DNA from: Alloscardovia macacae
GTDB lineage: Bacteria > Actinomycetota > Actinomycetes > Actinomycetales > Bifidobacteriaceae
Assembly (NCBI RefSeq): GCF_002259705.1
Contig: NZ_MWWT01000005.1
Span: 310,001 to 374,000, forward strand
Length of the DNA stretch: 64,000 nucleotides
Direction: 5' to 3'
Part shown: positions 1-64,000 of the stretch, piece by piece
Layout of the letters: every line of letters begins with the position of its first letter
Position numbering within the stretch: the first letter of the stretch is position 1
Program-made: the position numbers and the translations under genes
The notes under the pieces: generated by a model
Seen by the model: the letters and a program-made list of their open reading frames with translations, nothing else
Database searches by the model: none
What the model was told of the DNA's origin: nothing

Positions 1-1581
1 GAGGCTGAGATGCAGGCTGTAGCGCAGCCAGAGGCCGAGCTCGCCGAAGTGGCAGATGAGCCGGCGGAAGAATTGACCTCGGAAGACGACACTGAAGCAG
101 CGGAAGACGAGGAAGAAAGCACGGCTGCAGAGGAAACGCAGCGCCGTATAGCCGCGCAGAACGCCGCTCAGGAGGCGAAGCGCCGGCAGAGCCATCCGCG
201 CGAACAGGTCTTCCTGCACGAGGGCGGCATCGTGGACTACGTGGACTTCCTCTCGAAAGGCGAGGATATCTGCGATATCTGGCATATCACCGGCCAGGAC
301 ACGTACGAGGAGGAAACGCAGGTCGTGACGGCCAGCGGCGACCTCGAAGCGCGTATGATAGAACGCACGTGTGACGTGGACATCGCGCTGCGCTGGGTGA
401 ACGACTATGAGACGACCATCCGCAGTTTCGTGAACGTGGTGGAGACGCCGGGCGGCGGCATGCACGTGGACGGTTTCCTGAACTCCATTACGAAGCAGGT
501 GCGCAAAAACGTGGAAGCTTCCGCGCGCAAGTATAAGATCAGCGCGAAAGACTCGTCCATGAAGGTGGAGCGCGACGACGTGACGTCGGGACTCGTGGCC
601 GTAGTCACGGTACGCATCGCCGAGCCGCAGTTCCAGGGGCAGACGAAAGACGTGCTCGGAACTGCTCCGGTGAAGCCTATCGTCACGAAGATGAGTGACG
701 CGCAGTTCGGGGAGATGATCTCCGGCTCGAAGCGTGGCTTTAAAGAGCAGTCCGCGCGCGTACTCGAAAAAATCGTGGGCGAGATGCATGCGCGCATCCA
801 GTCACGCAAGGCGAAAGAAGTCACGCGCCGTAAGAACGCGCTCGAGTCGGCTTCTATGCCGTCGAAACTTTCAGACTGCCAGCCGGGTAATGATGATATC
901 GCTGAGCTGTTCATCGTGGAGGGTGACTCCGCTCTCGGCACCGCGAAGGCTGCGCGTAACTCCATGTTCCAAGCTCTTCTGCCTATCCGCGGTAAGATCC
1001 TGAACGTGCAGAAGGCGTCCACGGCGCAGATTCTGGCGAATAAGGAATGCTCGTCCATCATCCAGGTGGTGGGAGCGGGTTCGGGGTCTACCTTCGACGT
1101 GAAGCAGGCGCGCTATAACAAGGTGGTCATGATGACCGATGCGGACGTGGATGGCGCGCACATCCGCACGCTGCTGCTGACGCTGTTCTACCGGTACATG
1201 CGTCCGCTCATCGCGGAAGGGCACGTGTATGCTGCGGTTCCGCCGCTGCATCGCATCGCACTGGTTGGGAAGCGCAAGGGGGAGTATATCTACACGTACT
1301 CGGAGGAGGAGCTCGGCGTGCGGCTGGCGAAGCTGCGCGACCAGGGCATCGCGTATAACGAGGACATTCAGCGCTATAAGGGTCTGGGCGAGATGGATGC
1401 GGATCAGCTGGCGGATACGACTATGGATCCGCGCACGCGTATGCTGCGTAGGATTCGACTCGAGGATGCGGCTGAGGCGTCGGAGATCTTCAGCCTGCTC
1501 ATGGGCGATGAGGTGCCGCCGCGTAAGCAGTTTATCATCGATAATGCGGATGATTTCGACCGCTCGAAGATAGACGCGTAA
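1..1581 (+). CDS. parE: DNA topoisomerase IV subunit B (ParE), 5' truncated by window edge
   Basis: ATP-dependent subunit of the type II topoisomerase that decatenates daughter chromosomes. The frame is open from base 1 (codons for Glu-Ala-Glu precede the first Met at 10), so the gene starts upstream and its ATPase domain is missing here. Visible are the transducer region, the TOPRIM domain with IVEGDSALG and the metal-binding MTDADVDGAHIRTL, and the C-terminal RYKGLGEMDADQL and DPRTRMLRRI motifs of GyrB/ParE proteins. A roughly 60-residue acidic Glu/Ala/Asp-rich insertion sits just before the transducer domain. ParE is preferred over GyrB because the partner A subunit at 19343-22126 is in the same neighbourhood and there is no recF or gyrA nearby. 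Confidence 0.93.
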   Translation, partial: EAEMQAVAQPEAELAEVADEPAEELTSEDDTEAAEDEEESTAAEETQRRIAAQNAAQEAKRRQSHPREQVFLHEGGIVDYVDFLSKGEDICDIWHITGQDTYEEETQVVTASGDLEARMIERTCDVDIALRWVNDYETTIRSFVNVVETPGGGMHVDGFLNSITKQVRKNVEASARKYKISAKDSSMKVERDDVTSGLVAVVTVRIAEPQFQGQTKDVLGTAPVKPIVTKMSDAQFGEMISGSKRGFKEQSARVLEKIVGEMHARIQSRKAKEVTRRKNALESASMPSKLSDCQPGNDDIAELFIVEGDSALGTAKAARNSMFQALLPIRGKILNVQKASTAQILANKECSSIIQVVGAGSGSTFDVKQARYNKVVMMTDADVDGAHIRTLLLTLFYRYMRPLIAEGHVYAAVPPLHRIALVGKRKGEYIYTYSEEELGVRLAKLRDQGIAYNEDIQRYKGLGEMDADQLADTTMDPRTRMLRRIRLEDAAEASEIFSLLMGDEVPPRKQFIIDNADDFDRSKIDA

Positions 1582-1660
1582 GACGGCGTGTGCGCGGCTC
1601 GGGAGAGTACGCTCGGAGCGTCTTCTCGCGTAATAGGACAATTTTCCCGTTTTCGGGGTG

Positions 1661-1748
1661 TTTGTAGTCACGAATGACCGTTGAGTTTACGACATAAACT
1701 CATAAACGGCTTTATATCGTTAAAACGGCGGTCATTCGTGACTACAAA
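1661..1748. terminator. Long perfect inverted repeat after parE
   Basis: Arms 1661-1680 and 1729-1748 are exact reverse complements over 20 bp, separated by 48 nt. The loop holds a smaller hairpin (GAGTTTA at 1683-1689 with TAAACTC at 1695-1701). It may terminate parE, although it lacks a classic U-run, or it may be a mobile or regulatory palindrome. The left arm resembles a sequence near 47382. Confidence 0.6.
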
Positions 1749-1859
1749 TCTCCATTCTTCACATTTCCATCACGCGTGTCGAAATTTCGACTCTCGTCGG
1801 ATGAGTCCTGTACTCTGAGGTGCAGGAATGAAATGAAAACGTATGCAGGAGCATGAACG

Positions 1860-3029
1860 ATGGCGAACGTACTGCTGGCAGTCATATACTTGGCTTTTAT
1901 CTCTCTAGGGCTTCCAGACTCTCTCATGGGGTCAGCATGGCCGACCATGTATCCTCAGTATCATGTGCCTGTCTCGTATGCGGGACTGGTACAGATCATC
2001 ATCACAGCGGGGACTATTATCTCGTCTCTTCTCAGTGACAGGCTGACGTTTAAGCTCGGTGCGGGGAAAGTCGTCACTGTATCCGTGGGTCTTACTGCTG
2101 TGGCGCTGCTCGGATTCTCCTTCTCACCGACATTCTGGATTCTGTGCCTGTGTGCTATCCCGTATGGTCTCGGAGCGGGAGCTATCGATGCGGCACTGAA
2201 TAATTATGTGGCTCTGCACTACAGCAGCCGGCACATGAGCTGGCTGCATGCCATGTGGGGAGTGGGGACCGTCGTCAGCCCGAGCATTATGTCCTATGCA
2301 CTCATCGAACAGCACCAGTGGCAGCTCGGATACCGGTATGTGAGCTTTATTCAGATAGGTATTACGGTACTCGTGGCACTGTCACTGCCGCTGTGGGCGA
2401 AGAGAGGTCGTGCCACCGTAGAATCCTCCTCGGAGCAGAAAGCATCGGCGAAGCCTCTCGGGCTCATGGCTACTCTGCGCTTACCACTGGCGAAGGAAGT
2501 GATGCTTATGTTCCTGTGCTACTGCGGCCTCGAGGGCACAGTGGGCCTGTGGGCGAGTACCTATGCTGTGCAGTCACGGGGGATTAGTGCCGACCAGGCA
2601 GCAGTGTGGGCGAGCTACTTCTTCCTCGGAATCACCGGTGGACGTATAGCGGCAGGGTTCATAGCAGATAAATTCAGCGATACCTTCATGATACGCCTCG
2701 GCTCTGCTGTGCTTTTCGCGGGTATACTACTGACTGTGAACCCTACGCCCTACACCGTGCTGACTATGCTCGGACTCATCCTCATCGGCGTGGGCTGTGC
2801 CCCTATCTATCCGAGCATCATTCATGCGACTCCGGAGCTATTCGGCGAGGATAAGTCGCAAGCTATCATCGGCGTGCAGATGGCGAGCGCGTATGTGGGC
2901 TATCTCGTGGTCGTGCCAGTCTTCGGGCTGATAGCTCGGCAGATATCTGCACTGTGGATGCCGGCATACATTCTCGTCTTCTTCCTGCTCATGGTGGGGA
3001 TGCACGAGTTTATTCAGAAGAAGCGATAA
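1860..3029 (+). CDS. MFS transporter, probable L-fucose/sugar permease
   Basis: A 389-residue major facilitator protein with about 12 hydrophobic segments, of the fucose-permease/YfkF-like type. Features include the N-terminal GLPDSLMGSAWP stretch, the loop LLSDRLTFKLGAG between helices 2 and 3, and GAGAIDAALNNYV. The start follows AGGAG at about 1846. It lies convergent to the LacI regulator and at the head of the L-fucose gene cluster, so uptake of free L-fucose is the likely role. That substrate is inferred from context only. It is a little shorter than enterobacterial FucP. An alternative is a permease for another deoxysugar. Confidence 0.75.
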   Translation: MANVLLAVIYLAFISLGLPDSLMGSAWPTMYPQYHVPVSYAGLVQIIITAGTIISSLLSDRLTFKLGAGKVVTVSVGLTAVALLGFSFSPTFWILCLCAIPYGLGAGAIDAALNNYVALHYSSRHMSWLHAMWGVGTVVSPSIMSYALIEQHQWQLGYRYVSFIQIGITVLVALSLPLWAKRGRATVESSSEQKASAKPLGLMATLRLPLAKEVMLMFLCYCGLEGTVGLWASTYAVQSRGISADQAAVWASYFFLGITGGRIAAGFIADKFSDTFMIRLGSAVLFAGILLTVNPTPYTVLTMLGLILIGVGCAPIYPSIIHATPELFGEDKSQAIIGVQMASAYVGYLVVVPVFGLIARQISALWMPAYILVFFLLMVGMHEFIQKKR

Positions 3030-3078
3030 AGTGCACGTGAAGTAGGCGTTCTCTAGGAACACCCCTACTGTGTGTATC

Positions 3079-4107
3079 TTATGCGCGTGGCGCAGCGCAG
3101 GACTGGCGTATCTCCAGCTGAGTGGGAAGGATGGAGTAGTGCTGCATACTGCGGTCTGCGCGCGCATCGAGAATGAGGTCTATGGCACGCTGCGCCATAC
3201 GGTCGAAAGGCTGTGTGACTGTGGTGAGTGCAGGGTAGACGTATGACGATGGGTAGACGTTATCAAACCCTACGACAGACAGTTCATCGGGGAGAAGAAT
3301 ATGCCGTGCTCGCGCAGCGCGGTAAACGCTCACCGCGCTGAGGTCATTAAATGCGAAGATGGCTGTGGGGCGCTCATCTTCAGGAAGGTCGAGAAGCTCA
3401 CAGGCTGCATGGAAGGCTTTATCCGGAAGGTAATCTCCAGGCTTGATCAGGTCAGGTTTTACAGAAACACCGTGTGTGCGTAGTGCGCTCATATATCCGC
3501 TCAGACGTGCCTGAGAGGACTGCGCATCATCTGGTCCTGTAATGATGCCGATGCGGGTATGTCCTAAAGAGAGAAGGTATTCTGCTACCACGAGACCACT
3601 CGTCCAGTTATCTATACCCACTCCGAGGGTGTCCTCGTCCACTTGTCCTATGGGGTCTATGATGACATAGGGAATGTCTCGGGAGTTCAGGAGAGCTTTA
3701 TCCTCAGCAGACAGATGATGAAGAAGAAGGATGACTCCTAGTGGATTCCTGTCTATGGCTCCACGCAAGCAGCTACTCACAGCTTCAGCATAGCGGTCAT
3801 CTGCACTGCTTCCTACGCACGAACACGTAATACCTATACTAAAGTTTTTCGCATATGCGGTGGTTTCTTGAATCATAGCCATAGTGCCGTTATTCGACAC
3901 TTCCGTCATGATGAGTTCTATGGTTTGCGAGGTTTTTGTGGTAGCCAGAGGCTTTTTATACCCGTACTCAGTGAGAAGGGACTCCACTCTTTTTCGGGTA
4001 ATTTCAGATACGCCAGAACGTCCGTTGAGTACCTTAGACACTGTAGCCTGAGATACCTGTGCCTCGTATGCTATCGTAGCTAGGCTTACTTTCTCAGATG
4101 GCATCAC
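3079..4107 (-). CDS. LacI-family transcriptional repressor of the fucose island
   Basis: 342 residues. Residues 8-55 form the LacI helix-turn-helix and hinge helix (SLATIAYEAQVSQATVSKVLNGR). The remainder is a periplasmic-binding-protein-like effector domain with the typical GHTRIGIITGP and AIFAFNDLSAVSVYRA motifs. It is transcribed divergently from the fuconate dehydratase gene across a 155-bp AT-rich gap and is the only regulator in the island. It most likely senses L-fucose or a pathway intermediate (inference). Candidate operators containing TTTCGTAA lie in this gap and upstream of the ABC binding-protein gene. Confidence 0.9.
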   Translation of the reverse strand: MMPSEKVSLATIAYEAQVSQATVSKVLNGRSGVSEITRKRVESLLTEYGYKKPLATTKTSQTIELIMTEVSNNGTMAMIQETTAYAKNFSIGITCSCVGSSADDRYAEAVSSCLRGAIDRNPLGVILLLHHLSAEDKALLNSRDIPYVIIDPIGQVDEDTLGVGIDNWTSGLVVAEYLLSLGHTRIGIITGPDDAQSSQARLSGYMSALRTHGVSVKPDLIKPGDYLPDKAFHAACELLDLPEDERPTAIFAFNDLSAVSVYRAARARHILLPDELSVVGFDNVYPSSYVYPALTTVTQPFDRMAQRAIDLILDARADRSMQHYSILPTQLEIRQSCAAPRA

Positions 4108-4262
4108 ATCACCTCTATCCGTCCTTTTTCTCTAGTATACAGCAGAAAAGAGAAAATGAGATAAGAAAATTTCCATAAATATATATAAACTTTCGTAATT
4201 TATATGATAGAATAAAATCACGGTTACAGGGATGTGCGAAGCAAAGGAAGCAAAGAGGCGAG
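4108..4262. promoter_or_regulatory. Divergent lacI / fuconate dehydratase control region
   Basis: AT-rich gap with a candidate operator TTTCGTAATT at 4191-4200. A -10-like TAGAAT at 4208-4213 is oriented toward the dehydratase gene. No good -35 is visible. The same TTTCGTAA core occurs twice at 11038-11070, before the ABC transporter genes. This is inferred from motif sharing. Confidence 0.5.
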
Positions 4263-5570
4263 ATGAGTACTATAGCGAAAGTAACGACATATGACCTGAG
4301 ATTCCCTACGTCTCAGACCTTATCGGGTTCGGATGCTATGAATCCAGACCCAGACTACTCGAGTGCGTATGTAGTACTCGAGACGAGTGATGGAGACTGT
4401 GGATATGGTTTCGTCTTTACTATAGGTAGGGGTAATGATGTGGTCGTTACCGCTATCGATACCATAGCGCGAAAATTTATAGGAAAACGAGTAGAAACAT
4501 ATCTGGATCAGATGCGGCTCGCATGGGATGAGTGCATTCATGACTCGCAGCTGCGCTGGCTGGGTCCAGAAAAGGGCGTGGTCCATATGGCATGTGGTGC
4601 GCTGCTTTCGGCATTATGGGATCTGAAAGCACGAAGGTCGCGGATGCCGTTATGGAAGCTTCTGAGCAGTATGGAGCCGGAAGAATTGGTCTCTACGCTC
4701 GACTTTCGCTATCTTACAGATGCTCTGACGCCTGAAGAAGCAGTAGACATACTTGCGGATAAAAAAGCGAGTGCCGATGCGCGAGCGCACGATCTTATCC
4801 AGCGTGGATATCCAGGATACTCTACAGCAGCGGGATGGCTCGGATATAGCGACGAAAAAATGCTCAGCCTTATCCGAAGTGAGACGAGGGAGAAAGGATT
4901 TCAGCAGATAAAGCTGAAAGTGGGGCAGAACCTGCAGGATGATATCCGGCGTCTAAGCCTCGCCCGGCAGGAAGCGGGGCCAGATATACGTATAGCGGTA
5001 GATGCGAACCAGGTCTGGGACGTACCGCAAGCCATCGCCTGGATAAAACATCTCGAAAAGTATGACCTCGCGTGGGTAGAGGAGCCAACTAGTCCAGATG
5101 ATGTACTCGGCCACGCGGCCATACAAAAAGCTATTCATCCGCTTGCTGTGGCGACGGGAGAGCAGATGCAAAGCCGTATCCTTTATAAGCAGTATCTGCA
5201 GGCGGGAGCATTCCAAGTGATGCAGATAGATGCGACGCGTGTAGCAGGCCCTCAGGAGATTATCCTCGAGTATCTGCTCGCGCATAAGTATGGCGTACGA
5301 GTATGCCCTCATGCAGGTGGTGTGGGGCTGTGTGAAGCTGTGGTGCAGTATGCCATGCTGGACTATGTGTCCATCTCGGGGCAGATGGAAGACCGCATGG
5401 TGGAGTACGTGGATAATCAGCACGAATACTTCCTCGAGCCTTCTCGAATATGTCATGGGCGTTACCAGACTCCACTGAATCCAGGAAGTGGGATTCAGAT
5501 GAACCTCGCTCTGTGCGAGCAGTATATGTATGCTCAGCCGCGTATACGCACCAGTGCTGATGATGAGTGA
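4263..5570 (+). CDS. L-fuconate dehydratase (enolase superfamily)
   Basis: 435 residues of the mandelate racemase/enolase superfamily, L-fuconate dehydratase branch. It should convert L-fuconate to 2-keto-3-deoxy-L-fuconate. The N-terminal capping domain carries the family's SGSDAMNPDPDYS region. The barrel shows the KxK general base (IKLKVG), metal ligands in VDANQVW, WVEEPTSP and TGEQMQSR, and the late His in CPHAGGVGLCE. The length matches the family. It is the first gene of a run of catabolic genes at 4263-11037 on one strand, with the next start 31 bp downstream. Rhamnonate dehydratase is a less likely alternative, because the neighbours are fucose genes. Confidence 0.9.
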   Translation: MSTIAKVTTYDLRFPTSQTLSGSDAMNPDPDYSSAYVVLETSDGDCGYGFVFTIGRGNDVVVTAIDTIARKFIGKRVETYLDQMRLAWDECIHDSQLRWLGPEKGVVHMACGALLSALWDLKARRSRMPLWKLLSSMEPEELVSTLDFRYLTDALTPEEAVDILADKKASADARAHDLIQRGYPGYSTAAGWLGYSDEKMLSLIRSETREKGFQQIKLKVGQNLQDDIRRLSLARQEAGPDIRIAVDANQVWDVPQAIAWIKHLEKYDLAWVEEPTSPDDVLGHAAIQKAIHPLAVATGEQMQSRILYKQYLQAGAFQVMQIDATRVAGPQEIILEYLLAHKYGVRVCPHAGGVGLCEAVVQYAMLDYVSISGQMEDRMVEYVDNQHEYFLEPSRICHGRYQTPLNPGSGIQMNLALCEQYMYAQPRIRTSADDE

Positions 5571-5601
5571 TATATAAAGGGTACTAGAGAAAGGGACTGC
5601 A

Positions 5602-6393
5602 GTGGACTTACATCTCTCAGGAAAGGTAATCCTCGTGACGGGAGGATTTAAGGGGATAGGCAGAGCTATAGCGTTGAGGCTAGCTGAAGAAGGGGCTATA
5701 CCTGTCGTTCTGAACAGGAGTGATGGGGCAGAAGAAGACTTTCGTCAAGCCATGGAAGAGATAACTACTACGTATGATGTGTATCTCATAGACTTGAATA
5801 ACGCCGATGAGATAGGACCTCTCGTTCAGGATGTGCTCAGAAAGTATGGGCATATCGATGGCGTGGTGAATAATGCGGGTAGAAATGATGGTCTCTCCCT
5901 GGAGACGACCAGCTGGAGGGACTTCGAGGCCTCACTGCATGGAAATCTTACGCATTACTATGAACTCGTACACCAGTGCGTCGGTGCACTGAAAGAGTCG
6001 CAAGGATCTATAGTAAACGTGGGCTCGAAGACGGCAGTAACTGGACAAGGTAAGACAAGCGCATATGCTGCTGCGAAAGGTGCTATCCTCGCTCTTACTC
6101 GCGAGTGGGCTGCTGCGCTGGCTGCTGATAATGTGCGTGCGAATGCCGTCGTTATAGCAGAATCCTGGACTCCTCTCTACGCACAGTGGATCCGGAGCTT
6201 CGGAGATGAAGAGGCACAGAAGGCTCAGCTTGAAAAGATAACGCGATCCATACCGCTTGGCCACCGTATGACGAGTACTGAGGAGATAGCAGATACTGTG
6301 GTTTTTCTCCTTTCTGACCGTTCGTCGCACACGACAGGACAGTGGATATATCCAGATGGTGGTTATGTGCACCTCGATAGGGCGCTGACATGA
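5602..6393 (+). CDS. SDR-family L-fucose dehydrogenase
   Basis: 263-residue classical short-chain dehydrogenase. It has the NAD(P)-binding TGGFKGIGRA at residues 12-21, the NNAG motif, the catalytic Ser before the Tyr-x-x-x-Lys of SAYAAAKGA, and a C-terminal DGGYVHLD typical of the family. The likely reaction is oxidation of L-fucose to L-fuconolactone, the first oxidative step of the non-phosphorylating pathway. The substrate is inferred from the flanking dehydratase, lactonase and mutarotase genes. It starts with GTG at 5602 and overlaps the next gene by 4 bp (ATGA). Confidence 0.85.
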   Translation: MDLHLSGKVILVTGGFKGIGRAIALRLAEEGAIPVVLNRSDGAEEDFRQAMEEITTTYDVYLIDLNNADEIGPLVQDVLRKYGHIDGVVNNAGRNDGLSLETTSWRDFEASLHGNLTHYYELVHQCVGALKESQGSIVNVGSKTAVTGQGKTSAYAAAKGAILALTREWAAALAADNVRANAVVIAESWTPLYAQWIRSFGDEEAQKAQLEKITRSIPLGHRMTSTEEIADTVVFLLSDRSSHTTGQWIYPDGGYVHLDRALT

Positions 6394-7259
6394 TGGGGGC
6401 GCTGACAAAAGCTCACGATGAGCAGGGTAGTGAGCTTACGCCAGTGCAGAAAGTGCTCGACTCGCATGTGCATCTCTGGAACTGGCAGAAACAGAACCTT
6501 CCTTGGGTTACCCGGGATATGAAGGTACTTCAGAGGACGTATACGCTCGATGATCTCGTATGCGCGTATGACTCTGCTCGGACAGTGCCGCAGGTTCAGC
6601 TCGTCTCAGGAGTGTATGTAGAAGTGGATACGCCAGACTGGGCGGATGAAGATATACGAGCGGCGCAGCTTCAGGAAAGTGCGGGATTTGCTATGTGCTT
6701 ACAGGCGCGTCTCAGCACGCATATGCGTGTGCCTCTCTGTGCACGGGCTGTACGTGAAGTACTGCACACGACATCTGCTCGGGAGGGTCGCTGTCTCGAG
6801 CGAGAATTTTTAGACGGACTGCGTCTACTCGCAGACCGCCATATCGCATTCGATGCGTGTGTACGTACCGAAGAACTCGATGATCTCGTACGGGCATGCG
6901 AGCGTATTCCGCAAGCTACTGTAGTGCTCGATCACGTGGGGAATGTGACTAATAGCGCTCAGCTCGAGAGCGCACTTCCCGCTTTTGAGCGGCTTGCTAC
7001 TCTGGAGAATGTCTATGTGAAAGTGTCTGGGTATCCCACTGCTGACGTAGTATTCGCTGACAGTATATGTGCGTGCATGAAGTCTATCTTCTCTCCAGAA
7101 CGTCTCCTGTATGCTTCAAACTGGCCAGTGATTCAGCTTTATGGTGGGCTTGCTGAGCATCTTCAAATCGTGATGAAGTACTGGAATGGTGACGATAATT
7201 TCTTCTACGCAAATGCACGACGAGTATATGGAGGAGATGATGAGCATGTTTCTCTGTGA
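6390..7259 (+). CDS. Amidohydrolase-family L-fuconolactonase
   Basis: 289 residues of the amidohydrolase 2 (COG3618-like) group. The metal-binding HxH is in LDSHVHLWNW at about residue 27. Later come VLDHVGNV and the C-terminal RLLYASNWPV, where the catalytic Asp is usually found in a GSDWP context. Here that position reads ASNWP, an Asn substitution also seen in some fucono- and rhamnonolactonases, so specificity deserves a check. It would hydrolyse fuconolactone to fuconate. It is translationally coupled to the dehydrogenase by an ATGA overlap (ATG at 6390, alternative ATG at 6393) and overlaps the aldolase start. Confidence 0.82.
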   Translation: MMGALTKAHDEQGSELTPVQKVLDSHVHLWNWQKQNLPWVTRDMKVLQRTYTLDDLVCAYDSARTVPQVQLVSGVYVEVDTPDWADEDIRAAQLQESAGFAMCLQARLSTHMRVPLCARAVREVLHTTSAREGRCLEREFLDGLRLLADRHIAFDACVRTEELDDLVRACERIPQATVVLDHVGNVTNSAQLESALPAFERLATLENVYVKVSGYPTADVVFADSICACMKSIFSPERLLYASNWPVIQLYGGLAEHLQIVMKYWNGDDNFFYANARRVYGGDDEHVSL

Positions 7260-8118
7260 TGGAGTGTACTGTCCATCCCTGACGTTCCTAAGAGAGGATG
7301 GCACTGCAGACTATGAGCACTGGTATGCACACTGTGACCATCTTATCCATGCGGGTGTGCAGGGCATAATCCTTTTCGGAAGTATCGGCGAGTTCTATAC
7401 GTTCAGTGTGCAGGAAAAGGCGCAGATGATCCATCATCTCGTTCAGTATATACAGCACAGAATGCAGGTCTTCGTGGGTGTGGCAGATACGGATGTGCGA
7501 AACGTACTTGAGCTTATCCGTGCTTGTGAGCGAGAGGAAGTGGATGGTATCCTAGCTCTCTCGCCGTATTATTTCGGTCCAAGCCCTCGCGAAGCTCGTG
7601 CATACTTCTCGCGGCTGGCATGCAGTACATCTTTACCGGTTATTCTTTATAACTTCCCAGCTCGCACGGGCAGTGATCTTGATCCAGAGACAGTGTCAGT
7701 GCTGGCATGCGAGTATGAAAATATCGTGGGGATAAAAGACACCGTGGATACACTCAGTCATACGCGAAAGATAATCCAGAGTGTACGTCCTGTGCGACCA
7801 GACTTCTGTGTGCTGTCTGGGTATGACGAATACTATGGAGCAAATAGAGTAGCTGGTGGTAATGGCGTTATCAGCGGCCTTACGAATGTGGAACCAGAGA
7901 CTTTCTCTCGAGCGGACAAGGCGTGGAAGGATAAAAATATGCGGGAGCTCCTGGAGGCGAGCGCGCGCATACAGCATCTCATGGCAGTCTATGATGTGGC
8001 TGAGTTCTTTATCCCTGCTATAAAAGAAGCGGTACGAGTAAAAGGACTCGACATCAGTGTGGAAGACCTGCGACTCACTGTGCAGCAGCGCGCATGTATA
8101 GCACAGATTCTCGAGTAA
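7246..8118 (+). CDS. Dihydrodipicolinate synthase-family 2-keto-3-deoxy-L-fuconate aldolase
   Basis: Class I aldolase of the DHDPS/N-acetylneuraminate lyase family (about 290 residues). It has the GSIGEF loop, the active-site Tyr135 in YNFPARTG and the Schiff-base Lys164 in VGIKDTVD. In this cluster it should split 2-keto-3-deoxy-L-fuconate into pyruvate and L-lactaldehyde. I chose ATG 7246 because GGAGGAG at 7230-7236 lies 9 nt upstream. Nearby ATGs at 7237 and 7240 are too close, and the open frame extends further to 7186 within the previous gene. It overlaps the lactonase gene by 14 bp. No lactaldehyde reductase gene lies in the window. Confidence 0.85.
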   Translation: MFLCDGVYCPSLTFLREDGTADYEHWYAHCDHLIHAGVQGIILFGSIGEFYTFSVQEKAQMIHHLVQYIQHRMQVFVGVADTDVRNVLELIRACEREEVDGILALSPYYFGPSPREARAYFSRLACSTSLPVILYNFPARTGSDLDPETVSVLACEYENIVGIKDTVDTLSHTRKIIQSVRPVRPDFCVLSGYDEYYGANRVAGGNGVISGLTNVEPETFSRADKAWKDKNMRELLEASARIQHLMAVYDVAEFFIPAIKEAVRVKGLDISVEDLRLTVQQRACIAQILE

Positions 8119-8155
8119 ACTAGAGAACAGTACAGTCATACGAAGGAGTAAGGCC

Positions 8156-8590
8156 ATGCTGAAAGGAATACCGGCTATACTCTCACCGCAGTTACTGAAA
8201 GTACTGTGTGAGATGGGACATGGAGATACTATAGTCTTCGCAGATGCGCATTTTCCTGCTCAAAGCGTCAGTGAGCGCGCCTGCGTCGTGCGCTATGATG
8301 GAGTGCGCATTCCTGAACTTCTTACTGCAGTGCTTACCCTCTTCCCCCTCGACCGGTATGATGACGCTCCTGTGACTCTGATGAAAGTGGTAGAAGGAGA
8401 TATAGAAGGAGGTAGGTGTGCCGCTCCCATCTGGGATGAGTATGGAAGTATTCTTCAGGGAGCACATATGCAGTGGTGCGAGCGCTATGAGTTTTATGAC
8501 CGTGCTCGTAGCGCATACTGCATAGTGGCTACGGGAGAAACTCAGCAGTATGCGAACATTATCCTGCGTAAAGGAGTAGTACGCGTATGA
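8156..8590 (+). CDS. fucU: L-fucose mutarotase (FucU/RbsD family)
   Basis: 144 residues covering the whole FucU/RbsD family. The N-terminal MLKGIPAILSPQLLKVLCEMGHGDTI has the conserved catalytic His in GHGD, followed by FADAHFPA, and the C-terminal Tyr-rich GETQQYANIILRKGVV. It interconverts the anomers of L-fucose, which speeds use of the beta- or alpha-fucose released by the fucosidases. An RBS (GAAGGAG) precedes ATG 8156. It overlaps the GH95 gene by 4 bp (ATGA), so the two are probably co-translated. Confidence 0.93.
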   Translation: MLKGIPAILSPQLLKVLCEMGHGDTIVFADAHFPAQSVSERACVVRYDGVRIPELLTAVLTLFPLDRYDDAPVTLMKVVEGDIEGGRCAAPIWDEYGSILQGAHMQWCERYEFYDRARSAYCIVATGETQQYANIILRKGVVRV

Positions 8591-11037
8591 AAATGCTCTG
8601 GCATGGTGCAGCACAGCACTGGAATGATGGCATACCGCTAGGAAGTGGTCGTATGGGTGCCATGGTGTATGGCGCGGACGAGCAGATTACTTTCGCGCTG
8701 AATGAGGACACTCTCTGGTCTGGATATCCGAATGAGGATGTCTCGCCTCTGAACGCTCGCGATATGGAAGATGCGCGCAAGCTGCTTCGTGATGGACTGG
8801 TGAGTGAAGCAAATGAGCTTATTAATAGTAAGCTCTCTCATGCGCATGATGTGCAGGTTTATCTTCCTCTCGGAGATATGCATCTACGCTTCGAAGCTGC
8901 ACGTACAGATGTGCAGCGCAGTCTCGACCTTGATGATGCGACGATGAGAGAGTGTTTTAGCCTAGATGACACCGCTGTAAAAGTAGAAGCGTGGTGCTCG
9001 CGGAAAACTGATGAGCTCATCGTGAAGGTAGATGCAACAGGTCTGCTGAACTGTACACTGAGTGCAGACGGTGGGTTTATAACACACGTAGATGCGCAGA
9101 GAGAGAAGCTCTGTATACGCGGTCAAGCGCCAGGTCTACACCGCCGCACTCTCGAAAATGCTGATGATACTCTCTGGAATCCAGAGAATGTCATCGGTGA
9201 AGGGATGGGGTATGCAGCAGTTATACGCTATGAAGTGGCTGAAGGGCAGGTGCAAGATAGGGGAAACTCCATAGCTTTCTCCGATATCCAGCATCTTACC
9301 CTCCGTGTGCGTATGCGTACGGGATATCGAGGACATAATGTGTCTATCTGTACAGATAGTGCACAAATACTCACGGAGCTTCTTACCGTGTGGAAAGAGG
9401 AGCATGCCGTAGGGGATGCTGTAGGTAATGCTGAACGTGACGCTGAACGTGACGCGAAGGATGAGTATGACACACTTTTTCGGCGTACGCGTATCTGTCT
9501 CGGTACAGCAGATGAGGAAGAGAGTGCGTATGAGTATGATGTCGCGAGGCTTCTCGAGAGTGTAGCGCAAGGGAGTGAGGATGCGCTTGCGCGGTGTGTG
9601 CAGATGCTCTTTTCTTTCGGAAAATACTTGGCTCTTTCGGGATCTCGCCTCGGTGCGCAAGCGATGACACTTCAGGGGCTGTGGAATAATCAAAAAGTGC
9701 CGCCGTGGTTTAGTGATTACACGACGAATATTAATACAGAGATGAATTACTGGCTTGTGGGCCCATGTCAGCTGGGGGATGTTATAGAACCGTTAGAGGT
9801 GATGAGCGAACAGCTGATATGTCCAGGAAGGAAAACTGCCCGAGATGTCTTCGGATGTGGCGGATCTGCAGTCTGTCATAACGTGGACATATGGAGAAAA
9901 AGTACTCCAGCACACGGTGATGCTCTCTGGGCACTTTATCCGTATGCGCACGCGTGGATATGTGCCACGCTCTATGATACATATCTCTATACGCGAGATG
10001 CGGAGTACCTAGAAAGAATTTGGCCTTCGATGTGTGCTACCGCGCAGTTCTGTATGGACGCGCTGGTGGAGAAGGACGATGGATATCTGGCACCGTGTGG
10101 TGCTATCTCTCCAGAAAATCAGTTTTATGTAGATGATACCGGGGCGGTGGCATCGGTGGCGAGTTATACAGAACACGCGCTCGCGCTGACACGTGAAGCC
10201 TGTAGAAATCTGTGTGAGGCGTATGAACATTTGTGCTCTGCTGGAAAAGATACGTGTGTCAGTGAGGATTCAGATACCTGCGCGAAAGTGGATGGAAAAG
10301 CATTTGTGACTCGCGCACGAGGTACACTTCCTCGCCTTGTTCCACCTCGCATTCGCGATGATGGCGCTGTGCAGGAATGGGACAGTCAGTATAAAGAAGT
10401 AGATCCTCAGCACAGGCATCTTTCGCATTTGTATGAGGTATATCCTGGTCGTGGAAGCGATGAGCGTCTCGAGAAGGCAGCTCGAGTAACGCTCGAACAG
10501 CGCGGGGATGATGGATCTGGCTGGAGTATAGTCTGGAGGATGCTTCTGTGGTCGAGACTCCGGGACTCGCAGCACGTACTGAACTGTATGAGGCTCTTTC
10601 TTCGCCGAGTAGATGCGGAGACTGAACCGAGTATTCATGGGGGAGGAGTGTATGGTAGTGGTCTGTGTGCGCATCCGCCATTTCAGATAGATGGAAACTT
10701 AGGCTTTAGCGCTGCATGTATGCAGATGCTCGTGGATAGCACGCCGAACAGTATACGTATCCTCCCTGCGTGGCCATGTGGAGGTGGATATGAGTCCAGT
10801 CTATGGTCCCGGGGAAGCGTATGTGGGGCAGGAACCCGTACGGGGCTGACGGTGGACGTGCACTGGGACTCGAAAGAAGTGGTGTGCTCTATACGGACGT
10901 ATACGCAGGAGGAGGCTCAGAGTCTACGAGTACTGAGCGAAAAAGGCGAACGTGTATCTGTGCGATATGCTGAGGAAGAGATGTGGATTACGTATGAGGA
11001 GTGTGTACGAGGCACCACCCTTCGATTCAAACGATAA
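8587..11037 (+). CDS. GH95 alpha-L-fucosidase (1,2-alpha-L-fucosidase), intracellular
   Basis: 816-residue inverting fucosidase of family GH95. It has the N-terminal LWHGAAQHWNDGIPLGSGRMGAM signature and the Asn-x-Asn pair (N381, N383) of TTNINTEMNYW. The likely general acid is E510 in ISPEN, and D702 lies in FQIDGNLG. These correspond in order and spacing to the four active-site residues known for Bifidobacterium bifidum AfcA. There is no signal peptide or anchor, so it should act in the cytoplasm on imported fucosyllactose-type oligosaccharides. It is the last gene of the catabolic run. The AT-rich promoter of the ABC genes follows it. Confidence 0.93.
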   Translation: MKMLWHGAAQHWNDGIPLGSGRMGAMVYGADEQITFALNEDTLWSGYPNEDVSPLNARDMEDARKLLRDGLVSEANELINSKLSHAHDVQVYLPLGDMHLRFEAARTDVQRSLDLDDATMRECFSLDDTAVKVEAWCSRKTDELIVKVDATGLLNCTLSADGGFITHVDAQREKLCIRGQAPGLHRRTLENADDTLWNPENVIGEGMGYAAVIRYEVAEGQVQDRGNSIAFSDIQHLTLRVRMRTGYRGHNVSICTDSAQILTELLTVWKEEHAVGDAVGNAERDAERDAKDEYDTLFRRTRICLGTADEEESAYEYDVARLLESVAQGSEDALARCVQMLFSFGKYLALSGSRLGAQAMTLQGLWNNQKVPPWFSDYTTNINTEMNYWLVGPCQLGDVIEPLEVMSEQLICPGRKTARDVFGCGGSAVCHNVDIWRKSTPAHGDALWALYPYAHAWICATLYDTYLYTRDAEYLERIWPSMCATAQFCMDALVEKDDGYLAPCGAISPENQFYVDDTGAVASVASYTEHALALTREACRNLCEAYEHLCSAGKDTCVSEDSDTCAKVDGKAFVTRARGTLPRLVPPRIRDDGAVQEWDSQYKEVDPQHRHLSHLYEVYPGRGSDERLEKAARVTLEQRGDDGSGWSIVWRMLLWSRLRDSQHVLNCMRLFLRRVDAETEPSIHGGGVYGSGLCAHPPFQIDGNLGFSAACMQMLVDSTPNSIRILPAWPCGGGYESSLWSRGSVCGAGTRTGLTVDVHWDSKEVVCSIRTYTQEEAQSLRVLSEKGERVSVRYAEEEMWITYEECVRGTTLRFKR

Positions 11038-11183
11038 TTTCGTAAAAAATAAAGAATATTTCGTAAATTAATTTCGCATTCTTGAAAATGTAGTGTATAC
11101 TAACAATTGTACGTAGCAGTACACCCACATAGGTGCCAGACGGCGAAGCAGCAGTCTGATACCGTGAAGAGAAGGATGAGGAG
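11038..11183 (+). promoter_or_regulatory. Promoter/operator of the oligosaccharide ABC transporter operon
   Basis: Two TTTCGTAA cores (11038-11045, 11059-11066) precede a TTTCGCA that overlaps the predicted -35 (TTCGCA 11073-11078). This is followed, after 17 bp, by TATACT at 11096-11101 with an extended -10 TG. The layout fits LacI-type repression. An RBS (GATGAGGAG) precedes the gene. Confidence 0.55.
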
Positions 11184-12527
11184 ATGATGAACTCTACTCA
11201 GATAAAGAGGATTCTGGCTCTAGTGAGCGCGGGGTCTATGATTATAGGTATGGCGGCATGCGGCGCTGGTAAGTCCGGCGGAAGCAGCGGAGGAAAAGTG
11301 ACTCTCGAATTCGCAGCCTTCGAAGGTGGCTATGGTGCCCAGATGTACAAGGATGTCGTCGCTGCTTATGAAAAGGAAAATCCTAACGTAAAGATTAATC
11401 TCACTATCTCGAAGAAGATAGAAGATGAGATTATGCCTGGTATGAAGGCAGGAAAGTATCCAGATATAGTCGAGCTTGGTCAGGGTACGAAGTCTGGACT
11501 TACGGAAACCCTTTTGAAGGATAAAGCACTCGAAAAGCTGAATGATGTTCTCGACATTCAGGTACCAGGTGAAAGTAAGACTGTAAAAGAGAAGCTCGTG
11601 GATGGCGTCATAGGTCTCTACACGAATCCATACGGTGGTAGCGATACGTATCTTATGCCTATGTACTACTCGCCGACGGGTCTCGTCTATAATAAGACCC
11701 TTCTGAAGCAGAATGGCTGGGAAGTGCCGAGCACATGGGATGAGATGTTTAAGCTGGGAGATGCTGCGAAGGCGAAGGGCATATCCCTCTTCACCTATCC
11801 TACAGCAGGGTACTTCGATGCATTCTTTAATGCATTCCTCGCTGATGTCGGTGGAGAGCAGTTCTACGAAGACATCATGACCTATAAGAAGGATATCTGG
11901 AAGTCTTCGGATGCTACGAAGGCTCTCGAGACGACCTCGAAGCTTGTCAAGGACTACTTGAATCCGGATACTGTGGGCTATGCGAACGGTCAGGACTTCA
12001 CGAAGAATCAGCAGTCTATCCTGAGCGATAAGTCTATCTTCATGCCTAACGGCACGTGGATAGTAAACGAGATGAAGGATGCTCCACGTTCGGACGGCTT
12101 CGAGTGGGGGTTTGCTCCAGTACCTACTCTCGAAGCAGGCAAGACGCACTATGTGAGCACCGCTCTGGAAGCTGTGTGGATACCATCGAAGGCGAAGCAT
12201 AAGGAAGAAGCGAAGAAATTCATGGCGTACCTTTACTCGGATAAGGCCGCGGATATCTTTGTAAAGACGGGTGCTGTGCAGCCTATCAAGGGCGTCACTG
12301 ATAAGGTAGACTCCACCATTCGTACCTTCTACGAGGTCTATAACCAGAAGGATGTGAAGGCTATAGCGGGTTCGTTCTCTACGACGGCGACTGTCGAAGG
12401 AAAGAACATTAAGCAGGATCTGTATGAAGCAGTGGATTCTGTGGCCTCTGGGCAGCTGAGCCTTCAGCAGTGGCAGGATAAGCTGAATGAAACCAGTAAT
12501 GCTCTGAACGCTGCAGCTTCGAAATAA
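11184..12527 (+). CDS. ABC transporter sugar-binding lipoprotein (CUT1 family)
   Basis: 447-residue extracellular solute-binding protein, family 1. Residues 1-26 are a lipoprotein signal peptide ending in GMAAC, with Cys26 as the lipidated residue and a Gly/Ser linker after it. The mature part resembles oligosaccharide-binding proteins of the CUT1 class (KISKKIEDEIMPGMKAGKYPDIVELGQG, MYYSPTGLVYNK, IFMPNGTWIVNEM). It is followed by two matching permeases and later by a fucosidase, so a fucosylated host oligosaccharide or a lacto-N-biose-type glycan is the probable ligand (inference). Confidence 0.92.
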   Translation: MMNSTQIKRILALVSAGSMIIGMAACGAGKSGGSSGGKVTLEFAAFEGGYGAQMYKDVVAAYEKENPNVKINLTISKKIEDEIMPGMKAGKYPDIVELGQGTKSGLTETLLKDKALEKLNDVLDIQVPGESKTVKEKLVDGVIGLYTNPYGGSDTYLMPMYYSPTGLVYNKTLLKQNGWEVPSTWDEMFKLGDAAKAKGISLFTYPTAGYFDAFFNAFLADVGGEQFYEDIMTYKKDIWKSSDATKALETTSKLVKDYLNPDTVGYANGQDFTKNQQSILSDKSIFMPNGTWIVNEMKDAPRSDGFEWGFAPVPTLEAGKTHYVSTALEAVWIPSKAKHKEEAKKFMAYLYSDKAADIFVKTGAVQPIKGVTDKVDSTIRTFYEVYNQKDVKAIAGSFSTTATVEGKNIKQDLYEAVDSVASGQLSLQQWQDKLNETSNALNAAASK

Positions 12528-12554
12528 CTGAATACGTAATTTCCCTCCTTAGCA

Positions 12555-12593
12555 CAAGGGGCATGGGTACTCGCCAGGGTATCCATGCCCTTG
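12555..12593 (+). other. Stem-loop between binding-protein and permease genes
   Basis: Arms 12555-12570 and 12579-12593 can form a stem of about 15 bp, with one internal mismatch or wobble, and a short loop without a U-run. Such hairpins after binding-protein genes often protect the upstream mRNA or attenuate read-through, giving more binding protein than permease. That role is inferred. Confidence 0.6.
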
Positions 12594-12641
12594 GTGTACT
12601 GAGATAGGTGTGGGAAAGTCTTTGCTCAAGGAGGAGTGATT

Positions 12642-13610
12642 ATGGCGACGATGCATACAGATCACGGAGGTGCTACGCATCCTAGCGGACATGTATATGC
12701 GTATACGCGCACGCATAAGACAGATCTGGAAAGAAAGCGCGCGAGGTTCGGGTTCTTCTGCGCGTTACCTACGGGATTACTTATCCTCATCTTCATCCTT
12801 ATTCCCACGTTTAACATTTTTAGGATGTCCGTGTATAAGTGGAGTGGATACTCGGATGATCAGATATTTGTGGGCTTTGAGAACTTCCGTAAGCTCTTTG
12901 ATGACATGAACTTCGTTCATGCTTTCCAGAATACTGTTCTGCTTCTCGTCGTGGTAACGAGTGTGACTCTTCCTCTGGCAGTCATTTTTGCGGCCATACT
13001 TATGCAAAATAGGATTATAGGTGGTTCTCTTATACGTTTTATCCTCTATATTCCTTCAGTTCTGTCCATAGTAATAGTGGCTGCTATCTTCTCCGCTATT
13101 TATGACCAGAATAATGGACTGATTAACGGCTCCTTACAGTTCCTTCATCTCGAGGGGCTTCGCCAGGTGTGGCTCGGAAATCAGAAGATAGTCATCTATG
13201 CGATAGCATTCTCCATGCTCTGGCAGTCTGTGGGATACTACATGGTTATGTATATGGCATCGATGGCAGGTATAGATCCAAGCCTGTACGAAGCTTCTCA
13301 GATAGATGGGGCGAGTAAGACGCGTCAGCTTTTTAGTTTGACTATTCCACTTATGTGGCAGAATATCCGCACTACGCTCACGTTCTTTATCATTAGCTCT
13401 GTAAACTTAAGCTTCGTACTGGTCACCGCGCTGACGAATGGTGGTCCGGATAATGCATCTCAGGTACTCCTTGGATACATGTATCAGCAAGCGTATACGA
13501 ACTCGTCGTATGGATATGGCATGGCTATAGGCGTAGTTATCTTCCTCTATAGCTTCATTATGTCGCTCGTGGTCAGTCGTGCCACGAAGCGTGACGTGGT
13601 CGAGTTCTAG
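12642..13610 (+). CDS. ABC transporter permease, MalF-type
   Basis: 322 residues with six predicted transmembrane helices. The first is at about residues 32-55 (FGFFCALPTGLLILIFILIPTF). The cytoplasmic EAA loop reads YEASQIDGASKTRQLFSLTIPLM, which docks to the ATPase. Start ATG 12642 follows AAGGAGGAG at 12628-12636. A GTG two codons upstream, within that RBS, is less likely. It forms the heteromeric pore with the next gene. Confidence 0.93.
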   Translation: MATMHTDHGGATHPSGHVYAYTRTHKTDLERKRARFGFFCALPTGLLILIFILIPTFNIFRMSVYKWSGYSDDQIFVGFENFRKLFDDMNFVHAFQNTVLLLVVVTSVTLPLAVIFAAILMQNRIIGGSLIRFILYIPSVLSIVIVAAIFSAIYDQNNGLINGSLQFLHLEGLRQVWLGNQKIVIYAIAFSMLWQSVGYYMVMYMASMAGIDPSLYEASQIDGASKTRQLFSLTIPLMWQNIRTTLTFFIISSVNLSFVLVTALTNGGPDNASQVLLGYMYQQAYTNSSYGYGMAIGVVIFLYSFIMSLVVSRATKRDVVEF

Positions 13611-13624
13611 GAAAGGAGGAGGAT

Positions 13625-14545
13625 ATGAACACGCTCACTCATAAAGTACCACGTGCTCAGCGCATAGTAAATAAGAAGGGGACTGAGCATGCATGGACTG
13701 CTGGCCGTACCATCGGTCAGATAGTGCTTACTCTCGTCGCTCTGAGCATAGCCATACCTACGATATGGATTATCATCGCATCATTTAAGGATAAAGGAGA
13801 GTTTTATGGGAGTCCGTGGACTCTTCCTGAGGGCGTTCACTGGCAGAATTACGTCGATGCTTTTACAGATGCTCACTTGGGTCTGTACTTCGGCACATCT
13901 GTGATAGTGACCACGCTGTCCATGATTCTCGTGCTCGTCATCGCTCTGCCGTGCGCTTACGTGCTGGCACGCTTCTCTTTCCCGGGTAAGCGTTTGCTTC
14001 AGCTGGCCATCCAAGCAGGGCTTTTCATAAACGTGAACTACATTATCGTGCCTATCTTCCTGATGCTGGTAGACGCTGATAAATGGCTGCTTCAATTTTT
14101 CGATGCGGGCTTCTTCATCGATAACATCTTCGTTCTTTCGCTCGTTTATGCTGCGACTTCGCTTCCGTTTACGGTATTCCTACTTCAAGATTACTTCGCG
14201 ACCATACCGAAGGCATACGAAGAGGCGGCTATGATAGATGGTGCTTCGCAGACTACTATTATGGTTCGCATATTCTTCCCTATGGCTATGCCTGCCATAT
14301 CCATGTCCATGCTCTTTAATTTCCTGTGCTACTGGAACGACTACATCATATCCATGACCCTGATGACAGGAGATAACCGTACGGTGCAGGTGGGGCTGCT
14401 GAATCTCATGCAGACTCAGAAGGCCGCTACGAATTACGGACGTTTGTATGCAGGCATGGTCATAGTCATGATACCGGTACTTATCTTCTACGCCATCGTT
14501 CAGAAGAAACTCCTCGAGGCGTCAAATATGGGAGGCGTGAAATGA
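13625..14545 (+). CDS. ABC transporter permease, MalG-type
   Basis: 306 residues with six predicted membrane helices. The EAA loop YEEAAMIDGASQTTIMVRIFFPMAMP is near residues 200-225. It has a strong RBS (AAAGGAGGAGG) 14 bp after the first permease. There is no ATP-binding gene in the island, so the importer probably relies on a shared MsmK-type ATPase encoded elsewhere, as is common for CUT1 systems in bifidobacteria and other Gram-positives. It overlaps the next small gene by ATGA. Confidence 0.93.
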   Translation: MNTLTHKVPRAQRIVNKKGTEHAWTAGRTIGQIVLTLVALSIAIPTIWIIIASFKDKGEFYGSPWTLPEGVHWQNYVDAFTDAHLGLYFGTSVIVTTLSMILVLVIALPCAYVLARFSFPGKRLLQLAIQAGLFINVNYIIVPIFLMLVDADKWLLQFFDAGFFIDNIFVLSLVYAATSLPFTVFLLQDYFATIPKAYEEAAMIDGASQTTIMVRIFFPMAMPAISMSMLFNFLCYWNDYIISMTLMTGDNRTVQVGLLNLMQTQKAATNYGRLYAGMVIVMIPVLIFYAIVQKKLLEASNMGGVK

Positions 14546-14721
14546 GTGAAAAGATACGAGCAGCTTTGAGCATAGGCTTTCAGTGTGTGCTGTATATAGC
14601 GTGTATAGTGCTCACTATCTTTGGTGCAGCACATACAGGATGGGTATATCTCGGGCTCGAGTTTGTGGGACTTCTCGGTATTATATCCATTATCTGGTTC
14701 TATAACTGGAGAAACAGGTAA
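14542..14721 (+). CDS. 59-residue two-helix membrane protein in the ABC operon
   Basis: A short ORF tightly coupled on both sides. Its ATG overlaps the permease stop as ATGA, and its TAA shares one base with the ATG of the GH29 gene. The protein has two hydrophobic stretches (about residues 8-30 and 33-54) with a short HTGW turn, and ends in a basic NWRNR tail. I do not recognise a family with confidence. Gene position suggests a small accessory subunit or assembly partner of the importer (inference). The overlaps and complete operon continuity are what make it a gene rather than chance. Confidence 0.72.
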   Translation: MSEKIRAALSIGFQCVLYIACIVLTIFGAAHTGWVYLGLEFVGLLGIISIIWFYNWRNR

Positions 14722-16034
14722 TGAAACGTACAGATGAAGACCTGACCTGTGTGCGTCCTTCCCCGCGCCAGCTCGTATGGCAGGATTTAGACATGTATGC
14801 CTTCATCCATTTTGGTATGAATACGATGACAGACCGAGAGTGGGGCATGGGACATGAAGACCCTGCGCTTTTCCATCCTGATTCTCTCGATGTGCAGCAG
14901 TGGATGGAGGCTCTCGTCTCGGCAGGGATGACAGGAGTGATACTTACCTGTAAGCATCACGACGGATTCTGTTTGTGGCCATCTGCATATACGTCGCATA
15001 GTGTCGCATCGTCTCCCTGGAAGGGTGGGAAGGGGGACCTCGTACGTGAGGTGAGCGATGCTGCTCGGGAGCACGGCCTGAAGTTCGGAGTGTACCTTTC
15101 TCCCTGGGATAGAACAGAAGAGAGCTATGGTACAGAAGCATATAATGACTTTTACATTCACCAGCTGACCGAACTGCTGACTGGTTATGGTGAAGTCTTT
15201 AGCGTGTGGCTCGATGGAGCCTGTGGCGAAGGGGCGAATGGGAAACGACAAGTGTATGACTGGGAGCGTATCTATGCCACCGTGCGCGAGCTTCAGCCTC
15301 GGGCTGTGATCAGCGTCTGTGGACCAGATGTACGCTGGTGTGGAAATGAAGCTGGACATACTCGTGCGGATGAATGGAGCGTAGTGCCAGAGATAGTGCG
15401 GCGAGCTGAGACGACAGCAGAGCGTTCCCAGAAGGTAGATGATGGGACCTTCTCTCGCTATATAGCTTCGAGTGAAGATGATTTAGGCTCGAGGAAAGCT
15501 CTCGACGAGTATAGTGGTGCGCTAGTCTGGTATCCTGCAGAGGTGAATACATCTATCCGCCCTGGGTGGTTTTACCATGCAGAAGAAGATACGTGCGTAC
15601 GCAGTGCTAATGAGCTTTTCGACATCTGGTGCGCGTCAGTAGGAGGGAATGCGAGCTTCCTTCTGAATGTTCCTCCGGATTCTCATGGACGCATAGCAGT
15701 ATCGGATAAAGAAGTTCTCGCTGAGCTCGGTACAAAGATACGAGATTTTTACAGGCGAGAAGTGATACTTGATGCTCTAGATGTCACCTTCGAGATTCCT
15801 CAGCTCATAGAAGCAGTGATTCTCAGAGAAGATATACGCTTCGGGCAGCGTATCGAATCAGTAAAGATTTATGCTGATGAAGCAAAGGAGCCTCTCGCCT
15901 CCTGCCAGAGCGTGGGAAATAGAAGAATATGGCGTATTCCTGCGAGGAGACTATCTCGTGTGCGCGTGGATATAGAGCAAGCGCGAGGGGAAGTACATCT
16001 TAAATCCTGCTCTATCGTGGTGGCTTCGCCATGA
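14721..16034 (+). CDS. GH29 alpha-L-fucosidase
   Basis: 437-residue retaining fucosidase with the GH29 barrel. It has FIHFGMNTMTDREWG near the N-terminus, the KHHDGFCLW segment, GVYLSPWDR, and the probable nucleophile Asp165 in VWLDGACGEG. This short form with DGACGEG and the ensuing VISVCGPDVRW resembles the alpha-1,3/1,4-specific (subfamily B) fucosidases acting on Lewis-type glycans. Specificity is inferred. There is no signal peptide, so it is cytoplasmic. A small C-terminal beta domain follows from about residue 345. It complements the 1,2-specific GH95 enzyme upstream. Confidence 0.9.
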   Translation: MKRTDEDLTCVRPSPRQLVWQDLDMYAFIHFGMNTMTDREWGMGHEDPALFHPDSLDVQQWMEALVSAGMTGVILTCKHHDGFCLWPSAYTSHSVASSPWKGGKGDLVREVSDAAREHGLKFGVYLSPWDRTEESYGTEAYNDFYIHQLTELLTGYGEVFSVWLDGACGEGANGKRQVYDWERIYATVRELQPRAVISVCGPDVRWCGNEAGHTRADEWSVVPEIVRRAETTAERSQKVDDGTFSRYIASSEDDLGSRKALDEYSGALVWYPAEVNTSIRPGWFYHAEEDTCVRSANELFDIWCASVGGNASFLLNVPPDSHGRIAVSDKEVLAELGTKIRDFYRREVILDALDVTFEIPQLIEAVILREDIRFGQRIESVKIYADEAKEPLASCQSVGNRRIWRIPARRLSRVRVDIEQARGEVHLKSCSIVVASP

Positions 16035-16816
16035 TAATCCGAGACTTCTATAGAGTTATGCGTGCAGGGATAGTACTCATGGTAGCGCTGTGCCTGTGCG
16101 CAGCTTGTACGCTTCGTACTAGCGAAAAGACGGCAGTACCTTCCTCGTATACGCGGCATGAGAAACTTTTCCAGTGGGCATATCGTGAAGGATATACAGA
16201 TTTGACCACATGGGAGGCCTTTCTTCGTGAGTATGCGAAATTCAGAGACGATGGTGTGCAGTATGGAGTACAGGAGAAAAGTCTAGACTTTTTCTGTGAC
16301 TATGTGGTTACAGATGCGAAGCATTTTCTCCTTCGCTCTCACGCTCCTGAGCTGGAGCTCAGTGATGATGAGCTCCGCACATTTTACGAACAGCACGGGA
16401 GTGCCAGTGCGGCTCAGGGGCACCGTGCGTACATAGAGGTAGAAGACGGGAATTACTTCTCGGAGGATATGGCGAAGAGCATACGGAATATCGTAGAAGA
16501 TGAAAGAATTGGTATTCCGGAAAAAGCAGAACGTATCCGCCAGCGCTATCCGGATTTGAGCTGGAAAATTATCCATGAAGAGGATGAACGCGGAGCTTCT
16601 GCTCACGCACAGGACAGAGCTGATGTCTTCCTTCAGCTGAGGAAGCAGACAGAAATGCGAGTCGAGGATGGCGGACGAAAGCTGTGGAGAATACTTCTTT
16701 CGGATAGTAGCTCTGAAGCCGTTCCGGAACTTGAAGATATAAAGGATACAGTACGTGAGAGTGCGCGCCGATGCAAGCTGGAAGCGTTACTGGAAAGAGA
16801 AGAAAGGAGTCGATGA
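16031..16816 (+). CDS. SurA/PrsA-like lipoprotein, probable dedicated chaperone of the next gene (LnbY-like)
   Basis: 261 residues. An N-terminal hydrophobic segment (about 12-25) ends in CAAC, a lipobox-like site (VALCLCAACTL), so it is probably a membrane-anchored lipoprotein. The rest is helical and charged. The ELSDDELRTFYEQHG segment resembles the helical part of SurA/PrsA-type foldases, without a clear PPIase domain. It overlaps both neighbours by 4 bp (ATGA). GH136 lacto-N-biosidases are known to need a helical partner (LnbY in Bifidobacterium longum) encoded beside the enzyme, and this gene sits in exactly that place. The identification is by context and weak similarity. Confidence 0.62.
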   Translation: MIIRDFYRVMRAGIVLMVALCLCAACTLRTSEKTAVPSSYTRHEKLFQWAYREGYTDLTTWEAFLREYAKFRDDGVQYGVQEKSLDFFCDYVVTDAKHFLLRSHAPELELSDDELRTFYEQHGSASAAQGHRAYIEVEDGNYFSEDMAKSIRNIVEDERIGIPEKAERIRQRYPDLSWKIIHEEDERGASAHAQDRADVFLQLRKQTEMRVEDGGRKLWRILLSDSSSEAVPELEDIKDTVRESARRCKLEALLEREERSR

Positions 16817-19251
16817 TGACTCATATACACCACCGGACGCTTGCGAGAAAACTCGCAGTACTCGGTGCATGCGTAGGAATGCTTTTGAGTGTGGGGGCAC
16901 TGCCGTGTACCGCTCTCGCGTCAGAAGCTCTTTTCGATACACAAACATGGTCGGGTAACACTCCGAATCCTTATGGCGGTCAGGATTACTTCGTGGACAG
17001 CCGCAGTGGTGAGGATGCGTCTACGGGCACGAGCGCGCAGACACCGTGGAAGAATCTCACCCGCGTACACACAGTTACATTCCAGCCGGGAGATAGGATA
17101 CTGTTAAAAGCTGGGTCTGTGTGGAATGACCAGCAGTTATGGCCTCAGGGTTCTGGTGCAGAGGATAAGCCCATTACCATAGCAGCGTATGGAGATAGTA
17201 ATGCTGCAAAGCCATATATAGCCACGAATGGAAAAGTGGACATCCCCTTTACGCGAGGCAAAGGCACGGGGAACCCGCTCAAAGATCCACAGAAAGTGGG
17301 AACGACGGGTGCGGTAGTGCTGAGAAACCAGCATCACTGGGAGATACGCGAGCTGAGTCTATCTAATGATGATGACTTTAGCGTAGATAAAACAGCGCGG
17401 GATGGTACAGTCTGGGATGGAATATCCATATCGATTAATGCAGATATACTGGAAAAGCAGCAGGGCGTCGAGCAGCTGAAGGCACATCCTGAGCGCACAG
17501 TAATGAAGCATTTTCGTGTAGATCACGTCGATGTGCACCATCTCGACTCTCCAGATACATGGCAGAAGATATATACAGCTGGAGTAAACTTCCAGGTTTT
17601 CGGGTCGAAGAACCACGAATCATACGAGTATGCTCCTGGAGGATACCACTTCGATGATATCCGCATAGAAAAGAATACCTTCGATACAGTGGATCTGAAC
17701 GCCATACAAGCGGGCTTTAACTGGTTCGGTGACGGTGCTGGTGAAAAAGACTCCAGTGGGAAATGGCATGATGGCTGGGAGCATCTCTGGGTACGTACGC
17801 ATAACCAGTACACGACACAGCTGTACATAGGTAATAACTCCATGCACAGCATAGGTCAAGGTGCTATTCAGGTAGGAGACTCGAAAAATGTGCTGATGGA
17901 ATATAACACTGTGAATGGATATCTGAAAAGATACCGAGCACAGTCCTGTGCTATCTATGCATATGCGAGTGCCGATGTACTTATACGCTATAACGAAGTT
18001 TTTGATGGTGCTGCAACGACGTATGACGGGACACCATGGGATTTCGAGTATAACGACTTTAATGTGGTCTATGAGCATAACTACTCCCATGATAATGGTG
18101 CTGGATGGTTTGCTTATATGGGTAATACAGATAAAGCTGTGGCTCGTTATAACCTCTCTGTGAATGATAATGGAACCATGATTCGTGAGTTTATGAGTGG
18201 AAACTATTCGCCGACTTACTTTACGAATAATGTCATCGTGTATAAAGGAGGCGCGCGGGGTCAGGGGAAAACACAGGCTGAGTTCCATAATAAATCATTC
18301 AAGAGCCCACTCTACTTCGTGAATAATGTCTTCTATAATTACGATGCGAGTACACAGACGCGCTGGAGGAACTCTGAGCGTGGTGAAGAAAACATCGATA
18401 ATGCTATCTTCTACCATAACGTTTTCTTCGAGGCGTCAGGAAAGCATAAAAATGAGCCGCGTAATGAGGGAGGAAGCCATGAAGATCCGCACTTCGTGGG
18501 GTATGCAGGAGAAGCGAGCATTCCGCGCCTGGCTACCTTCTCGAATACCTCGTATTCTGGAGCAAAGGATACGCGTAGCGCTATTCGTGCTGTGGCACAG
18601 GCATTTACTCCAGCAGCAGGGTCACCTCTCATCGATACCGGTCTTACTACAGCATCGCAGGGAACGAGTGATATCCTCGGACATGCCATACAGTATGGCA
18701 CTGCTTCGGACATAGGCATAGTAGAAGTGGATAAAGGGGAGAAGAATGCGAAGCCATTTCTCGCTGTCGATGTGGAGCATGCTCGGGAAAATCTCGCACA
18801 GTCCGCACGTGTAGTAGTGAGCTCTCAGCATCCTTCCTCTGAGCTGAGAGCGACGAATCTTACCGATGGGAATGGTGCTACACGGTGGGCAGCGCATGAT
18901 GATGCTCAGTATCCTCTCGACATAGACATCCACTTCGGACGGGAAGTGATGTATAACACGGTGAAGATAGACGAGTATGTAAAGGTGTTCGGGAATAAAC
19001 GCCATCCTGAGTGGGACACGCATGAGCGCATTCAGAGGTACTCTCTGTGGCGCTGGAATGACGCGTCACATGACTGGGTAAAGTTTTATACAGCCGACAC
19101 AGGTGCACGTTCTGCAGCTGTATTTAGCCCGCAGTCTTCCACTCAGCTACGTATTCATGTAGAGTCCGTCTACTCGGGACGAGATACCTATCGCGGGCAT
19201 CCAAGTCCACCGACTATCTCGGAGATAACTGTATCCATGAATATAGAATAG
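16816..19251 (+). CDS. Secreted right-handed beta-helix glycosidase, probable GH136 lacto-N-biosidase (LnbX-like)
   Basis: About 811 residues. A signal peptide with cleavage after CTALA (residue ~35) is followed by YFVDSRSGEDASTGTSAQTPWKNL and a long beta-helix with repeated asparagine ladders (NNSMHSIGQGAIQVGDSKNV, YNEVF, YEHNYSHDNGAGW). A C-terminal F5/8-type-C (discoidin/CBM32-like) domain lies at about 650-811. There is no LPxTG or C-terminal membrane anchor. Asp397 and Asp404 are seven residues apart, matching the catalytic pair spacing and nearly the position (411/418) reported for B. longum LnbX. It would release lacto-N-biose from lacto-N-tetraose outside the cell. ATG 16813 is an alternative start. 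Another beta-helix glycosidase or lyase remains possible. Confidence 0.65.
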   Translation: MTHIHHRTLARKLAVLGACVGMLLSVGALPCTALASEALFDTQTWSGNTPNPYGGQDYFVDSRSGEDASTGTSAQTPWKNLTRVHTVTFQPGDRILLKAGSVWNDQQLWPQGSGAEDKPITIAAYGDSNAAKPYIATNGKVDIPFTRGKGTGNPLKDPQKVGTTGAVVLRNQHHWEIRELSLSNDDDFSVDKTARDGTVWDGISISINADILEKQQGVEQLKAHPERTVMKHFRVDHVDVHHLDSPDTWQKIYTAGVNFQVFGSKNHESYEYAPGGYHFDDIRIEKNTFDTVDLNAIQAGFNWFGDGAGEKDSSGKWHDGWEHLWVRTHNQYTTQLYIGNNSMHSIGQGAIQVGDSKNVLMEYNTVNGYLKRYRAQSCAIYAYASADVLIRYNEVFDGAATTYDGTPWDFEYNDFNVVYEHNYSHDNGAGWFAYMGNTDKAVARYNLSVNDNGTMIREFMSGNYSPTYFTNNVIVYKGGARGQGKTQAEFHNKSFKSPLYFVNNVFYNYDASTQTRWRNSERGEENIDNAIFYHNVFFEASGKHKNEPRNEGGSHEDPHFVGYAGEASIPRLATFSNTSYSGAKDTRSAIRAVAQAFTPAAGSPLIDTGLTTASQGTSDILGHAIQYGTASDIGIVEVDKGEKNAKPFLAVDVEHARENLAQSARVVVSSQHPSSELRATNLTDGNGATRWAAHDDAQYPLDIDIHFGREVMYNTVKIDEYVKVFGNKRHPEWDTHERIQRYSLWRWNDASHDWVKFYTADTGARSAAVFSPQSSTQLRIHVESVYSGRDTYRGHPSPPTISEITVSMNIE

Positions 19252-19258
19252 GGGAAAA

Positions 19259-19299
19259 GAAGGGCTGTGATGATGGTACTCACCACATCACAGCCCTTC
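19259..19299. terminator. Bidirectional terminator between glycosidase gene and parC
   Basis: A 14-bp perfect stem, 19259-19272 with 19286-19299, and a 13-nt loop lies between the convergent genes. It is preceded by A residues on one strand and followed by a weak T-rich stretch. Confidence 0.75.
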
Positions 19300-19342
19300 G
19301 CTGTCTAGTTTCTCAAGTCCTACTCGCTTCCTAGTCTGTGCC

Positions 19343-22126
19343 CTACACCCGCGACACATCCGTCACCGCACTGCTCAGCTCGGTGCCCGAGCCGTCGCGA
19401 CGCATGTCCACGTCTGGCAGTGCCACAGGGTGGCCGCTGTCGCTCGTGGCCAGTGGCGGCCAGGAGGTGACGGTAGCGGCTATGAGCGTGTTCTGTCCGC
19501 GCAGGAAGCGCTGAGAGCGCACGCCGCCCGTGGCTCGGCCCTTCGTAGGGTAGAGTTCGAGAGGGGTTATCTTTGCTGATCCCATATCGGTACCAGGCAG
19601 GGCATCCTTATCTCCGGCCACAGTGAGGACCACGGCGCCAGATGCGGATACTTCAGCCTCCTCATCTCCGGCCGTCCAGGACAGACGCTCAGCCGGAATC
19701 ACGCTAAAGCTGAGGACCTGCTGGTCGTCGGCGAGTTTGATGCCGGCCATACCGGCAGAATTGCGCCCCTGAGCGCGGACAGCAGAAGCGGCGTACGTCA
19801 GCAGAGAGGAGTCCGAGGAGACGAAGACGAGGCGTGCGTCATCCGCAGCGTCCGCGGCGAAGAGGATCTCGTCGCCATCCTTCACGTCCATGACGCTCCA
19901 CGAATCCATAGTCGTCGGCGACTCGCGGTTCCAGCGCTTGACGACGCCCAGACGCGTGCCGAGCGCGAGCGGAACGGGGCTCTCGGTGCCGTCCTGAGCC
20001 TCGCCGAGCGCGATGACGCTGACCGTATGCTCACCTGGAATTGGCTCTGTGCTTTCTGTGCCAGCAAGCAGCTCGTCCGCGCGAACACCGCCTGCGACGC
20101 TGAGCGCGGCAGACGGATCTCCCGGCGTAAAGTGTACGCTCGGCAGATCCGAGGTATGCGCGGTCACGAGACGACCCTGCGAGGTAATCAGACCATACGT
20201 GGCGCGCGTGGACGAGCGAATAAAGCTGACGAACGTATCCTCGGCGGTGCGCTGAGTTTCACGCGTACGCGCGAAGTATGCATCCCATGCAGCCTCAGGA
20301 AGACGCGCCACGAGGCCAGACGCACTCAGCGCGATGACGCATGGCGTATCCTCCAGCTCCAGCGCTTCACCCGAGATAGCACCGCGCGAGCTTCCCAGCG
20401 CGGACTGTGCTTCCATCTGACGGTTCACCGAAGCGAGGGCGGAGCTGGCGGACTGAGCGGCGTTCGGCATGCTTGCAGCGCCCGCGCTCGCATTCGAGCC
20501 GTTCGCACCCGAGCCGTTCGCGCCCGCGCCCGCGCCGTTCATGCCCGTGTCCGCCTGAGCCTCGCCGGAAGTCCCAGACGCACTCTCAGCCGCCGGGACC
20601 ACACTAAACGTGCCATCCTCGCCCTCGTCGAGCAGGACAGTGCGGCGCGCATCTGCCCACTGCGCCACAGCTTCATTCATGGAATCCACCACCACAGCAT
20701 CCAGCTTTTCCGCAGACGACAGTATCTCCGTGAGCTCCTCGATGCGGCGGCGCAGGTCATCGCGCTCCGTCTCGAGCTCGATGCGGCTCATACGCGTTAA
20801 GCGGCGCAGACGCAAATCCAGAATGTACTGCGCCTGAATGTCGTCCAGGTCGAAGACTGTCATGAGTCGGTTCTTCGCAGCGTCGGCGTCATCCGACGAG
20901 CGAATGACCTCGATGACCTCGTCGATGTCGAGCAAAGCCAGTAGCAGGCCCTCCACGAGGTGGAGGCGCTCTTCGGCCTTACGCTTCCGATACGCGGAGC
21001 GCTTGCGGATGACGTCACGGCGGTGCGCTATCCACACTTCGAGCAGCTCTTTCAGTCCCATAGTGTGCGGGCGTCCATCTACGAGAGCCACGTTATTTAT
21101 GGTGAAGTTATCTTCCAGCGGCGTGTATTTGAACAGCTGGGTGAGCACGGCCTGCGGGTCGAATCCCGTCTTAATCTCGATGACCAGACGCGTGCCATTA
21201 TGGCGGTCGGTGAGGTCGATGGCGCCCGAGATGCCGTCGAGCTTCTTATTCTTCACGCCATCCGATATGCGCTCGAGGACCTTTTCTGGCCCCACCATAA
21301 ACGGCAGCTCGGTGACGATGATAGCCTTTTTTCGCGCTGTCACATTCTCGATGTGCGTGGTCGAGCGCGTGGTGAAAGTGCCACGTCCTGTCTCGTATGC
21401 GTCGCGAATGCCGGAGCGTCCCATGATGATGCCACCGCCTGGCAGATCAGGGCCTGGGATGTAGCGCATGAGATCATCCACGCTAGCATCCGGGTGGCGC
21501 ATGAGGTACTGCGCGCCTTCCACTACTTCGCGCAGGTTATGCGTGGCCATATTCGTGGCCATACCCACGGCGATGCCCGACGCGCCGTTTACTAGCAAGT
21601 TCGGAAACTCTGCCGGAAGTACTGCCGGTTCTTCGAGCTTATTATCATAATTCGGTGTAAAATCTACCGTCTCTTCGCCGATGGAATCGATCATGCCGAA
21701 CGCAGACGGTGCCAGACGCGCTTCTGTATAGCGCGAGGCAGCAGGACCGTCGTCGAGCGAACCGAAATTACCATGACCGTCCACGAGCGGCAGGCGCATA
21801 GCAAACGGCTGCGCGAGGCGGACCATAGCTTCGTAAATGGCTGAATCTCCATGCGGGTGCAGCTTACCCATCACTTCGCCCACCACGCGCGCGGACTTCA
21901 TGTACGGCTTCTGCGGAGTCAGGCCCATCTCACCCATCTGGTAGACGATGCGCCGCTGCACAGGCTTCATGCCGTCGCGCGCATCCGGAAGTGCGCGTGC
22001 ATAGATGACCGAATACGCATACTCGAGGAAGGACGTGCTCATCTCCTCGTTCAGCGGCGTATCGACGATGTTTTCCTTCACTGTGCGTGGGTCATATGTA
22101 GCGGCGTGTGTGCGTGTGCGTGCCAT
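19343..22126 (-). CDS. parC: DNA topoisomerase IV subunit A (ParC)
   Basis: 927-residue DNA-cleaving subunit. The winged-helix/tower part has [15 protein letters not shown], the quinolone-resistance region [10 protein letters not shown] (S95 and E99 are the sensitive-type residues), and the catalytic Tyr133 in AASRYTE. Further on are [15 protein letters not shown] and the C-terminal beta-propeller with repeated blades. A low-complexity Gly/Ala/Ser/Asn linker of roughly 70 residues interrupts the region before the propeller (about residues 525-595). It is convergent with the glycosidase gene. Its partner parE lies 17.8 kb away, across the fucose island. Confidence 0.95.
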
Positions 22127-22185
22127 GAATCTCCTTTAAGCCTTAACGTACCTATTATATGCCGGGCGTGTGATTGAATGACAGT

Positions 22186-23418
22186 ATGGGGTTTTACGCA
22201 GATTCAGATCTTTTACAGATGCAGGACATCGTCACGTATGACGCACCGAACGCGCAGGGGCGCGGGGGAGCGCGTCACTTAAGTGCCGTCCTGCCCGCTG
22301 TTTCTGCGGCTCTCGGCGCTCCGGTGAGCACGCGTGTGCATGCGGATGCGGCTGGCCTTCAGACCGCGCTCGGCATACCGTCTGCGCGCTCTGTCCTCGT
22401 CGTGCTCGTGGATGGCCTCGGCTTCTGGAACGTCGTGGAGCGTAAAGGCCACGCACCGTTTCTGCGCTCGCTGCTGTCTGATTCCGCGAATTCTCGGCCA
22501 ATTTCTTCATCTTTTCCCACGACCACTGCGACGGCGCTGAGCGTCTTCGGGACGGGCACCTGCCCGGGGCTGACGGGCATGACCGGCTACTCGCAGATAA
22601 ATCCTGCTACGCGAGAGCTGTCCCAGATGATTAAATTCACCGGGGGGCTCGACCCTCTCGCTGTGCAGACGCAGCCGACCGTCTTCGAGCAGCTTGCGAA
22701 TGCTGGGGTGCGCGTGACGACGGCAGGACTCTACCAGTTTAAAAACTCTGCGCTTACTCAGGCAGCTCTGCGTGGTCCGAAGTATATCTCTGGGCCAAAT
22801 GCTGAAGCGAACGCGCTCGCGGCCGCGAAAGCCACGCACACGCCTGGGCTCACGTACCTCTACATCCGTGATGCGGATAAGATGGGGCACCAGTATGGCT
22901 GGCGCGATGAACACTGGGTGAGTGCTTTCGAGACAGTAGACGAGCAGCTGCGCACTGTAGTCTCACGCGCGGCGCGTGGTACTCTGCTCATCATTACAGC
23001 AGATCACGGTATGATTAGCTCGAATCCGGACACACGCATCGACATCGCGGAACATGCCGAACTTCGTGAGGGCGTGGATGTGGTCGGTGGCGAGCCACGT
23101 GCGGTGGCGCTGTATGCGCGTGAGGGAGCTTCTACAGATGAGGTGAACGCGCTGGCTGAGCGCTGGCGCGACTTCCTCGGCTCGCGCGCACTCGTCTACA
23201 CGAAGGACGAGGCTATACGCGCAGGACTGTATGGGCCTGGTGAGCTTATGCGCGAGGATGTGCGCGCCTACCTCGGAGACATCCTCGTCCTCGCCACGGG
23301 AGACGTGACCATCGTGGACTCGCGCGTCCAGACAGACATGGCCACGCGCCTTCCCTCAGTGCATGGGTCACTGACGAAAGCAGAAGTGGACATTCCGCTG
23401 TTTATGGATGTGCTGTAG
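22186..23418 (+). CDS. Alkaline phosphatase/nucleotide pyrophosphatase-family protein
   Basis: About 410 residues of the type I phosphodiesterase/nucleotide pyrophosphatase superfamily. VVLVDGLGFWNV carries the first metal ligand, and SSFPTTTATALSVFGTG carries the Thr/Ser nucleophile region. YLYIRDADKMGHQYG and ITADHGM carry the remaining metal-binding Asp and His residues, with a final His in LPSVHGS. No signal peptide is seen, so it is probably cytoplasmic. The physiological substrate is unknown. I prefer ATG 22186 over the TTG at 22174. It is divergent from parC, with only a 59-bp gap. Confidence 0.82.
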   Translation: MGFYADSDLLQMQDIVTYDAPNAQGRGGARHLSAVLPAVSAALGAPVSTRVHADAAGLQTALGIPSARSVLVVLVDGLGFWNVVERKGHAPFLRSLLSDSANSRPISSSFPTTTATALSVFGTGTCPGLTGMTGYSQINPATRELSQMIKFTGGLDPLAVQTQPTVFEQLANAGVRVTTAGLYQFKNSALTQAALRGPKYISGPNAEANALAAAKATHTPGLTYLYIRDADKMGHQYGWRDEHWVSAFETVDEQLRTVVSRAARGTLLIITADHGMISSNPDTRIDIAEHAELREGVDVVGGEPRAVALYAREGASTDEVNALAERWRDFLGSRALVYTKDEAIRAGLYGPGELMREDVRAYLGDILVLATGDVTIVDSRVQTDMATRLPSVHGSLTKAEVDIPLFMDVL

Positions 23419-23438
23419 GGGATAGGGGAAGCTTTTCG

Positions 23439-23488
23439 TTTACAAAAACATTATTATGGTGTACAATGTATACACAAGTAATGTTTTT
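23439..23488 (+). promoter_or_regulatory. Promoter and operator of the DinJ/YafQ-type operon
   Basis: -35 TTTACA at 23439-23444, 17-bp spacer, -10 TACAAT at 23462-23467. A perfect 10-bp inverted repeat (AAAAACATTA 23444-23453, TAATGTTTTT 23479-23488) brackets the -10. This is the arrangement expected for autorepression by the antitoxin. Confidence 0.75.
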
Positions 23489-23503
23489 AAGGAAGGAAAA
23501 GAC

Positions 23504-23776
23504 ATGGCTACTTCTCCAGTACAGATACGTATCGATGAGACTGTAAAGAAAAATGCCACGGTGCTTTTTAATGAGCTTGGTTTAGATATGTCGAGTGCAG
23601 TGAACATTTTTCTTCGCCAGTGCTTGCTTCATGATGGGCTTCCTTTCTCTGTGGAAAAGCCGGCATATAAGAAGAGCACCCTAGCAGCTATGGAAGAAGC
23701 TCGACGTATCTCCAGAGATGATTCCGTTCCTGCATATACGACTATGGAAGATCTCAAGAGAGCATTAGAAGAGTAG
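23504..23776 (+). CDS. RelB/DinJ-family antitoxin
   Basis: 90 residues. The N-terminal ribbon-helix-helix (VQIRIDETVKKNATVLFNELGLDMSSAVNIFLRQ) is the RelB/DinJ DNA-binding fold. The C-terminal part (residues 55-90) is charged and would wrap the toxin. ATG 23504 follows AAGGAAGGAAAA; an upstream in-frame codon at 23456 lies within the operator and is rejected. The gap to the toxin gene is 11 bp. Together they form a type II toxin-antitoxin module that usually aids persistence or stabilises DNA. Confidence 0.9.
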   Translation: MATSPVQIRIDETVKKNATVLFNELGLDMSSAVNIFLRQCLLHDGLPFSVEKPAYKKSTLAAMEEARRISRDDSVPAYTTMEDLKRALEE

Positions 23777-23787
23777 TTGGTTGTGAC

Positions 23788-24069
23788 ATGCGTTATAAAG
23801 TAAAGTTCTCATCGACGTTTAAAAAATCATATAAACGCATAAAAAGGCGTGGTCTCGATGTGGAGCTACTTGATACTATTATAGGTAAGCTTGCCGCTGG
23901 AGAAGCTCTTGATGCACGGTATAGAGACCATGCCTTAGGAGGGAATTTTGCTGGATTTCGTGAATGTCACGTACGGCCGAACTGGCTCCTTATGTACTAC
24001 ATCGAAGATGATATTCTTACTCTCACCTGTGTAGATACAGGGTCTCATTCGGATCTTTTTAAGATGTGA
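23788..24069 (+). CDS. YafQ-family mRNA interferase toxin
   Basis: 93 residues of the RelE/YafQ fold: a basic N-terminus (FSSTFKKSYKRIKRRG), then DHALGGNFAGFRECHVRPNWLLMYYIEDD, and a C-terminal TGSHSDLF. Conserved YafQ residues are seen: the His in DHALGG, the Asp/His in the GSHSDLF tail, and ECHVRPNWLL. It should cleave ribosome-bound mRNA when freed from its antitoxin. The stop codon falls within a 12-bp inverted repeat. Confidence 0.9.
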   Translation: MRYKVKFSSTFKKSYKRIKRRGLDVELLDTIIGKLAAGEALDARYRDHALGGNFAGFRECHVRPNWLLMYYIEDDILTLTCVDTGSHSDLFKM

Positions 24070-24103
24070 GTATACGGCACCTGAGATGGCATATACTCAC
24101 ATC
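24063..24103. terminator. Inverted repeat between YafQ and SepH genes
   Basis: Perfect 12-bp arms (24063-24074 and 24092-24103) with a 17-nt loop between two convergent genes. It overlaps the toxin stop codon. It is a probable shared terminator, though without a long U-run. Confidence 0.6.
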
Positions 24104-24121
24104 ATAAGGGAAAGATTTCTG

Positions 24122-25237
24122 TTACTCCTGTCCCTTCGGCCCGAAGAGGATATCATCCCACGCTGGGATGGCGGAACGCTTACGTGGGGTCGATGGAGTC
24201 GATGGCGCTGATGACGTCGACGCAGTAGACGTAGATGAAGTGTCCGTCTCACTCATTCCCGCCGCACTCGCATGCGCGCTCGCGCTGCCAGCAGAGGAAC
24301 CCGCCTCTGGCGTGAATGCAGGAGCATCGGCGGTTCCCTGTGTTTTCTGAGAGTCTCGGGGCGCCTTCTGGGCGTCAGTACTCTTCTTTCCATCAGTCTT
24401 CACAGGAGTCTTCACAGGTGCAGACACTATTTTTCGGAAGGCGCCCGTGCTCATATGCGTGTCTTCGCGCATGGACTTCATGCTCACACTTTCGAAGGAT
24501 CCTGTCCGCATGGACACTGCGCCCGACGAAGCAGTGCGAGCACCAGAAGCTCCGGTAGGATCAGCCGTAATAATAGGTACAGCATCCGTGCTGAACAGCT
24601 CCTTATCTACAGGAGAAGCAGCAGAAGAGACTTCGCCGAGCAGACGCTTCGCGGGCATGTTCACGCAGACTACGGAGCGGTCACGTGGGTTATACATCCA
24701 TTCAGCTGTCTCGCTCGTGCTCTGTGAGCTGTATCCAGAGGTATAGGTAGCCTTCACTCGCCATGGCGAGTGGCCTTCGCGTGTGGCAGTCCAGGATATC
24801 TCCGAGAAATCGGATCCGAGAGAAGCGACTGTGGAGATGATGACGTCGCGCACGCGCGAGCTCGTGGCACGGTCGGTGAGCACAGTATCGAGGAATTTCC
24901 CCACGATAAACTGCTTCTCCTTTTCTACAGGAGCAGCGAAGCGCCGTACGAGAGCAGGAGCCACAGCGTAGTCACGCGCGATGTCGTCATAGGAGTGTCC
25001 TGAGCGAATAAGAGTCTGAATGGCAGAGAGAGGAAGTGCTTTCTCTGTCTGCGGTTTCGGGCTGCCCTGGTGGTCTCGCCGTGTCTGCTTCGCGGCGAGA
25101 ATTCCCTGCTCGAGCTCATCGGTGACCTCGAGGATAAAGGTGTCTCGCGTCAGAGGGTCGCGCAGGATGAGATTTCCCCTGTCATCCACACGCATAAAAG
25201 TCACCATAATGTTCGCAGTATTCGCATTTCCAGCCAT
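24122..25237 (-). CDS. sepH: Septation protein SepH (DUF3071)
   Basis: 371 residues. The N-terminal DUF3071 domain (about 10-200) has MRVDDRGNLILRDPLTRDTFILEVTDEL and a helix-turn-helix-like segment SYDDIARDYAVAPALVRRFAAPVEKEK. The C-terminal half is a disordered Ser/Thr/Ala-rich tail, as in other SepH proteins. SepH stimulates FtsZ assembly at the division site in Actinobacteria. ATG 25237 follows GAGGGG. The open frame continues upstream to 25510, but that part lacks family similarity. Confidence 0.85.
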   Translation of the reverse strand: MAGNANTANIMVTFMRVDDRGNLILRDPLTRDTFILEVTDELEQGILAAKQTRRDHQGSPKPQTEKALPLSAIQTLIRSGHSYDDIARDYAVAPALVRRFAAPVEKEKQFIVGKFLDTVLTDRATSSRVRDVIISTVASLGSDFSEISWTATREGHSPWRVKATYTSGYSSQSTSETAEWMYNPRDRSVVCVNMPAKRLLGEVSSAASPVDKELFSTDAVPIITADPTGASGARTASSGAVSMRTGSFESVSMKSMREDTHMSTGAFRKIVSAPVKTPVKTDGKKSTDAQKAPRDSQKTQGTADAPAFTPEAGSSAGSASAHASAAGMSETDTSSTSTASTSSAPSTPSTPRKRSAIPAWDDILFGPKGQE

Positions 25238-25398
25238 CTTATGCCCCTCACGCCCACTCTCTCTCCACGAAAAGAGAGAAGAAATCATACTTCTGCTCAC
25301 TATAGTAGGGTGAGGTACGCACATGCCACTTCCACGGCCGAAAGCGGGCTCAAAACACGTGATTTTACCCACATCGCGACATTTCACTCGCCGCGGAT

Positions 25399-25426
25399 TT
25401 GTCACACAGAAAATTTGTAGTATTAT
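25399..25426 (+). promoter_or_regulatory. Promoter of the DUF4193-dut-rel cluster
   Basis: -35 TTGTCA (25399-25404), 16-bp spacer, -10 TATTAT (25421-25426), then a leader of about 90 nt rich in short CG-palindromic stretches. An AAAGGAG RBS precedes ATG 25526. Confidence 0.6.
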
Positions 25427-25525
25427 GCAAACGCATAAGGACATTTCGCGTTTTCCGCGAATTTCGGCGGCACGCCGCGGAATTCCACCGGATTTAGCGA
25501 AATCACACACAGAAAGGAGTGGGCC

Positions 25526-25819
25526 ATGGCTCAGGACTATGATTCTCCTCGCTCGAAGGACGAGGATGAAGAATCCATCGAGGCGCTAGGGAATAGCTCT
25601 CGCCAGAATCAGAGCGTCGACTTAGATGATGACGAGAACGCTCTGGCTGAAGGCTATGAACTCCCAGGCAGCGACTTGAGTAACGAAGATGCGAGCGTCA
25701 CCGTCATCCCTATGCAGGGAGACGAGTTCGTCTGCGTGGAGTGCTTCCTCGTCAAGCATCGCTCTCAGCTCGCCTACACGACGGACGAAGGTCCAGTGTG
25801 TAAGGAGTGTGCTGCATAG
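25526..25819 (+). CDS. DUF4193 zinc-ribbon protein
   Basis: 97-residue acidic protein of the actinobacterial DUF4193 family. Residues 1-60 are Asp/Glu-rich. The C-terminal part holds two CxxC pairs (FVCVECFL and VCKECAA) that should bind a zinc ion. Its function is unknown, and it is nearly universal in Actinobacteria beside dut or sepH. Its TAG overlaps the GTG start of dut by one base, so the two are translationally coupled. Confidence 0.9.
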   Translation: MAQDYDSPRSKDEDEESIEALGNSSRQNQSVDLDDDENALAEGYELPGSDLSNEDASVTVIPMQGDEFVCVECFLVKHRSQLAYTTDEGPVCKECAA

Positions 25820-26298
25820 TGGCATTCGATGAGATGTATAACGAGCCAGAAAGCCTCGAAGTCCTCGTGAAGTTCCTGAATGAGGATGTTCGGGCTTCTG
25901 GCTTGTATTATGCGCATGCTGGAGATGCAGGCGTGGACCTGCGTACCACCGAAGCGTTCGACCTCGCTCCGTTTGAGCGTCACCTCGCTCCTACGGGTAT
26001 AGCCCTCGCGCTTCCTGCAGGCTACGTGGGACTCGTGCATCCGCGCTCCGGTCTGTCCATTAAGCAGGGCGTGACCGTGGTGAATGCGCCGGGGACTATC
26101 GACGCAGGATATCGCGGGGAAATTAAAGTTCCGCTGATTAACCTCGATGCGCACGAGACGCGGCATTTCGAGCCGGGAGACCGCATCGCACAGCTGGTCA
26201 TTCAGCGCTATGTCGAGGCGCGGTTCGTGGAAGCTGAGAAACTGCCGGATTCTGATCGCTCTGAGCGAGGGTTTGGTTCGACCGGCATTTCGGACTAG
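25819..26298 (+). CDS. dut: dUTP diphosphatase
   Basis: 159 residues; trimeric dUTPase that hydrolyses dUTP to dUMP and pyrophosphate, keeping uracil out of DNA and supplying dTMP synthesis. All five family motifs are visible: HAGDAGVDLRT (1), HPRSGLSIKQG (2), NAPGTIDAGYRGEI (3), FEPGDRIAQLVI (4) and the C-terminal RGFGSTG (5) that closes over the nucleotide. The GTG start at 25819 follows AAGGAG at 25802 and gives the normal length. rel follows 35 bp later. Confidence 0.95.
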   Translation: MAFDEMYNEPESLEVLVKFLNEDVRASGLYYAHAGDAGVDLRTTEAFDLAPFERHLAPTGIALALPAGYVGLVHPRSGLSIKQGVTVVNAPGTIDAGYRGEIKVPLINLDAHETRHFEPGDRIAQLVIQRYVEARFVEAEKLPDSDRSERGFGSTGISD

Positions 26299-26333
26299 AA
26301 TAGTAATTTCACGTGAAGACGGGGAGGCGTGCG

Positions 26334-28793
26334 ATGGCAGAGAGTACGAATAACGAATTTTCGCGCATTCTGGGAGGCGAGATAAGTGCCGACCCTCTGA
26401 ACCCGTTGCTTCCCATCTGCCAGGTGTGCGCTTTTCATCATCCGGATGCGGACCTCGACCTGCTTCAGCGCGCGTACGAGCGTGCGGTAGGCTTGCATTC
26501 TGCGCAGCGCCGACGCTCGGGTGAGCCGTACATTATTCATCCCATAGCCGTCGCGCAAATTCTCGCCGACCTCGGCATGAGCTCTACCGTCGTGGCGGCA
26601 GGCCTTCTGCATGACACAGTGGAGGATACGGACTTTTCCCTCGAACAGTGCCGTGAAGAATTCGGAGATACCATAGCCGGTCTCGTCGATGGCGTGACGA
26701 AGCTGACGAAGATGGACGTGGGGGACTCTGCTCAGGCGGAGACTATCCGTAAGATGATCGTCGCGATGAGCCGAGACGTGCGCGTGCTAGTGATAAAATT
26801 GGCAGACCGCGTGCATAACGCGCGAACCTGGCGCTACGTGAAAACGACGAGCGCGCAGAAAAAAGCTCAGGAAACGATAGACGTCTACGCGCCACTGGCG
26901 AACCGTCTCGGTATGAACGCCATCAAAACGGAACTCGAAGAACTCAGCTTTAAGACGCTGCACCCGAAGATTTATAACGAGATAGTCGAACTCGTGCAGC
27001 ACCGCGCCGGCCAGCGCGAAGTCTATCTGCAGCAGATTCTCGCAGCCATTCACGAGGATCTCGACGAGCAGCAGATAGCCGCCAGCGTTAAGGGCAGGCC
27101 GAAAGACTATTACAGCATCTACCAGAAGATGATCGTGCGCGGGCACGATTTCGAGGACATCTACGACCTCATGGGCGTCCGCGTCATCGTGGACTCTATC
27201 CGCGACTGCTACGCGGTGCTCGGCGCCGTTCACGCGCGCTGGAGTCCGGTGCCAGGACGCTTTAAAGACTACATCGCCATGCCGAAGCTGAACATGTACC
27301 AGTCGCTGCACACGACGGTCATAGGTCCGGGCGGCAAGCCAGTAGAAATCCAGATCCGCACGTGGGACATGCATCGTCGCGCCGAATACGGCATCGCTGC
27401 GCACTGGAAGTATAAGGCGAACGGACAGGCCGGTCGCGCGCTGTCGAAGCCGGATAAGACGGATACTGCACGCGAGCAGAAGCTCGGCGGCGCTGAGTCC
27501 GCGGAGGTAGCCGAACTCTCTCAGGCAGATAATCTCCACTGGATTAAGCAGCTGGCAGACTGGCAGAGCGAGGTACCAGACTCGGACGAGTTCCTCGGCT
27601 CTCTGAAAGATGACCTCGGAGCCAGCCAGGTTTACGTCTTTACGCCGCAAGGAAAGATAGTCGATGTGCCGCAGGGTGGCACTCCTGTGGACTTCGCGTA
27701 TGCGGTGCACACGGAAGTGGGGCACCACACGATGGGTGCGCGCATTAACGGGCGCCTCATGCCTCTGGATACCCAGCTGGAAAATGGCGACACCGTGGAG
27801 ATTATCACCTCGAAGGGAGATAACGGCGGTCCGTCGCATGATTGGCTGAACTTCGTGAAGTCTCCGAAAGCGCGGAATAAGATCCGCCAGTGGTTTACGA
27901 AGGAACGCCGCACAGAGAACATCGACGAGGGGAAGGATGAGCTTGCGCGTGCACTGCGTAAGCGGAACCTTCCTATGCGCAGCTATACGCGCCTCGAGCT
28001 GCTCGTGGCTGTGGCTACGGAGCTGGGCTACTCCGAGGTGGAGTCGCTCTATGCCGCCATCGGCGAGGGGCAGGTGTCCACGCAGAATGTCATCGCCCAT
28101 ATGGTGCGCATTCTCGGCGAGGATGAGGCTGAGGAGGCCGGTGGCGTCGGCTCGAGTGTGGCGGATGAGGTCATCCTGCTGCGCGGAAAGTCCGGCGCGG
28201 GGTCTGGATCTGTGCGGGGGCCGCGCGGCGGTGCTGGCTCGCAGGGTTCGGGATCTGCACGGGGTGCGCGGGCAGCAGGTGCGGGCAGCTCGGGCCGACG
28301 CGCGAAGTCCGTGGGCGTCTCCGTCAAGGGCGTGGATAATGTCTGGGTGAAGCTCGCGAAGTGCTGCACGCCAGTGCCGGGAGATGACATCATCGGCTTC
28401 ATTACGCGCGGGGCGGGTGTATCTGTGCATCGCGTGGACTGTGTGAATGTGGAGAATCTGCGCGAACGCCAGCCAGAGCGTGTGGTTCAGGTGGACTGGA
28501 CGAGCTCGCAGGGTGTCTTCCTCGTGAAGATTCAGGTCGAAGCGCTCGACCGCGGGCGCCTGCTTTCGGACATCGCGCGCGTGCTCTCGGATGCTGGAGT
28601 GAATATCATCTCCGGCACCATCGCTACGGGCGACGACCGCGTGGCCACGAGTCAGTACAGCTTCGAGATGGCAGACCTGAACCACCTGAACCAGCTTCTG
28701 GCATCTATTCGTAAGATAGAAGGCGTTTTCGACGTGTACCGTCTGACCGGTACGAAGGATGACGCGAAGCTGCGCATGCGCCGGCTGGGGTAG
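26334..28793 (+). CDS. rel: Bifunctional (p)ppGpp synthetase/hydrolase Rel
   Basis: 819 residues; the stringent-response enzyme. Domain order: HD hydrolase (about 65-200, with LLHDTVEDT intact, so hydrolysis is expected), RelA/SpoT synthetase (about 260-370, with RPKDYYSIYQKM and RVIVDSIRDCYAVLG), TGS (about 430-500, VFTPQGKIVDVPQGGTPVDFAYAVHTEVGH), zinc-finger-like region (KCCTPVPGDDIIGF), and C-terminal ACT (about 720-800). A Gly/Ser/Ala/Arg-rich low-complexity linker lies at about 625-665. ATG 26334 follows GGGGAGG. Confidence 0.96.
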   Translation: MAESTNNEFSRILGGEISADPLNPLLPICQVCAFHHPDADLDLLQRAYERAVGLHSAQRRRSGEPYIIHPIAVAQILADLGMSSTVVAAGLLHDTVEDTDFSLEQCREEFGDTIAGLVDGVTKLTKMDVGDSAQAETIRKMIVAMSRDVRVLVIKLADRVHNARTWRYVKTTSAQKKAQETIDVYAPLANRLGMNAIKTELEELSFKTLHPKIYNEIVELVQHRAGQREVYLQQILAAIHEDLDEQQIAASVKGRPKDYYSIYQKMIVRGHDFEDIYDLMGVRVIVDSIRDCYAVLGAVHARWSPVPGRFKDYIAMPKLNMYQSLHTTVIGPGGKPVEIQIRTWDMHRRAEYGIAAHWKYKANGQAGRALSKPDKTDTAREQKLGGAESAEVAELSQADNLHWIKQLADWQSEVPDSDEFLGSLKDDLGASQVYVFTPQGKIVDVPQGGTPVDFAYAVHTEVGHHTMGARINGRLMPLDTQLENGDTVEIITSKGDNGGPSHDWLNFVKSPKARNKIRQWFTKERRTENIDEGKDELARALRKRNLPMRSYTRLELLVAVATELGYSEVESLYAAIGEGQVSTQNVIAHMVRILGEDEAEEAGGVGSSVADEVILLRGKSGAGSGSVRGPRGGAGSQGSGSARGARAAGAGSSGRRAKSVGVSVKGVDNVWVKLAKCCTPVPGDDIIGFITRGAGVSVHRVDCVNVENLRERQPERVVQVDWTSSQGVFLVKIQVEALDRGRLLSDIARVLSDAGVNIISGTIATGDDRVATSQYSFEMADLNHLNQLLASIRKIEGVFDVYRLTGTKDDAKLRMRRLG

Positions 28794-28839
28794 CGGGGCT
28801 CGTTCTCTGCATAAGCGTCAGCGGCACGTTCTCGAATGC

Positions 28840-28927
28840 AAAAAATGCGACTTTTCTAGAAGTTCATCGATTTTTAAGCTCTCTAGCCTTATTTTTTCGA
28901 CGAACTTCTAGAAAAGTCGCATTTTTT
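28840..28927. terminator. Very long palindromic hairpin between rel and the DUF349 gene
   Basis: Arms 28840-28865 and 28902-28927 are perfectly complementary over 26 bp, extending to about 30 with one mismatch, around a 36-nt loop. A6 and T6 ends make it an ideal bidirectional terminator for these convergent genes. Its stem is far longer than the usual 8-14 bp. Confidence 0.8.
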
Positions 28928-28948
28928 AAGATTTCAGACGAGGTGCGT

Positions 28949-29010
28949 GCCCCCCCCAGAAGACCCAGAAGCCCCAGAAGCCCCAGCCGTCCCCAGCCGT
29001 CCCCAGCCGA
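28949..29010. repeat. C8 tract and short imperfect tandem repeats
   Basis: Eight consecutive C at 28950-28957 are followed by repeated CAGAAGCCC and CCCCAGCCGT units, ending at the stop codon of the DUF349 gene. It lies outside coding sequence on both strands as read here. Confidence 0.6.
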
Positions 29011-30339
29011 CTACTTCACGGCATCCAGCCACTGCGCCTTCGCGTCGCGCTCGGCCTGCAGGCGCGCAGCTTCAGCATCAGAACCCGCAGCCTGTGCAGC
29101 AGCTATCTTCTCATCGAGCTCGGCTAGCTGCGCTTCGAGCTGCAGAGTGAAGGACGACTTGCGCGCATCCGCCTCAGGATCGCTCTGCGACCACTCGGAA
29201 TCTTCTACTGCCTTAATCTGCTTGTCCACAGCATCCATACGCGCTTCGATGCGGTCAGCATCCGCGAATGGTACGTCGCCGATGGTATCCCACTCGTCCT
29301 GAATGGCGTTCAGTGCAGCACGCGCGGACTTCGCTGCTGCCACGTCGGCTACTGGGAGCAGAGCCTCTGCGCGTGCCACGAGAGCTTCCTTCGCCTCGAG
29401 ATTCGCGTGCAGGGTTCCGAAGAATTCGTCCCGGGAGGCGTTTCGTGCGGCATAGAAGGTGTCCACGGCGGCGCGCAGCTGAGTCCACAGTGCGTCTTCT
29501 GCCTCGCGTCCGGCATTTCCGGCCTTCTTCCATTCGGCCATGATTTCGGCATACTTATCTGCGGTTTCGCGCCATTGAGTAGAGTTCTGAAGTTCCTGCG
29601 CCTTCTTGACGAGCGCCTGCTTTACCGCGCGAGATGCAGCACGTGCCTGTTCGCGCGAATCTATCCACGCGCTGCGTTCATGGTTAAACGTCCGGCGTGC
29701 CGCAGCGAAACGCTCCCACAGCGCGTCTGAAGTCTTCTGGTCGAGACGCGCGGTCTGACGCTGCGTGGCCTTCCACTGCTCGAAAAGCTTCTGGAACTGC
29801 TCGCCCATATCATGCCAATTCGTCCGCTTGGTGATGCTGGCGGCGAGTTTTTCGGCTTCTTCAGCGATGGCCGTGCGTGCAGCGATGGACTGTTCGCGCG
29901 CTTCTTCGCGTGCCTGAGCGAGAGCCTTCTTAGCGGCGTCTGCCAGCGAGGCCAATTCCTCCACTGCCTGACGTAGAGCTGGAATGTCACCCACGACAGC
30001 TGGCTCTTTCACCTCATCGCGCAGAGAGGTAACGGCTTCGTCCATCTCGCGAGGCTGGAGAGTACCAGCGTTCAGGCGGGAACGCACGAGATCTATTTTT
30101 CCCTTCAGCTCTGCGTAGCGACGTGCGTAGAAGGTGAGAGCCTCCTTCTCGTCTGCGCTCGCAAACTGACCCACTTCGCGCTCCGTGTCACCATCCTTCA
30201 CGAAGACAGTGCCGTCGTCTGCGACACGGCCGAATGCCTTCGCAGCCTGGATGTCTGCTGTGGAGTGCACAGTGACGGTAGCAGGGGTGGGAGCCTTCGC
30301 GAGTAAGGCTGGGTTTATCGTGGTGCGGTCCTGAGACAT
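29011..30339 (-). CDS. DUF349 domain protein
   Basis: 442 residues, almost entirely helical and charged (long coiled coil from about residue 120), with repeated DUF349 units marked by W-x-x-x-(G/A)-x-x-(W/L) spacing such as WHDMGEQFQKLFEQWKA, LWERFAAARRTFNHERSAW and WRETADKYAEIMAEWKKAG. Its function is not established; DUF349 proteins are common in Actinobacteria. ATG 30339 follows GAGGAG. It is divergent from hisS, with 50 bp between. Confidence 0.88.
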   Translation of the reverse strand: MSQDRTTINPALLAKAPTPATVTVHSTADIQAAKAFGRVADDGTVFVKDGDTEREVGQFASADEKEALTFYARRYAELKGKIDLVRSRLNAGTLQPREMDEAVTSLRDEVKEPAVVGDIPALRQAVEELASLADAAKKALAQAREEAREQSIAARTAIAEEAEKLAASITKRTNWHDMGEQFQKLFEQWKATQRQTARLDQKTSDALWERFAAARRTFNHERSAWIDSREQARAASRAVKQALVKKAQELQNSTQWRETADKYAEIMAEWKKAGNAGREAEDALWTQLRAAVDTFYAARNASRDEFFGTLHANLEAKEALVARAEALLPVADVAAAKSARAALNAIQDEWDTIGDVPFADADRIEARMDAVDKQIKAVEDSEWSQSDPEADARKSSFTLQLEAQLAELDEKIAAAQAAGSDAEAARLQAERDAKAQWLDAVK

Positions 30340-30389
30340 AAGCACTCCTCTGTAAGAAATTTCCGTAACGTAACCTATTATAGGGAATT

Positions 30390-31787
30390 ATGGCTAAAGG
30401 TGCATCATTATCAGGTTTTCCAGAGTGGCTTCCAGAAGAACGCGTGGTCGAACAGCGCGTGATGGACACTCTGCGGTCGTTATTTGAGCTTCACGGCTTC
30501 CTCGGTATAGAGACGAGAGCAGTGGAGCAGGGCTCGAGTTTGCTGAAAAAGGGTGAGACGAGTAAAGAAATCTACTTGCTGTCTCGTCTGCAGGATCACG
30601 GAAATGAAGCCGACACGCCGGTAGAGGATATGCTCGGCCTGCATTTCGACCTTACCGTGCCACTGTCTCGCTATGTGGTAGAGAATTCGGGAGCGGTAAC
30701 CTTCCCATTCAAGCGCTGGCAGATTCAGAAGGTGTGGCGCGGTGAGCGCCCGCAGGAAGGTCGCTTCCGCGAGTTCGTTCAGGCAGACATCGACGTCGTG
30801 GGTAACGGCGAGCTTCCTAGCCACTATGAAGTAGACGTGCCTCTGGTTATGGTGGAGGCTCTCGAAGAGCTGCGAGAATTGGGACTGCCGAAAGCGACCG
30901 TCCATGCGAATAACCGCAAGCTGTCCGAAGGCTTCTATCGCGGCGTGGGTCTGACGGACATCGAAGGCGTCCTGCGCGAAATCGATAAAATCGATAAAAT
31001 CGGCCCAGATGAAGTCGCTCAGCTCCTGACGAGCGAATGCGGTGCGAGCGCTGAGCAGGCAGATGCATGCCTCGAGCTCGCACAGTTGAGCGCGGAAAAT
31101 GGAACGCGGCTGCGCGAAAAGTTCGACGCATTATGCGCTCGTCGCGGCGTGGATAAGGACGGCGAGGCATACGCGCTGGCCATAGAAGGACTCGAGACGC
31201 TCGCCATGATCGTGGACGAAGCGGCGCAGATCCGCCCAGGAGCAGTCATCGCGGATCTGAAGATAGCGCGCGGACTGGATTACTACACGGGCTCGGTCTA
31301 CGAAACCTTCCTCGACGGCGCTGCATCGCTCGGCTCCATCTGCTCGGGCGGACGCTACGATAACCTCGCCACCCAGGGAAAGAAGAAGTATCCGGGCGTG
31401 GGCCTGTCCATAGGCCTGTCTCGTCTCGTCTCCTACATGCTGCACTCCGCGCATGCCACCGCGTCGCGCGTCTCTCCAGCAGCTGTCCTCGTGGCGGTCT
31501 GGGATGAGGAGCATCGCGCGGGGTCGAATGCCATCGCCCGAACTCTGCGCTCTCGCGGCATAGCAGCAGACGTGGCACCTACCGCGGCAAAGCTCGGCAA
31601 GCAGATAAAGTATGCGGATAAGCTCGGCATCCCGTACGTGTGGATTCCGTCCACCACCGACGAAAATGGCGAGCAGAGCGCTGAAGAAGTAAAGAACATC
31701 ATCACGGGCGAGCAGGTGGCAGCATCTGCAGACACGTGGACGCCAGCGAGCGAGTACGCCGAGCGTCGCGTGGTCGTAGGGCAGTAA
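30390..31787 (+). CDS. hisS: Histidyl-tRNA synthetase
   Basis: 465-residue class II synthetase. Motif 2 is RGERPQEGRFREFVQADID, and the HisRS-specific substrate loop is ARGLDYYTGSVYE. Motif 3 lies in the GVGLSIGLSRL segment, followed by the anticodon-binding domain (about 370-450). Its product charges tRNA-His. ATG 30390 has no RBS, but a TATTAT -10 box (30376-30381) ends 8 nt before it, so the mRNA may be leaderless. aspS follows 132 bp downstream, a common hisS-aspS order. Confidence 0.96.
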   Translation: MAKGASLSGFPEWLPEERVVEQRVMDTLRSLFELHGFLGIETRAVEQGSSLLKKGETSKEIYLLSRLQDHGNEADTPVEDMLGLHFDLTVPLSRYVVENSGAVTFPFKRWQIQKVWRGERPQEGRFREFVQADIDVVGNGELPSHYEVDVPLVMVEALEELRELGLPKATVHANNRKLSEGFYRGVGLTDIEGVLREIDKIDKIGPDEVAQLLTSECGASAEQADACLELAQLSAENGTRLREKFDALCARRGVDKDGEAYALAIEGLETLAMIVDEAAQIRPGAVIADLKIARGLDYYTGSVYETFLDGAASLGSICSGGRYDNLATQGKKKYPGVGLSIGLSRLVSYMLHSAHATASRVSPAAVLVAVWDEEHRAGSNAIARTLRSRGIAADVAPTAAKLGKQIKYADKLGIPYVWIPSTTDENGEQSAEEVKNIITGEQVAASADTWTPASEYAERRVVVGQ

Positions 31788-31919
31788 GCCTACGGCGCGC
31801 TCCGTCTGTCGTGCCCGGCGTATAGCCGCGCTCGTGCTGCGCGCAAAACGCGTGTAGAGCGAGCGTGGTATTCTAGCGCCTATACATTACTGATATCAAA
31901 CGTATCAAACGAGGAAAAA

Positions 31920-33716
31920 GTGTCTCAGACAGCTTATCGAACTCATCATGCTAACGATGTGACTGAAGAACTCATCGGCTCCACCGTGACTCTGTCCGGC
32001 TGGGTAGACCGCCGCCGTGACCACGGTGGTGTGGCCTTCGTGGACCTGCGCGACGCATCGGGTCTCGTCCAGGTGGTCATTAATGACGAAGAGATGGCGC
32101 GTCCGCTGCGTAGCGAATTCGTCATCGAGGTGACCGGCCTGGTTCGCCAGCGCCCAGAGGGGAACGAGAACACCCATCTGGCCACTGGTACCGTCGAGGT
32201 CGTGGCAGAAAAGATAGACATCCTCGCGAAGTCTGCCGCCCTGCCATTCCAGGTGTCCACGTCTCTGGAGAACGAGTCCGAGACGCAGCTTCCTAGCGAT
32301 GATGTGCGCTTGAAGTACCGTTATCTGGACCTGCGCCGCCCACAGATGCATAAGAACCTGCTCATGCGTTCAGCCATGTCGAAGGCCGCACGCAAGGCTC
32401 TGGATGAGATGGGCTTCACCGAGGTAGAGACCCCTACCTTCATTAAGTCCACGCCAGAAGGCGCACGCGACTTCCTCGTTCCATCGCGCCTGAACCCAGG
32501 CTCGTGGTATGCACTGCCACAGTCGCCTCAGCTGCTCAAGCAGCTGCTCATGGTGTCGGGCATCGAGCGCTACTACCAGCTGGCGCGCTGCTATCGTGAT
32601 GAGGACTTCCGCGCAGACCGTCAGCCAGAGTTCACGCAGCTGGACATGGAGATGGCATTCGTGGGCCAGGAAGACGTCATCGCCATGGCAGAGCGTGTGC
32701 TGAAGGACGTGTGGGCATCTGCAGGCTATGAGATTCAGATTCCATTCCAGCGCATCACCTATAAGGATGCTATGGATAAGTATGGCTCGGATAAGCCAGA
32801 CCTGCGCTTCGGTAACGAGATAGTGGAGCTGACCGAGTACTTTAAGGACACTCCATTCCGCGTCTTCCAGGCGGATTATGTGGGTGCTGTGGTGTACTCC
32901 GGTGCTGCAGATCTTCCACGTCGCCAGTTTGATGGCTGGCAGGACTGGGCTCGCCAGCGCGGCGCGAAGGGACTGGCATACGTACAGTTCGGCACTGACG
33001 GTGAGCTGAAGGGGCCTGTGGCGAAGAACCTGTCCGACGCTGAGCGCGAAGGCCTGAAGGCTGCTACCGGCGCTCAGGATGGCGACGCTGTCTTCTTCGC
33101 AGCAGGCGCTCGTGAGGCCTCCCAGACTCTGCTGGGTGCGGCGCGCGTGGAGATAGCGAAGCGCGAAGGCATTCTGAAGAAGGATGAGTTCGCCTTTACG
33201 TGGGTCGTGGACTTCCCACTGTTTAAGACTCTCGAAGCAGATGATGATGACGTAGCTGTGGGTCACTCGAAGTGGACCTCCGTGCATCACCCATTCACTA
33301 TGCCGAGCGCTGAGTGGCTGGATAGCTTTGATAAGGATCCAGGCCACGCTATGTCGGATTCGTACGACATCGTCTGTAACGGTAACGAGATAGGCGGCGG
33401 TTCGGTGCGTATCCACCGCGATGACATTCAGGACCGCGTTCTGGACGTTCTGGGCATCGGTGAGGAAGAGGCGAAGGATAAGTTCGGCTTCCTGCTCGAC
33501 GCCTTTAAGTTCGGCGCTCCACCTCACGCTGGTATCGCGTTCGGCTGGGACCGCTGCGCATCTATCCTCGCGGGCGAAGATTCCATCCGCGACGTCATCG
33601 CCTTCCCGAAGGCTGGCGGCGGTACGGATCCGCTGACGGGTGCTCCTGCTCCTATCTCGGATGAGCAGCGTGCGGAGACGGGCGTGGATTACGACCCAGA
33701 TGAGGATGACGAGTAG
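31920..33716 (+). CDS. aspS: Aspartyl-tRNA synthetase
   Basis: 598 residues. The N-terminal OB-fold anticodon domain ([23 protein letters not shown]) is followed by motif 1, [11 protein letters not shown]. Motif 2 is [19 protein letters not shown], then the bacterial GAD insertion domain (about 300-420), and motif 3 is [13 protein letters not shown]. The start is GTG 31920 after AGGAAAAA. Whether it is Asp-specific or charges both Asp and Asn tRNAs depends on whether the genome has asnS, which is outside this window. Confidence 0.96.
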
Positions 33717-33762
33717 TATCGTGACGTTCGCGCTGTAGAGCGCAGAAAGAGCGTGTGCGTAT

Positions 33763-33801
33763 GCAGGGTGTGTGAGGCGGCTGAAGCTTTGCACACCCTG
33801 C
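33763..33801 (+). other. Hairpin and TATAGGGTG repeats between aspS and the helicase gene
   Basis: Perfect 10-bp arms GCAGGGTGTG (33763-33772) and CACACCCTGC (33792-33801), then two to three TATAGGGTG/TGTATTAGG units up to the RBS. This may be a terminator without a U-run or a regulatory element of the helicase gene. Confidence 0.45.
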
Positions 33802-33844
33802 TTGTATAGGGTGTATAGGGTGTATTAGGAGAGGATTGGTCCAT

Positions 33845-36532
33845 TTGACTGAGTACGACGAGCTGGACACCAGCGAAGGTTTTGCTGAGGGCTTCTACGA
33901 CGGGTGGGAGCAGCGCCCGGCGAGCTTGGGCTACGCTGCGGGTGTCTTTCAGCGCGAGACTGTGGAATCTGGTGAGGCGGACACTGAGGGTGGCTCGTTC
34001 GACGAGTCCGAACTTTTCGATGTCTTCGCCCAGTGGGTGAAGGCCACGCGCGGTATAGACCTCTGGCCACACCAGGAAGAGGCTATCCTCACCATTCTGT
34101 CCGGCGACCATACCATCGTGAACACGCCGACGGGGTCGGGGAAGTCTCTCATCGCTCTCGGCATGCATTTTATGGCTCTGAGCCGCTCGCAGCGCTCGTA
34201 CTATACGGCTCCTCTGAAGGCTCTCGTCTCCGAAAAATTCTTCGAGCTCGTCTCCGTCTTCGGTGCAGCGAACGTGGGGATGATCACGGGCGACTCGCAG
34301 ATTAATCCGCACGCGCTCATCATCTGCTGTACGGCAGAAATCCTGGCGAACCAAGCACTTCGTGAAGGTTCACGCGCAGATGTGAGTGCTGTGGCTGTAG
34401 ACGAATTCCACTTCTATGCAGATCCCCACCGTGGCTGGGCCTGGCAGGTGCCACTCATCACCCTTCCGCAGACCCAGTTCGTTCTCATGAGTGCCACGCT
34501 GGGGGACACGGACTCCATCGCTGAATCCCTAGAGAAGACGAGTGGCCGAGCGGTGAGCGTGGTCGCCTCAGCCCAGCGTCCTGTTCCGCTGACCTACCAG
34601 TACACGCTCAAAGACCTGCATTCGGTCATTCACGAGCAGGTCTCCCACGGGAACGCGCCCATCTATGTGGTTCACTTCGCGCAGGAAGCAGCTGTGGAGA
34701 CGGCACAGGACCTCGCAAATCTCGGCGTCACCACACCTGAACAGCGCCAGGCCATTAAGAAGGCGCTCGAAGGAACGCGCTTTACCTCGTACTTCGGAAA
34801 GACTCTGAAAAGGCTTCTTCTTACTGGTGTGGGAGTCCATCACGCCGGCATGCTTCCACGCTACCGCCGCCTCGTCGAGCACCTCGCGCAGGAAGGACTC
34901 CTGCCAGTCATCTGCGGTACGGATACCCTCGGCGTGGGCATAAACGTGCCTATCCATACTGTGGTTTTCACGGCCCTGACGAAGTACGACGGCTTTAAGC
35001 AGCGCCGCCTCAGGGCGCGTGAGTTCCACCAGATAGCAGGCCGTGCTGGCCGCAGTGGCTTCGACTCCGAGGGCCTGGTTATAGCGCTCGCCCCGGAGCA
35101 TGAGATAGAAAATGCGAAGGCTCTGGCGAAAGCGGGAGATGACCCGAAGAAGCTGAAGAAGATCAAGCGGAAGAAAGCTCCGGAAGGCTTCGTGAACTGG
35201 AGTGAGGACACGCTCACGAAGCTCATTAACTCCGCTCCAGAGACGCTCACACCGCATATGCAGATTACGCATTCCATGGTGCTGAGCGAAGTCTCGCAGG
35301 GAGGAGATGCCTGGAAGCGTACGCGTGAGCTCATCGATGCCTCGCAGGTGCCAGCGCAGCAGCAGGAGCAGCTGAGGGAGCGCGCAGCGGGCATCTTCCA
35401 GACGCTGATGGATGCGCACATCGTGGAAAAGTGGGAGCTGGAGGACGGCACCATGGATTACACGCTGACCATCGACATGCCGGATGATCTCGCCCTCGAC
35501 CAGCCTCTGAGCCCGTTCCTCATCGCCGCTCTCGAGCTGCTGGACCCGGAGTCGGACTCGTACGCGCTCGACGTCATTTCTGCCGTGGAGGCTACCCTCG
35601 AGAATCTGTTTGCTGTTCTGCGCGCTCAGCAGCGCCGTGCGCGCGATAAGGCGCGTCTCGACATGAAGGATGACGGCATGGACTATGACGAGCGTATGGA
35701 TCGTCTGCAGTACATTACATATCCGAAGCCGCTCGAGGATCTGCTTCTGCCTGCTTTTGAGCAGTACAGCACGGATGTGCCGTGGGCTGCTGACTATGAG
35801 CTGCAGTGTAAATCCGTCGTGCGCGACATGGTTCAGACTGCGAGTTCCTTTACTCAGTATGTGACGAGCCTCGGCATCGCGCGTGCGGAGGGGACGCTTC
35901 TGCGCTATCTTTCGGACGCGTACCGCGCGCTGAGCCGTACGGTTCCGGATGCGAAGAAGAATGAGCAGCTCGAGTCCATCATAGACTGGCTGGACGTGGT
36001 CGTGCGGACCGTGGATTCCTCGCTGGTAGACGAGTGGGAGGCTGCTGAGCGTGGTGAGATAGGCCAATTCTCCCTCGACTCTCAGCCGGCACCACCAGTC
36101 ATCGACGAGATCCTCGCGCATAAAGCAGGGCTCACCACTCTGGTACGCAACGCCCTCTTTAAGCGTGTCCAGCTCATGGACCTCGACGAGCCAGAAGAAC
36201 TCGGGCGTCTCGACTCGGCATGGGGGATGCCTGTGCACGAGTGGGAAGATGCTCTCGATGACTTCTACGAAGACCACGAGGGGCTGCTCACGAATACTGA
36301 GGCGCGTTCGGCCACGTACTTTAGGATCGATGACTCGCGAGAGAAGACGCATCACCGCTGGCATGTGCGCCAGATCCTGTGTGACCTCGAAGGAGACTAT
36401 GACTGGGCCATCGACGGCGTCGTGGACCTCGACTCCACGAATGAAGAGGGAGACGTGGTCTTCGAAAGCTATGATGTGAACGTTATCGAAGAGCTTCCAG
36501 CCTGGGGTGAAGGAGTGGCCGATGGTCGATGA
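33845..36532 (+). CDS. DEAD/DEAH-box RNA helicase with DUF3516 domain
   Basis: About 895 residues of a Ski2-like superfamily 2 helicase. Motifs are NTPTGSGKSLIA (Walker A, I), TAPLKALVSEK (Ia), DEFHFY (II), MSATLGD (III), and the second RecA domain with GVGINVPIHTVVF and HQIAGRAGRSGFDSEG (VI). The C-terminal 400 residues are the actinobacterial DUF3516 region. Its role is probably RNA processing or decay. The start is uncertain. TTG 33845 lies 10 nt after AGGAGAGG, and TTG 33836 is too close; no ATG is near. It overlaps rarA by 11 bp. Confidence 0.9.
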   Translation: MTEYDELDTSEGFAEGFYDGWEQRPASLGYAAGVFQRETVESGEADTEGGSFDESELFDVFAQWVKATRGIDLWPHQEEAILTILSGDHTIVNTPTGSGKSLIALGMHFMALSRSQRSYYTAPLKALVSEKFFELVSVFGAANVGMITGDSQINPHALIICCTAEILANQALREGSRADVSAVAVDEFHFYADPHRGWAWQVPLITLPQTQFVLMSATLGDTDSIAESLEKTSGRAVSVVASAQRPVPLTYQYTLKDLHSVIHEQVSHGNAPIYVVHFAQEAAVETAQDLANLGVTTPEQRQAIKKALEGTRFTSYFGKTLKRLLLTGVGVHHAGMLPRYRRLVEHLAQEGLLPVICGTDTLGVGINVPIHTVVFTALTKYDGFKQRRLRAREFHQIAGRAGRSGFDSEGLVIALAPEHEIENAKALAKAGDDPKKLKKIKRKKAPEGFVNWSEDTLTKLINSAPETLTPHMQITHSMVLSEVSQGGDAWKRTRELIDASQVPAQQQEQLRERAAGIFQTLMDAHIVEKWELEDGTMDYTLTIDMPDDLALDQPLSPFLIAALELLDPESDSYALDVISAVEATLENLFAVLRAQQRRARDKARLDMKDDGMDYDERMDRLQYITYPKPLEDLLLPAFEQYSTDVPWAADYELQCKSVVRDMVQTASSFTQYVTSLGIARAEGTLLRYLSDAYRALSRTVPDAKKNEQLESIIDWLDVVVRTVDSSLVDEWEAAERGEIGQFSLDSQPAPPVIDEILAHKAGLTTLVRNALFKRVQLMDLDEPEELGRLDSAWGMPVHEWEDALDDFYEDHEGLLTNTEARSATYFRIDDSREKTHHRWHVRQILCDLEGDYDWAIDGVVDLDSTNEEGDVVFESYDVNVIEELPAWGEGVADGR

Positions 36533-37970
36533 TCTTTTCTCCACAGCCTCTGTCGAGGACGTCCTCGTACGTCCTCTGGCGGTGCGCATGCGCCCCACCA
36601 CACTGGACGAGGTCATAGGTCAGGATCATGCTCTGGTGGAGGGCTCGCCACTGAGGCGTGTGGCTCAGCAGCTGACAGGACAGGTACGCACGGCACCCAC
36701 GTCCATCATCCTCTTCGGACCTCCGGGAGTGGGGAAGACCACTCTCGCGTACATCGTGGCGAAGCAGTCAGGACGTGCCTTCGAAGAACTATCTGCTGTT
36801 ACCTCGGGAGTGAAAGATATCCGCGATGTCCTCACGCGCGCCCGCACGAGGCTGGTGACCACAGGTCAGGAGACAGTCCTGTTCGTGGATGAAGTGCACC
36901 GTTTCTCGAAGTCTCAGCAGGATGCGCTCCTGCCGAGCGTAGAGAACCGCGATATCACCTTCATCGCAGCCACCACGGAGAATCCGAGCTTTTCCATCAT
37001 CTCTCCGCTGATCTCTAGGTCAGTGGTGGTAAAATTGAACTTCCTGACGAACGAGGACATCCAGAACGTCATCCGTCGCGCCATCCATGCGAAAAACGGA
37101 CTGAATGATGATATCCGCGTCACGGATGACGCCATCGCGGACATAGCGCGGCTCGCAGGCGGCGACGCGCGCAAATCTCTCACCATTCTCGAGGCAGCCG
37201 CCGGATCTGTGGCCGTCGAACGGCAGAGAAAGAAGGGCGAGCGCAGGCCTGTCGTGGACCCGAGCACCGTCAGCTCTGTGCTCGACGTGGCACAGTTGAA
37301 CTACGATAAAAGCGGCGATAACCACTACGACGTCGCCAGCGCCTTCATCAAGTCGATGCGCGGCTCGGATCCGGACGCAGCCGTCCACTACCTCGCGCGT
37401 ATGCTGCATGCAGGCGAAGACCCGCGCTTCATAGCCCGGCGCATCATGATCTCCGCGGCAGAAGACGTGGGGATGGCAGCACCGCAGATTCTGCCCGTCA
37501 CCGTGGCAGCAGCGCAAGCCGTCGCTCTCGTGGGCATGCCTGAAGCGCGCATCATCCTCGCCGAGGCAGTCGTGGCCGTGGCCACAGCGCCGAAGTCAAA
37601 CGCGAGCTATAACGCCATAAACGCCGCGCTCGCCGACGTGCAGGCGGGGAACGTGGGCGAAGTTCCGCTGCATCTCAGGAACGCGCCGACGAAGCTGATG
37701 GAAGAATTCGGGAACCACGAGGGGTATATTTACGCCCATGACGTGCCGGGGGCCGTAGCCACGCAGGAATACCTTCCCGAAGAGCTGCGCGACCGCATCT
37801 ACTACCAGCCTACAGACCGCGGATATGAACGCGAAGTGGGGCCGCGCATGGAACGCATTCGCGCCATACTCCACGCGGGACGCGGCGAGAACACACCCCA
37901 GAACGCGCCCCAGAACGCACCCCAGCCTTCGCAGAACGGCACACAAGCACAGCAGGAATCAGGAGAATAA
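36522..37970 (+). CDS. rarA: Replication-associated recombination protein A (RarA/MgsA AAA+ ATPase)
   Basis: 482 residues. AAA+ core: Walker A GPPGVGKTT, Walker B LFVDEVHRF, sensor 1 AATTENP, and sensor 2 near GDARKSL. The C-terminal tetramerisation domain has ARMLHAGEDPRFIARRIMISAAEDVG and the conserved NHEGYIYAHD. It acts at stalled forks and gapped DNA with SSB. ATG 36522 follows GAAGGAG at 36510-36516 and overlaps the helicase stop, which suggests co-translation. A Gln/Asn/Pro-rich tail (about 460-482) is specific to this lineage. Confidence 0.95.
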   Translation: MVDDLFSTASVEDVLVRPLAVRMRPTTLDEVIGQDHALVEGSPLRRVAQQLTGQVRTAPTSIILFGPPGVGKTTLAYIVAKQSGRAFEELSAVTSGVKDIRDVLTRARTRLVTTGQETVLFVDEVHRFSKSQQDALLPSVENRDITFIAATTENPSFSIISPLISRSVVVKLNFLTNEDIQNVIRRAIHAKNGLNDDIRVTDDAIADIARLAGGDARKSLTILEAAAGSVAVERQRKKGERRPVVDPSTVSSVLDVAQLNYDKSGDNHYDVASAFIKSMRGSDPDAAVHYLARMLHAGEDPRFIARRIMISAAEDVGMAAPQILPVTVAAAQAVALVGMPEARIILAEAVVAVATAPKSNASYNAINAALADVQAGNVGEVPLHLRNAPTKLMEEFGNHEGYIYAHDVPGAVATQEYLPEELRDRIYYQPTDRGYEREVGPRMERIRAILHAGRGENTPQNAPQNAPQPSQNGTQAQQESGE

Positions 37971-37973
37971 CGC

Positions 37974-39752
37974 ATGAGTACTTCGACACAGCAGAACAGC
38001 AAAGCTGCGCACCTGAGCTTCGCGCTCGCTCAGATGAACACGAACGTGGGCGCCATCGAGCAGAACAAGCAGACTATCCTCAGCTTCGCGCGCCGTGCAC
38101 ACGACAGGGGAGCGCGCGTGGTCGTCTTCCCAGAGATGACGCTGTCGGGATATCCTATCGAGGATCTCGCCTTCCGCGCTACCTTCCGCACAGCTGCAGA
38201 ACAAGCGGCAGAAGACATCGCGCGCTCGCTGCAGGAGGAAGGCTGCGGAGACCTCTTCGTAGTCCTCGGTACCGTGGGAACCGCACACATGGAGCGCGTC
38301 GAGGAGGGCGGAGCGCATGACGACCGCCCTACGAATACGCTGCTCGTGCTGCACGAAGGGCAGATTCTGCACACGTATGATAAGCAATTCCTCCCGAACT
38401 ACGGCGTCTTCGACGAATTCCGCATCTTCACGCCTGGTCACGATACGCTCACCATGGAAGTGGACGGATACCGCCTCGGCTTCGCCATCTGCGAGGACAT
38501 CTGGCAGGATGATGGCCCTGCGGCCCAGCTCGCCAGCGCAGACCTCGACGTGCTCGTGACTATCAACGGCTCTCCGTTCGAGGAGGGAAAGGAAAGCGTA
38601 CGCGAGCAGCTGTGCCAGCGCCGCGCGAGCGAGGTCGGCGCGCCGGTTATCTACGTGAACCAGGTGGGTGGTCAGGATGATCTCGTCTTCGATGGGTCCA
38701 GCTTCGTGGTGGATGCCTCCGGCGAGGTCGTGGCACGGCTGAAGGCTTTCGAGGAAGACCTGCGCGTGTGGACGCTCGGCGCGGATGGGGCTACGGTGGG
38801 CGCTACGGTGCGGTCGAGCGCGGACGGCTCAGACGGCTCAGACGGAGCATTCGTCCTAGCCTCGGATCCGCTCGCACCGGTCCTCGACGCGGACGAAAAA
38901 GTGTACACCGCCTGCGTGCTGGGACTGAAGGACTACATGCGCAAGAACGGCTTTAAGGGCGTGGTCCTCGGTCTGTCTGGCGGTATCGACTCCGCTCTCG
39001 TGGCGGCCATGGCGGCGGATGCTGTGGGTGGTGAGAACGTCTGGGGTGTGTCTATGCCGAGCATGTACTCGTCGGACGGTTCGAAGGATGACGCGTCTGA
39101 CCTGGCCGAACGCCTCGGTGCGCACTATGATATCCAACCTATCGAGCCGCTGTTTGCTGCGTTCCAGAATCAGCTGGCCCTGACCGGCGTGGCTGAGGAG
39201 AACCTGCAGGCGCGTATGCGTGGCGTCATCGTTATGGCATACTCGAACGCGCACGGTCTGCTGGCCGTGGCCACGGGGAATAAGTCTGAGCTCGCCTGCG
39301 GATATTCCACCATTTACGGTGATGCTGTGGGTGGATACGCGCCGATTAAGGATCTGCTGAAGACGCGCGTGTGGCAGTTGGCGCGCTGGAGGAACGCGCG
39401 TGCTGGGCTGGGCGGTGAGCTTCTGGGGCGTCCGGTGAGTTCCGTTCCGCCGATTCCTGAGAACTCCATTACGAAGGCGCCGAGTGCTGAGCTGCGGCCG
39501 GGGCAGAAGGATTCGGACTCGCTTCCAGAGTACGCGCTGCTCGACGCGGTGCTCGAGGCGTACATCGAGAAGGCGCATGGCCGCGCGGATTTGCTCGCTG
39601 ACGGCTTCGACGAGGCGACCGTGGATACGGTGATGCGCCTCGTGGACCGCGCCGAGTGGAAGCGCCGCCAGTATCCGCTCGGTCCGAAAGTGACGGCGCT
39701 GGCATTCGGCCGCGACCGCCGTCTTCCGGTGACGAACGCGTTCCGCGAGTAG
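37974..39752 (+). CDS. nadE: Glutamine-dependent NAD+ synthetase
   Basis: 592 residues. The N-terminal nitrilase-type glutaminase (1-280) has the Glu in FPEMTLSGYP, the Lys in YDKQFLPNYG and the nucleophile Cys in GFAICEDIW. The C-terminal amide-transferring ATP-pyrophosphatase has LGLSGGIDSAL and the NKSELACGYSTIYGD motif. It makes NAD from deamido-NAD, ATP and glutamine. It begins 3 bp after the rarA stop, so the two share an mRNA. A Gly/Ser/Asp linker repeat (DGSDGSDG) sits at about 283-290. Confidence 0.96.
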   Translation: MSTSTQQNSKAAHLSFALAQMNTNVGAIEQNKQTILSFARRAHDRGARVVVFPEMTLSGYPIEDLAFRATFRTAAEQAAEDIARSLQEEGCGDLFVVLGTVGTAHMERVEEGGAHDDRPTNTLLVLHEGQILHTYDKQFLPNYGVFDEFRIFTPGHDTLTMEVDGYRLGFAICEDIWQDDGPAAQLASADLDVLVTINGSPFEEGKESVREQLCQRRASEVGAPVIYVNQVGGQDDLVFDGSSFVVDASGEVVARLKAFEEDLRVWTLGADGATVGATVRSSADGSDGSDGAFVLASDPLAPVLDADEKVYTACVLGLKDYMRKNGFKGVVLGLSGGIDSALVAAMAADAVGGENVWGVSMPSMYSSDGSKDDASDLAERLGAHYDIQPIEPLFAAFQNQLALTGVAEENLQARMRGVIVMAYSNAHGLLAVATGNKSELACGYSTIYGDAVGGYAPIKDLLKTRVWQLARWRNARAGLGGELLGRPVSSVPPIPENSITKAPSAELRPGQKDSDSLPEYALLDAVLEAYIEKAHGRADLLADGFDEATVDTVMRLVDRAEWKRRQYPLGPKVTALAFGRDRRLPVTNAFRE

Positions 39753-39760
39753 TTTTATTT

Positions 39761-39776
39761 TGTGACGGCGCTCACA
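39761..39776. promoter_or_regulatory. CRP/FNR-like palindrome, distal site of pflB
   Basis: TGTGACGGCGCTCACA is an exact TGTGA-N6-TCACA, the consensus of CRP/GlxR-type regulators. The same 16 bp, with one base changed, occurs before pflA. The factor is not in the window. Confidence 0.75.
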
Positions 39777-39801
39777 GAATGGCAATTTTCCCGCCTTTTT
39801 C

Positions 39802-39817
39802 TGTGAGCGACATCACG
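39802..39817. promoter_or_regulatory. CRP/FNR-like palindrome, proximal site of pflB
   Basis: TGTGAGCGACATCACG fits TGTGA-N6-TCACA with one mismatch. Its centre is 41 bp from that of the distal site, about four helical turns. It is roughly 53 bp upstream of the start predicted from the -10-like TACACT at 39851-39856. Confidence 0.65.
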
Positions 39818-39918
39818 AATTTTTGGTCATTTTTACCCTTAGTGGGGGACTACACTAGAAAGTGTTCGGCGTAGAACGCAGACGCTTCGCCGGTGATGCA
39901 ACCCACTAAGGAGTAAAA

Positions 39919-42276
39919 ATGGCAGCTGTAGAAACAAGCGCTGTTTCCGTAGAAGAGCTCCAGGCTCAGGCTTGGGAAGGCTTTGTAGACGGTAACTGGA
40001 AGTCTGACATCGATGTTCGTGACTTCATCCAGAAGAACTACACCCCATACGAAGGCGACGAATCCTTCCTCGCGGATGCTACCGATAAGACCAAGCACCT
40101 CTGGAAGAAGCTGGATGACGAGTACCTCGCAGTAGAGCGTAAGCAGCGCGTCTATGACGTAGACACCCACACTCCAGCAGACATCGATGCTTTCCCAGCA
40201 GGATACATCGATAATCAGGATGACGTGGTCGTCGGTCTTCAGACAGACGTTCCATGCAAGCGCGCTATGATGCCTAACGGTGGCTGGCGCATGGTCGAGC
40301 AGGCTCTTATCGAAGCAGGTAAGGAGCCAGACCCAGAAGTAAAGAAGATCTTCACCAAGTACCGCAAGACCCATAACGACGGCGTCTTCGGCGTATACAC
40401 CCCTCGCATCAAGCGTGCACGTCACGCGAAGATTCTCACCGGTCTTCCAGATGCATACGGCCGTGGCCGCATCATCGGTGACTACCGCCGTGTGGCACTC
40501 TATGGTGTGAACACCCTCATCGAGTTTAAGAAGCGTGATAAGGATTCCATCCCTTACCGTAACGACTTCACGGAGACCGAGATCGAGCACTGGATTCGCT
40601 TCCGCGAAGAGCACGACGAGCAGATCAAGGCTCTGAAGAAGCTCATCGTTCTGGGTAAGGAATACGGTCTGGACCTGTCCCGCCCAGCTATGAACGCTCA
40701 GGAAGCAGTACAGTGGACCTACATGGGTTACCTCGCTTCTGTAAAGAGCCAGGATGGCGCTGCTATGTCCATCGGTCGCCTGTCCGCATTCTTCGATGCA
40801 TACTTCGAGCGTGACTTCGCTCGTGGCGTGCTCACCGAGACGGATGCTCAGGAGATTATCGATAACATCGTTATGAAGCTGCGCATCGTGCGCTTCCTGC
40901 GTACGAAGGATTACGATAACATCTTCTCCGGTGACCCATACTGGGCTACCTGGTCGGATGCAGGCTTCGGTGATGATGGCCGTACTCTCGTGACGAAGAC
41001 CTCCTTCCGTCTGCTGAACACCCTGACTCTCGAGCACCTCGGACCAGGACCAGAGCCAAACATCACCATCTTCTGGGATCCTAAGCTTCCTGAAGGCTAC
41101 AAGCGCTTCTGCGCAAAGATTTCCATCGACACTTCTGCTATCCAGTATGAGTCGGATAAGGAGATTCGCTCCCACTGGGGTGACGATGCAGCTATCGCAT
41201 GCTGCGTGTCTCCTATGCGCGTAGGTAAGCAGATGCAGTTCTTCGCAGCTCGCGTGAACACCGCTAAGGCATTCCTGTACGCTCTGAACGACGGCTGCGA
41301 CGAGATGACCGGTGAGCGCGTCATCGACTCCGGTGTCATCGAGCCAGTGAAGTTTAACGAGGATGGCTCCCTGAACTTCGAGTCCGTCCAGGCGAACTAC
41401 GAGAAGGCTCTCGAATGGCTGTCCGAGACCTACGTCGAAGCTCTGAACATCATCCACTACATGCACGATAAGTATGCATACGAGTCCATCGAGATGGCTC
41501 TGCATGATAAGGAAGTCTACCGTACCCTCGGCTGCGGTATGTCTGGCCTGTCCATCGCTGCAGACTCCCTGGCTGCTGTGAAGTACGCAAAGGTATTCCC
41601 TATCTATAACAAGGATGCTGAAGGTACTCCAGAGTACGTCGAGGGTGCACGCGAAGACCTCATCGTGAACTTCCGTACCGAGGGTGCATTCCCTGTCTAC
41701 GGTAACGATGATGACCGTGCAGATGATCTCGCGAAGTGGGTCGTGTCCACCGTTATGGGTCAGGTTCGTCGCCTGCCAGTCTACCGCGGTGCAGTACCTA
41801 CCCAGTCCGTGCTGACCATCACCTCGAACGTCGAGTATGGTAAGAACACTGGTTCCTTCCCATCTGGACACAAGAAGGGCACCCCATTCTCCCCAGGTGC
41901 AAACCCAGAGAATGGTATGGACTCCCACGGTATGCTTCCATCCATGTTCTCGGTCGGTAAGCTGGATTATAACGATGCTCTCGACGGCATCTCGCTGACG
42001 AACACCATCACTCCTGATGGTCTCGGCCGCGATGACTCCGAGCGCATTAATAACCTCGTCGGTATCCTGGATGCCGGTAACGGCCACGGTCTGTACCACG
42101 CGAACATTAACGTTCTGCGTAAGGAACAGCTCGAGGATGCAGTAGAGAACCCAGACAAGTATCCACACCTGACGGTACGCGTCTCCGGTTACGCTGTGAA
42201 CTTCGTGAAGCTCACGAAGGAACAGCAGCTCGATGTCATCTCTCGTACCTTCCATGCAGGTGCAGTATCTGACTAG
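39919..42276 (+). CDS. pflB: Formate C-acetyltransferase (pyruvate formate-lyase)
   Basis: 785-residue glycyl-radical enzyme splitting pyruvate with CoA into acetyl-CoA and formate, a key redox-neutral step of the bifid shunt. The active-site Cys pair is Cys428-Cys429 in ACCVSPM, and the radical Gly757 lies in VRVSGYAV. The full family length is present. Codon use is strongly restricted (AAG, GGT, CGT/CGC, ATC), which signals high expression. The RBS is AAGGAG before ATG. Promoter features are two CRP/FNR-like palindromes upstream. Its activase, pflA, follows after a terminator and has its own promoter. Confidence 0.98.
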
Positions 42277-42322
42277 TCTTTACTAGGTCTGCAAGGTCTA
42301 GCTGTAGGTAGCTAGACAGGTG

Positions 42323-42381
42323 AGGCCCAGCACGAGTCTTCTCCGCCTAAGGTGGAAGGGGATGGTGCTGGGCCTCTCTTT
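42323..42381 (+). terminator. pflB terminator
   Basis: AGGCCCAGCAC (42323-42333 region) pairs with GTGCTGGGCCT (42365-42375), followed by CTCTTT. The arms are perfect over 11 bp, with a GC-rich inner stem in the loop. Confidence 0.8.
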
Positions 42382-42438
42382 GTGTGGGGCGTGAGGAGGA
42401 GTGGTAAAAATAAAGAAGCTGCATCTCGCCAGGAGAGA

Positions 42439-42514
42439 GTTGTTTGTAGATAGTCTCATTTTTCACTCGAAAACGATGTATAGAGCCACTAATATGAGAT
42501 GATTTACAAACAAC
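42439..42514. repeat. Imperfect long inverted repeat
   Basis: 21-nt arms 42439-42459 and 42494-42514 match at 18 of 21 positions around a 34-nt loop. It starts with GTTGTTTGTAG, similar to the TTTGTAG arms seen at 1661 and 47382. Confidence 0.55.
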
Positions 42515-42568
42515 ATGAGGAGAGGATGTAGTCTGTGCACATGTGCATGTGTCTAATCACTTCTCAGA

Positions 42569-42584
42569 TGTGACGGCACTCACA
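42569..42584. promoter_or_regulatory. CRP/FNR-like palindrome of pflA
   Basis: TGTGACGGCACTCACA is an exact TGTGA-N6-TCACA. It differs from the distal pflB site at one spacer base. Its centre is about 47 bp upstream of the transcription start predicted from TATACT at 42612-42617. Confidence 0.75.
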
Positions 42585-42707
42585 GCGCACACATAACGCC
42601 ACGCAAACGGCTATACTAGAGGGCAGAAGAATGATACTCTCGCCGGCGGCGCTCCGCTTATATGCATGAAGTGGACAGCGCCTCACCCAGAGTCAAAGGA
42701 GACACAG

Positions 42708-43580
42708 ATGGCAGCTTTTCGTAGTACTACAGCACATATGCTTCGTGAATCGAAGGATTACGCGAGTCAGACCCTCATGGGTGGTCTCTCTGGCTTTGAG
42801 TCTCCTATAGGTCTGGACCGTAGAGACCGTCTGCAGGCTCTGAAGTCTGGAGACATCGGTTTCGTACACTCCTGGGATATTAATACTTCTGTGGATGGTC
42901 CGGGCACACGCATGACCGTCTTCATGAGTGGGTGCCCACTGCGCTGCCAGTACTGCCAGAATCCAGATACGTGGAAGATGCGTGATGGTCAGCCGGTGTA
43001 TCTCGACGCCATGATTAAGAAAGTGGATAGGTATAAGGATCTCTTTAAAGCGACGGGTGGCGGCATTACGTTCTCCGGTGGTGAGTCCATGATGCAGCCA
43101 GCCTTCGTGTCCCGCGTTTTCCGTGCGGCGAAGGAGATGGGCGTGCACACGTGTCTGGATACCTCGGGCTTTCTCGGACGGAACTACTCGGATGAGCAGA
43201 TAGAAGACATCGACCTGTGCTTGCTGGACGTGAAGTCGGGTAACGAAGAGACCTATAAGAAGGTGACGGGTGGTACTCTCGCGCCGACTATCGAGTTCGG
43301 AAAGCGCTTGGCTGAGCATAAGAAGAAGATCTGGGTGCGCTTCGTCCTCGTTCCGGGACTGACGGATTCGGAAGAGAACGTCGAGCAGGTGGCTGAGATT
43401 TGCGAGCAGTTCGGAGACGCTGTAGAGCATATCGACGTGCTCGGCTTCCATCAGCTGGGCCGTCCGAAGTGGCACGAGATGCGCATTCCGTATCCTCTGG
43501 AAGACGCGAAAGGGCCGTCCGCGGCTCTGCGGCAGCGCGTTTCTGACCAATTCACCCGTCACGGGTTTACGGTGTACTAG
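42708..43580 (+). CDS. pflA: Pyruvate formate-lyase activating enzyme
   Basis: 290-residue radical SAM enzyme that installs the glycyl radical on PflB. The 4Fe-4S motif Cys-x-x-x-Cys-x-x-Cys reads CPLRCQYC, within VFMSGCPLRCQYCQNPDTW. Next come the SAM-binding GGGITFSGGESMMQP, LDTSGF and DVKSG. The N-terminal 40 residues before the radical SAM core are longer than in E. coli and usual for bifidobacteria. ATG 42708 lies 6 nt after AAAGGAG; the frame extends to 42666 without an RBS. Confidence 0.96.
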   Translation: MAAFRSTTAHMLRESKDYASQTLMGGLSGFESPIGLDRRDRLQALKSGDIGFVHSWDINTSVDGPGTRMTVFMSGCPLRCQYCQNPDTWKMRDGQPVYLDAMIKKVDRYKDLFKATGGGITFSGGESMMQPAFVSRVFRAAKEMGVHTCLDTSGFLGRNYSDEQIEDIDLCLLDVKSGNEETYKKVTGGTLAPTIEFGKRLAEHKKKIWVRFVLVPGLTDSEENVEQVAEICEQFGDAVEHIDVLGFHQLGRPKWHEMRIPYPLEDAKGPSAALRQRVSDQFTRHGFTVY

Positions 43581-43587
43581 ACAAAAA

Positions 43588-43603
43588 ATACCGTATGAGG
43601 TAT
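43588..43603. promoter_or_regulatory. Candidate operator of the HigBA-like pair
   Basis: ATACC-N6-GGTAT inverted repeat immediately upstream of the toxin reading frame. It could be the binding site of the HTH antitoxin. Short, so only suggestive. Confidence 0.4.
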
Positions 43604-43610
43604 AAATAGA

Positions 43611-43964
43611 ATATGGACAGTAGAACTCGGCCCCATAAAAGAATGGCTACTTACTTTGGATACGAACTCTCGTTCTCAAGTACTTGCCGCTATACGAATT
43701 TTAGAGCGTGAAGGCCCACAGCTTAAACGACCTCTGGCTGGTAAGATTGATGGTTCGCAGCGTATTCCTTCTCTAAAGGAATTAAGGCCAGGTTCAGCTG
43801 GACGAAGCGAGATAAGGATACTGTTTGCTTTCGATCCGAAGCGCAAGGCCATTCTTCTCGTAGCAGGAGATAAACAAAATAGGTGGAAAAGCTGGTACAA
43901 AAAAGCTATTCCAGAAGCCGAAGTCCGTTATGATTGGTGGTTGGAAGAAGAGTATGGAGAATAA
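43611..43964 (+). CDS. HigB/RelE-type (Gp49-like) toxin with abnormal start
   Basis: A toxin-like protein of up to 117 residues. The frame reads WTVELGPIKEWLLTLD, then RSQVLAAIRILEREGPQLKRPL, LRPGSAGRSEIRILFAFDP, and KQNRWKSWYKKAI, the pattern of phage Gp49/HigB mRNA interferases. The family-like N-terminus begins one codon after an ATA at 43611, and no ATG, GTG or TTG lies upstream before the TGA at 43596. The first usual start is TTG 43656, which would remove about 15 conserved residues. So either ATA is used, or the start codon has been lost. The antitoxin gene overlaps its end by 11 bp. Confidence 0.72.
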   Translation: MWTVELGPIKEWLLTLDTNSRSQVLAAIRILEREGPQLKRPLAGKIDGSQRIPSLKELRPGSAGRSEIRILFAFDPKRKAILLVAGDKQNRWKSWYKKAIPEAEVRYDWWLEEEYGE

Positions 43965-44280
43965 GAGATTCACGCATTATTCGCCCGAGCAGTTTATGAA
44001 GGATAGTGGTCTGACTACAGAAGAGGTGGATCAGGCTGAAGCAGAAATGCTTGAATATATTCGACTGTATGAGTTAAGAGAGGCACGAAAAGAGAGCAAG
44101 CTTACTCAGAAAGAACTTGCTCAGAATATGGGCGTGAGCCAGAAGCGTGTCAGTGTCCTTGAATCGGGGGATATTGAACGCGTGGAGATAAACACATTAA
44201 AGCGGTATCTGGAAGCCATTGGTGGAAAGCTAAGCGTGATAGCATCGTTACCAAACGGTCATAACGTAGAACTTCTATAG
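43954..44280 (+). CDS. XRE-family antitoxin (HigA-like)
   Basis: 108 residues. A helix-turn-helix at about 40-95 (LREARKESKLTQKELAQNMGVSQKRVSVLESGDIERVEINTLKRYLEAIGGKL) is the standard XRE fold that binds the toxin and its own promoter. The toxin-first order and the HTH antitoxin fit a HigBA-type module. ATG 43954 follows GGAAGAAGAG. The frame extends to 43930 inside the toxin gene without an RBS. Confidence 0.85.
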   Translation: MENKRFTHYSPEQFMKDSGLTTEEVDQAEAEMLEYIRLYELREARKESKLTQKELAQNMGVSQKRVSVLESGDIERVEINTLKRYLEAIGGKLSVIASLPNGHNVELL

Positions 44281-44295
44281 CTAAAGATGCGGGTT

Positions 44296-44415
44296 TTAAT
44301 GTAGGGGTGCATGCTCCTCGATAATAGGATGCTCGGTATCAAAGTACTGGAGCACATCCTCATCTGCATCGAAAAGTACTTCGAGTTCGTCGGATGGTAG
44401 TGGCGTGGTAGTCAT
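44296..44415 (-). CDS. 39-residue acidic small protein
   Basis: A short reading frame opposite to its neighbours, with a good RBS (GAGAGGAG) 6-8 nt before its ATG. The peptide is acidic and contains DELEVLFDADEDVLQYFDTEHPII. This resembles the N-terminal arm (FDAGEDVxxYFD type) of some CopG-like antitoxins, but the DNA-binding part is absent. It could be a genuine small protein or a relic antitoxin next to the HigBA-like pair. Confidence 0.5.
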   Translation of the reverse strand: MTTTPLPSDELEVLFDADEDVLQYFDTEHPIIEEHAPLH

Positions 44416-44480
44416 GGGATTCTCCTCTCTTACATCACTAGTCTACCACTTCCGCCCATCCTGCTAGACTTTTGGGTGCT

Positions 44481-45791
44481 ATGAGTGAGAGTATCGCAGA
44501 CATCCGTTTACTGGCTGAACCAGCTGGGGGAGTTCCAGACGTCGTGGAGACCCGGCAGCAGTTTGATACATTTATTCACCATTATGAGGCCAGTGATGGC
44601 CCCGTGGCTGCAGATGCAGAGCGTGCGTCGGGATATCGCTATGGGCACCGAGACTTTCTCGTGCAGCTCAAGCGCGAGGGTGCTCCCATAGCACTCCTCG
44701 ACATCGAAGCACTCAAAGATGAGCGTGTGGATTGGAACGCGTTTAACCGGCTCGTGACGGGGGAGCCATGGATTATTCATGACAGCCTGCAGGATCTTCC
44801 TGGATTTACGGACATCGGTCTGAAGGTGGATTCTCTTTTTGATACGGAGATGGCAGCACGCTTGCTCGGAGCTACGCGCTTCGGTTTATCGTCTGTTACG
44901 GAAAAATATCTCGGTGTTACTCTCGCGAAAGAACATTCGGGTTCAGACTGGTCGTACAGGCCTCTGAACCGCGATATGCGGAATTACGCAGCACTCGACG
45001 TCGAAGTGCTCATCGAACTGCGCTCGATTCTCATAACCGAGCTGAAAAAAGCAGGGAAGTGGGACTGGGCTCTCGAAGAGTTTGAGCATCTCCTCGAAAA
45101 AGGCACGGCCGTAGCAGACCCCCATCCTCAGCCGTGGCGCCGCGTGTCCCACATTACGGAGGTAAACGCAGACCCGAGAGCGCTTGCGGTCGTGAAAGAG
45201 CTGTGGGAGACGAGGGAAAAATTGGCAGAAGAACTCGACATAGCGCCGACTCTTCTGCTCGAAGACGCCTCCATTATAGAAGCAGCGAAAAGAAAGCCCC
45301 GGAATGCGCGGCAGTTCCGTGCCATCCGACGGCTGAACGAGCGCGTACGCGTGCAGACCTCGGACGACGAGCGGAATAAAATGTATGAACGCTACGCGAG
45401 CGTGCAGCGAAACGTGAAGCCGAAAGCGTGGAAAGAAGCCATAGACCGAGCGCTCGCTATGCCGATGGCACAGGTAGCGAGCGAAGTGGAACTCGTGGGC
45501 GGTGAGAAAAGGCAGCAGGGCAGTTCGCCCAGGTCCATGAAGCAGTGGAAAGAACACCATCCGGAACGCTACGCGCGGCTCACAAAAGCGCGAGAGCTCA
45601 TCGGGCAGGTTAGTCAGGACACGCACACGCCGGTCGAGGTGCTCATGAAGCCGCAGTACATCCGAAATCTGTGCTGGCAGGCAGATGCGGACTACTCGGT
45701 GAGCGGGATAGAAGAGTTTCTGGCCGAACAGGGGGCGCGAAACTGGCAGGTGAGCCTGCTGGCGCCGTCCTTAAGTAAGGTTATTATATAA
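44481..45791 (+). CDS. rnd: Ribonuclease D
   Basis: About 436 residues. The DEDD exonuclease domain (about 20-210) has VAADAERASGY (DxE), IIHDSLQDLPGF, FDTEMAARLLG, and YAALDVEVL with the final Tyr/Asp. HRDC domains follow at about 220-300 and near the C-terminus. It trims the 3' ends of stable RNA precursors. ATG 44481 is chosen: a TAGACT -10 box ends 10 nt upstream and no RBS is seen, so translation may be from a very short leader. tig follows 90 bp later. Confidence 0.92.
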   Translation: MSESIADIRLLAEPAGGVPDVVETRQQFDTFIHHYEASDGPVAADAERASGYRYGHRDFLVQLKREGAPIALLDIEALKDERVDWNAFNRLVTGEPWIIHDSLQDLPGFTDIGLKVDSLFDTEMAARLLGATRFGLSSVTEKYLGVTLAKEHSGSDWSYRPLNRDMRNYAALDVEVLIELRSILITELKKAGKWDWALEEFEHLLEKGTAVADPHPQPWRRVSHITEVNADPRALAVVKELWETREKLAEELDIAPTLLLEDASIIEAAKRKPRNARQFRAIRRLNERVRVQTSDDERNKMYERYASVQRNVKPKAWKEAIDRALAMPMAQVASEVELVGGEKRQQGSSPRSMKQWKEHHPERYARLTKARELIGQVSQDTHTPVEVLMKPQYIRNLCWQADADYSVSGIEEFLAEQGARNWQVSLLAPSLSKVII

Positions 45792-45881
45792 AGGTTGCCA
45801 TTATATGCAGTATGTGTGCGCGCGAAAGTGGAGTGCACGTACAGCATGGCTGAGTATGACTAGTATGAATGGGAGTGCCAC

Positions 45882-47258
45882 GTGAAGATTAGCGTGAGGA
45901 ACCTCGAGCCTACGAAGGTAAGGCTCACCATCACCGTAGATCAGGAAGAGCTCGAACCACACCTGAACGACGCTCGTAAGTCCATCGCGAACCAGATAAA
46001 CGTGCCTGGTTTCCGTAAGGGTCACGTACCAGGAAAGATCGTAGATCAGCGCGTCGGCTATGCAGCAGTCGTCGGCGAAGCTGTAAACGAAGCTGTACCA
46101 GAGTTTTATAATAACGCCATCGAAGAGAAGAACCTGCGCCCTATGGCTCAGCCAGTTCTCGACCTCAAGGACGTTCCAGCTGAGAAGAATGACGGCGTAA
46201 AGCTGAAGTTCACCGCTGAGGTAGAAATCCGCCCATCCTTCGAGCTACCAGAGCTCGAGGGCATGACCGTGGAAGTGGAAAAGCCAGAAGTAAAGGCTGA
46301 GGACGTGGATGCACGCCTCGCAGCTCTGCAGCAGCGCTTCGGCACCCTCGTGGGTGTGGATCGCCCAGCAGCTGAGGGTGACTATGCGAACATTAACCTC
46401 GAAGCAGTCATTAACGGCGAGACCGTAGACTCCCAGGATGGCATCAGCTATGAGCTCGGTGCGGGTAACATGCTCGACGGCATCGACGAGGCTCTCACCG
46501 GCCTGTCCGCTGGCGAAAAGACCACCTTCACCGCGAAGCTCGCAGCAGGTGAGCACGAGGGTGAAGAAGCAGAAGTGAAGGTCACCCTGAACTCTGTAAA
46601 GACCATGGAGCTTCCAGAGCTGAACGATGACTTCGCTCAGGATGCTTCCGAGTTCGACACTCTCGACGAGCTGAAGGCAGACATCACGAAGCAGCTCGAA
46701 AGCGAGTCTGAAGGTCGTCAGGCTAACGCTGCTCGCGACGCATTCCTCGAGAAGGTCGTCGAAGGCCTCGAGATTCCAGTGCCTAAGGGTCTGCTCGCTG
46801 AGCACACTGAAGAGCACCTGCGTAACATGGGTAAGACCGTGGATAACGCGACTGCAGAGGAGAAGAAGGAAGCTTCTGAGTCTGCTGAGAAGGAAATGCG
46901 CGACCAGATTCTGCTCGACACGCTCGCCGAGAAGATGGACGTTCAGGTCTCTCAGTCTGACGTGATGAACTTCCTCGCATCCGTGGCACAGCAGTACGGC
47001 ATGGATCCGAATAACTTCATTAACTCCATCATCCAGGGCGGTCAGCTGCCTTCTGCAGTGCAGGAAGTGGCTCGCTCGAAGGGTCTGCTCACCGCTATGC
47101 GTGCAGTGACCTTCAAGGATACTGAGGGTAACGTCGTAGATTTGTCCCGCTTCCTCGGTTCTGACGAGGATGAGGCTTCGGATGAGGATCAGAGCGTAGC
47201 AGCTGCATCGGCTGCTGCAGCTGTGGCAGACGAAGTGGCTTCGGCGGACGCTGAGTAA
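45882..47258 (+). CDS. tig: Trigger factor
   Basis: 458-residue ribosome-bound chaperone. The N-terminal ribosome-binding domain has the signature GFRKGHVPGKIVDQRVG (residues ~47-63). The FKBP-type prolyl isomerase domain lies at about 160-245, and the C-terminal helical arms form the chaperone cradle. The end is an Ala/Ser/Asp/Glu-rich tail. It starts with GTG 45882. Codon choice is that of a highly expressed gene. A terminator follows immediately. Position near clpP-clpX is the usual tig-clp association in bacteria. Confidence 0.97.
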   Translation: MKISVRNLEPTKVRLTITVDQEELEPHLNDARKSIANQINVPGFRKGHVPGKIVDQRVGYAAVVGEAVNEAVPEFYNNAIEEKNLRPMAQPVLDLKDVPAEKNDGVKLKFTAEVEIRPSFELPELEGMTVEVEKPEVKAEDVDARLAALQQRFGTLVGVDRPAAEGDYANINLEAVINGETVDSQDGISYELGAGNMLDGIDEALTGLSAGEKTTFTAKLAAGEHEGEEAEVKVTLNSVKTMELPELNDDFAQDASEFDTLDELKADITKQLESESEGRQANAARDAFLEKVVEGLEIPVPKGLLAEHTEEHLRNMGKTVDNATAEEKKEASESAEKEMRDQILLDTLAEKMDVQVSQSDVMNFLASVAQQYGMDPNNFINSIIQGGQLPSAVQEVARSKGLLTAMRAVTFKDTEGNVVDLSRFLGSDEDEASDEDQSVAAASAAAAVADEVASADAE

Positions 47259-47274
47259 GCGTTTATACGTTCTA

Positions 47275-47312
47275 AGAGAGGGCCTGGGGTGCGAGTCTCG
47301 GGCCCTCTTTGC
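47275..47312 (+). terminator. tig terminator
   Basis: AGAGGGCC near 47277-47284 pairs with GGGCCCTCT near 47300-47308, followed by TTT. Confidence 0.75.
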
Positions 47313-47429
47313 GTGTAAGCGCGCGGGGGAGCGCGGGGGAGCGGTTCGCGCACTACAGATTTTTTCTCAATTTTTGCGAGTTTGTAGTCGCATATGACCG
47401 CGACGAGATGAGGAGAGGATAGAAACGGT
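47313..47429. other. tig-ClC intergenic region with TTTGTAG motif
   Basis: Contains a duplicated GCGCGGGGGA unit. It also holds a 20-nt motif at 47382-47401 that matches 16 of 20 positions of the palindrome arm at 1661-1680. Upstream, CACTACAGA could pair with it. Confidence 0.4.
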
Positions 47430-48704
47430 ATGAACGATGTACGCGACGATGGCGGTGAGACTCGTCTCACTCTGCCGGTCATGCTCCTGATTATAGCTGT
47501 GCTTGGTGCGGCGGTGGGCTTGGCTGCTGCAGCACTGTACCTGCTTCTCGACGTCATTCAGGATTTTATGCTCGGAGGCTCGGAAAGCGTTCAGAATCCA
47601 GCGGGAACGAGTGAGCCAGTGCGTCGCGTCATCTCCATCCTCGTGGCCAGCATCATCGCTTCTGCCATCTGGTTCGTGATGCGCAGGCATACGCACGTCC
47701 CTTCTGTGGGCAAAGCGGTGAAGGGTGAAAAGATGCCGTTCATAGCTACCTGTGTGCATGTGGTGCTGCAGATAGTCATCGTCGGATCGGGACTGTCCAT
47801 AGGCCGAGAGACTGCGCCGCGTGAGCTCGGTGCGCTCTTCGGGCAGAGGCTCAGCACGGCTCTAAAGCTGACGAAACAGGATATGACCACCATCGTGGCG
47901 GTGGCTGCTGGTGCTGGATTCGCTGGCGTGTATGATGCTCCGCTGGCTGGCATGTTCTTTGCTGTGGAGATGCTGCTGGCGGATGTGAGTATCCGTACAG
48001 TGGGGCTGGCTTTCGGTACGAGTGCTGTGGCGGCGTATACTGCAGGGCTTATTAAGGGGCATCATGCGTTCTATACTATCGCTCCTGTGGAGGTGACTCC
48101 GGGGCTTCTGCTCGCATGTATCATTCTCGGACCCGTGATGGGCGCGGTGGCATACATCTTCCGCCGTGGAACCTCCTGGGCATCGAAGCACCAGACCACG
48201 GATCAGAAGATTCTCTGGCAGCTTCCCCTCGCTGGCGCGCTCACGGCCGCTGTAGCATTCGTGAGCCCGGCCATTATGGGCAATGGGCGCGCGCTGGCGC
48301 AGCTATCCTATAACGCTACAGACGTCAGCGCCATCGCGCCGCTGCTGGCTCTGGCAGCCGCGAAAGCGATTATCACGATGCTGACGGTACGCTCGGGCGC
48401 GTCGGGCGGTGTGCTCACGCCGGCCATAGCGGTGGGTGGAGCGCTGGGAGCGGTCATAGCTATCCTGCTTCCCGCCAGCCTCGGGCTGAATGTGGGCGTG
48501 GTCGCACTCATCGCCTCAGCAGCATTCCTGGCCACGAGCCAGAAAGCTCCGCTTATGGCAGCCTGTCTTATGATAGAGCTCAGCCATAGTCCAGTAAACG
48601 CGCTGGTCGTGGCCGGCATCGCTGTGGCGCTATCTGTGCTGGTAGCGGAAAAATTAGAAACCAGTCGTATAAACACGGTAATCTCTAAGGTAATACGAAA
48701 GTAA
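47430..48704 (+). CDS. ClC-family chloride channel/antiporter
   Basis: 424 residues with about ten membrane helices. The ClC signature around the gating glutamate reads GSGLSIGRETAPRELGA (GREGP in the archetype), followed by GAGFAGVYDAPLAGMFFAVE and the C-terminal GASGGVLTPAIAVGGALGA. The Glu of GRE is retained, which favours a proton-coupled antiporter, although this is family inference. There are no CBS domains. It is followed 9 bp later by clpP1, possibly on the same mRNA. Confidence 0.9.
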   Translation: MNDVRDDGGETRLTLPVMLLIIAVLGAAVGLAAAALYLLLDVIQDFMLGGSESVQNPAGTSEPVRRVISILVASIIASAIWFVMRRHTHVPSVGKAVKGEKMPFIATCVHVVLQIVIVGSGLSIGRETAPRELGALFGQRLSTALKLTKQDMTTIVAVAAGAGFAGVYDAPLAGMFFAVEMLLADVSIRTVGLAFGTSAVAAYTAGLIKGHHAFYTIAPVEVTPGLLLACIILGPVMGAVAYIFRRGTSWASKHQTTDQKILWQLPLAGALTAAVAFVSPAIMGNGRALAQLSYNATDVSAIAPLLALAAAKAIITMLTVRSGASGGVLTPAIAVGGALGAVIAILLPASLGLNVGVVALIASAAFLATSQKAPLMAACLMIELSHSPVNALVVAGIAVALSVLVAEKLETSRINTVISKVIRK

Positions 48705-48713
48705 GGAGACATA

Positions 48714-49319
48714 ATGGCACTTTCTACGCCTCAGATGCCAGTTATGGCAGACTCTGACGCGGCCATGGCGGGCGGCGACCCTATCTACTCGCGTCTGCTG
48801 AAGGACCGTATCATTTGGCTCGGTGAAGAAGTCAAGGACTCGAACGCGAACGTCATCTGCGCGCAGATGCTCATGCTCGCCGCTGAGGATCCGGATAAGG
48901 ACATCTGGCTGTACATTAACTCGCCTGGCGGATCGATCACCGCGGGTATGGCTATCTACGACACCATGCAGCTGATCAAGCCTGACGTGGCCACTGTGGC
49001 CGTGGGCATGGCAGCATCCATGGGCCAGTTCCTGCTCTCGAGCGGAACTCCAGGAAAGCGCTACATCACCAAGCACGCACGCGTGCTCATGCATCAGCCA
49101 TCCGGCGGTGTGGGCGGTACTGCGAGCGAAGTGCGCATTAACGCTGAGCTCATCATGGACATGAAGAAGACGCTGGCGGAGCTGACTGCTGAGCAGACTG
49201 GTCACACGGTGGAAGAGATTTACCGTGATAACGAGTATGATCACTGGTTTACCGCACAGCAGGCACTCGAGTATGGCTTCATCGATAAGATCGTGGATAA
49301 GCCAGGAAGCATGAACTAG
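48714..49319 (+). CDS. clpP1: ATP-dependent Clp protease proteolytic subunit ClpP1
   Basis: 201 residues. The active-site Ser is in [11 protein letters not shown], His in VLMHQPSGG, and the Asp follows in the handle region. Actinobacteria carry two unlike ClpP proteins that form a mixed barrel of two heptamers working with ClpX or ClpC. RBS AAGGAG before ATG. The second clpP begins 9 bp after its stop, so they are co-transcribed. Confidence 0.96.
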
Positions 49320-49328
49320 GAGGGGACT

Positions 49329-49994
49329 ATGGCCTCGGAAGAAGCATTATTTGTATCGCGCGCTGAGCGCCTCGCTGGTCCTGCAGGACTGGCAGCCCCA
49401 CAGGCTCGCTATGTCATGCCTCAGTTTGAAGAGCGCACAGCCTACGGCTTTAAGCGCTCGGATCCGTACAGCAAGCTTTTCGAAGATCGCATCATCTTCA
49501 TGGGCGTGCAGGTGGATGACGCGTCGGCAGATGACATCATGGCACAGCTTCTGGTCCTCGAAAGCCAGGACCCGAACCGTGACGTCATGATGTACATTAA
49601 CTCGCCTGGTGGCTCTATGACTGCTATGACGGCTGTGTATGACACTATGCAGTACATTAAGCCAGACGTGCAGACCGTGTGCCTGGGGCAGGCTGCATCG
49701 GCAGCTGCTATCCTGCTGGCTGCAGGTGCGAAGGGCAAGCGTCTCATGCTGCCGAACGCACGCGTACTCATTCACCAGCCAGCTATGGGTCAGGACTTCG
49801 GTAAGGCTACCGAGATAGAAATCCAGGCTCGTGAGCTCGAGCGCATGCGCACCTGGCTGGAGACTACTCTGGCCGAGCATACGGGACAGGATATCGCTCG
49901 CATCCATAAGGATATCGAGACTGATACCATTCTCACTGCTGACCAGGCTCTCGAGTACGGCATGGTGGATGCTGTCCTCGGAAAGCGGGCGTAA
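49329..49994 (+). CDS. clpP2: ATP-dependent Clp protease proteolytic subunit ClpP2
   Basis: 221 residues. The Ser nucleophile is in GQAASAAAILLAAG and His is in VLIHQPAMGQ. The N-terminal about 35 residues (FVSRAERLAGPAGLAAPQARYVMPQ) are longer than in ClpP1 and likely processed. It is the partner of ClpP1 in the mixed peptidase. clpX follows 160 bp later behind a -10-like TACACT (50034-50039), so clpX may have its own promoter as well as read-through. Confidence 0.96.
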   Translation: MASEEALFVSRAERLAGPAGLAAPQARYVMPQFEERTAYGFKRSDPYSKLFEDRIIFMGVQVDDASADDIMAQLLVLESQDPNRDVMMYINSPGGSMTAMTAVYDTMQYIKPDVQTVCLGQAASAAAILLAAGAKGKRLMLPNARVLIHQPAMGQDFGKATEIEIQARELERMRTWLETTLAEHTGQDIARIHKDIETDTILTADQALEYGMVDAVLGKRA

Positions 49995-50155
49995 AAACGC
50001 TTTCGTGCGCTAACGAAACGCGCCTCCTCCTGCTACACTAAGATGTACGTGAAGCAGGTGGGGCGCGTTTTTCTGTATCTGCTCGGACCATCCGCGCGCG
50101 ATGGTGACCGAGTGAAAAGATGAGAAGAATTGGCCTTTCACAAGCGAGGAGGACT

Positions 50156-51928
50156 ATGAGCGACGTTATCAGCTACTACGAGGACGTACCGCACTGCAGC
50201 TTCTGCCAGAAGACGGAAGACCAGGTGCACAAGCTCGTCACGGGCGCAAACGTGGCCATCTGCGACGAATGTATAGCCCTCTGCGTGGATATCCTCTCCG
50301 AGGATAAGCTCGCACAGTCCGAAAGCGAGGCGGTACAGCTTGTCTCGCCGAGCCGGATGGTCGCCTTCCTTGATCGTTACATCGTCGGCCAGAACGAGGC
50401 GAAACGCACTCTTGCTGTAGCCGTGTATAACCACTACAAGCGCGTAAACTTGCAGCTCATCGACCAAGCGTACGCGGACGTGCAGCGACTCGACGCACTG
50501 GAGGGGTCTGACGGGGATCAGGGCATGAGCGCGAACTCTCACAGCACAGTTCTGGGCGGAGCAGGCGGCGTGGAGATAGCGAAATCGAACGTGCTTCTGC
50601 TCGGACCTACAGGAACGGGAAAAACGTATCTCGCGCAAACTCTCGCACGCATGATGAATGTACCTTTCACCATAGCGGACGCCACCACGCTCACAGAAGC
50701 GGGGTATGTGGGCGACGATGTGGAGACAGTGCTCCAGCGCCTGTTGAATGCTGCAGACGGGGATGTAGTGCGCGCTGAACGAGGCATAGTCTACCTTGAT
50801 GAAATAGATAAGATAGCGCGAAAAATGGGAGAAAATACGTCTCTGACGCGCGATGTGAGCGGGGAAGGCGTCCAGCAGGCTCTACTCAAGCTCATCGAGG
50901 GGACCGTGGCTACCGTCCCAGTGCGTGGGGCGCGTAAGCAGGAGGACCAAGAGCAGGTGCGGATGAACACGCAGGGCATCCTCTTCATCTGTGGTGGAGC
51001 GTTCGTAGGGCTGGAGGACATTATTCGTACACGTCTGGCACGGCGCGGGGGAGCTGTGGGGTTTCATGCCAGCCTGGAGAATGCTGGAAGTGTGAGCCAG
51101 ACTGGTGTGAGGTCAGTGGGCATGAGTTCAGCAGATATGAGCCCAGCAGATATGAGCGCGGCTGACCTTATGGCGCACGTCTCCCCGGCAGACCTCGCAG
51201 ACTTCGGACTCCTGCCAGAATTCGTAGGGCGTATGCCGGTGGTCACCGCTCTGCGTCCTCTCGAAGCGGCAGACCTCAGTGCCATTCTTACACGCCCGCA
51301 GAACGCCCTCGTGAAGCAGTACCAGAAGCTGTTTGCTGCAGAAGGGGTGGAGCTCATCTTCACTGATGATGCACTCAGCGCGGTAGCAGAACTCGCTATC
51401 GAGCGAGGAACGGGCGCGCGAGGTCTGCGCACTATCCTCGAGCATGCGCTCGAGGAATCCATGTATGTGATCCCGGATCGTGACGACGTGGAGCGCGTGA
51501 TCATCGATGCGGACGTGGTGCGTGGGGTGCAGTCTGCTCGGATGGTTCTGCGCGGCGCGGCGGGTGAAGCTGGCGAAGCTGGTGAAACTGGTGAGAGCGG
51601 CGAGGAGCGTGATGAAGGGCGAGATGAAGGTCGTGATGAGGGGCGTGACGAAGGGCGTGACGAAGGTCTCGTCAGACGCGGTGAGAGTGAAGAAGATAGT
51701 GTTATCACAGGAGAGATGCCACTGAGTGAGATTATCCTCTCTGATGTTCTTACACCCCTCGAAGAGCTCGAGGCGCAGGAAGCTCGAGAGGCGCAGGAAG
51801 CGCGAGAAGCTCGTGAAGAGCGAGAAGCGGGAGAAGCTCGTGAAGCGGCCGCACGTGCAGAAAGAGCAGAAAGTATAGAAAGTACAGAAAGTGCAGAAAA
51901 TATAGAAAGTGCAGAGCATACGCGATAA
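50156..51928 (+). CDS. clpX: ATP-dependent Clp protease ATP-binding subunit ClpX with long C-terminal tail
   Basis: 590 residues, versus about 420-480 for typical ClpX. The N-terminal C4 zinc finger is [26 protein letters not shown]. The AAA+ core has Walker [16 protein letters not shown], Walker [11 protein letters not shown], and the RVV-like/IGF-like substrate and ClpP-docking region. Between about 305 and 345 sits an unusual Ser/Ala/Asp/Met insertion ([14 protein letters not shown]). After about residue 465 comes a highly charged tail with five GRDE/RDEG units and an Ala/Glu/Arg repeat stretch. ATG 50156 follows GAGGAGGA. The tail's role is unknown. Confidence 0.94.
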
Positions 51929-52002
51929 AATTTTCTGGAGAGTTCTGCTGTCCAGAGTTACAGTCCTACCACATTTCACACTATAGTCCTGAGGAGGAAA
52001 CG

Positions 52003-52650
52003 ATGGAGTTTACTGAGGTTCTCACGCAGCGTCATTCGGTGCGCGAGTTTTCGAGCCGTCCTGTAGAGCGAGAGGTTCTGCGTGAGATAGTGCAGCTGGC
52101 ACAGCACACGCCGTCCTGGGCGAACGCGCAGCCTGTGCGTGTGTATGTAGTCTCGGGACAGGCTGCTGTTCGTTTGCGCCAGGAGCACGAGAAGCGCGTG
52201 CAGGAAGGGGAGCCGGCTCGCGCAGAGATAGCACCTATGGCTCGGGCTGACTGGCCTGAGCGCTATCAGGAGATTATGAGGCAGTGGACCGTCGAGTTTA
52301 AGAAGACTTTTGAGCCGGGGCAGGTGCATTTTAATCAGGCTCAGGCTCAGCTGTTCCGTGCTCCTGCTTTTGCGTTCCTCACCGTTCCGCGCGGTATCTT
52401 TGACTGGGCTCTGCTTGACGCTGGAGCGTTCGCGCACGCCCTCATGCTGGCAGCGTACGACCGCGGCGTGGATTCCATCATCGCATATTCCACCGTCCTG
52501 TATCCGGATGAGGTGCGTGCGGCTGCTGGAATTCCAGACAGCGAGATGCTCGCAGTGGGGATAGCGCTCGGATATGCGAGTGAGAATCCGCTCAATTCTT
52601 TCGTTCCTTCGCGTATCTCTACTGATGAGGTGGTCACTTTCGTGGAATAA
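52003..52650 (+). CDS. Nitroreductase-family FMN oxidoreductase
   Basis: 215-residue flavoprotein of the nitroreductase family. The N-terminal TQRHSVREFSSRPVEREVL contacts the FMN phosphate, and WANAQPVRVYVVSG follows. The C-terminal IPDSEMLAVGIALGYASENPLNSFVPSR carries the typical GIALGYP-like flavin loop. It probably reduces quinones or nitroaromatics with NAD(P)H. The physiological substrate is not known. RBS GAGGAGGAAA. Confidence 0.92.
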   Translation: MEFTEVLTQRHSVREFSSRPVEREVLREIVQLAQHTPSWANAQPVRVYVVSGQAAVRLRQEHEKRVQEGEPARAEIAPMARADWPERYQEIMRQWTVEFKKTFEPGQVHFNQAQAQLFRAPAFAFLTVPRGIFDWALLDAGAFAHALMLAAYDRGVDSIIAYSTVLYPDEVRAAAGIPDSEMLAVGIALGYASENPLNSFVPSRISTDEVVTFVE

Positions 52651-52678
52651 CTGTAAAAAGAGTAAGACACGCCGAGGT

Positions 52679-52707
52679 TTGCACATCTGGGCATAGTTCG
52701 CTACTAT
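52679..52707 (+). promoter_or_regulatory. Promoter of tRNA-Asn copy 1
   Basis: -35 TTGCAC (52679-52684), 17-bp spacer, -10 TACTAT (52702-52707). The start would lie about 40 nt before the tRNA. Confidence 0.75.
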
Positions 52708-52752
52708 ATATGTCTTGTGCACAGCACGCAGGTACTATACAGTAGCTGACAT

Positions 52753-52825
52753 TCCCCGTTAGCTCAGTTGGCAGAGCGTCTGACTGTTAATCAGAATGTC
52801 GCTGGTTCAAGTCCAGCACGGGGAG
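52753..52825 (+). tRNA. tRNA-Asn (GTT), copy 1
   Basis: A complete cloverleaf can be folded. The acceptor stem TCCCCGT pairs with ACGGGGA, the D-stem GCTC/GAGC is followed by the anticodon arm TCTGACTGTTAATCAGA with loop anticodon GTT, and the T-arm contains GGTTCAAGTCC. Discriminator base G; CCA is not encoded. A strong hairpin terminator follows at once. Confidence 0.97.
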
Positions 52826-52830
52826 CAGAT

Positions 52831-52856
52831 AGCCGAGGTTTCGACCTCGGCTTTTT
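52831..52856 (+). terminator. Terminator of tRNA-Asn copy 1
   Basis: AGCCGAGGT / ACCTCGGCT stem with short loop followed by TTTTT. Confidence 0.92.
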
Positions 52857-52877
52857 CGTATACGTAGGCGTGTCGGT

Positions 52878-52906
52878 TTGCATGTACGAGCATAATGCGC
52901 TACTAT
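52878..52906 (+). promoter_or_regulatory. Promoter of tRNA-Asn copy 2
   Basis: -35 TTGCAT (52878-52883), 17-bp spacer, -10 TACTAT (52901-52906), within the duplicated unit. Confidence 0.75.
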
Positions 52907-52951
52907 ATATGTCTTGTGCACAGCACGCAGGTACTATACAGTAGCTGACAT

Positions 52952-53024
52952 TCCCCGTTAGCTCAGTTGGCAGAGCGTCTGACTGTTAATCAGAATGTCG
53001 CTGGTTCAAGTCCAGCACGGGGAG
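52952..53024 (+). tRNA. tRNA-Asn (GTT), copy 2
   Basis: Identical over its 73 nt to the copy 199 bp upstream, with the same acceptor stem, GTT anticodon and lack of an encoded CCA. Flanking promoter and terminator are also duplicated. Confidence 0.97.
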
Positions 53025-53029
53025 CAGAT

Positions 53030-53055
53030 AGCCGAGGTTTCCACCTCGGCTTTTT
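53030..53055 (+). terminator. Terminator of tRNA-Asn copy 2
   Basis: GCCGAGGT / ACCTCGGC stem followed by TTTTT; one loop base differs from copy 1. Confidence 0.92.
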
Positions 53056-53193
53056 CGTGTCGCACGTACAGTTATCCCCATTCTGAGCGTGTCTAAAATA
53101 GGTTATTCACCATGGTTCGACACGCTTATTCACATCTGGTCACATGTGCTTCTCGCGCTTGCCTTCTGTGCTGAGACTAGTGAGTATAGAAGT

Positions 53194-53802
53194 ATGACAT
53201 ACTGCACTTACTTTCTTCCGCTTATCTCGACGCGGATTATAGCGGCTCTGTGTGCTATCGTCAGTGTTTTCAGCATGCTGATGGATACAGCGGAACCGGA
53301 ACTCTCTGTGTCGAGTACAGGTATGTTACGAGTGGAGGGTAAAGACACCTGCATGAGCCTTATGGAGTGGCCATTGCGGGGCGTGAATCCTGCTGAAGAT
53401 ATAGTCCAGCCCTATGATGCGCCTGCTCAGCCGTGGCTTTCCGGGCACAGAGGGGTGGATTTACGAGCGTCTCCAGGGACAGAACTTATAGCGCCGGCCA
53501 CAGGAGTAATTTCCTTCGCGGGTACAGTAGGGCATAAAGATGTCGTGGTCATTACTCATCCTCAAGGGTGGCGCAGTACATTCGAGCCTGCTACCACGAC
53601 TCTTCGCAGGGGGCAGCGTGTACGCAGAGGCGAAGTCTTTGCCACGCGTTCCTATGGGGAAAGCGACCACTGCACGGATGTGTGTGTGCAGTGGGGAGTA
53701 AAAGTCCCCAGCCCTTCTGGCAGTGGCCGTCATCCGACGTATCTGAATCCGCAGAAGCTCACCAGGCTAAAACGCATAGTAGTCAAACGAGCTTCCCTAT
53801 GA
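53194..53802 (+). CDS. M23/LytM-type peptidase-like secreted protein, probably inactive
   Basis: About 202 residues. The N-terminal hydrophobic segment (residues ~10-30) looks like a signal peptide or anchor. The LytM domain includes GHRGVDLRA, whose His85 and Asp89 are normal zinc ligands, then GTELIAPATGVISFAG. Where active members have a C-L-H-W-G-type motif, this reads CVQWGV (Gln166), so the third zinc ligand is missing. It is likely a non-catalytic LytM domain that binds or regulates cell-wall hydrolases. The start is uncertain. GTG 53089 in the same frame is also possible, and no clear RBS precedes either. Confidence 0.72.
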   Translation: MTYCTYFLPLISTRIIAALCAIVSVFSMLMDTAEPELSVSSTGMLRVEGKDTCMSLMEWPLRGVNPAEDIVQPYDAPAQPWLSGHRGVDLRASPGTELIAPATGVISFAGTVGHKDVVVITHPQGWRSTFEPATTTLRRGQRVRRGEVFATRSYGESDHCTDVCVQWGVKVPSPSGSGRHPTYLNPQKLTRLKRIVVKRASL

Positions 53803-53810
53803 GCGAGAGA

Positions 53811-55424
53811 TTAGAGTCCAGCATCTGCTGCGCTGATATACCCTGTATCGAGCAGGTTCTTCTTTAAGTTATCTGCATTCACTGCCACGAGGGACACGGT
53901 TATGGTCGTATCAGTAAGATCCGGCACGCTCTTCGCCAGCTGTGTAGTGGTGGTCTCTCCCTTGCAGATAGCTTTTACGAGTGCAGAAGCGGCGCGTGCA
54001 GATGCGTTACGGTCTTCCATGGTCGTAATCCATATCTTTCCGTTCACTATGTCTGGAATAGTGTGAATAGCAGCCCCGTAGCCAGTTACGACAGGCCAGG
54101 ACAGGGCCGATGACGTCGAAGTAGCTGCGCTATGCGAAGAGGAGTGCGAAGAAGAGGAAGAATTGGCGGAAAAAGCGCTGTCAGCAGGTGCAGGGACGCG
54201 AGCTTTGCGCACGTCGGCATTATCGGTAAGCGTCTTTACGATGCTTTCGAGCGTAATGTTCGGATTCACGGACGCGCTCGTACCAGTAAAGCCGATGCTG
54301 CTGAGAGCGCTGACCACGCTTTGAGCGCTGAAGTCGTTAAATGCGAGGATGCCGTTTACGTTAAGGAACGTTCCTGACGATGTTCCAGAAGGAGACTGCA
54401 GGGACTCGAGCATGTCAGAAGCGTTACCGTCGGATGTCTTTCCTATGAGACGTGATTCAAGAGCTGCGGTGACACTTTCTGCGTTATCGCGCGCTATAGT
54501 CACGTCACGCCAGTCCTCATCTGTCGTATCTTCATTCAGTAGTCCAGACGGGCTATATGCCACTCCAGTGGTGAAGTACGGCTGAAGAATCTTCCAAGCG
54601 GTGGAGAAAAGCGTGCGTGTAAACTCGGACCCGGTGTTCATAGGCAGAATCATCTCTATGGCTACGCGGTCGCGCGTCGTCGCTTTATCCAGCTGGAGCT
54701 TCTTGACGAGATTATCCGTCTGGATGCGCGCTATGGACTGCGCGGTGGAGAAGGATACGTAATAGTTCTCCGTAAAACCGGGGACCTTCTGCGCCATGAG
54801 GACTACGGTCATGCCCATTTTCTGGGCTTTACTGAGAGTGGATGCGAGTTTTTCTGTCAGCTCAGTATACTGATTCTGGTCACTCGTGCTCATGTTCTTA
54901 TATTCCACGGAGTCTTCCGTCATGTCAGGCTGAGTAACGAGGTCCCCGTAACGCTGGACTATCGCGCGTGATTCATCCGTATCTACCGCGCGTACAGGAG
55001 CGAGAAGAAGCACGTGCGAGTGGCGGTCTGTCTGGCCTGAGTAAGTAGTAATGAGTCGCGATATCTGGTCTATCTGGCTGCTGAGAGTGCTGGCGCTCGA
55101 GCGTGTAATCTGTGTGTCTGCGAAGCCCTGAGTCCTCAGACTTCCGTAGAGCGCGTCAGACATGTCCGTCCACGTGTTCAGTGGAGTATTTGAGTCGAAT
55201 TTATTACTTCCCGTCGGTGTGAGGATGTCCACTGTCCCTGTCAGTGAGGAGCTTGACGACGTGCTGGAGGCCACGCGTGGAGCACATGCAGAAAGGACAG
55301 AAAGGAGAAGGGCGACGACGAGCAGCGCGGTGAGCAGTGCGACGAGTTCAGGTCGCGCGTTACGGCCGAGTTTCACTCGTATGCTGCTGAGGGTATGTGC
55401 TGGGCTTGTCTTGCTTCTCGACAT
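53811..55424 (-). CDS. Putative lipoprotein with periplasmic-binding-protein-like fold
   Basis: 537 residues. The N-terminal 30-residue basic region is followed by a hydrophobic segment ending in LSVLSACAPR (lipobox SAC), so it is probably a lipoprotein. The mature part has Rossmann-like stretches reminiscent of type 1 sugar-binding proteins (HVLLLAPVRAVD, GMTVVLMAQKVPG, GILAFNDFSAQSVVSALSSIG, ITTMEDRNASARAASALVKAIC). A Ser-rich linker lies at about 420-440. No transporter genes accompany it. The ligand is unknown. RBS AAGGAGA; divergent from the guaB3 gene. Confidence 0.7.
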   Translation of the reverse strand: MSRSKTSPAHTLSSIRVKLGRNARPELVALLTALLVVALLLSVLSACAPRVASSTSSSSSLTGTVDILTPTGSNKFDSNTPLNTWTDMSDALYGSLRTQGFADTQITRSSASTLSSQIDQISRLITTYSGQTDRHSHVLLLAPVRAVDTDESRAIVQRYGDLVTQPDMTEDSVEYKNMSTSDQNQYTELTEKLASTLSKAQKMGMTVVLMAQKVPGFTENYYVSFSTAQSIARIQTDNLVKKLQLDKATTRDRVAIEMILPMNTGSEFTRTLFSTAWKILQPYFTTGVAYSPSGLLNEDTTDEDWRDVTIARDNAESVTAALESRLIGKTSDGNASDMLESLQSPSGTSSGTFLNVNGILAFNDFSAQSVVSALSSIGFTGTSASVNPNITLESIVKTLTDNADVRKARVPAPADSAFSANSSSSSHSSSHSAATSTSSALSWPVVTGYGAAIHTIPDIVNGKIWITTMEDRNASARAASALVKAICKGETTTTQLAKSVPDLTDTTITVSLVAVNADNLKKNLLDTGYISAADAGL

Positions 55425-55510
55425 GCGTTCTCCTTAGGCTTCCTTTTCCTGCCAATTTTACCTCACTGGGTCTATGTCCTTACGTCACGCGCGCAGGCTA
55501 CTCTAGAGAT

Positions 55511-56635
55511 ATGACTCAGGAAATAGAAATAGGTATGGGTAAGTCGGGTCGTATGTGCTATGCGCTGGACGATGTGGCCATAGTGCCATCGAGGCGTACG
55601 CGCGACCCTCAGGATGTGGACACATCGTGGCAGGTGGACGCGTATCAGTTCGATATCCCAGTAGTGGGTGCTCCTATGGACTCGTCCATGAGCCCAGAGA
55701 CCATTATCGAGCTCGGTAAGCTCGGAGGTCTCGGTGTGCTCGACCTCGAAGGCGTCTGGACGCGCTATGAAGATCCAGAATCGCAGCTGAAGAAGATAGC
55801 TCAGGCGAGCGAAGAAGATGCTACGCGTGTTCTGCAGGAGGTCTATGCAGAGCCTATAAAGCCAGAGCTCATCACTGCGCGTATCCAGCAGATTCGTGAA
55901 TCTGGAGTAACGGTGGCTGGAGCGCTTACACCTCAGCGCACTCAGGAATTCTACTCCACAGTCGTGGAAGCTGGTGTAGATCTTTTTGTTATCCGCGGTA
56001 CGGCAGTTTCTGCAGAGCATATCTCTGAGTCCCACGAGCCACTGAACTTGAAGAAGTTTATTTACGAACTCGACGTGCCAGTAATCGTAGGAGGAGCAGG
56101 CACATACCGCGCTGCCATGCATCTCATGCGTACGGGTGCAGCTGGTGTGCTCGTAGGAAATGGTGGATCTGCGGTATCCTCCTCACGTTCCATCCTCGGC
56201 ATGCACGTGCCTATGGCTACGGCTATAGCAGACATAGCGGCAGCACGTAAGGATTATATGGAAGAATCTGACGGACGCTATGTGCAGGTCATCGCTGATG
56301 GCGGCCTGGGCACATCCGGTAACTTCGTGAAGGCATTCGCCCTTGGTGCGGATGCTGTCATGATGGGCAGCGCTCTGGCACGTTCCACCTCCGCTCCAGG
56401 ACAGGGGATGCACTGGGGACGTGAGGCTACGCATCATAGTCTCCCACGTGGTCGCCGTGTAGAGCTAGAGCCGGTAGGAACTATGGAGGAGATTCTTACG
56501 GGGCCGAGCCATCGTGCAGATGGGTCGATGAATTACATCGGTGCTTTGAAGCGCGCCATGTCCTCTACAGGATACACGGATCTTCGTCGTTTCCAGAGCT
56601 GCCCAGTGGTAGCTACTCCCTATGAGCACCGTTAA
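55511..56635 (+). CDS. guaB3: GuaB3-family IMP dehydrogenase-related protein
   Basis: 374 residues, TIM barrel of the IMPDH/GMP reductase superfamily without CBS domains. The substrate-binding features GAPMDSSMSP, VPVIVGGAGTYRAAMHLMRTGAAGVLVG and MMGSALARS are present. The usual catalytic Cys loop is replaced by FVIRGTAVSAEHIS, as in other actinobacterial GuaB3 proteins. Its role is purine nucleotide interconversion (inferred). ATG 55511 has no RBS but lies 6 nt after a TACTCT -10-like box, so a leaderless mRNA is possible. The in-frame extension to 55397 overlaps the divergent gene and is rejected. Confidence 0.88.
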   Translation: MTQEIEIGMGKSGRMCYALDDVAIVPSRRTRDPQDVDTSWQVDAYQFDIPVVGAPMDSSMSPETIIELGKLGGLGVLDLEGVWTRYEDPESQLKKIAQASEEDATRVLQEVYAEPIKPELITARIQQIRESGVTVAGALTPQRTQEFYSTVVEAGVDLFVIRGTAVSAEHISESHEPLNLKKFIYELDVPVIVGGAGTYRAAMHLMRTGAAGVLVGNGGSAVSSSRSILGMHVPMATAIADIAAARKDYMEESDGRYVQVIADGGLGTSGNFVKAFALGADAVMMGSALARSTSAPGQGMHWGREATHHSLPRGRRVELEPVGTMEEILTGPSHRADGSMNYIGALKRAMSSTGYTDLRRFQSCPVVATPYEHR

Positions 56636-56682
56636 AGCTCGTAAATAACACGAATGTAACTCGTCAGCAGGCGAGTGTCGCT

Positions 56683-56724
56683 AAAAACTCGCAGTATATA
56701 CTGATATGTACTGCGAGTTTTTCT
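56683..56724 (+). terminator. Terminator after the guaB3 gene
   Basis: AAAAACTCGCAGTA (56683-56696) pairs perfectly with TACTGCGAGTTTTT (56709-56722). Confidence 0.88.
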
Positions 56725-56750
56725 GTAGAAACGAGCTATAGAAACGAGCA

Positions 56751-56782
56751 GATGTTAGGCGCCTCCCCATGCGCTAAACATC
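56751..56782 (+). other. Hairpin in the leader of the Rv3235-like gene
   Basis: GATGTTAGGCGC (56751-56762) can pair with GCGCTAAACATC (56771-56782) with one mismatch and one wobble. The GATGTTAGGC sequence recurs at 57539, before the acyl-CoA ligase gene. Function unknown. Confidence 0.4.
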
Positions 56783-56810
56783 GAGGGAATACTGGAAGAG
56801 AGATTCGAGG

Positions 56811-57284
56811 ATGAATGATACAGACAGTGATGACTTAATCTTCGACACGTATTACCGTGTCGGAACGAGTAATGAAACTATACGATTCCATATCGCGCAG
56901 TGTGTCAGTGGAGACATAGACCGCGATACCTGTGTCAAGCTTGCATATAACTCCTGTAATGTCGCGTGTCTCGCTATCGATATCGTGCGCGGCAGGCTCG
57001 GAGTGAATATGCTGAACGCACTCGTGCATCCCACAGTCATAGGATATCTAGAAAATCTCATAGAGCTCCTCGACCTTCAGCCTTCCACTTTCGTGATTCC
57101 ATGGGCGGACGGGACGCGCAAACATCATCTGCTCATTCTGCGTACGCTGAATGGATTCGTTATTTCTCCCACGCACTTCACGGCAAATATAGGGCTGACG
57201 GTAGGTGGCCAGCCTTGCTGGGCATATGTCGTGTTTCGTTCGAATGGGCGTAAGTGGATGTGCATGCACTGTGATTTCTGGTAG
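56811..57284 (+). CDS. Rv3235-like (DUF6459-type) protein
   Basis: 157 residues. The pattern AxDIVRGRLxxxxLxxLVxPxVxGYLENL, the later NGFVISPTHFTANIGLTVGG and the closing WAYVVFRSNGRKWMCMHCDFW resembles the small actinobacterial Rv3235 family, which ends in a rewritten W-x-C motif. I am moderately sure. No enzymatic motif is visible and the function is unknown. It starts with ATG 56811 after GAAGAGAGA. It stands alone between two terminator-like structures. Confidence 0.6.
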   Translation: MNDTDSDDLIFDTYYRVGTSNETIRFHIAQCVSGDIDRDTCVKLAYNSCNVACLAIDIVRGRLGVNMLNALVHPTVIGYLENLIELLDLQPSTFVIPWADGTRKHHLLILRTLNGFVISPTHFTANIGLTVGGQPCWAYVVFRSNGRKWMCMHCDFW

Positions 57285-57534
57285 AAAACCGAGGAGTCAT
57301 CGTGTGTGACGTGTGAAGTGTGAAGTGCTACGTGTGAAGTGCGAATCCTGAACTGGTCTGTATGAATCTGTTCGCCTCGAGTCTGTTCTGAGGTTTTCGA
57401 CAGGGCATAAGGCGAACAGTTTTCTACAGGCACAGCGTGTGCAGTGTGTGCATGCAGTTCGCGGACTTGTTTTGTAGGAAACCTCTAAAAAATATGCTAG
57501 TACCTCCGCAAAACACCCGAATGAGAAAAGAAAG
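57285..57534. other. Non-coding gap with GTGAAGTG repeats
   Basis: Between 57300 and 57346 the sequence consists of repeated GTGTGAAGTG-like units (GTGTGACGTGTGAAGTGTGAAGTGC...). The remainder shows no gene or structure I can support. Confidence 0.5.
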
Positions 57535-57562
57535 TTTAGATGTTAGGCCTAACGCCTATAAT
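57535..57562 (+). promoter_or_regulatory. Promoter of the acyl-CoA ligase gene
   Basis: -35-like TTTAGA (57535-57540), 16-bp spacer, perfect -10 TATAAT (57557-57562). It ends 7 nt before ATG 57570, which implies a leaderless transcript. Confidence 0.7.
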
Positions 57563-57569
57563 GGAGGGT

Positions 57570-59585
57570 ATGTTACGCGAATATTCCACGGATATCATTT
57601 ACACGACCACGGATGAGGACACCGTCTTTAAGCTACTCAGCGATCGTGTCGCTCGTGAGCCACAGAGCGTCATAGCGCAGGCACTGCGCGGTCCGCGTCG
57701 CCAGTGGGTGGACATTACTGCGCAGGAGATGATGGCCTCCGTGCGTAAGGTGGCGAAGGGTCTGCTCGCTATGGGCATTCAGAAGGAGGATACTGTCCTC
57801 ATCTATGCTCCTACATCCTATGAGTGGGGAGTCGTGGACTTCGCTTGCGCGGCTATCGGCGCCATCTCTGTGCCTGTATATGATACGGATTCTCCGAAGC
57901 AGGTAGCGCAGATAGTCGCTTCCACATCTCCAGTGGTCGCTTTCGCCGGAGGGGATGAGCGTGCTCTCGTGCTTGAGGAGCTGCGTCAGGCGGATGATAC
58001 CTCGGTGCAGTACAGCTTTAACATCCAGTCGAATGGTCTGAAGGCTGCTGCAGACTGGGGTAAGGATGTCTCCGACGAGAAGCTGAATGATGCCATATCT
58101 CGTGTAAAGGCAGATGATCCACTGACCATTATCTTCACGTCTGGCTCTACAGGAAAGCCGAAGGGTGCTATCCTGTCTCATCGGAACTTTACGCATACGG
58201 CGAAGAATGGCTGGGAAGTTCTGCCTACTATGCTCGGTGGAAACCCTACGCGCTTGCTCATGTTCCTCCCGCTGGCTCACGCCTTCGCACGCTACATTCA
58301 GTATGCAGCTGCAGGAGCACATGGAGTTATCGGCTACCTTTCGGATACGAAGCATCTGCTGGCAGATGTGCGTGGATTTAAGCCATCGTATATGCTGGCC
58401 GTGCCACGTGTGTATGAAAAGATTTATAACGCTGCCTCCCAGAAGGCTGGAAATGGTGTAAAGGGGCATATTTTTCATGCGGCCTTTAAGCACTTCGTCC
58501 AGTGGAGTAAGGATGAGCAGGATGGAAAGGGGCATAGTTTTGCAGAAAAGCTGCGTCACAGCCTCTATATGAGTGCGGTAGGCTCGTCCATAAACTCTGC
58601 CATGGGTAATGGCATGCAGTTTATGGCTTGCGGCGGTGCGCCTATGAATGATGACCTCGCGCACTTCTTTAACGGCATAGACGGTATTACTTTTATCCAG
58701 GGATATGGCCTTACAGAAACTGCTGCTCCATGTGTGGTGAACTTCGAAAAGATGAACCGCGTGGGTTCGGTAGGTCGCATCGCGCCAGGATTCTCTGTGC
58801 GTCTGACGGATGAGGATGAGCTGGAGATTAAGGGCCCGAGCGTCTTCCAGGGATATCTGAATAATCCTGAGCAGACAGCAGAAGTCATGGATGATGGCTG
58901 GTTTAAGACGGGAGATCTCGCCAGCATCGATGATGACGGCTTCATATACATTACAGGACGTAAGAAGGACCTCATTATCACGGCGGGTGGTAAGAATGTG
59001 TCCCCAGCGCCTCTGGAGGATATTATCTCCACGTGCCCTATCGTCTCGGCGGCAGTAGTCGTAGGGGATAATAAACCGTTCATAGCTGCTCTCATCACTC
59101 TCGAGCCTGAGATGTTGCGTCAGTGGCTCGAAGGTCATGGGTTGGATGCGTCCATGACTCCTCTGGAAGCTGCGAAGAATGAAGCTGTGCGCGCGTACAT
59201 TCAGGAGTTCATAGACCGTGCGAACGCTACAGTCTCGCGTGCAGAATCCGTGCGTAAGTTTGTCGTTCTGGCTTCAGAGTTCAGTCAGGATGCGGGTACT
59301 CTCACCCCGAGCTTGAAGATAGTGCGTCCTCGCGTTATCGCACAGTATAAGCAGGTTATCGATGAGATTCTTTACGCTCCGAAGCCGTCCGCTATGTCGG
59401 ATGCGGCGACGGCGAGGATCATGATGGCGGCGGAAGAATTGAACAAACAGGTACAGCCGACGGTTAAAGCGGCGCGCGAACGTCTCGAGCCGATGTATAC
59501 GAAGGCTATGGAAAGCGTGAAGGCTGCTGCGAAGCCGGATGCGAAGGACCTGAAAGACAGCGCGAACGAAGTAAAGGAGAAGTAG
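57570..59585 (+). CDS. Long-chain fatty-acid-CoA ligase (AMP-forming)
   Basis: About 671 residues of the ANL superfamily. Adenylation motifs: P-loop IIFTSGSTGKPKGAILSHRN (about 195), GYGLTETAAP (about 390), DGWFKTGDLASIDDDGFIYITGRKKDLIITAGGKNVSP (A7-A8-A10 region). The C-terminal about 80 residues are a charged helical extension. It activates fatty acids for lipid synthesis or recycling of exogenous acids. Bifidobacteria lack beta-oxidation, so an anabolic role is expected (established knowledge). ATG 57570 is chosen because the -10 box TATAAT overlaps the upstream ATGs at 57561 and 57540. Confidence 0.93.
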   Translation: MLREYSTDIIYTTTDEDTVFKLLSDRVAREPQSVIAQALRGPRRQWVDITAQEMMASVRKVAKGLLAMGIQKEDTVLIYAPTSYEWGVVDFACAAIGAISVPVYDTDSPKQVAQIVASTSPVVAFAGGDERALVLEELRQADDTSVQYSFNIQSNGLKAAADWGKDVSDEKLNDAISRVKADDPLTIIFTSGSTGKPKGAILSHRNFTHTAKNGWEVLPTMLGGNPTRLLMFLPLAHAFARYIQYAAAGAHGVIGYLSDTKHLLADVRGFKPSYMLAVPRVYEKIYNAASQKAGNGVKGHIFHAAFKHFVQWSKDEQDGKGHSFAEKLRHSLYMSAVGSSINSAMGNGMQFMACGGAPMNDDLAHFFNGIDGITFIQGYGLTETAAPCVVNFEKMNRVGSVGRIAPGFSVRLTDEDELEIKGPSVFQGYLNNPEQTAEVMDDGWFKTGDLASIDDDGFIYITGRKKDLIITAGGKNVSPAPLEDIISTCPIVSAAVVVGDNKPFIAALITLEPEMLRQWLEGHGLDASMTPLEAAKNEAVRAYIQEFIDRANATVSRAESVRKFVVLASEFSQDAGTLTPSLKIVRPRVIAQYKQVIDEILYAPKPSAMSDAATARIMMAAEELNKQVQPTVKAARERLEPMYTKAMESVKAAAKPDAKDLKDSANEVKEK

Positions 59586-59588
59586 CGT

Positions 59589-60071
59589 ATGGCACTGCGC
59601 GAGATTCGCGTCGTACCGGACCCCGTTCTGCGTACACCGTGTGACGAGATTACCGAGATCACCCCGGCAGTGGAGCGCCTCGTGCAGGACCTGCTCGACA
59701 CCGTGGATGATCCTGGCCGTGCGGGTCTTTCTGCGAACCAGATAGGCGTGAGCCTGCGTGCGTTCTCCTATAACATCGACGGGCAGGTGGGCTATGTCCT
59801 TAATCCGAGACTTGTCGAGACATCTGGCGAGCAGTACGGAGATGAAGGCTGTCTGTCCGTTCCGGGACTGTGGTATAAGACTCGCCGTAGTGACTACGCG
59901 AAGGTCGAAGGTATAGACCTCGAGGGGAAGAAGGTCGTGCTGGAAGGTTCAGGACTGATGGGCCGTATGCTGCAGCATGAGTGCGACCACCTCGACGGGC
60001 ACGTCTACCTCGACCGCTTGGAGAAGGAAGAGCGGCGCGAGGCTTTGCGCTACATGCGTGCGCATCAGTAA
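59589..60071 (+). CDS. def: Peptide deformylase
   Basis: 160 residues. All three metal-site motifs are visible: [12 protein letters not shown] (motif 1, Gly-x-Gly-x-Ala-Ala-x-Gln type), EGCLSVPG (motif 2 with the Cys ligand) and QHECDHLDG (motif 3, HExxH-type). It removes the formyl group from new proteins. It starts 3 bp after the ligase stop, preceded by AAAGGAGAA, so the two are co-transcribed. Confidence 0.96.
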
Positions 60072-60113
60072 GGCGGAGAAGAGGCTGTTCGGCGTTTCGC
60101 TTTCTGTCAATTC

Positions 60114-60334
60114 TTGTATGCGGGTTCTAGTATTCTAGAATCCGCATATCGCATTTTCGAGGGCCAGTTCGCACGAAGGCTCGAGAAAAAATTTTATAGT
60201 CTACAGATATGTGAAAACGCGCTATGTGTGCGACGGTTCGTGTCGGTCGGCACTGCAGTGTTCTCGAGTAGGAGAGCGCGGCATGCTGCATACGAATCTG
60301 CATAGCCAGGCAAGAACCGACAGAAAGGTATATC
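60114..60334 (+). promoter_or_regulatory. rpsB promoter and long 5' leader
   Basis: -35 TTGTAT (60114-60119), 16-bp spacer, -10 TAGAAT (60136-60141). An inverted repeat overlaps the promoter (GCGGGTTCTAG 60120-60130 with CTAGAATCCGC 60135-60145, one mismatch). The predicted leader of about 185 nt could bind S2 for autoregulation, as in other rpsB operons; this is inference. Confidence 0.5.
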
Positions 60335-61156
60335 ATGGCAGAAGTTACCATGAGCCAGATGCTCAAGGCTGGCGTACATTTTGGTCATCAGACCCGTCGT
60401 TGGAATCCTAAGATGAAGCAGTACATTCTTATGGAGCGTAACGGCATTCACATCATTAACCTCTTCAAGTCCCTGGACCTCATCGATCAGGCTTATGACT
60501 TCATCAAGCAGACCGTCGCACATAACGGCACTGTTCTCTTCGTGGGTACGAAGAAGCAGGCTACAGAAGCAGTATCGTCTGAGGCTTCCCGTGTGAACAT
60601 GCCATACGTGTCTGAGCGCTGGCTCGGCGGTATGCTCACGAACTTCCAGACTGTCTCGAAGCGCGTGGTCCGCATGAAGGAACTCGAAGAGATGGACTTC
60701 GACGATGTACGCTCGAGCGGCCTGACGAAGAAGGAACTCCTCCTTCTCCAGCGCGAAAAGGAAAAGCTGGTAAAGCAGCTCGGCGGTATCCGTAACATGG
60801 ACCGCACTCCTTCCGCTATGTTCGTCGTGGACATTAATAAGGAAGCTCTGGCAGTAGAAGAAGCTCACAAGCTCGGCATCCCAGTCGTGGCTCTCGTAGA
60901 CACGAACACGGATCCAGACCTCGTGGATTACCCTATCCCAGCGAACGATGACGCTATCCGTGCCATCGAGATGCTTACTGCTCTCATGGCAGATGCAGTG
61001 GCTGAGGGCCTCCTGGCTCGCGGCGGTAAGGGTGCTTCCGCTGCAGCTGCTGCAGATCAGCCACTGGCTGAGTGGGAGACTGAACTCCTGAAGTCTGACG
61101 CTCCTGAAGCTTCTGAAGAGGCTCCAGCTGCTGAAGCTCCTGCAGAAGCAGAGTAA
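60335..61156 (+). CDS. rpsB: 30S ribosomal protein S2
   Basis: 273 residues. The family signature [28 protein letters not shown] at the N-terminus and [28 protein letters not shown] are intact. The last 50 residues are an Ala/Glu/Pro-rich acidic tail, common in Actinobacteria. Codon use is that of a highly expressed gene. RBS AGAAAGG. The rpsB-tsf order is universal. Confidence 0.98.
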
Positions 61157-61202
61157 GCGAACCCACTAGGGTATTTACCTTTTCGTACTAGAGGAGATAA
61201 TA

Positions 61203-62057
61203 ATGGCACAGATTACTGCTGCTCTTATCAAGGAAGTCCGCGACGCGACCGGCGCTGGCATGATGGACGTGAAGAAGGCTCTGACTGAGGCTGAAGGCGA
61301 CATCGCACGCGCTAAGGAAATCATCCGCGCGAGCGGCATTAAGGCTGCAGGTGCACGCGAGGGCCGTAAGGCTCAGGAAGGTCTTATCGCATCTTCCGTA
61401 GCAGACACCGCAGCAGGCCAGACTGGTTATGCAGTCGAGCTGAACTCGGAGACGGACTTCGTAGCAAAGACGGACGCTTTCGTCGAGCTCGGAGATAATG
61501 TCGTAGCAGCTGTGGTAGCAGCAGATGCTCAGAATGCAGATGCAGTTCTGGCAGCAGCTACTGAAGCTGGCACCGTGAAGGACACCATCGACGAGGCAGG
61601 CGCGCTCTTCCACGAGCACGTGAAGCTCGGCCAGGTGGCATCCGTCAGCGGCCCACACGTGGAGATCTACGCTCACCGCAAGTCCGTAGAGCTTCCACCA
61701 TCCATCGTGGCTATGGTGGCTACGGATGAAGCTGGTGCTGAGGTAGCACACGAAGTAGCTCTGCAGATTTCTGCTATGGCTCCGAAGTGGCTCACCCGTG
61801 AAGAAGTTCCAGCAGATGTCGTGGCTTCTGAAGAGCGCGTGGCTACCGAGAAGTCGCTGGCTGAGGGTAAGCCTGAAGCCATCGTTCCTAAGATCGTAGC
61901 TGGTCGTATGAACGCTTTCTATAAGGAAGTCGTTCTGCTCGAGCAGGCGTACGTGAAGGATCCTTCGAAGACCATCGGCGACCTCTTCAAGCAGGTCGGC
62001 GGTCAGGCTCTCGCATTTGCTCGCGTAGAAGTGGGTAAGGGCGAAGACGCTGAGTAG
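61203..62057 (+). CDS. tsf: Elongation factor Ts
   Basis: 284-residue nucleotide-exchange factor of EF-Tu. The N-terminal UBA-like domain ends in the TDFVAKTDAF signature (ELNSETDFVAKTDAFVELG), followed by the core EF-Ts dimerisation domains. It lies 46 bp after rpsB in the same operon. A strong terminator follows. Confidence 0.98.
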   Translation: MAQITAALIKEVRDATGAGMMDVKKALTEAEGDIARAKEIIRASGIKAAGAREGRKAQEGLIASSVADTAAGQTGYAVELNSETDFVAKTDAFVELGDNVVAAVVAADAQNADAVLAAATEAGTVKDTIDEAGALFHEHVKLGQVASVSGPHVEIYAHRKSVELPPSIVAMVATDEAGAEVAHEVALQISAMAPKWLTREEVPADVVASEERVATEKSLAEGKPEAIVPKIVAGRMNAFYKEVVLLEQAYVKDPSKTIGDLFKQVGGQALAFARVEVGKGEDAE

Positions 62058-62069
62058 TCTTGAGCTGAG

Positions 62070-62106
62070 AATGGCGGTTATCTCTCGCAGGTAGCCGCCA
62101 TTTTTC
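62070..62106 (+). terminator. rpsB-tsf operon terminator
   Basis: AATGGCGGTTA pairs with TAGCCGCCATT (near 62092-62102), followed by TTTT. Confidence 0.93.
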
Positions 62107-62209
62107 GTATCTTAGGCCAATTCTTCCTCTCTTTTCACTCCGCCTTTTTCGAAAGTCCATCAAAGAGTCTTTGCAGTACTCAAAGTGGCGGAATTATGCG
62201 GTTTTCAGG

Positions 62210-62255
62210 TATAATGATAGGGTACTTTGTTCCTTCATAACTACGGTAGTTATGA
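62210..62255. promoter_or_regulatory. Promoter and palindromic operator of the adhesin gene
   Basis: TATAAT at 62210-62215 is preceded by a poor -35. A perfect 10-bp inverted repeat with a one-base centre (TCATAACTAC 62235-62244, GTAGTTATGA 62246-62255) lies just downstream, where a repressor would block transcription. Confidence 0.6.
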
Positions 62256-62277
62256 GTCGAAAGAGAGGGCAGTGGAC

Positions 62278-64000
62278 ATGGTATTTACGAGAAGAAGGAT
62301 GCGTGTACTCCTCGCGAGTACACTAGCGGTGGCACTCAGTGCCGGCATCATGATGACATGGAAAGCAGGGGGGGTGAAGCGTTAGCAGCAGAACCGGCAG
62401 AAGCTCCAGAGCTGAGCGCAGCACCACTTACTGCAGACCAGCAGAAGAATCATTTTACGCAGTATCAGGATTCGAATACGAAGAGGAATAAGAATCTTGA
62501 TGATTTGAAAAATCAGCTCTACTTCATAGACTGGTCAGATACATCCGCCGTGACGGGACTAGGAGAGGTAGTCACGCATGGCTCATATGCCGGACCTGAG
62601 CTCCTTGTGGGATCCACATGGAAAAAGGAAATAGCACCTGACTATGTCGTTACGGTCAAAGTAGTGAAGCTAAAGAATATTGAAGGAGAGGATAATGGTG
62701 TTCTCCTTAATCCGGGTAGTGAGAAGTACACGAAGATCAAAGATGCTGGAGGAAATCCCGATGCGCGCTATAACTCTAAAGTCTTAGCGTATAAGGGCGA
62801 TTATAATCTGTATTCTGCAGCTGAAGCATATGGGCTTCAGCTCCCAGGACTATCCTCTCTCTCAGGAGAGATAAATAATCTCGGATGTAACCAGTGTTCG
62901 GGCGAACTTCTGAATGTGGGAGTGTCCTATGAGATAAGTGCCACGTATCGTGGAAAGCCGGTAAAGCCCGCGTTCTTTGCTCTGTCTGCTGAAGAAGCGA
63001 GTGAAAAAGAAGCCGAGATTTATAAGACGAATGGCAAAGCCTGGGAGCTCTTAACGGAGCTTTCGGGGGAGAGTACATCACAGAGTTTTAATGCGAATGA
63101 TGGTGGCTGGATTCATAATAATCTCGCTACAGATATATATAAAAATGCGGGATATGATCCTGCTACCGTAGCAGATAAAATAGATAAATTGTCTAACGCG
63201 ATAGTGAATAAAAAGATAACGACGGAGACGGTGTCTGTCGTCCATCCGGGGCGCTCCACTATGGCTGCCGACGGACTAGGAACACAAGTCTTCGGGCCTG
63301 TAGCGAATAAAAAGAACAGATATTCCACGCCTATCATCGTCACGCGTGGTGCTACACAGGTCGATACCTATCTTATATCTGCGGGATCGCAGGCCTTCGC
63401 CTTCGGTGTCATCGCCCTCGATGAGGGAGATGCGCCAGTATCGTACGGTACTGCAGCACACGTCATCACTCCAGGTCTTGATAATAAGACTGTGCAGCCA
63501 TTCATCGGTTCGCAGGAAGCAGATATCGATGAGAAGGATCTGGCGAGCACTCTTCCAGACTGGACTCGCGATGATCAGACAGGCGAGCCAGCAGATGAGG
63601 GTGCAGTCCAGCTCATGGGTGAGTCTGTGAAGAAGAATGAGAACTATACGCTGCATCATGCGAATGATAAGACGTATGAGCTCGAGATTCTCGCAGATCC
63701 GCACGGGAACTCTACGTCCTATGTGAGGGCATGGGTGGACTTTAATAATGACGGAAAGTTCGCGGATGATGAAGCGTCGGACATCGAAGAGGTGAAGGCG
63801 GCAGGGAAGCTAACAGTGAAGTTCCCGAACGTTCCACAGAATGTGGACCCGAGCGTCGAAAAGCTCGGCATGCGCGTGCGTACTGCTATAAAGCGAGCAG
63901 ACATAGAAAAGCCTACGGGCTTCGCCTTCTCGGGTGAAGTGGAAGACTTCCAGATTCAGCAGACCGTGCTACCGCGTGGCTCGACGCTGACGACGAAGGA
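62278..64000 (+). CDS. Large secreted GEVED-domain adhesin, frame interrupted at a G7 tract, 3' truncated
   Basis: ATG 62278 (or GTG 62272, after AGAGAGGG) opens a signal peptide (MVFTRRRMRVLLASTLAVALSAG...) but runs into TAG at 62383. From the seven-G tract 62368-62374 another frame continues to the window end without a stop. Adding one G joins them, giving a signal peptide cleaved after EALA. The mature part has a CshA-like N-terminal domain (FIDWSDTSAVTGLGEVVTHGSYAG) and a GEVED domain (RAWVDFNNDGKF ... FSGEVEDFQ). It is a surface adhesin whose end and anchor lie outside the window. The break is either phase variation or a sequencing error. Confidence 0.75.

Follow-up and report, generated by a model that had tools for sequence, protein, structure and literature searches.

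A GH136-like gene pair with glutamate at the nucleophile position beside predicted fucose genes in Alloscardovia macacae

What does a secreted beta-helix protein, encoded together with a lipoprotein beside a set of predicted fucose genes in Alloscardovia macacae, release from its substrate? The first-pass annotation of the window (the whole 64,000-nucleotide stretch of DNA analysed here) took the two genes for an LnbX-type lacto-N-biosidase pair linked to fucose use. The GH136 homology, the LnbY-like partner and the link to fucose stand, but the canonical Asp nucleophile is absent and Glu411 is found at its position. On the basis of sequence and a predicted model, we consider it fairly probable that the pair is a GH136-like glycosidase which, with Glu411 for the Asp nucleophile, releases Gal-beta-1,3-GlcNAc units, most likely Lewis a, for import and fucose use.

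Table 1. Features of the fucose and GH136-like locus, in window coordinates
Feature	Position	Strand	Basis
LacI-family regulator	3079..4107	-	PF00356/PF13377
Enolase-superfamily dehydratase, probable fumE	4263..5570	+	PF13378; name by comparison with PMC6817895
Short-chain dehydrogenase, probable fumC	5602..6393	+	PF13561; name by comparison with PMC6817895
Amidohydrolase, probable fuconolactonase (fumD)	6390..7259	+	PF04909; name by comparison with PMC6817895
DapA-family aldolase, probable fumF	7186..8118	+	PF00701; name by comparison with PMC6817895
L-fucose mutarotase (FucU)	8156..8590	+	PF05025, E 3e-41
GH95 alpha-fucosidase	8587..11037	+	PF22124, E 1.5e-111
ABC solute-binding protein (SBP)	11184..12527	+	77% identical to BiGFL-BP (Blon_0883, PDB 9h0n)
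ABC permease	12636..13610	+	PF00528
ABC permease	13625..14545	+	PF00528
GH29 alpha-1,3/4-fucosidase	14721..16034	+	3ues, E 1.5e-167; PF01120
GH136I/LnbY-like partner, predicted lipoprotein, 261 aa	16031..16816	+	LnbY profile, leave-one-out family profile, alignment
GH136II-like secreted right-handed beta-helix enzyme	16813..19251	+	812 aa from ATG 16813; 5gqc, NF047897, model
Codon of D404 (numbering from 16816)	18025..18027	+	aligned with acid/base LnbX D411 / ErLnb136 D568
Codon of E411 (numbering from 16816)	18046..18048	+	nucleophile position, LnbX D418 / ErLnb136 D575
Discoidin/CBM32-like C-terminal module	18820..19167	+	Pfam stretch, clade profile, Foldseek

The beta-helix enzyme and its lipoprotein partner

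By sequence and by predicted fold, the beta-helix protein is homologous to GH136 lacto-N-biosidases, as had been proposed. It matched the solved GH136 chains 5gqc (E 2.4e-28), 7v6m (2.6e-27), 7v6i (1.6e-22) and 6kqs (9.9e-21), and among solved chains its sequence similarity is to GH136 only. The NCBIfam LnbX model NF047897 detected it at E 4.2e-28 with 97.8 bits, below the equivalog cut-off of 2500, which is a weak test here since the model spans 1498 positions, a score that such a short enzyme could hardly reach. The predicted model superposes on 7v6i with Z 34.7 (494 residues, rmsd 3.0), on 7v6m with Z 31.5, on LnbX itself (5gqc) with Z 30.8 and on ErLnb136 of Eubacterium ramulus (6kqs) with Z 26.8. 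A general pectate-lyase-like beta-helix was considered and rejected, as the Pfam Beta_helix and Chondroitinas_B matches were weak and below their cut-offs, and GH136 structures top the fold ranking. The expected signal peptide is recognisable by eye. The anticipated discoidin-type module is also found at the C-terminus: Pfam F5_F8_type_C matches there at E 0.012, below the family cut-off, the clade profile matches the chitosan-binding module 4zxe at E 5.7e-7, and in Foldseek the TMt is 0.80 for 4zy9 and 0.71 for 2j1a, a CBM32.

The window pair resembles LnbX/LnbY of Bifidobacterium longum in its beta-helix, its acid/base Asp, its adjoining partner gene and its secretion, yet enzyme identity is only ~21-23%, and the window enzyme ends in the discoidin-type module with no sortase-type anchor seen by eye. 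With ErLnb136 it shares the fold of the catalytic domain and the equivalent of D568, whereas in ErLnb136 the I and II domains are fused and the nucleophile is Asp.

Judged from its sequence, the predicted lipoprotein, whose open reading frame was confirmed and whose lipobox cysteine is seen by eye at position 26, is probably a partner of LnbY/GH136I type that has diverged strongly. The LnbY profile NF047894 gave E 0.029 for the window partner alone (14.2 bits, cut-off 400), but matched all 42 members of the partner-family alignment at E up to 1, with a best value of 8.6e-22. A leave-one-out profile of the family placed the window partner at the top of the 427 window ORFs (E 0.0054, the next at 2.2). 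In the alignment, it is without the N-terminal SurA-like segment present in most relatives, and it departs at 41 of 50 conserved columns, compared with 29 for the partner from B. leontopitheci. Foldseek with the window partner model found no match at E 0.001 or better, and the best fold match was PrsA (Z 5.2, rmsd 7.6, 192 aligned). As a query against 189 family genomes, it matched 53 other genomes at E up to 1; three matches, in G056 (the best, E 0.0024), G052 (0.027) and G083 (0.17), lie within 6 kb of these genomes' own GH136 genes, and most do not.

An LnbY-like gene lies directly upstream of the enzyme in 41 of 42 related loci, which rules out a spurious ORF; in the exception, L084, the match starts 60 bases from a contig end. 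Moreover, 36 of these 41 partner genes end in ATGA, GTGA or TTGA, and in 21 of 41 loci the longest downstream ORF starts exactly at that overlap. The ATGA overlap reported for the window holds if the enzyme starts at ATG 16813 rather than at the second in-frame ATG, 16816. Since the enzyme matches solved GH136 chains down to E 2.4e-28 and the gene order of the pair recurs in distant genomes, the association is more than chance, in line with the LnbY-like partner suggested by the first-pass annotation.

Glutamate at the nucleophile position

The catalytic pair was first placed at Asp397 and Asp404. Both residues exist when counted from 16816, and D404 does occupy the acid/base position, but alignment to 5gqc, 6kqs, 7v6i and 7v6m leaves D397 with no catalytic counterpart, its spacing being a coincidence, and excludes the two as a pair. 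In all 40 aligned clade rows, window included, Asp is found at the acid/base position and Glu at the nucleophile position, where Asp stands in the four solved enzymes and in every one of the 29 other family relatives compared. The window enzyme belongs, by alignment, to a sister clade of GH136 with Glu at this position, together with enzymes from Streptomyces, Nonomuraea, Actinoplanes, Paenibacillus, B. leontopitheci and others. Such a change from Asp to Glu could alter geometry or activity. The clade also differs in loop 2, with 24 residues in the six members compared, 12 shorter than the 36 of LnbX and ErLnb136; loop 1 is not short. Shortening of loop 2 has been tied to fucose tolerance (PMC7335108). 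None of the papers searched dealt with the Glu clade or with a role in plant N-glycan breakdown.

The locus and its probable substrate

The genes upstream of GH95 are consistent, by their Pfam assignments, with an L-fucose pathway, and the claim of two fucosidases and such a pathway in one locus is upheld. GH29 has no signal peptide by eye, has the B. infantis alpha-1,3/4-fucosidase as nearest solved relative, and conserves the two positions at which 3ues and its mutant 3uet are unlike. A similar set (GH95, GH29, fumB, fumF, fumD, fumC, fumE, ABC importer and LacI) makes up the fum locus of Bifidobacterium kashiwanohense, which as published has no GH136 pair and an importer for fucosyllactose (PMC6817895). 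The union of a GH136 pair with fucosidases, which the first-pass annotation did not know from described Bifidobacterium strains, is not new as such: the Roseburia inulinivorans locus is described with GH136I/II, GH29, GH95, GH112 and an ABC importer, and its RiLea/b136I-II acts on fucosylated milk oligosaccharides to free Lewis a or b (PMC7335108). As there described, RiLea/b136I-II is like the window in its two-subunit secreted GH136, membrane-anchored helper, importer, GH29 and GH95, while its locus holds GH112 and the window operon does not; the comparison is one of published description.

The window SBP is of BiGFL-BP type and a predicted LNB/Lewis-a binder. It keeps all eight LNB-backbone contacts reported for BiGFL-BP of B. 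infantis (PMC12345172). Close to the H1 fucose, however, it has T100 and K101 where BiGFL-BP has S100 and T101, which makes H1 binding doubtful. Across the clade, 32 of 35 SBPs keep 8/8 backbone contacts; among the H1-fucose contacts, F44 is kept in 4 of 35, and neither S100 nor T101 in any. The conserved clade locus consists of an importer with a BiGFL-BP-like SBP, GH29 (38 of 42 loci), the partner and the enzyme. With Pfam checks on four example loci, GH112 was assigned in 4 of 42 and GH35 in 31 of 42, never both together, so that 35 have one and seven neither. The window genome encodes GH112 outside the operon, and showed no convincing GH35 match (one partial, E 9e-7). GH112 acts on Gal-beta-1,3-HexNAc (PMC7335108).

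We propose that the lipoprotein would serve as helper subunit (I), possibly a required one, and the beta-helix protein as catalytic subunit (II) of an extracellular glycosidase, in which D404 as acid/base and Glu411 at the nucleophile position would cleave host glycans, perhaps with retaining chemistry, at the bond that joins a Gal-beta-1,3-GlcNAc unit to the next sugar towards the reducing end; this unit most likely bears alpha-1,4-fucose (Lewis a). The freed di- or trisaccharide would be bound by the SBP and imported, and GH29 would remove its fucose, together with GH95 where there is alpha-1,2-fucose. This fucose would pass into the adjacent fum-type pathway, while a GH112 phosphorylase, whose gene lies outside the operon, would cleave the remaining lacto-N-biose.

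Two other readings of the activity were weighed. The enzyme could be a conventional GH136 lacto-N-biosidase whose main substrate is lacto-N-tetraose without fucose, the Glu being neutral and GH29 and GH95 serving other imported sugars; fold and homology would agree with this, and SBPs of this type are reported to bind LNB and GNB too (PMC12345172). Yet the invariance of Glu in the clade, the shortened loop 2 and the near-constant presence of GH29 speak against it and make it unlikely in our view. Most of the GH29-bearing loci, moreover, come from genera that are not known to be exposed to milk. Overall, the locus is better explained if the enzyme frees Lewis a, or a fucosylated unit like it, than if it cleaves plain lacto-N-tetraose. 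It is also improbable that this is a GH136-related enzyme making a different cut (for example at galacto-N-biose or H type 1), or a beta-helix fucosidase akin to GH141, with the importer still of LNB type. The Glu itself would suit such a reading, galacto-N-biose is likewise compatible with GH112 and the SBP, and the top fold match outside GH136 is BT_1002, which we take to be a GH141 enzyme, with a Z of 27.6, above that of ErLnb136. Three GH136 enzymes nevertheless rank higher, sequence similarity is confined to this family, and the poor conservation of the H1-fucose contacts in the SBPs counts against it as well.

Wider distribution and divergence of the window copy

In the published accounts covered here, GH136 is presented as a gut-bacterial adaptation to milk oligosaccharides and host glycans. 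The 42 loci, however, include 14 from Streptomyces, 10 from Nonomuraea, five from Paenibacillus and four from Actinoplanes, carriers which we take to be mostly soil-type bacteria. A coherent Glu sister clade and a locus suited to Gal-beta-1,3-GlcNAc and fucose, in mostly these genera, suggest that foraging on type-1 chains extends beyond the gut. Perhaps, and we offer this only tentatively, there is a second major GH136 branch with a Glu nucleophile that is dedicated to Lewis a, or to Gal-beta-1,3-GlcNAc units fucosylated in another way, and lives mostly in soil-type actinomycetes and Paenibacillus. Its natural substrate there would be the Lewis a found on the antennae of complex N-glycans from plants, and the operon would have been taken up by the window's gut lineage and joined to a fucose pathway of bifidobacterial type. 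If this is true, Glu-type GH136 would offer a second route to plant N-glycan antennae beside their stepwise trimming by GH29, GH2 and GH20. The clade raises the questions of whether Glu is a working GH136 nucleophile and whether its carriers take Lewis a off plant N-glycans as whole units. As to the means of spread, one viral-contig scan with two peptide patterns gave 32 pattern matches and no relative, and a PHROG search gave no match, though phage may still have played a part.

The window enzyme is, by its sequence, a fast-evolving copy. Its branch measures 1.23, where the median for end branches is 0.13, in a quick tree that has SH-aLRT support only and carries a warning about long branches. 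Of the 249 columns that do not vary among 38 other members, it departs at 57, compared with 23 for B. leontopitheci, and Tyr stands at the position of the Gal-stacking Trp. This long branch, the many changes at invariant positions and the truncated partner could be read as decay or loss of the original function after transfer, with only the importer and the fucose pathway still at work, on sugars supplied by other bacteria, but both frames are open, the overlap, D404 and E411 are retained and the SBP is 76% identical to that of B. leontopitheci, so that we regard this as very unlikely. The operon of the GH136-like glycosidase favoured here lies within a 16-kb stretch that is absent at the same site in four genus relatives.

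A Glu-type clade of GH136-like proteins

The beta-helix protein of the window is, by sequence and by predicted fold, GH136-like. An HMM search bore out the relationship proposed by the first-pass annotation: the LnbX model was hit at E 4.2e-28, although with a score far below that model's equivalog cut-off. Five distinct solved sequences, all titled lacto-N-biosidases, match it at E 9.9e-21 to 2.4e-28 and are reached by the clade profile at E 1.6e-29 to 3e-51. The proposed structural overlay was also obtained: the AlphaFold model of the enzyme (mean pLDDT 71.5; 160 of 812 residues below 50) fits best on BsaX, TnX and LnbX (Z 34.7, 31.5 and 30.8), followed by BT_1002 (Z 27.6) and ErLnb136 (Z 26.8). 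Its C-terminal part, described earlier as discoidin-type, is indeed similar to chitosan-binding and CBM32 modules.

The catalytic pair needs revision. D397 and D404 had been taken as this pair; D404 does align with the acid/base D568 of ErLnb136, yet the counterpart of the nucleophile D575 is E411 (ErLnb136 roles from the available text of PMC7335108). The 5gqc chain of LnbX has Asp at both catalytic places, and chain 24mr is nearly the same there but has Ser at the second. The LnbX pair itself is presumably numbered D411 and D418. Asp and Glu occupy the catalytic positions in all 40 aligned clade rows, the window counted, and two Asp do so in 29 of 29 other relatives (28 loci of the family-genome search and L108, a second locus of the window genome) and in 4 PDB enzymes. 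At the position of the Gal-stacking Trp (ErLnb136 W548), 39 of the 40 clade rows have Trp and the window has Tyr. In a quick tree of 56 rows, which carried a long-branch warning, the Glu group forms one side of a single branch with SH-aLRT 100. A third type of relative is seen in the family (loci L007, L008, L009, L011, L012, L016, L023, L026 and L028), in which large proteins combine a D..D motif (NDGEAFDID or NDAEAFDID) with Met at the Gal-stacking Trp position.

No study of the Glu-type clade was found among the listed, mainly open-access titles and abstract openings on GH136 or lacto-N-biosidases with Lewis a, plant N-glycans, soil, Streptomyces or Paenibacillus; in the parts consulted, genome tables of Streptomyces and Paenibacillus list GH136 without further study (PMC11475409, PMC10353221).

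Locus conservation and the partner lipoprotein

In the window, the locus runs from a LacI regulator through fum-type L-fucose genes, FucU, GH95, a solute-binding protein (SBP), two permeases and GH29 to the lipoprotein and the beta-helix protein, the last two overlapping by ATGA provided that the second begins at 16813. The genes between this regulator and FucU would fit a fum-type L-fucose pathway, their names being taken from comparison with the fum locus in the accessible part of PMC6817895. Linkage of such a pair to an L-fucose pathway and two fucosidases had been presented as an arrangement not known from described Bifidobacterium strains; a GH136, GH29 and GH95 locus of Roseburia inulinivorans is already published (PMC7335108, available text).

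A single scan across the collection of named genomes, using the window/B. leontopitheci alignment as query, yielded 42 loci with 41–54% identity, most matches covering about the whole protein including its C-terminal module. Carriers were Streptomyces (14), Nonomuraea (10), Paenibacillus (5), Actinoplanes (4), Winogradskya (2) and seven further genera with one locus each, including that of B. leontopitheci; these counts are not frequencies, since the scan requires one of two short peptide patterns. The partner gene is present in 41 of the 42 loci and GH29 in 38, immediately before the partner in 36, farther upstream in L098 and downstream in L090. An SBP was detected in 35, and all of these except L090 (34/42) keep the window's relative order of SBP, permease, permease, GH29, partner and enzyme. 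GH35 occurs in 31 loci and GH112 in 4, never together; neither is found in 7, of which L066 and L084 start near a contig end. GH112 lies between permeases and GH29 in Paenibacillus (L088, L089, L092) and after the enzyme in B. leontopitheci. GH35 is mostly divergent on the far side of the LacI gene, and is thus regarded as part of the locus rather than of the operon. The two families appear to replace each other in similar loci (GH35 in L062–L065 and others).

As for the LnbY-like partner suggested at first, the window lipoprotein alone matches LnbY at just E 0.029, while with a profile made from the other partners it takes first place among 427 window ORFs (E 0.0054; runner-up E 2.2). The B. 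leontopitheci partner matches LnbY at E 1.8e-5; in BLASTP it finds the window partner at E 0.001. Among other family genomes, the best match of the window partner (G056, E 0.0024) lies about 3.4 kb behind that genome's GH136 match, and weaker ones in G052 and G083 are similarly placed. Most relatives begin with a SurA-like N-terminal stretch that is absent from the window partner, which also deviates at 41 of 50 conserved columns (B. leontopitheci at 29). Taken together, it is probably the same helper, strongly diverged, possibly with a reduced role. The partner-family profile also touches PrsA (6vj4, E 2e-4).

Clues to the substrate

The window SBP shares 77% identity with BiGFL-BP of B. infantis, whose ligands include LNB, GNB, Lewis a and H1 (PMC12345172, available text). 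All 8 LNB-backbone contact residues are present in the window SBP, and 32 of the 35 clade SBPs share the full set; every contact column is conserved in 33 or more of the 35, a level seen in 36% of all mature columns (binomial figure 3e-4, calculated as if the sequences were independent, which related ones are not). Of the residues near the H1 fucose, F44 persists in 4 of the 35, and S100 and T101 in none. Nearest to the window GH29 is the alpha-1,3/4-fucosidase of B. infantis; both residues altered in its mutant 3uet are retained. SBP contacts, GH29 type and GH112 or GH35 together point to a Gal-beta-1,3-HexNAc core carrying alpha-1,4- or 1,3-linked fucose; Lewis a would fit this most simply. 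In the loop 2 region, the window enzyme and the 5 other clade members shown have 24 residues, LnbX and ErLnb136 have 36, and BsaX has 44; loop 1 is not shortened. Fucose tolerance of RiLea/b136, the two-subunit enzyme of R. inulinivorans, was linked to shorter loops 1 and 2 (PMC7335108, available text).

Lewis a antennae occur on plant complex N-glycans (PMC9522356, PMC10154615, as far as consulted), and the word GH136 is absent from both main texts. Since no Glu-clade study was found either, plant N-glycans are put forward here as a proposal rather than a result.

Genomic setting

The window covers positions 310001-374000 of contig C16. Its fucose/Lewis stretch is bordered by an MFS gene on one side and a gene for a topoisomerase subunit on the other, and is missing at that site in 4 of 4 genus relatives. 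The flanking genes, named parE and parC from sequence, stand 17.8 kb apart in the 1.89 Mb window genome versus 1.4–2.4 kb in all four relatives, whose gap holds a similar MFS gene. Among the 5 genus genomes, the partner gene is found in the window genome alone (profile including the window row), and enzyme matches there and in G008 (E 7.5e-7, 25% identity). The wide gap, the lower GC and this distribution fit acquisition of the stretch by the window genome; loss in the relatives, or single genes elsewhere in their genomes, may be an alternative. In the family-genome search, G055, which belongs to another genus group of the same family, has a locus encoding the same protein as B. leontopitheci (L002, L061); the window would accordingly belong to Bifidobacteriaceae.

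Coordinates of the features discussed
Feature	Position	Strand	Remark
Low-GC segment	window 1600-19340		GC 0.501; 0.565 in remaining window
MFS gene	window 1860-3029
Fucose/Lewis stretch	window 3079-19300
Partner lipoprotein	window 16031-16816	+
Beta-helix enzyme	window 16813-19251	+
RelB-family antitoxin gene	window 23456-23776		PF04221
Second GH136-like gene	L108:4990-6483 (C16 ~87.0-88.5 kb)	-	497 aa; canonical DGQAWDAD motif
GH112 LNB phosphorylase gene	C16:92166-93455
GH112 gene, B. leontopitheci	L061:13454-15709
GH112 gene, Paenibacillus	L088:4960-7137

With the A3 profile, which may miss other partner types, no partner was found for the second GH136-like gene of this genome. By eye, its product has no signal peptide; the gene is divergent from a sugar ABC importer, beyond which the GH112 LNB phosphorylase gene is located.
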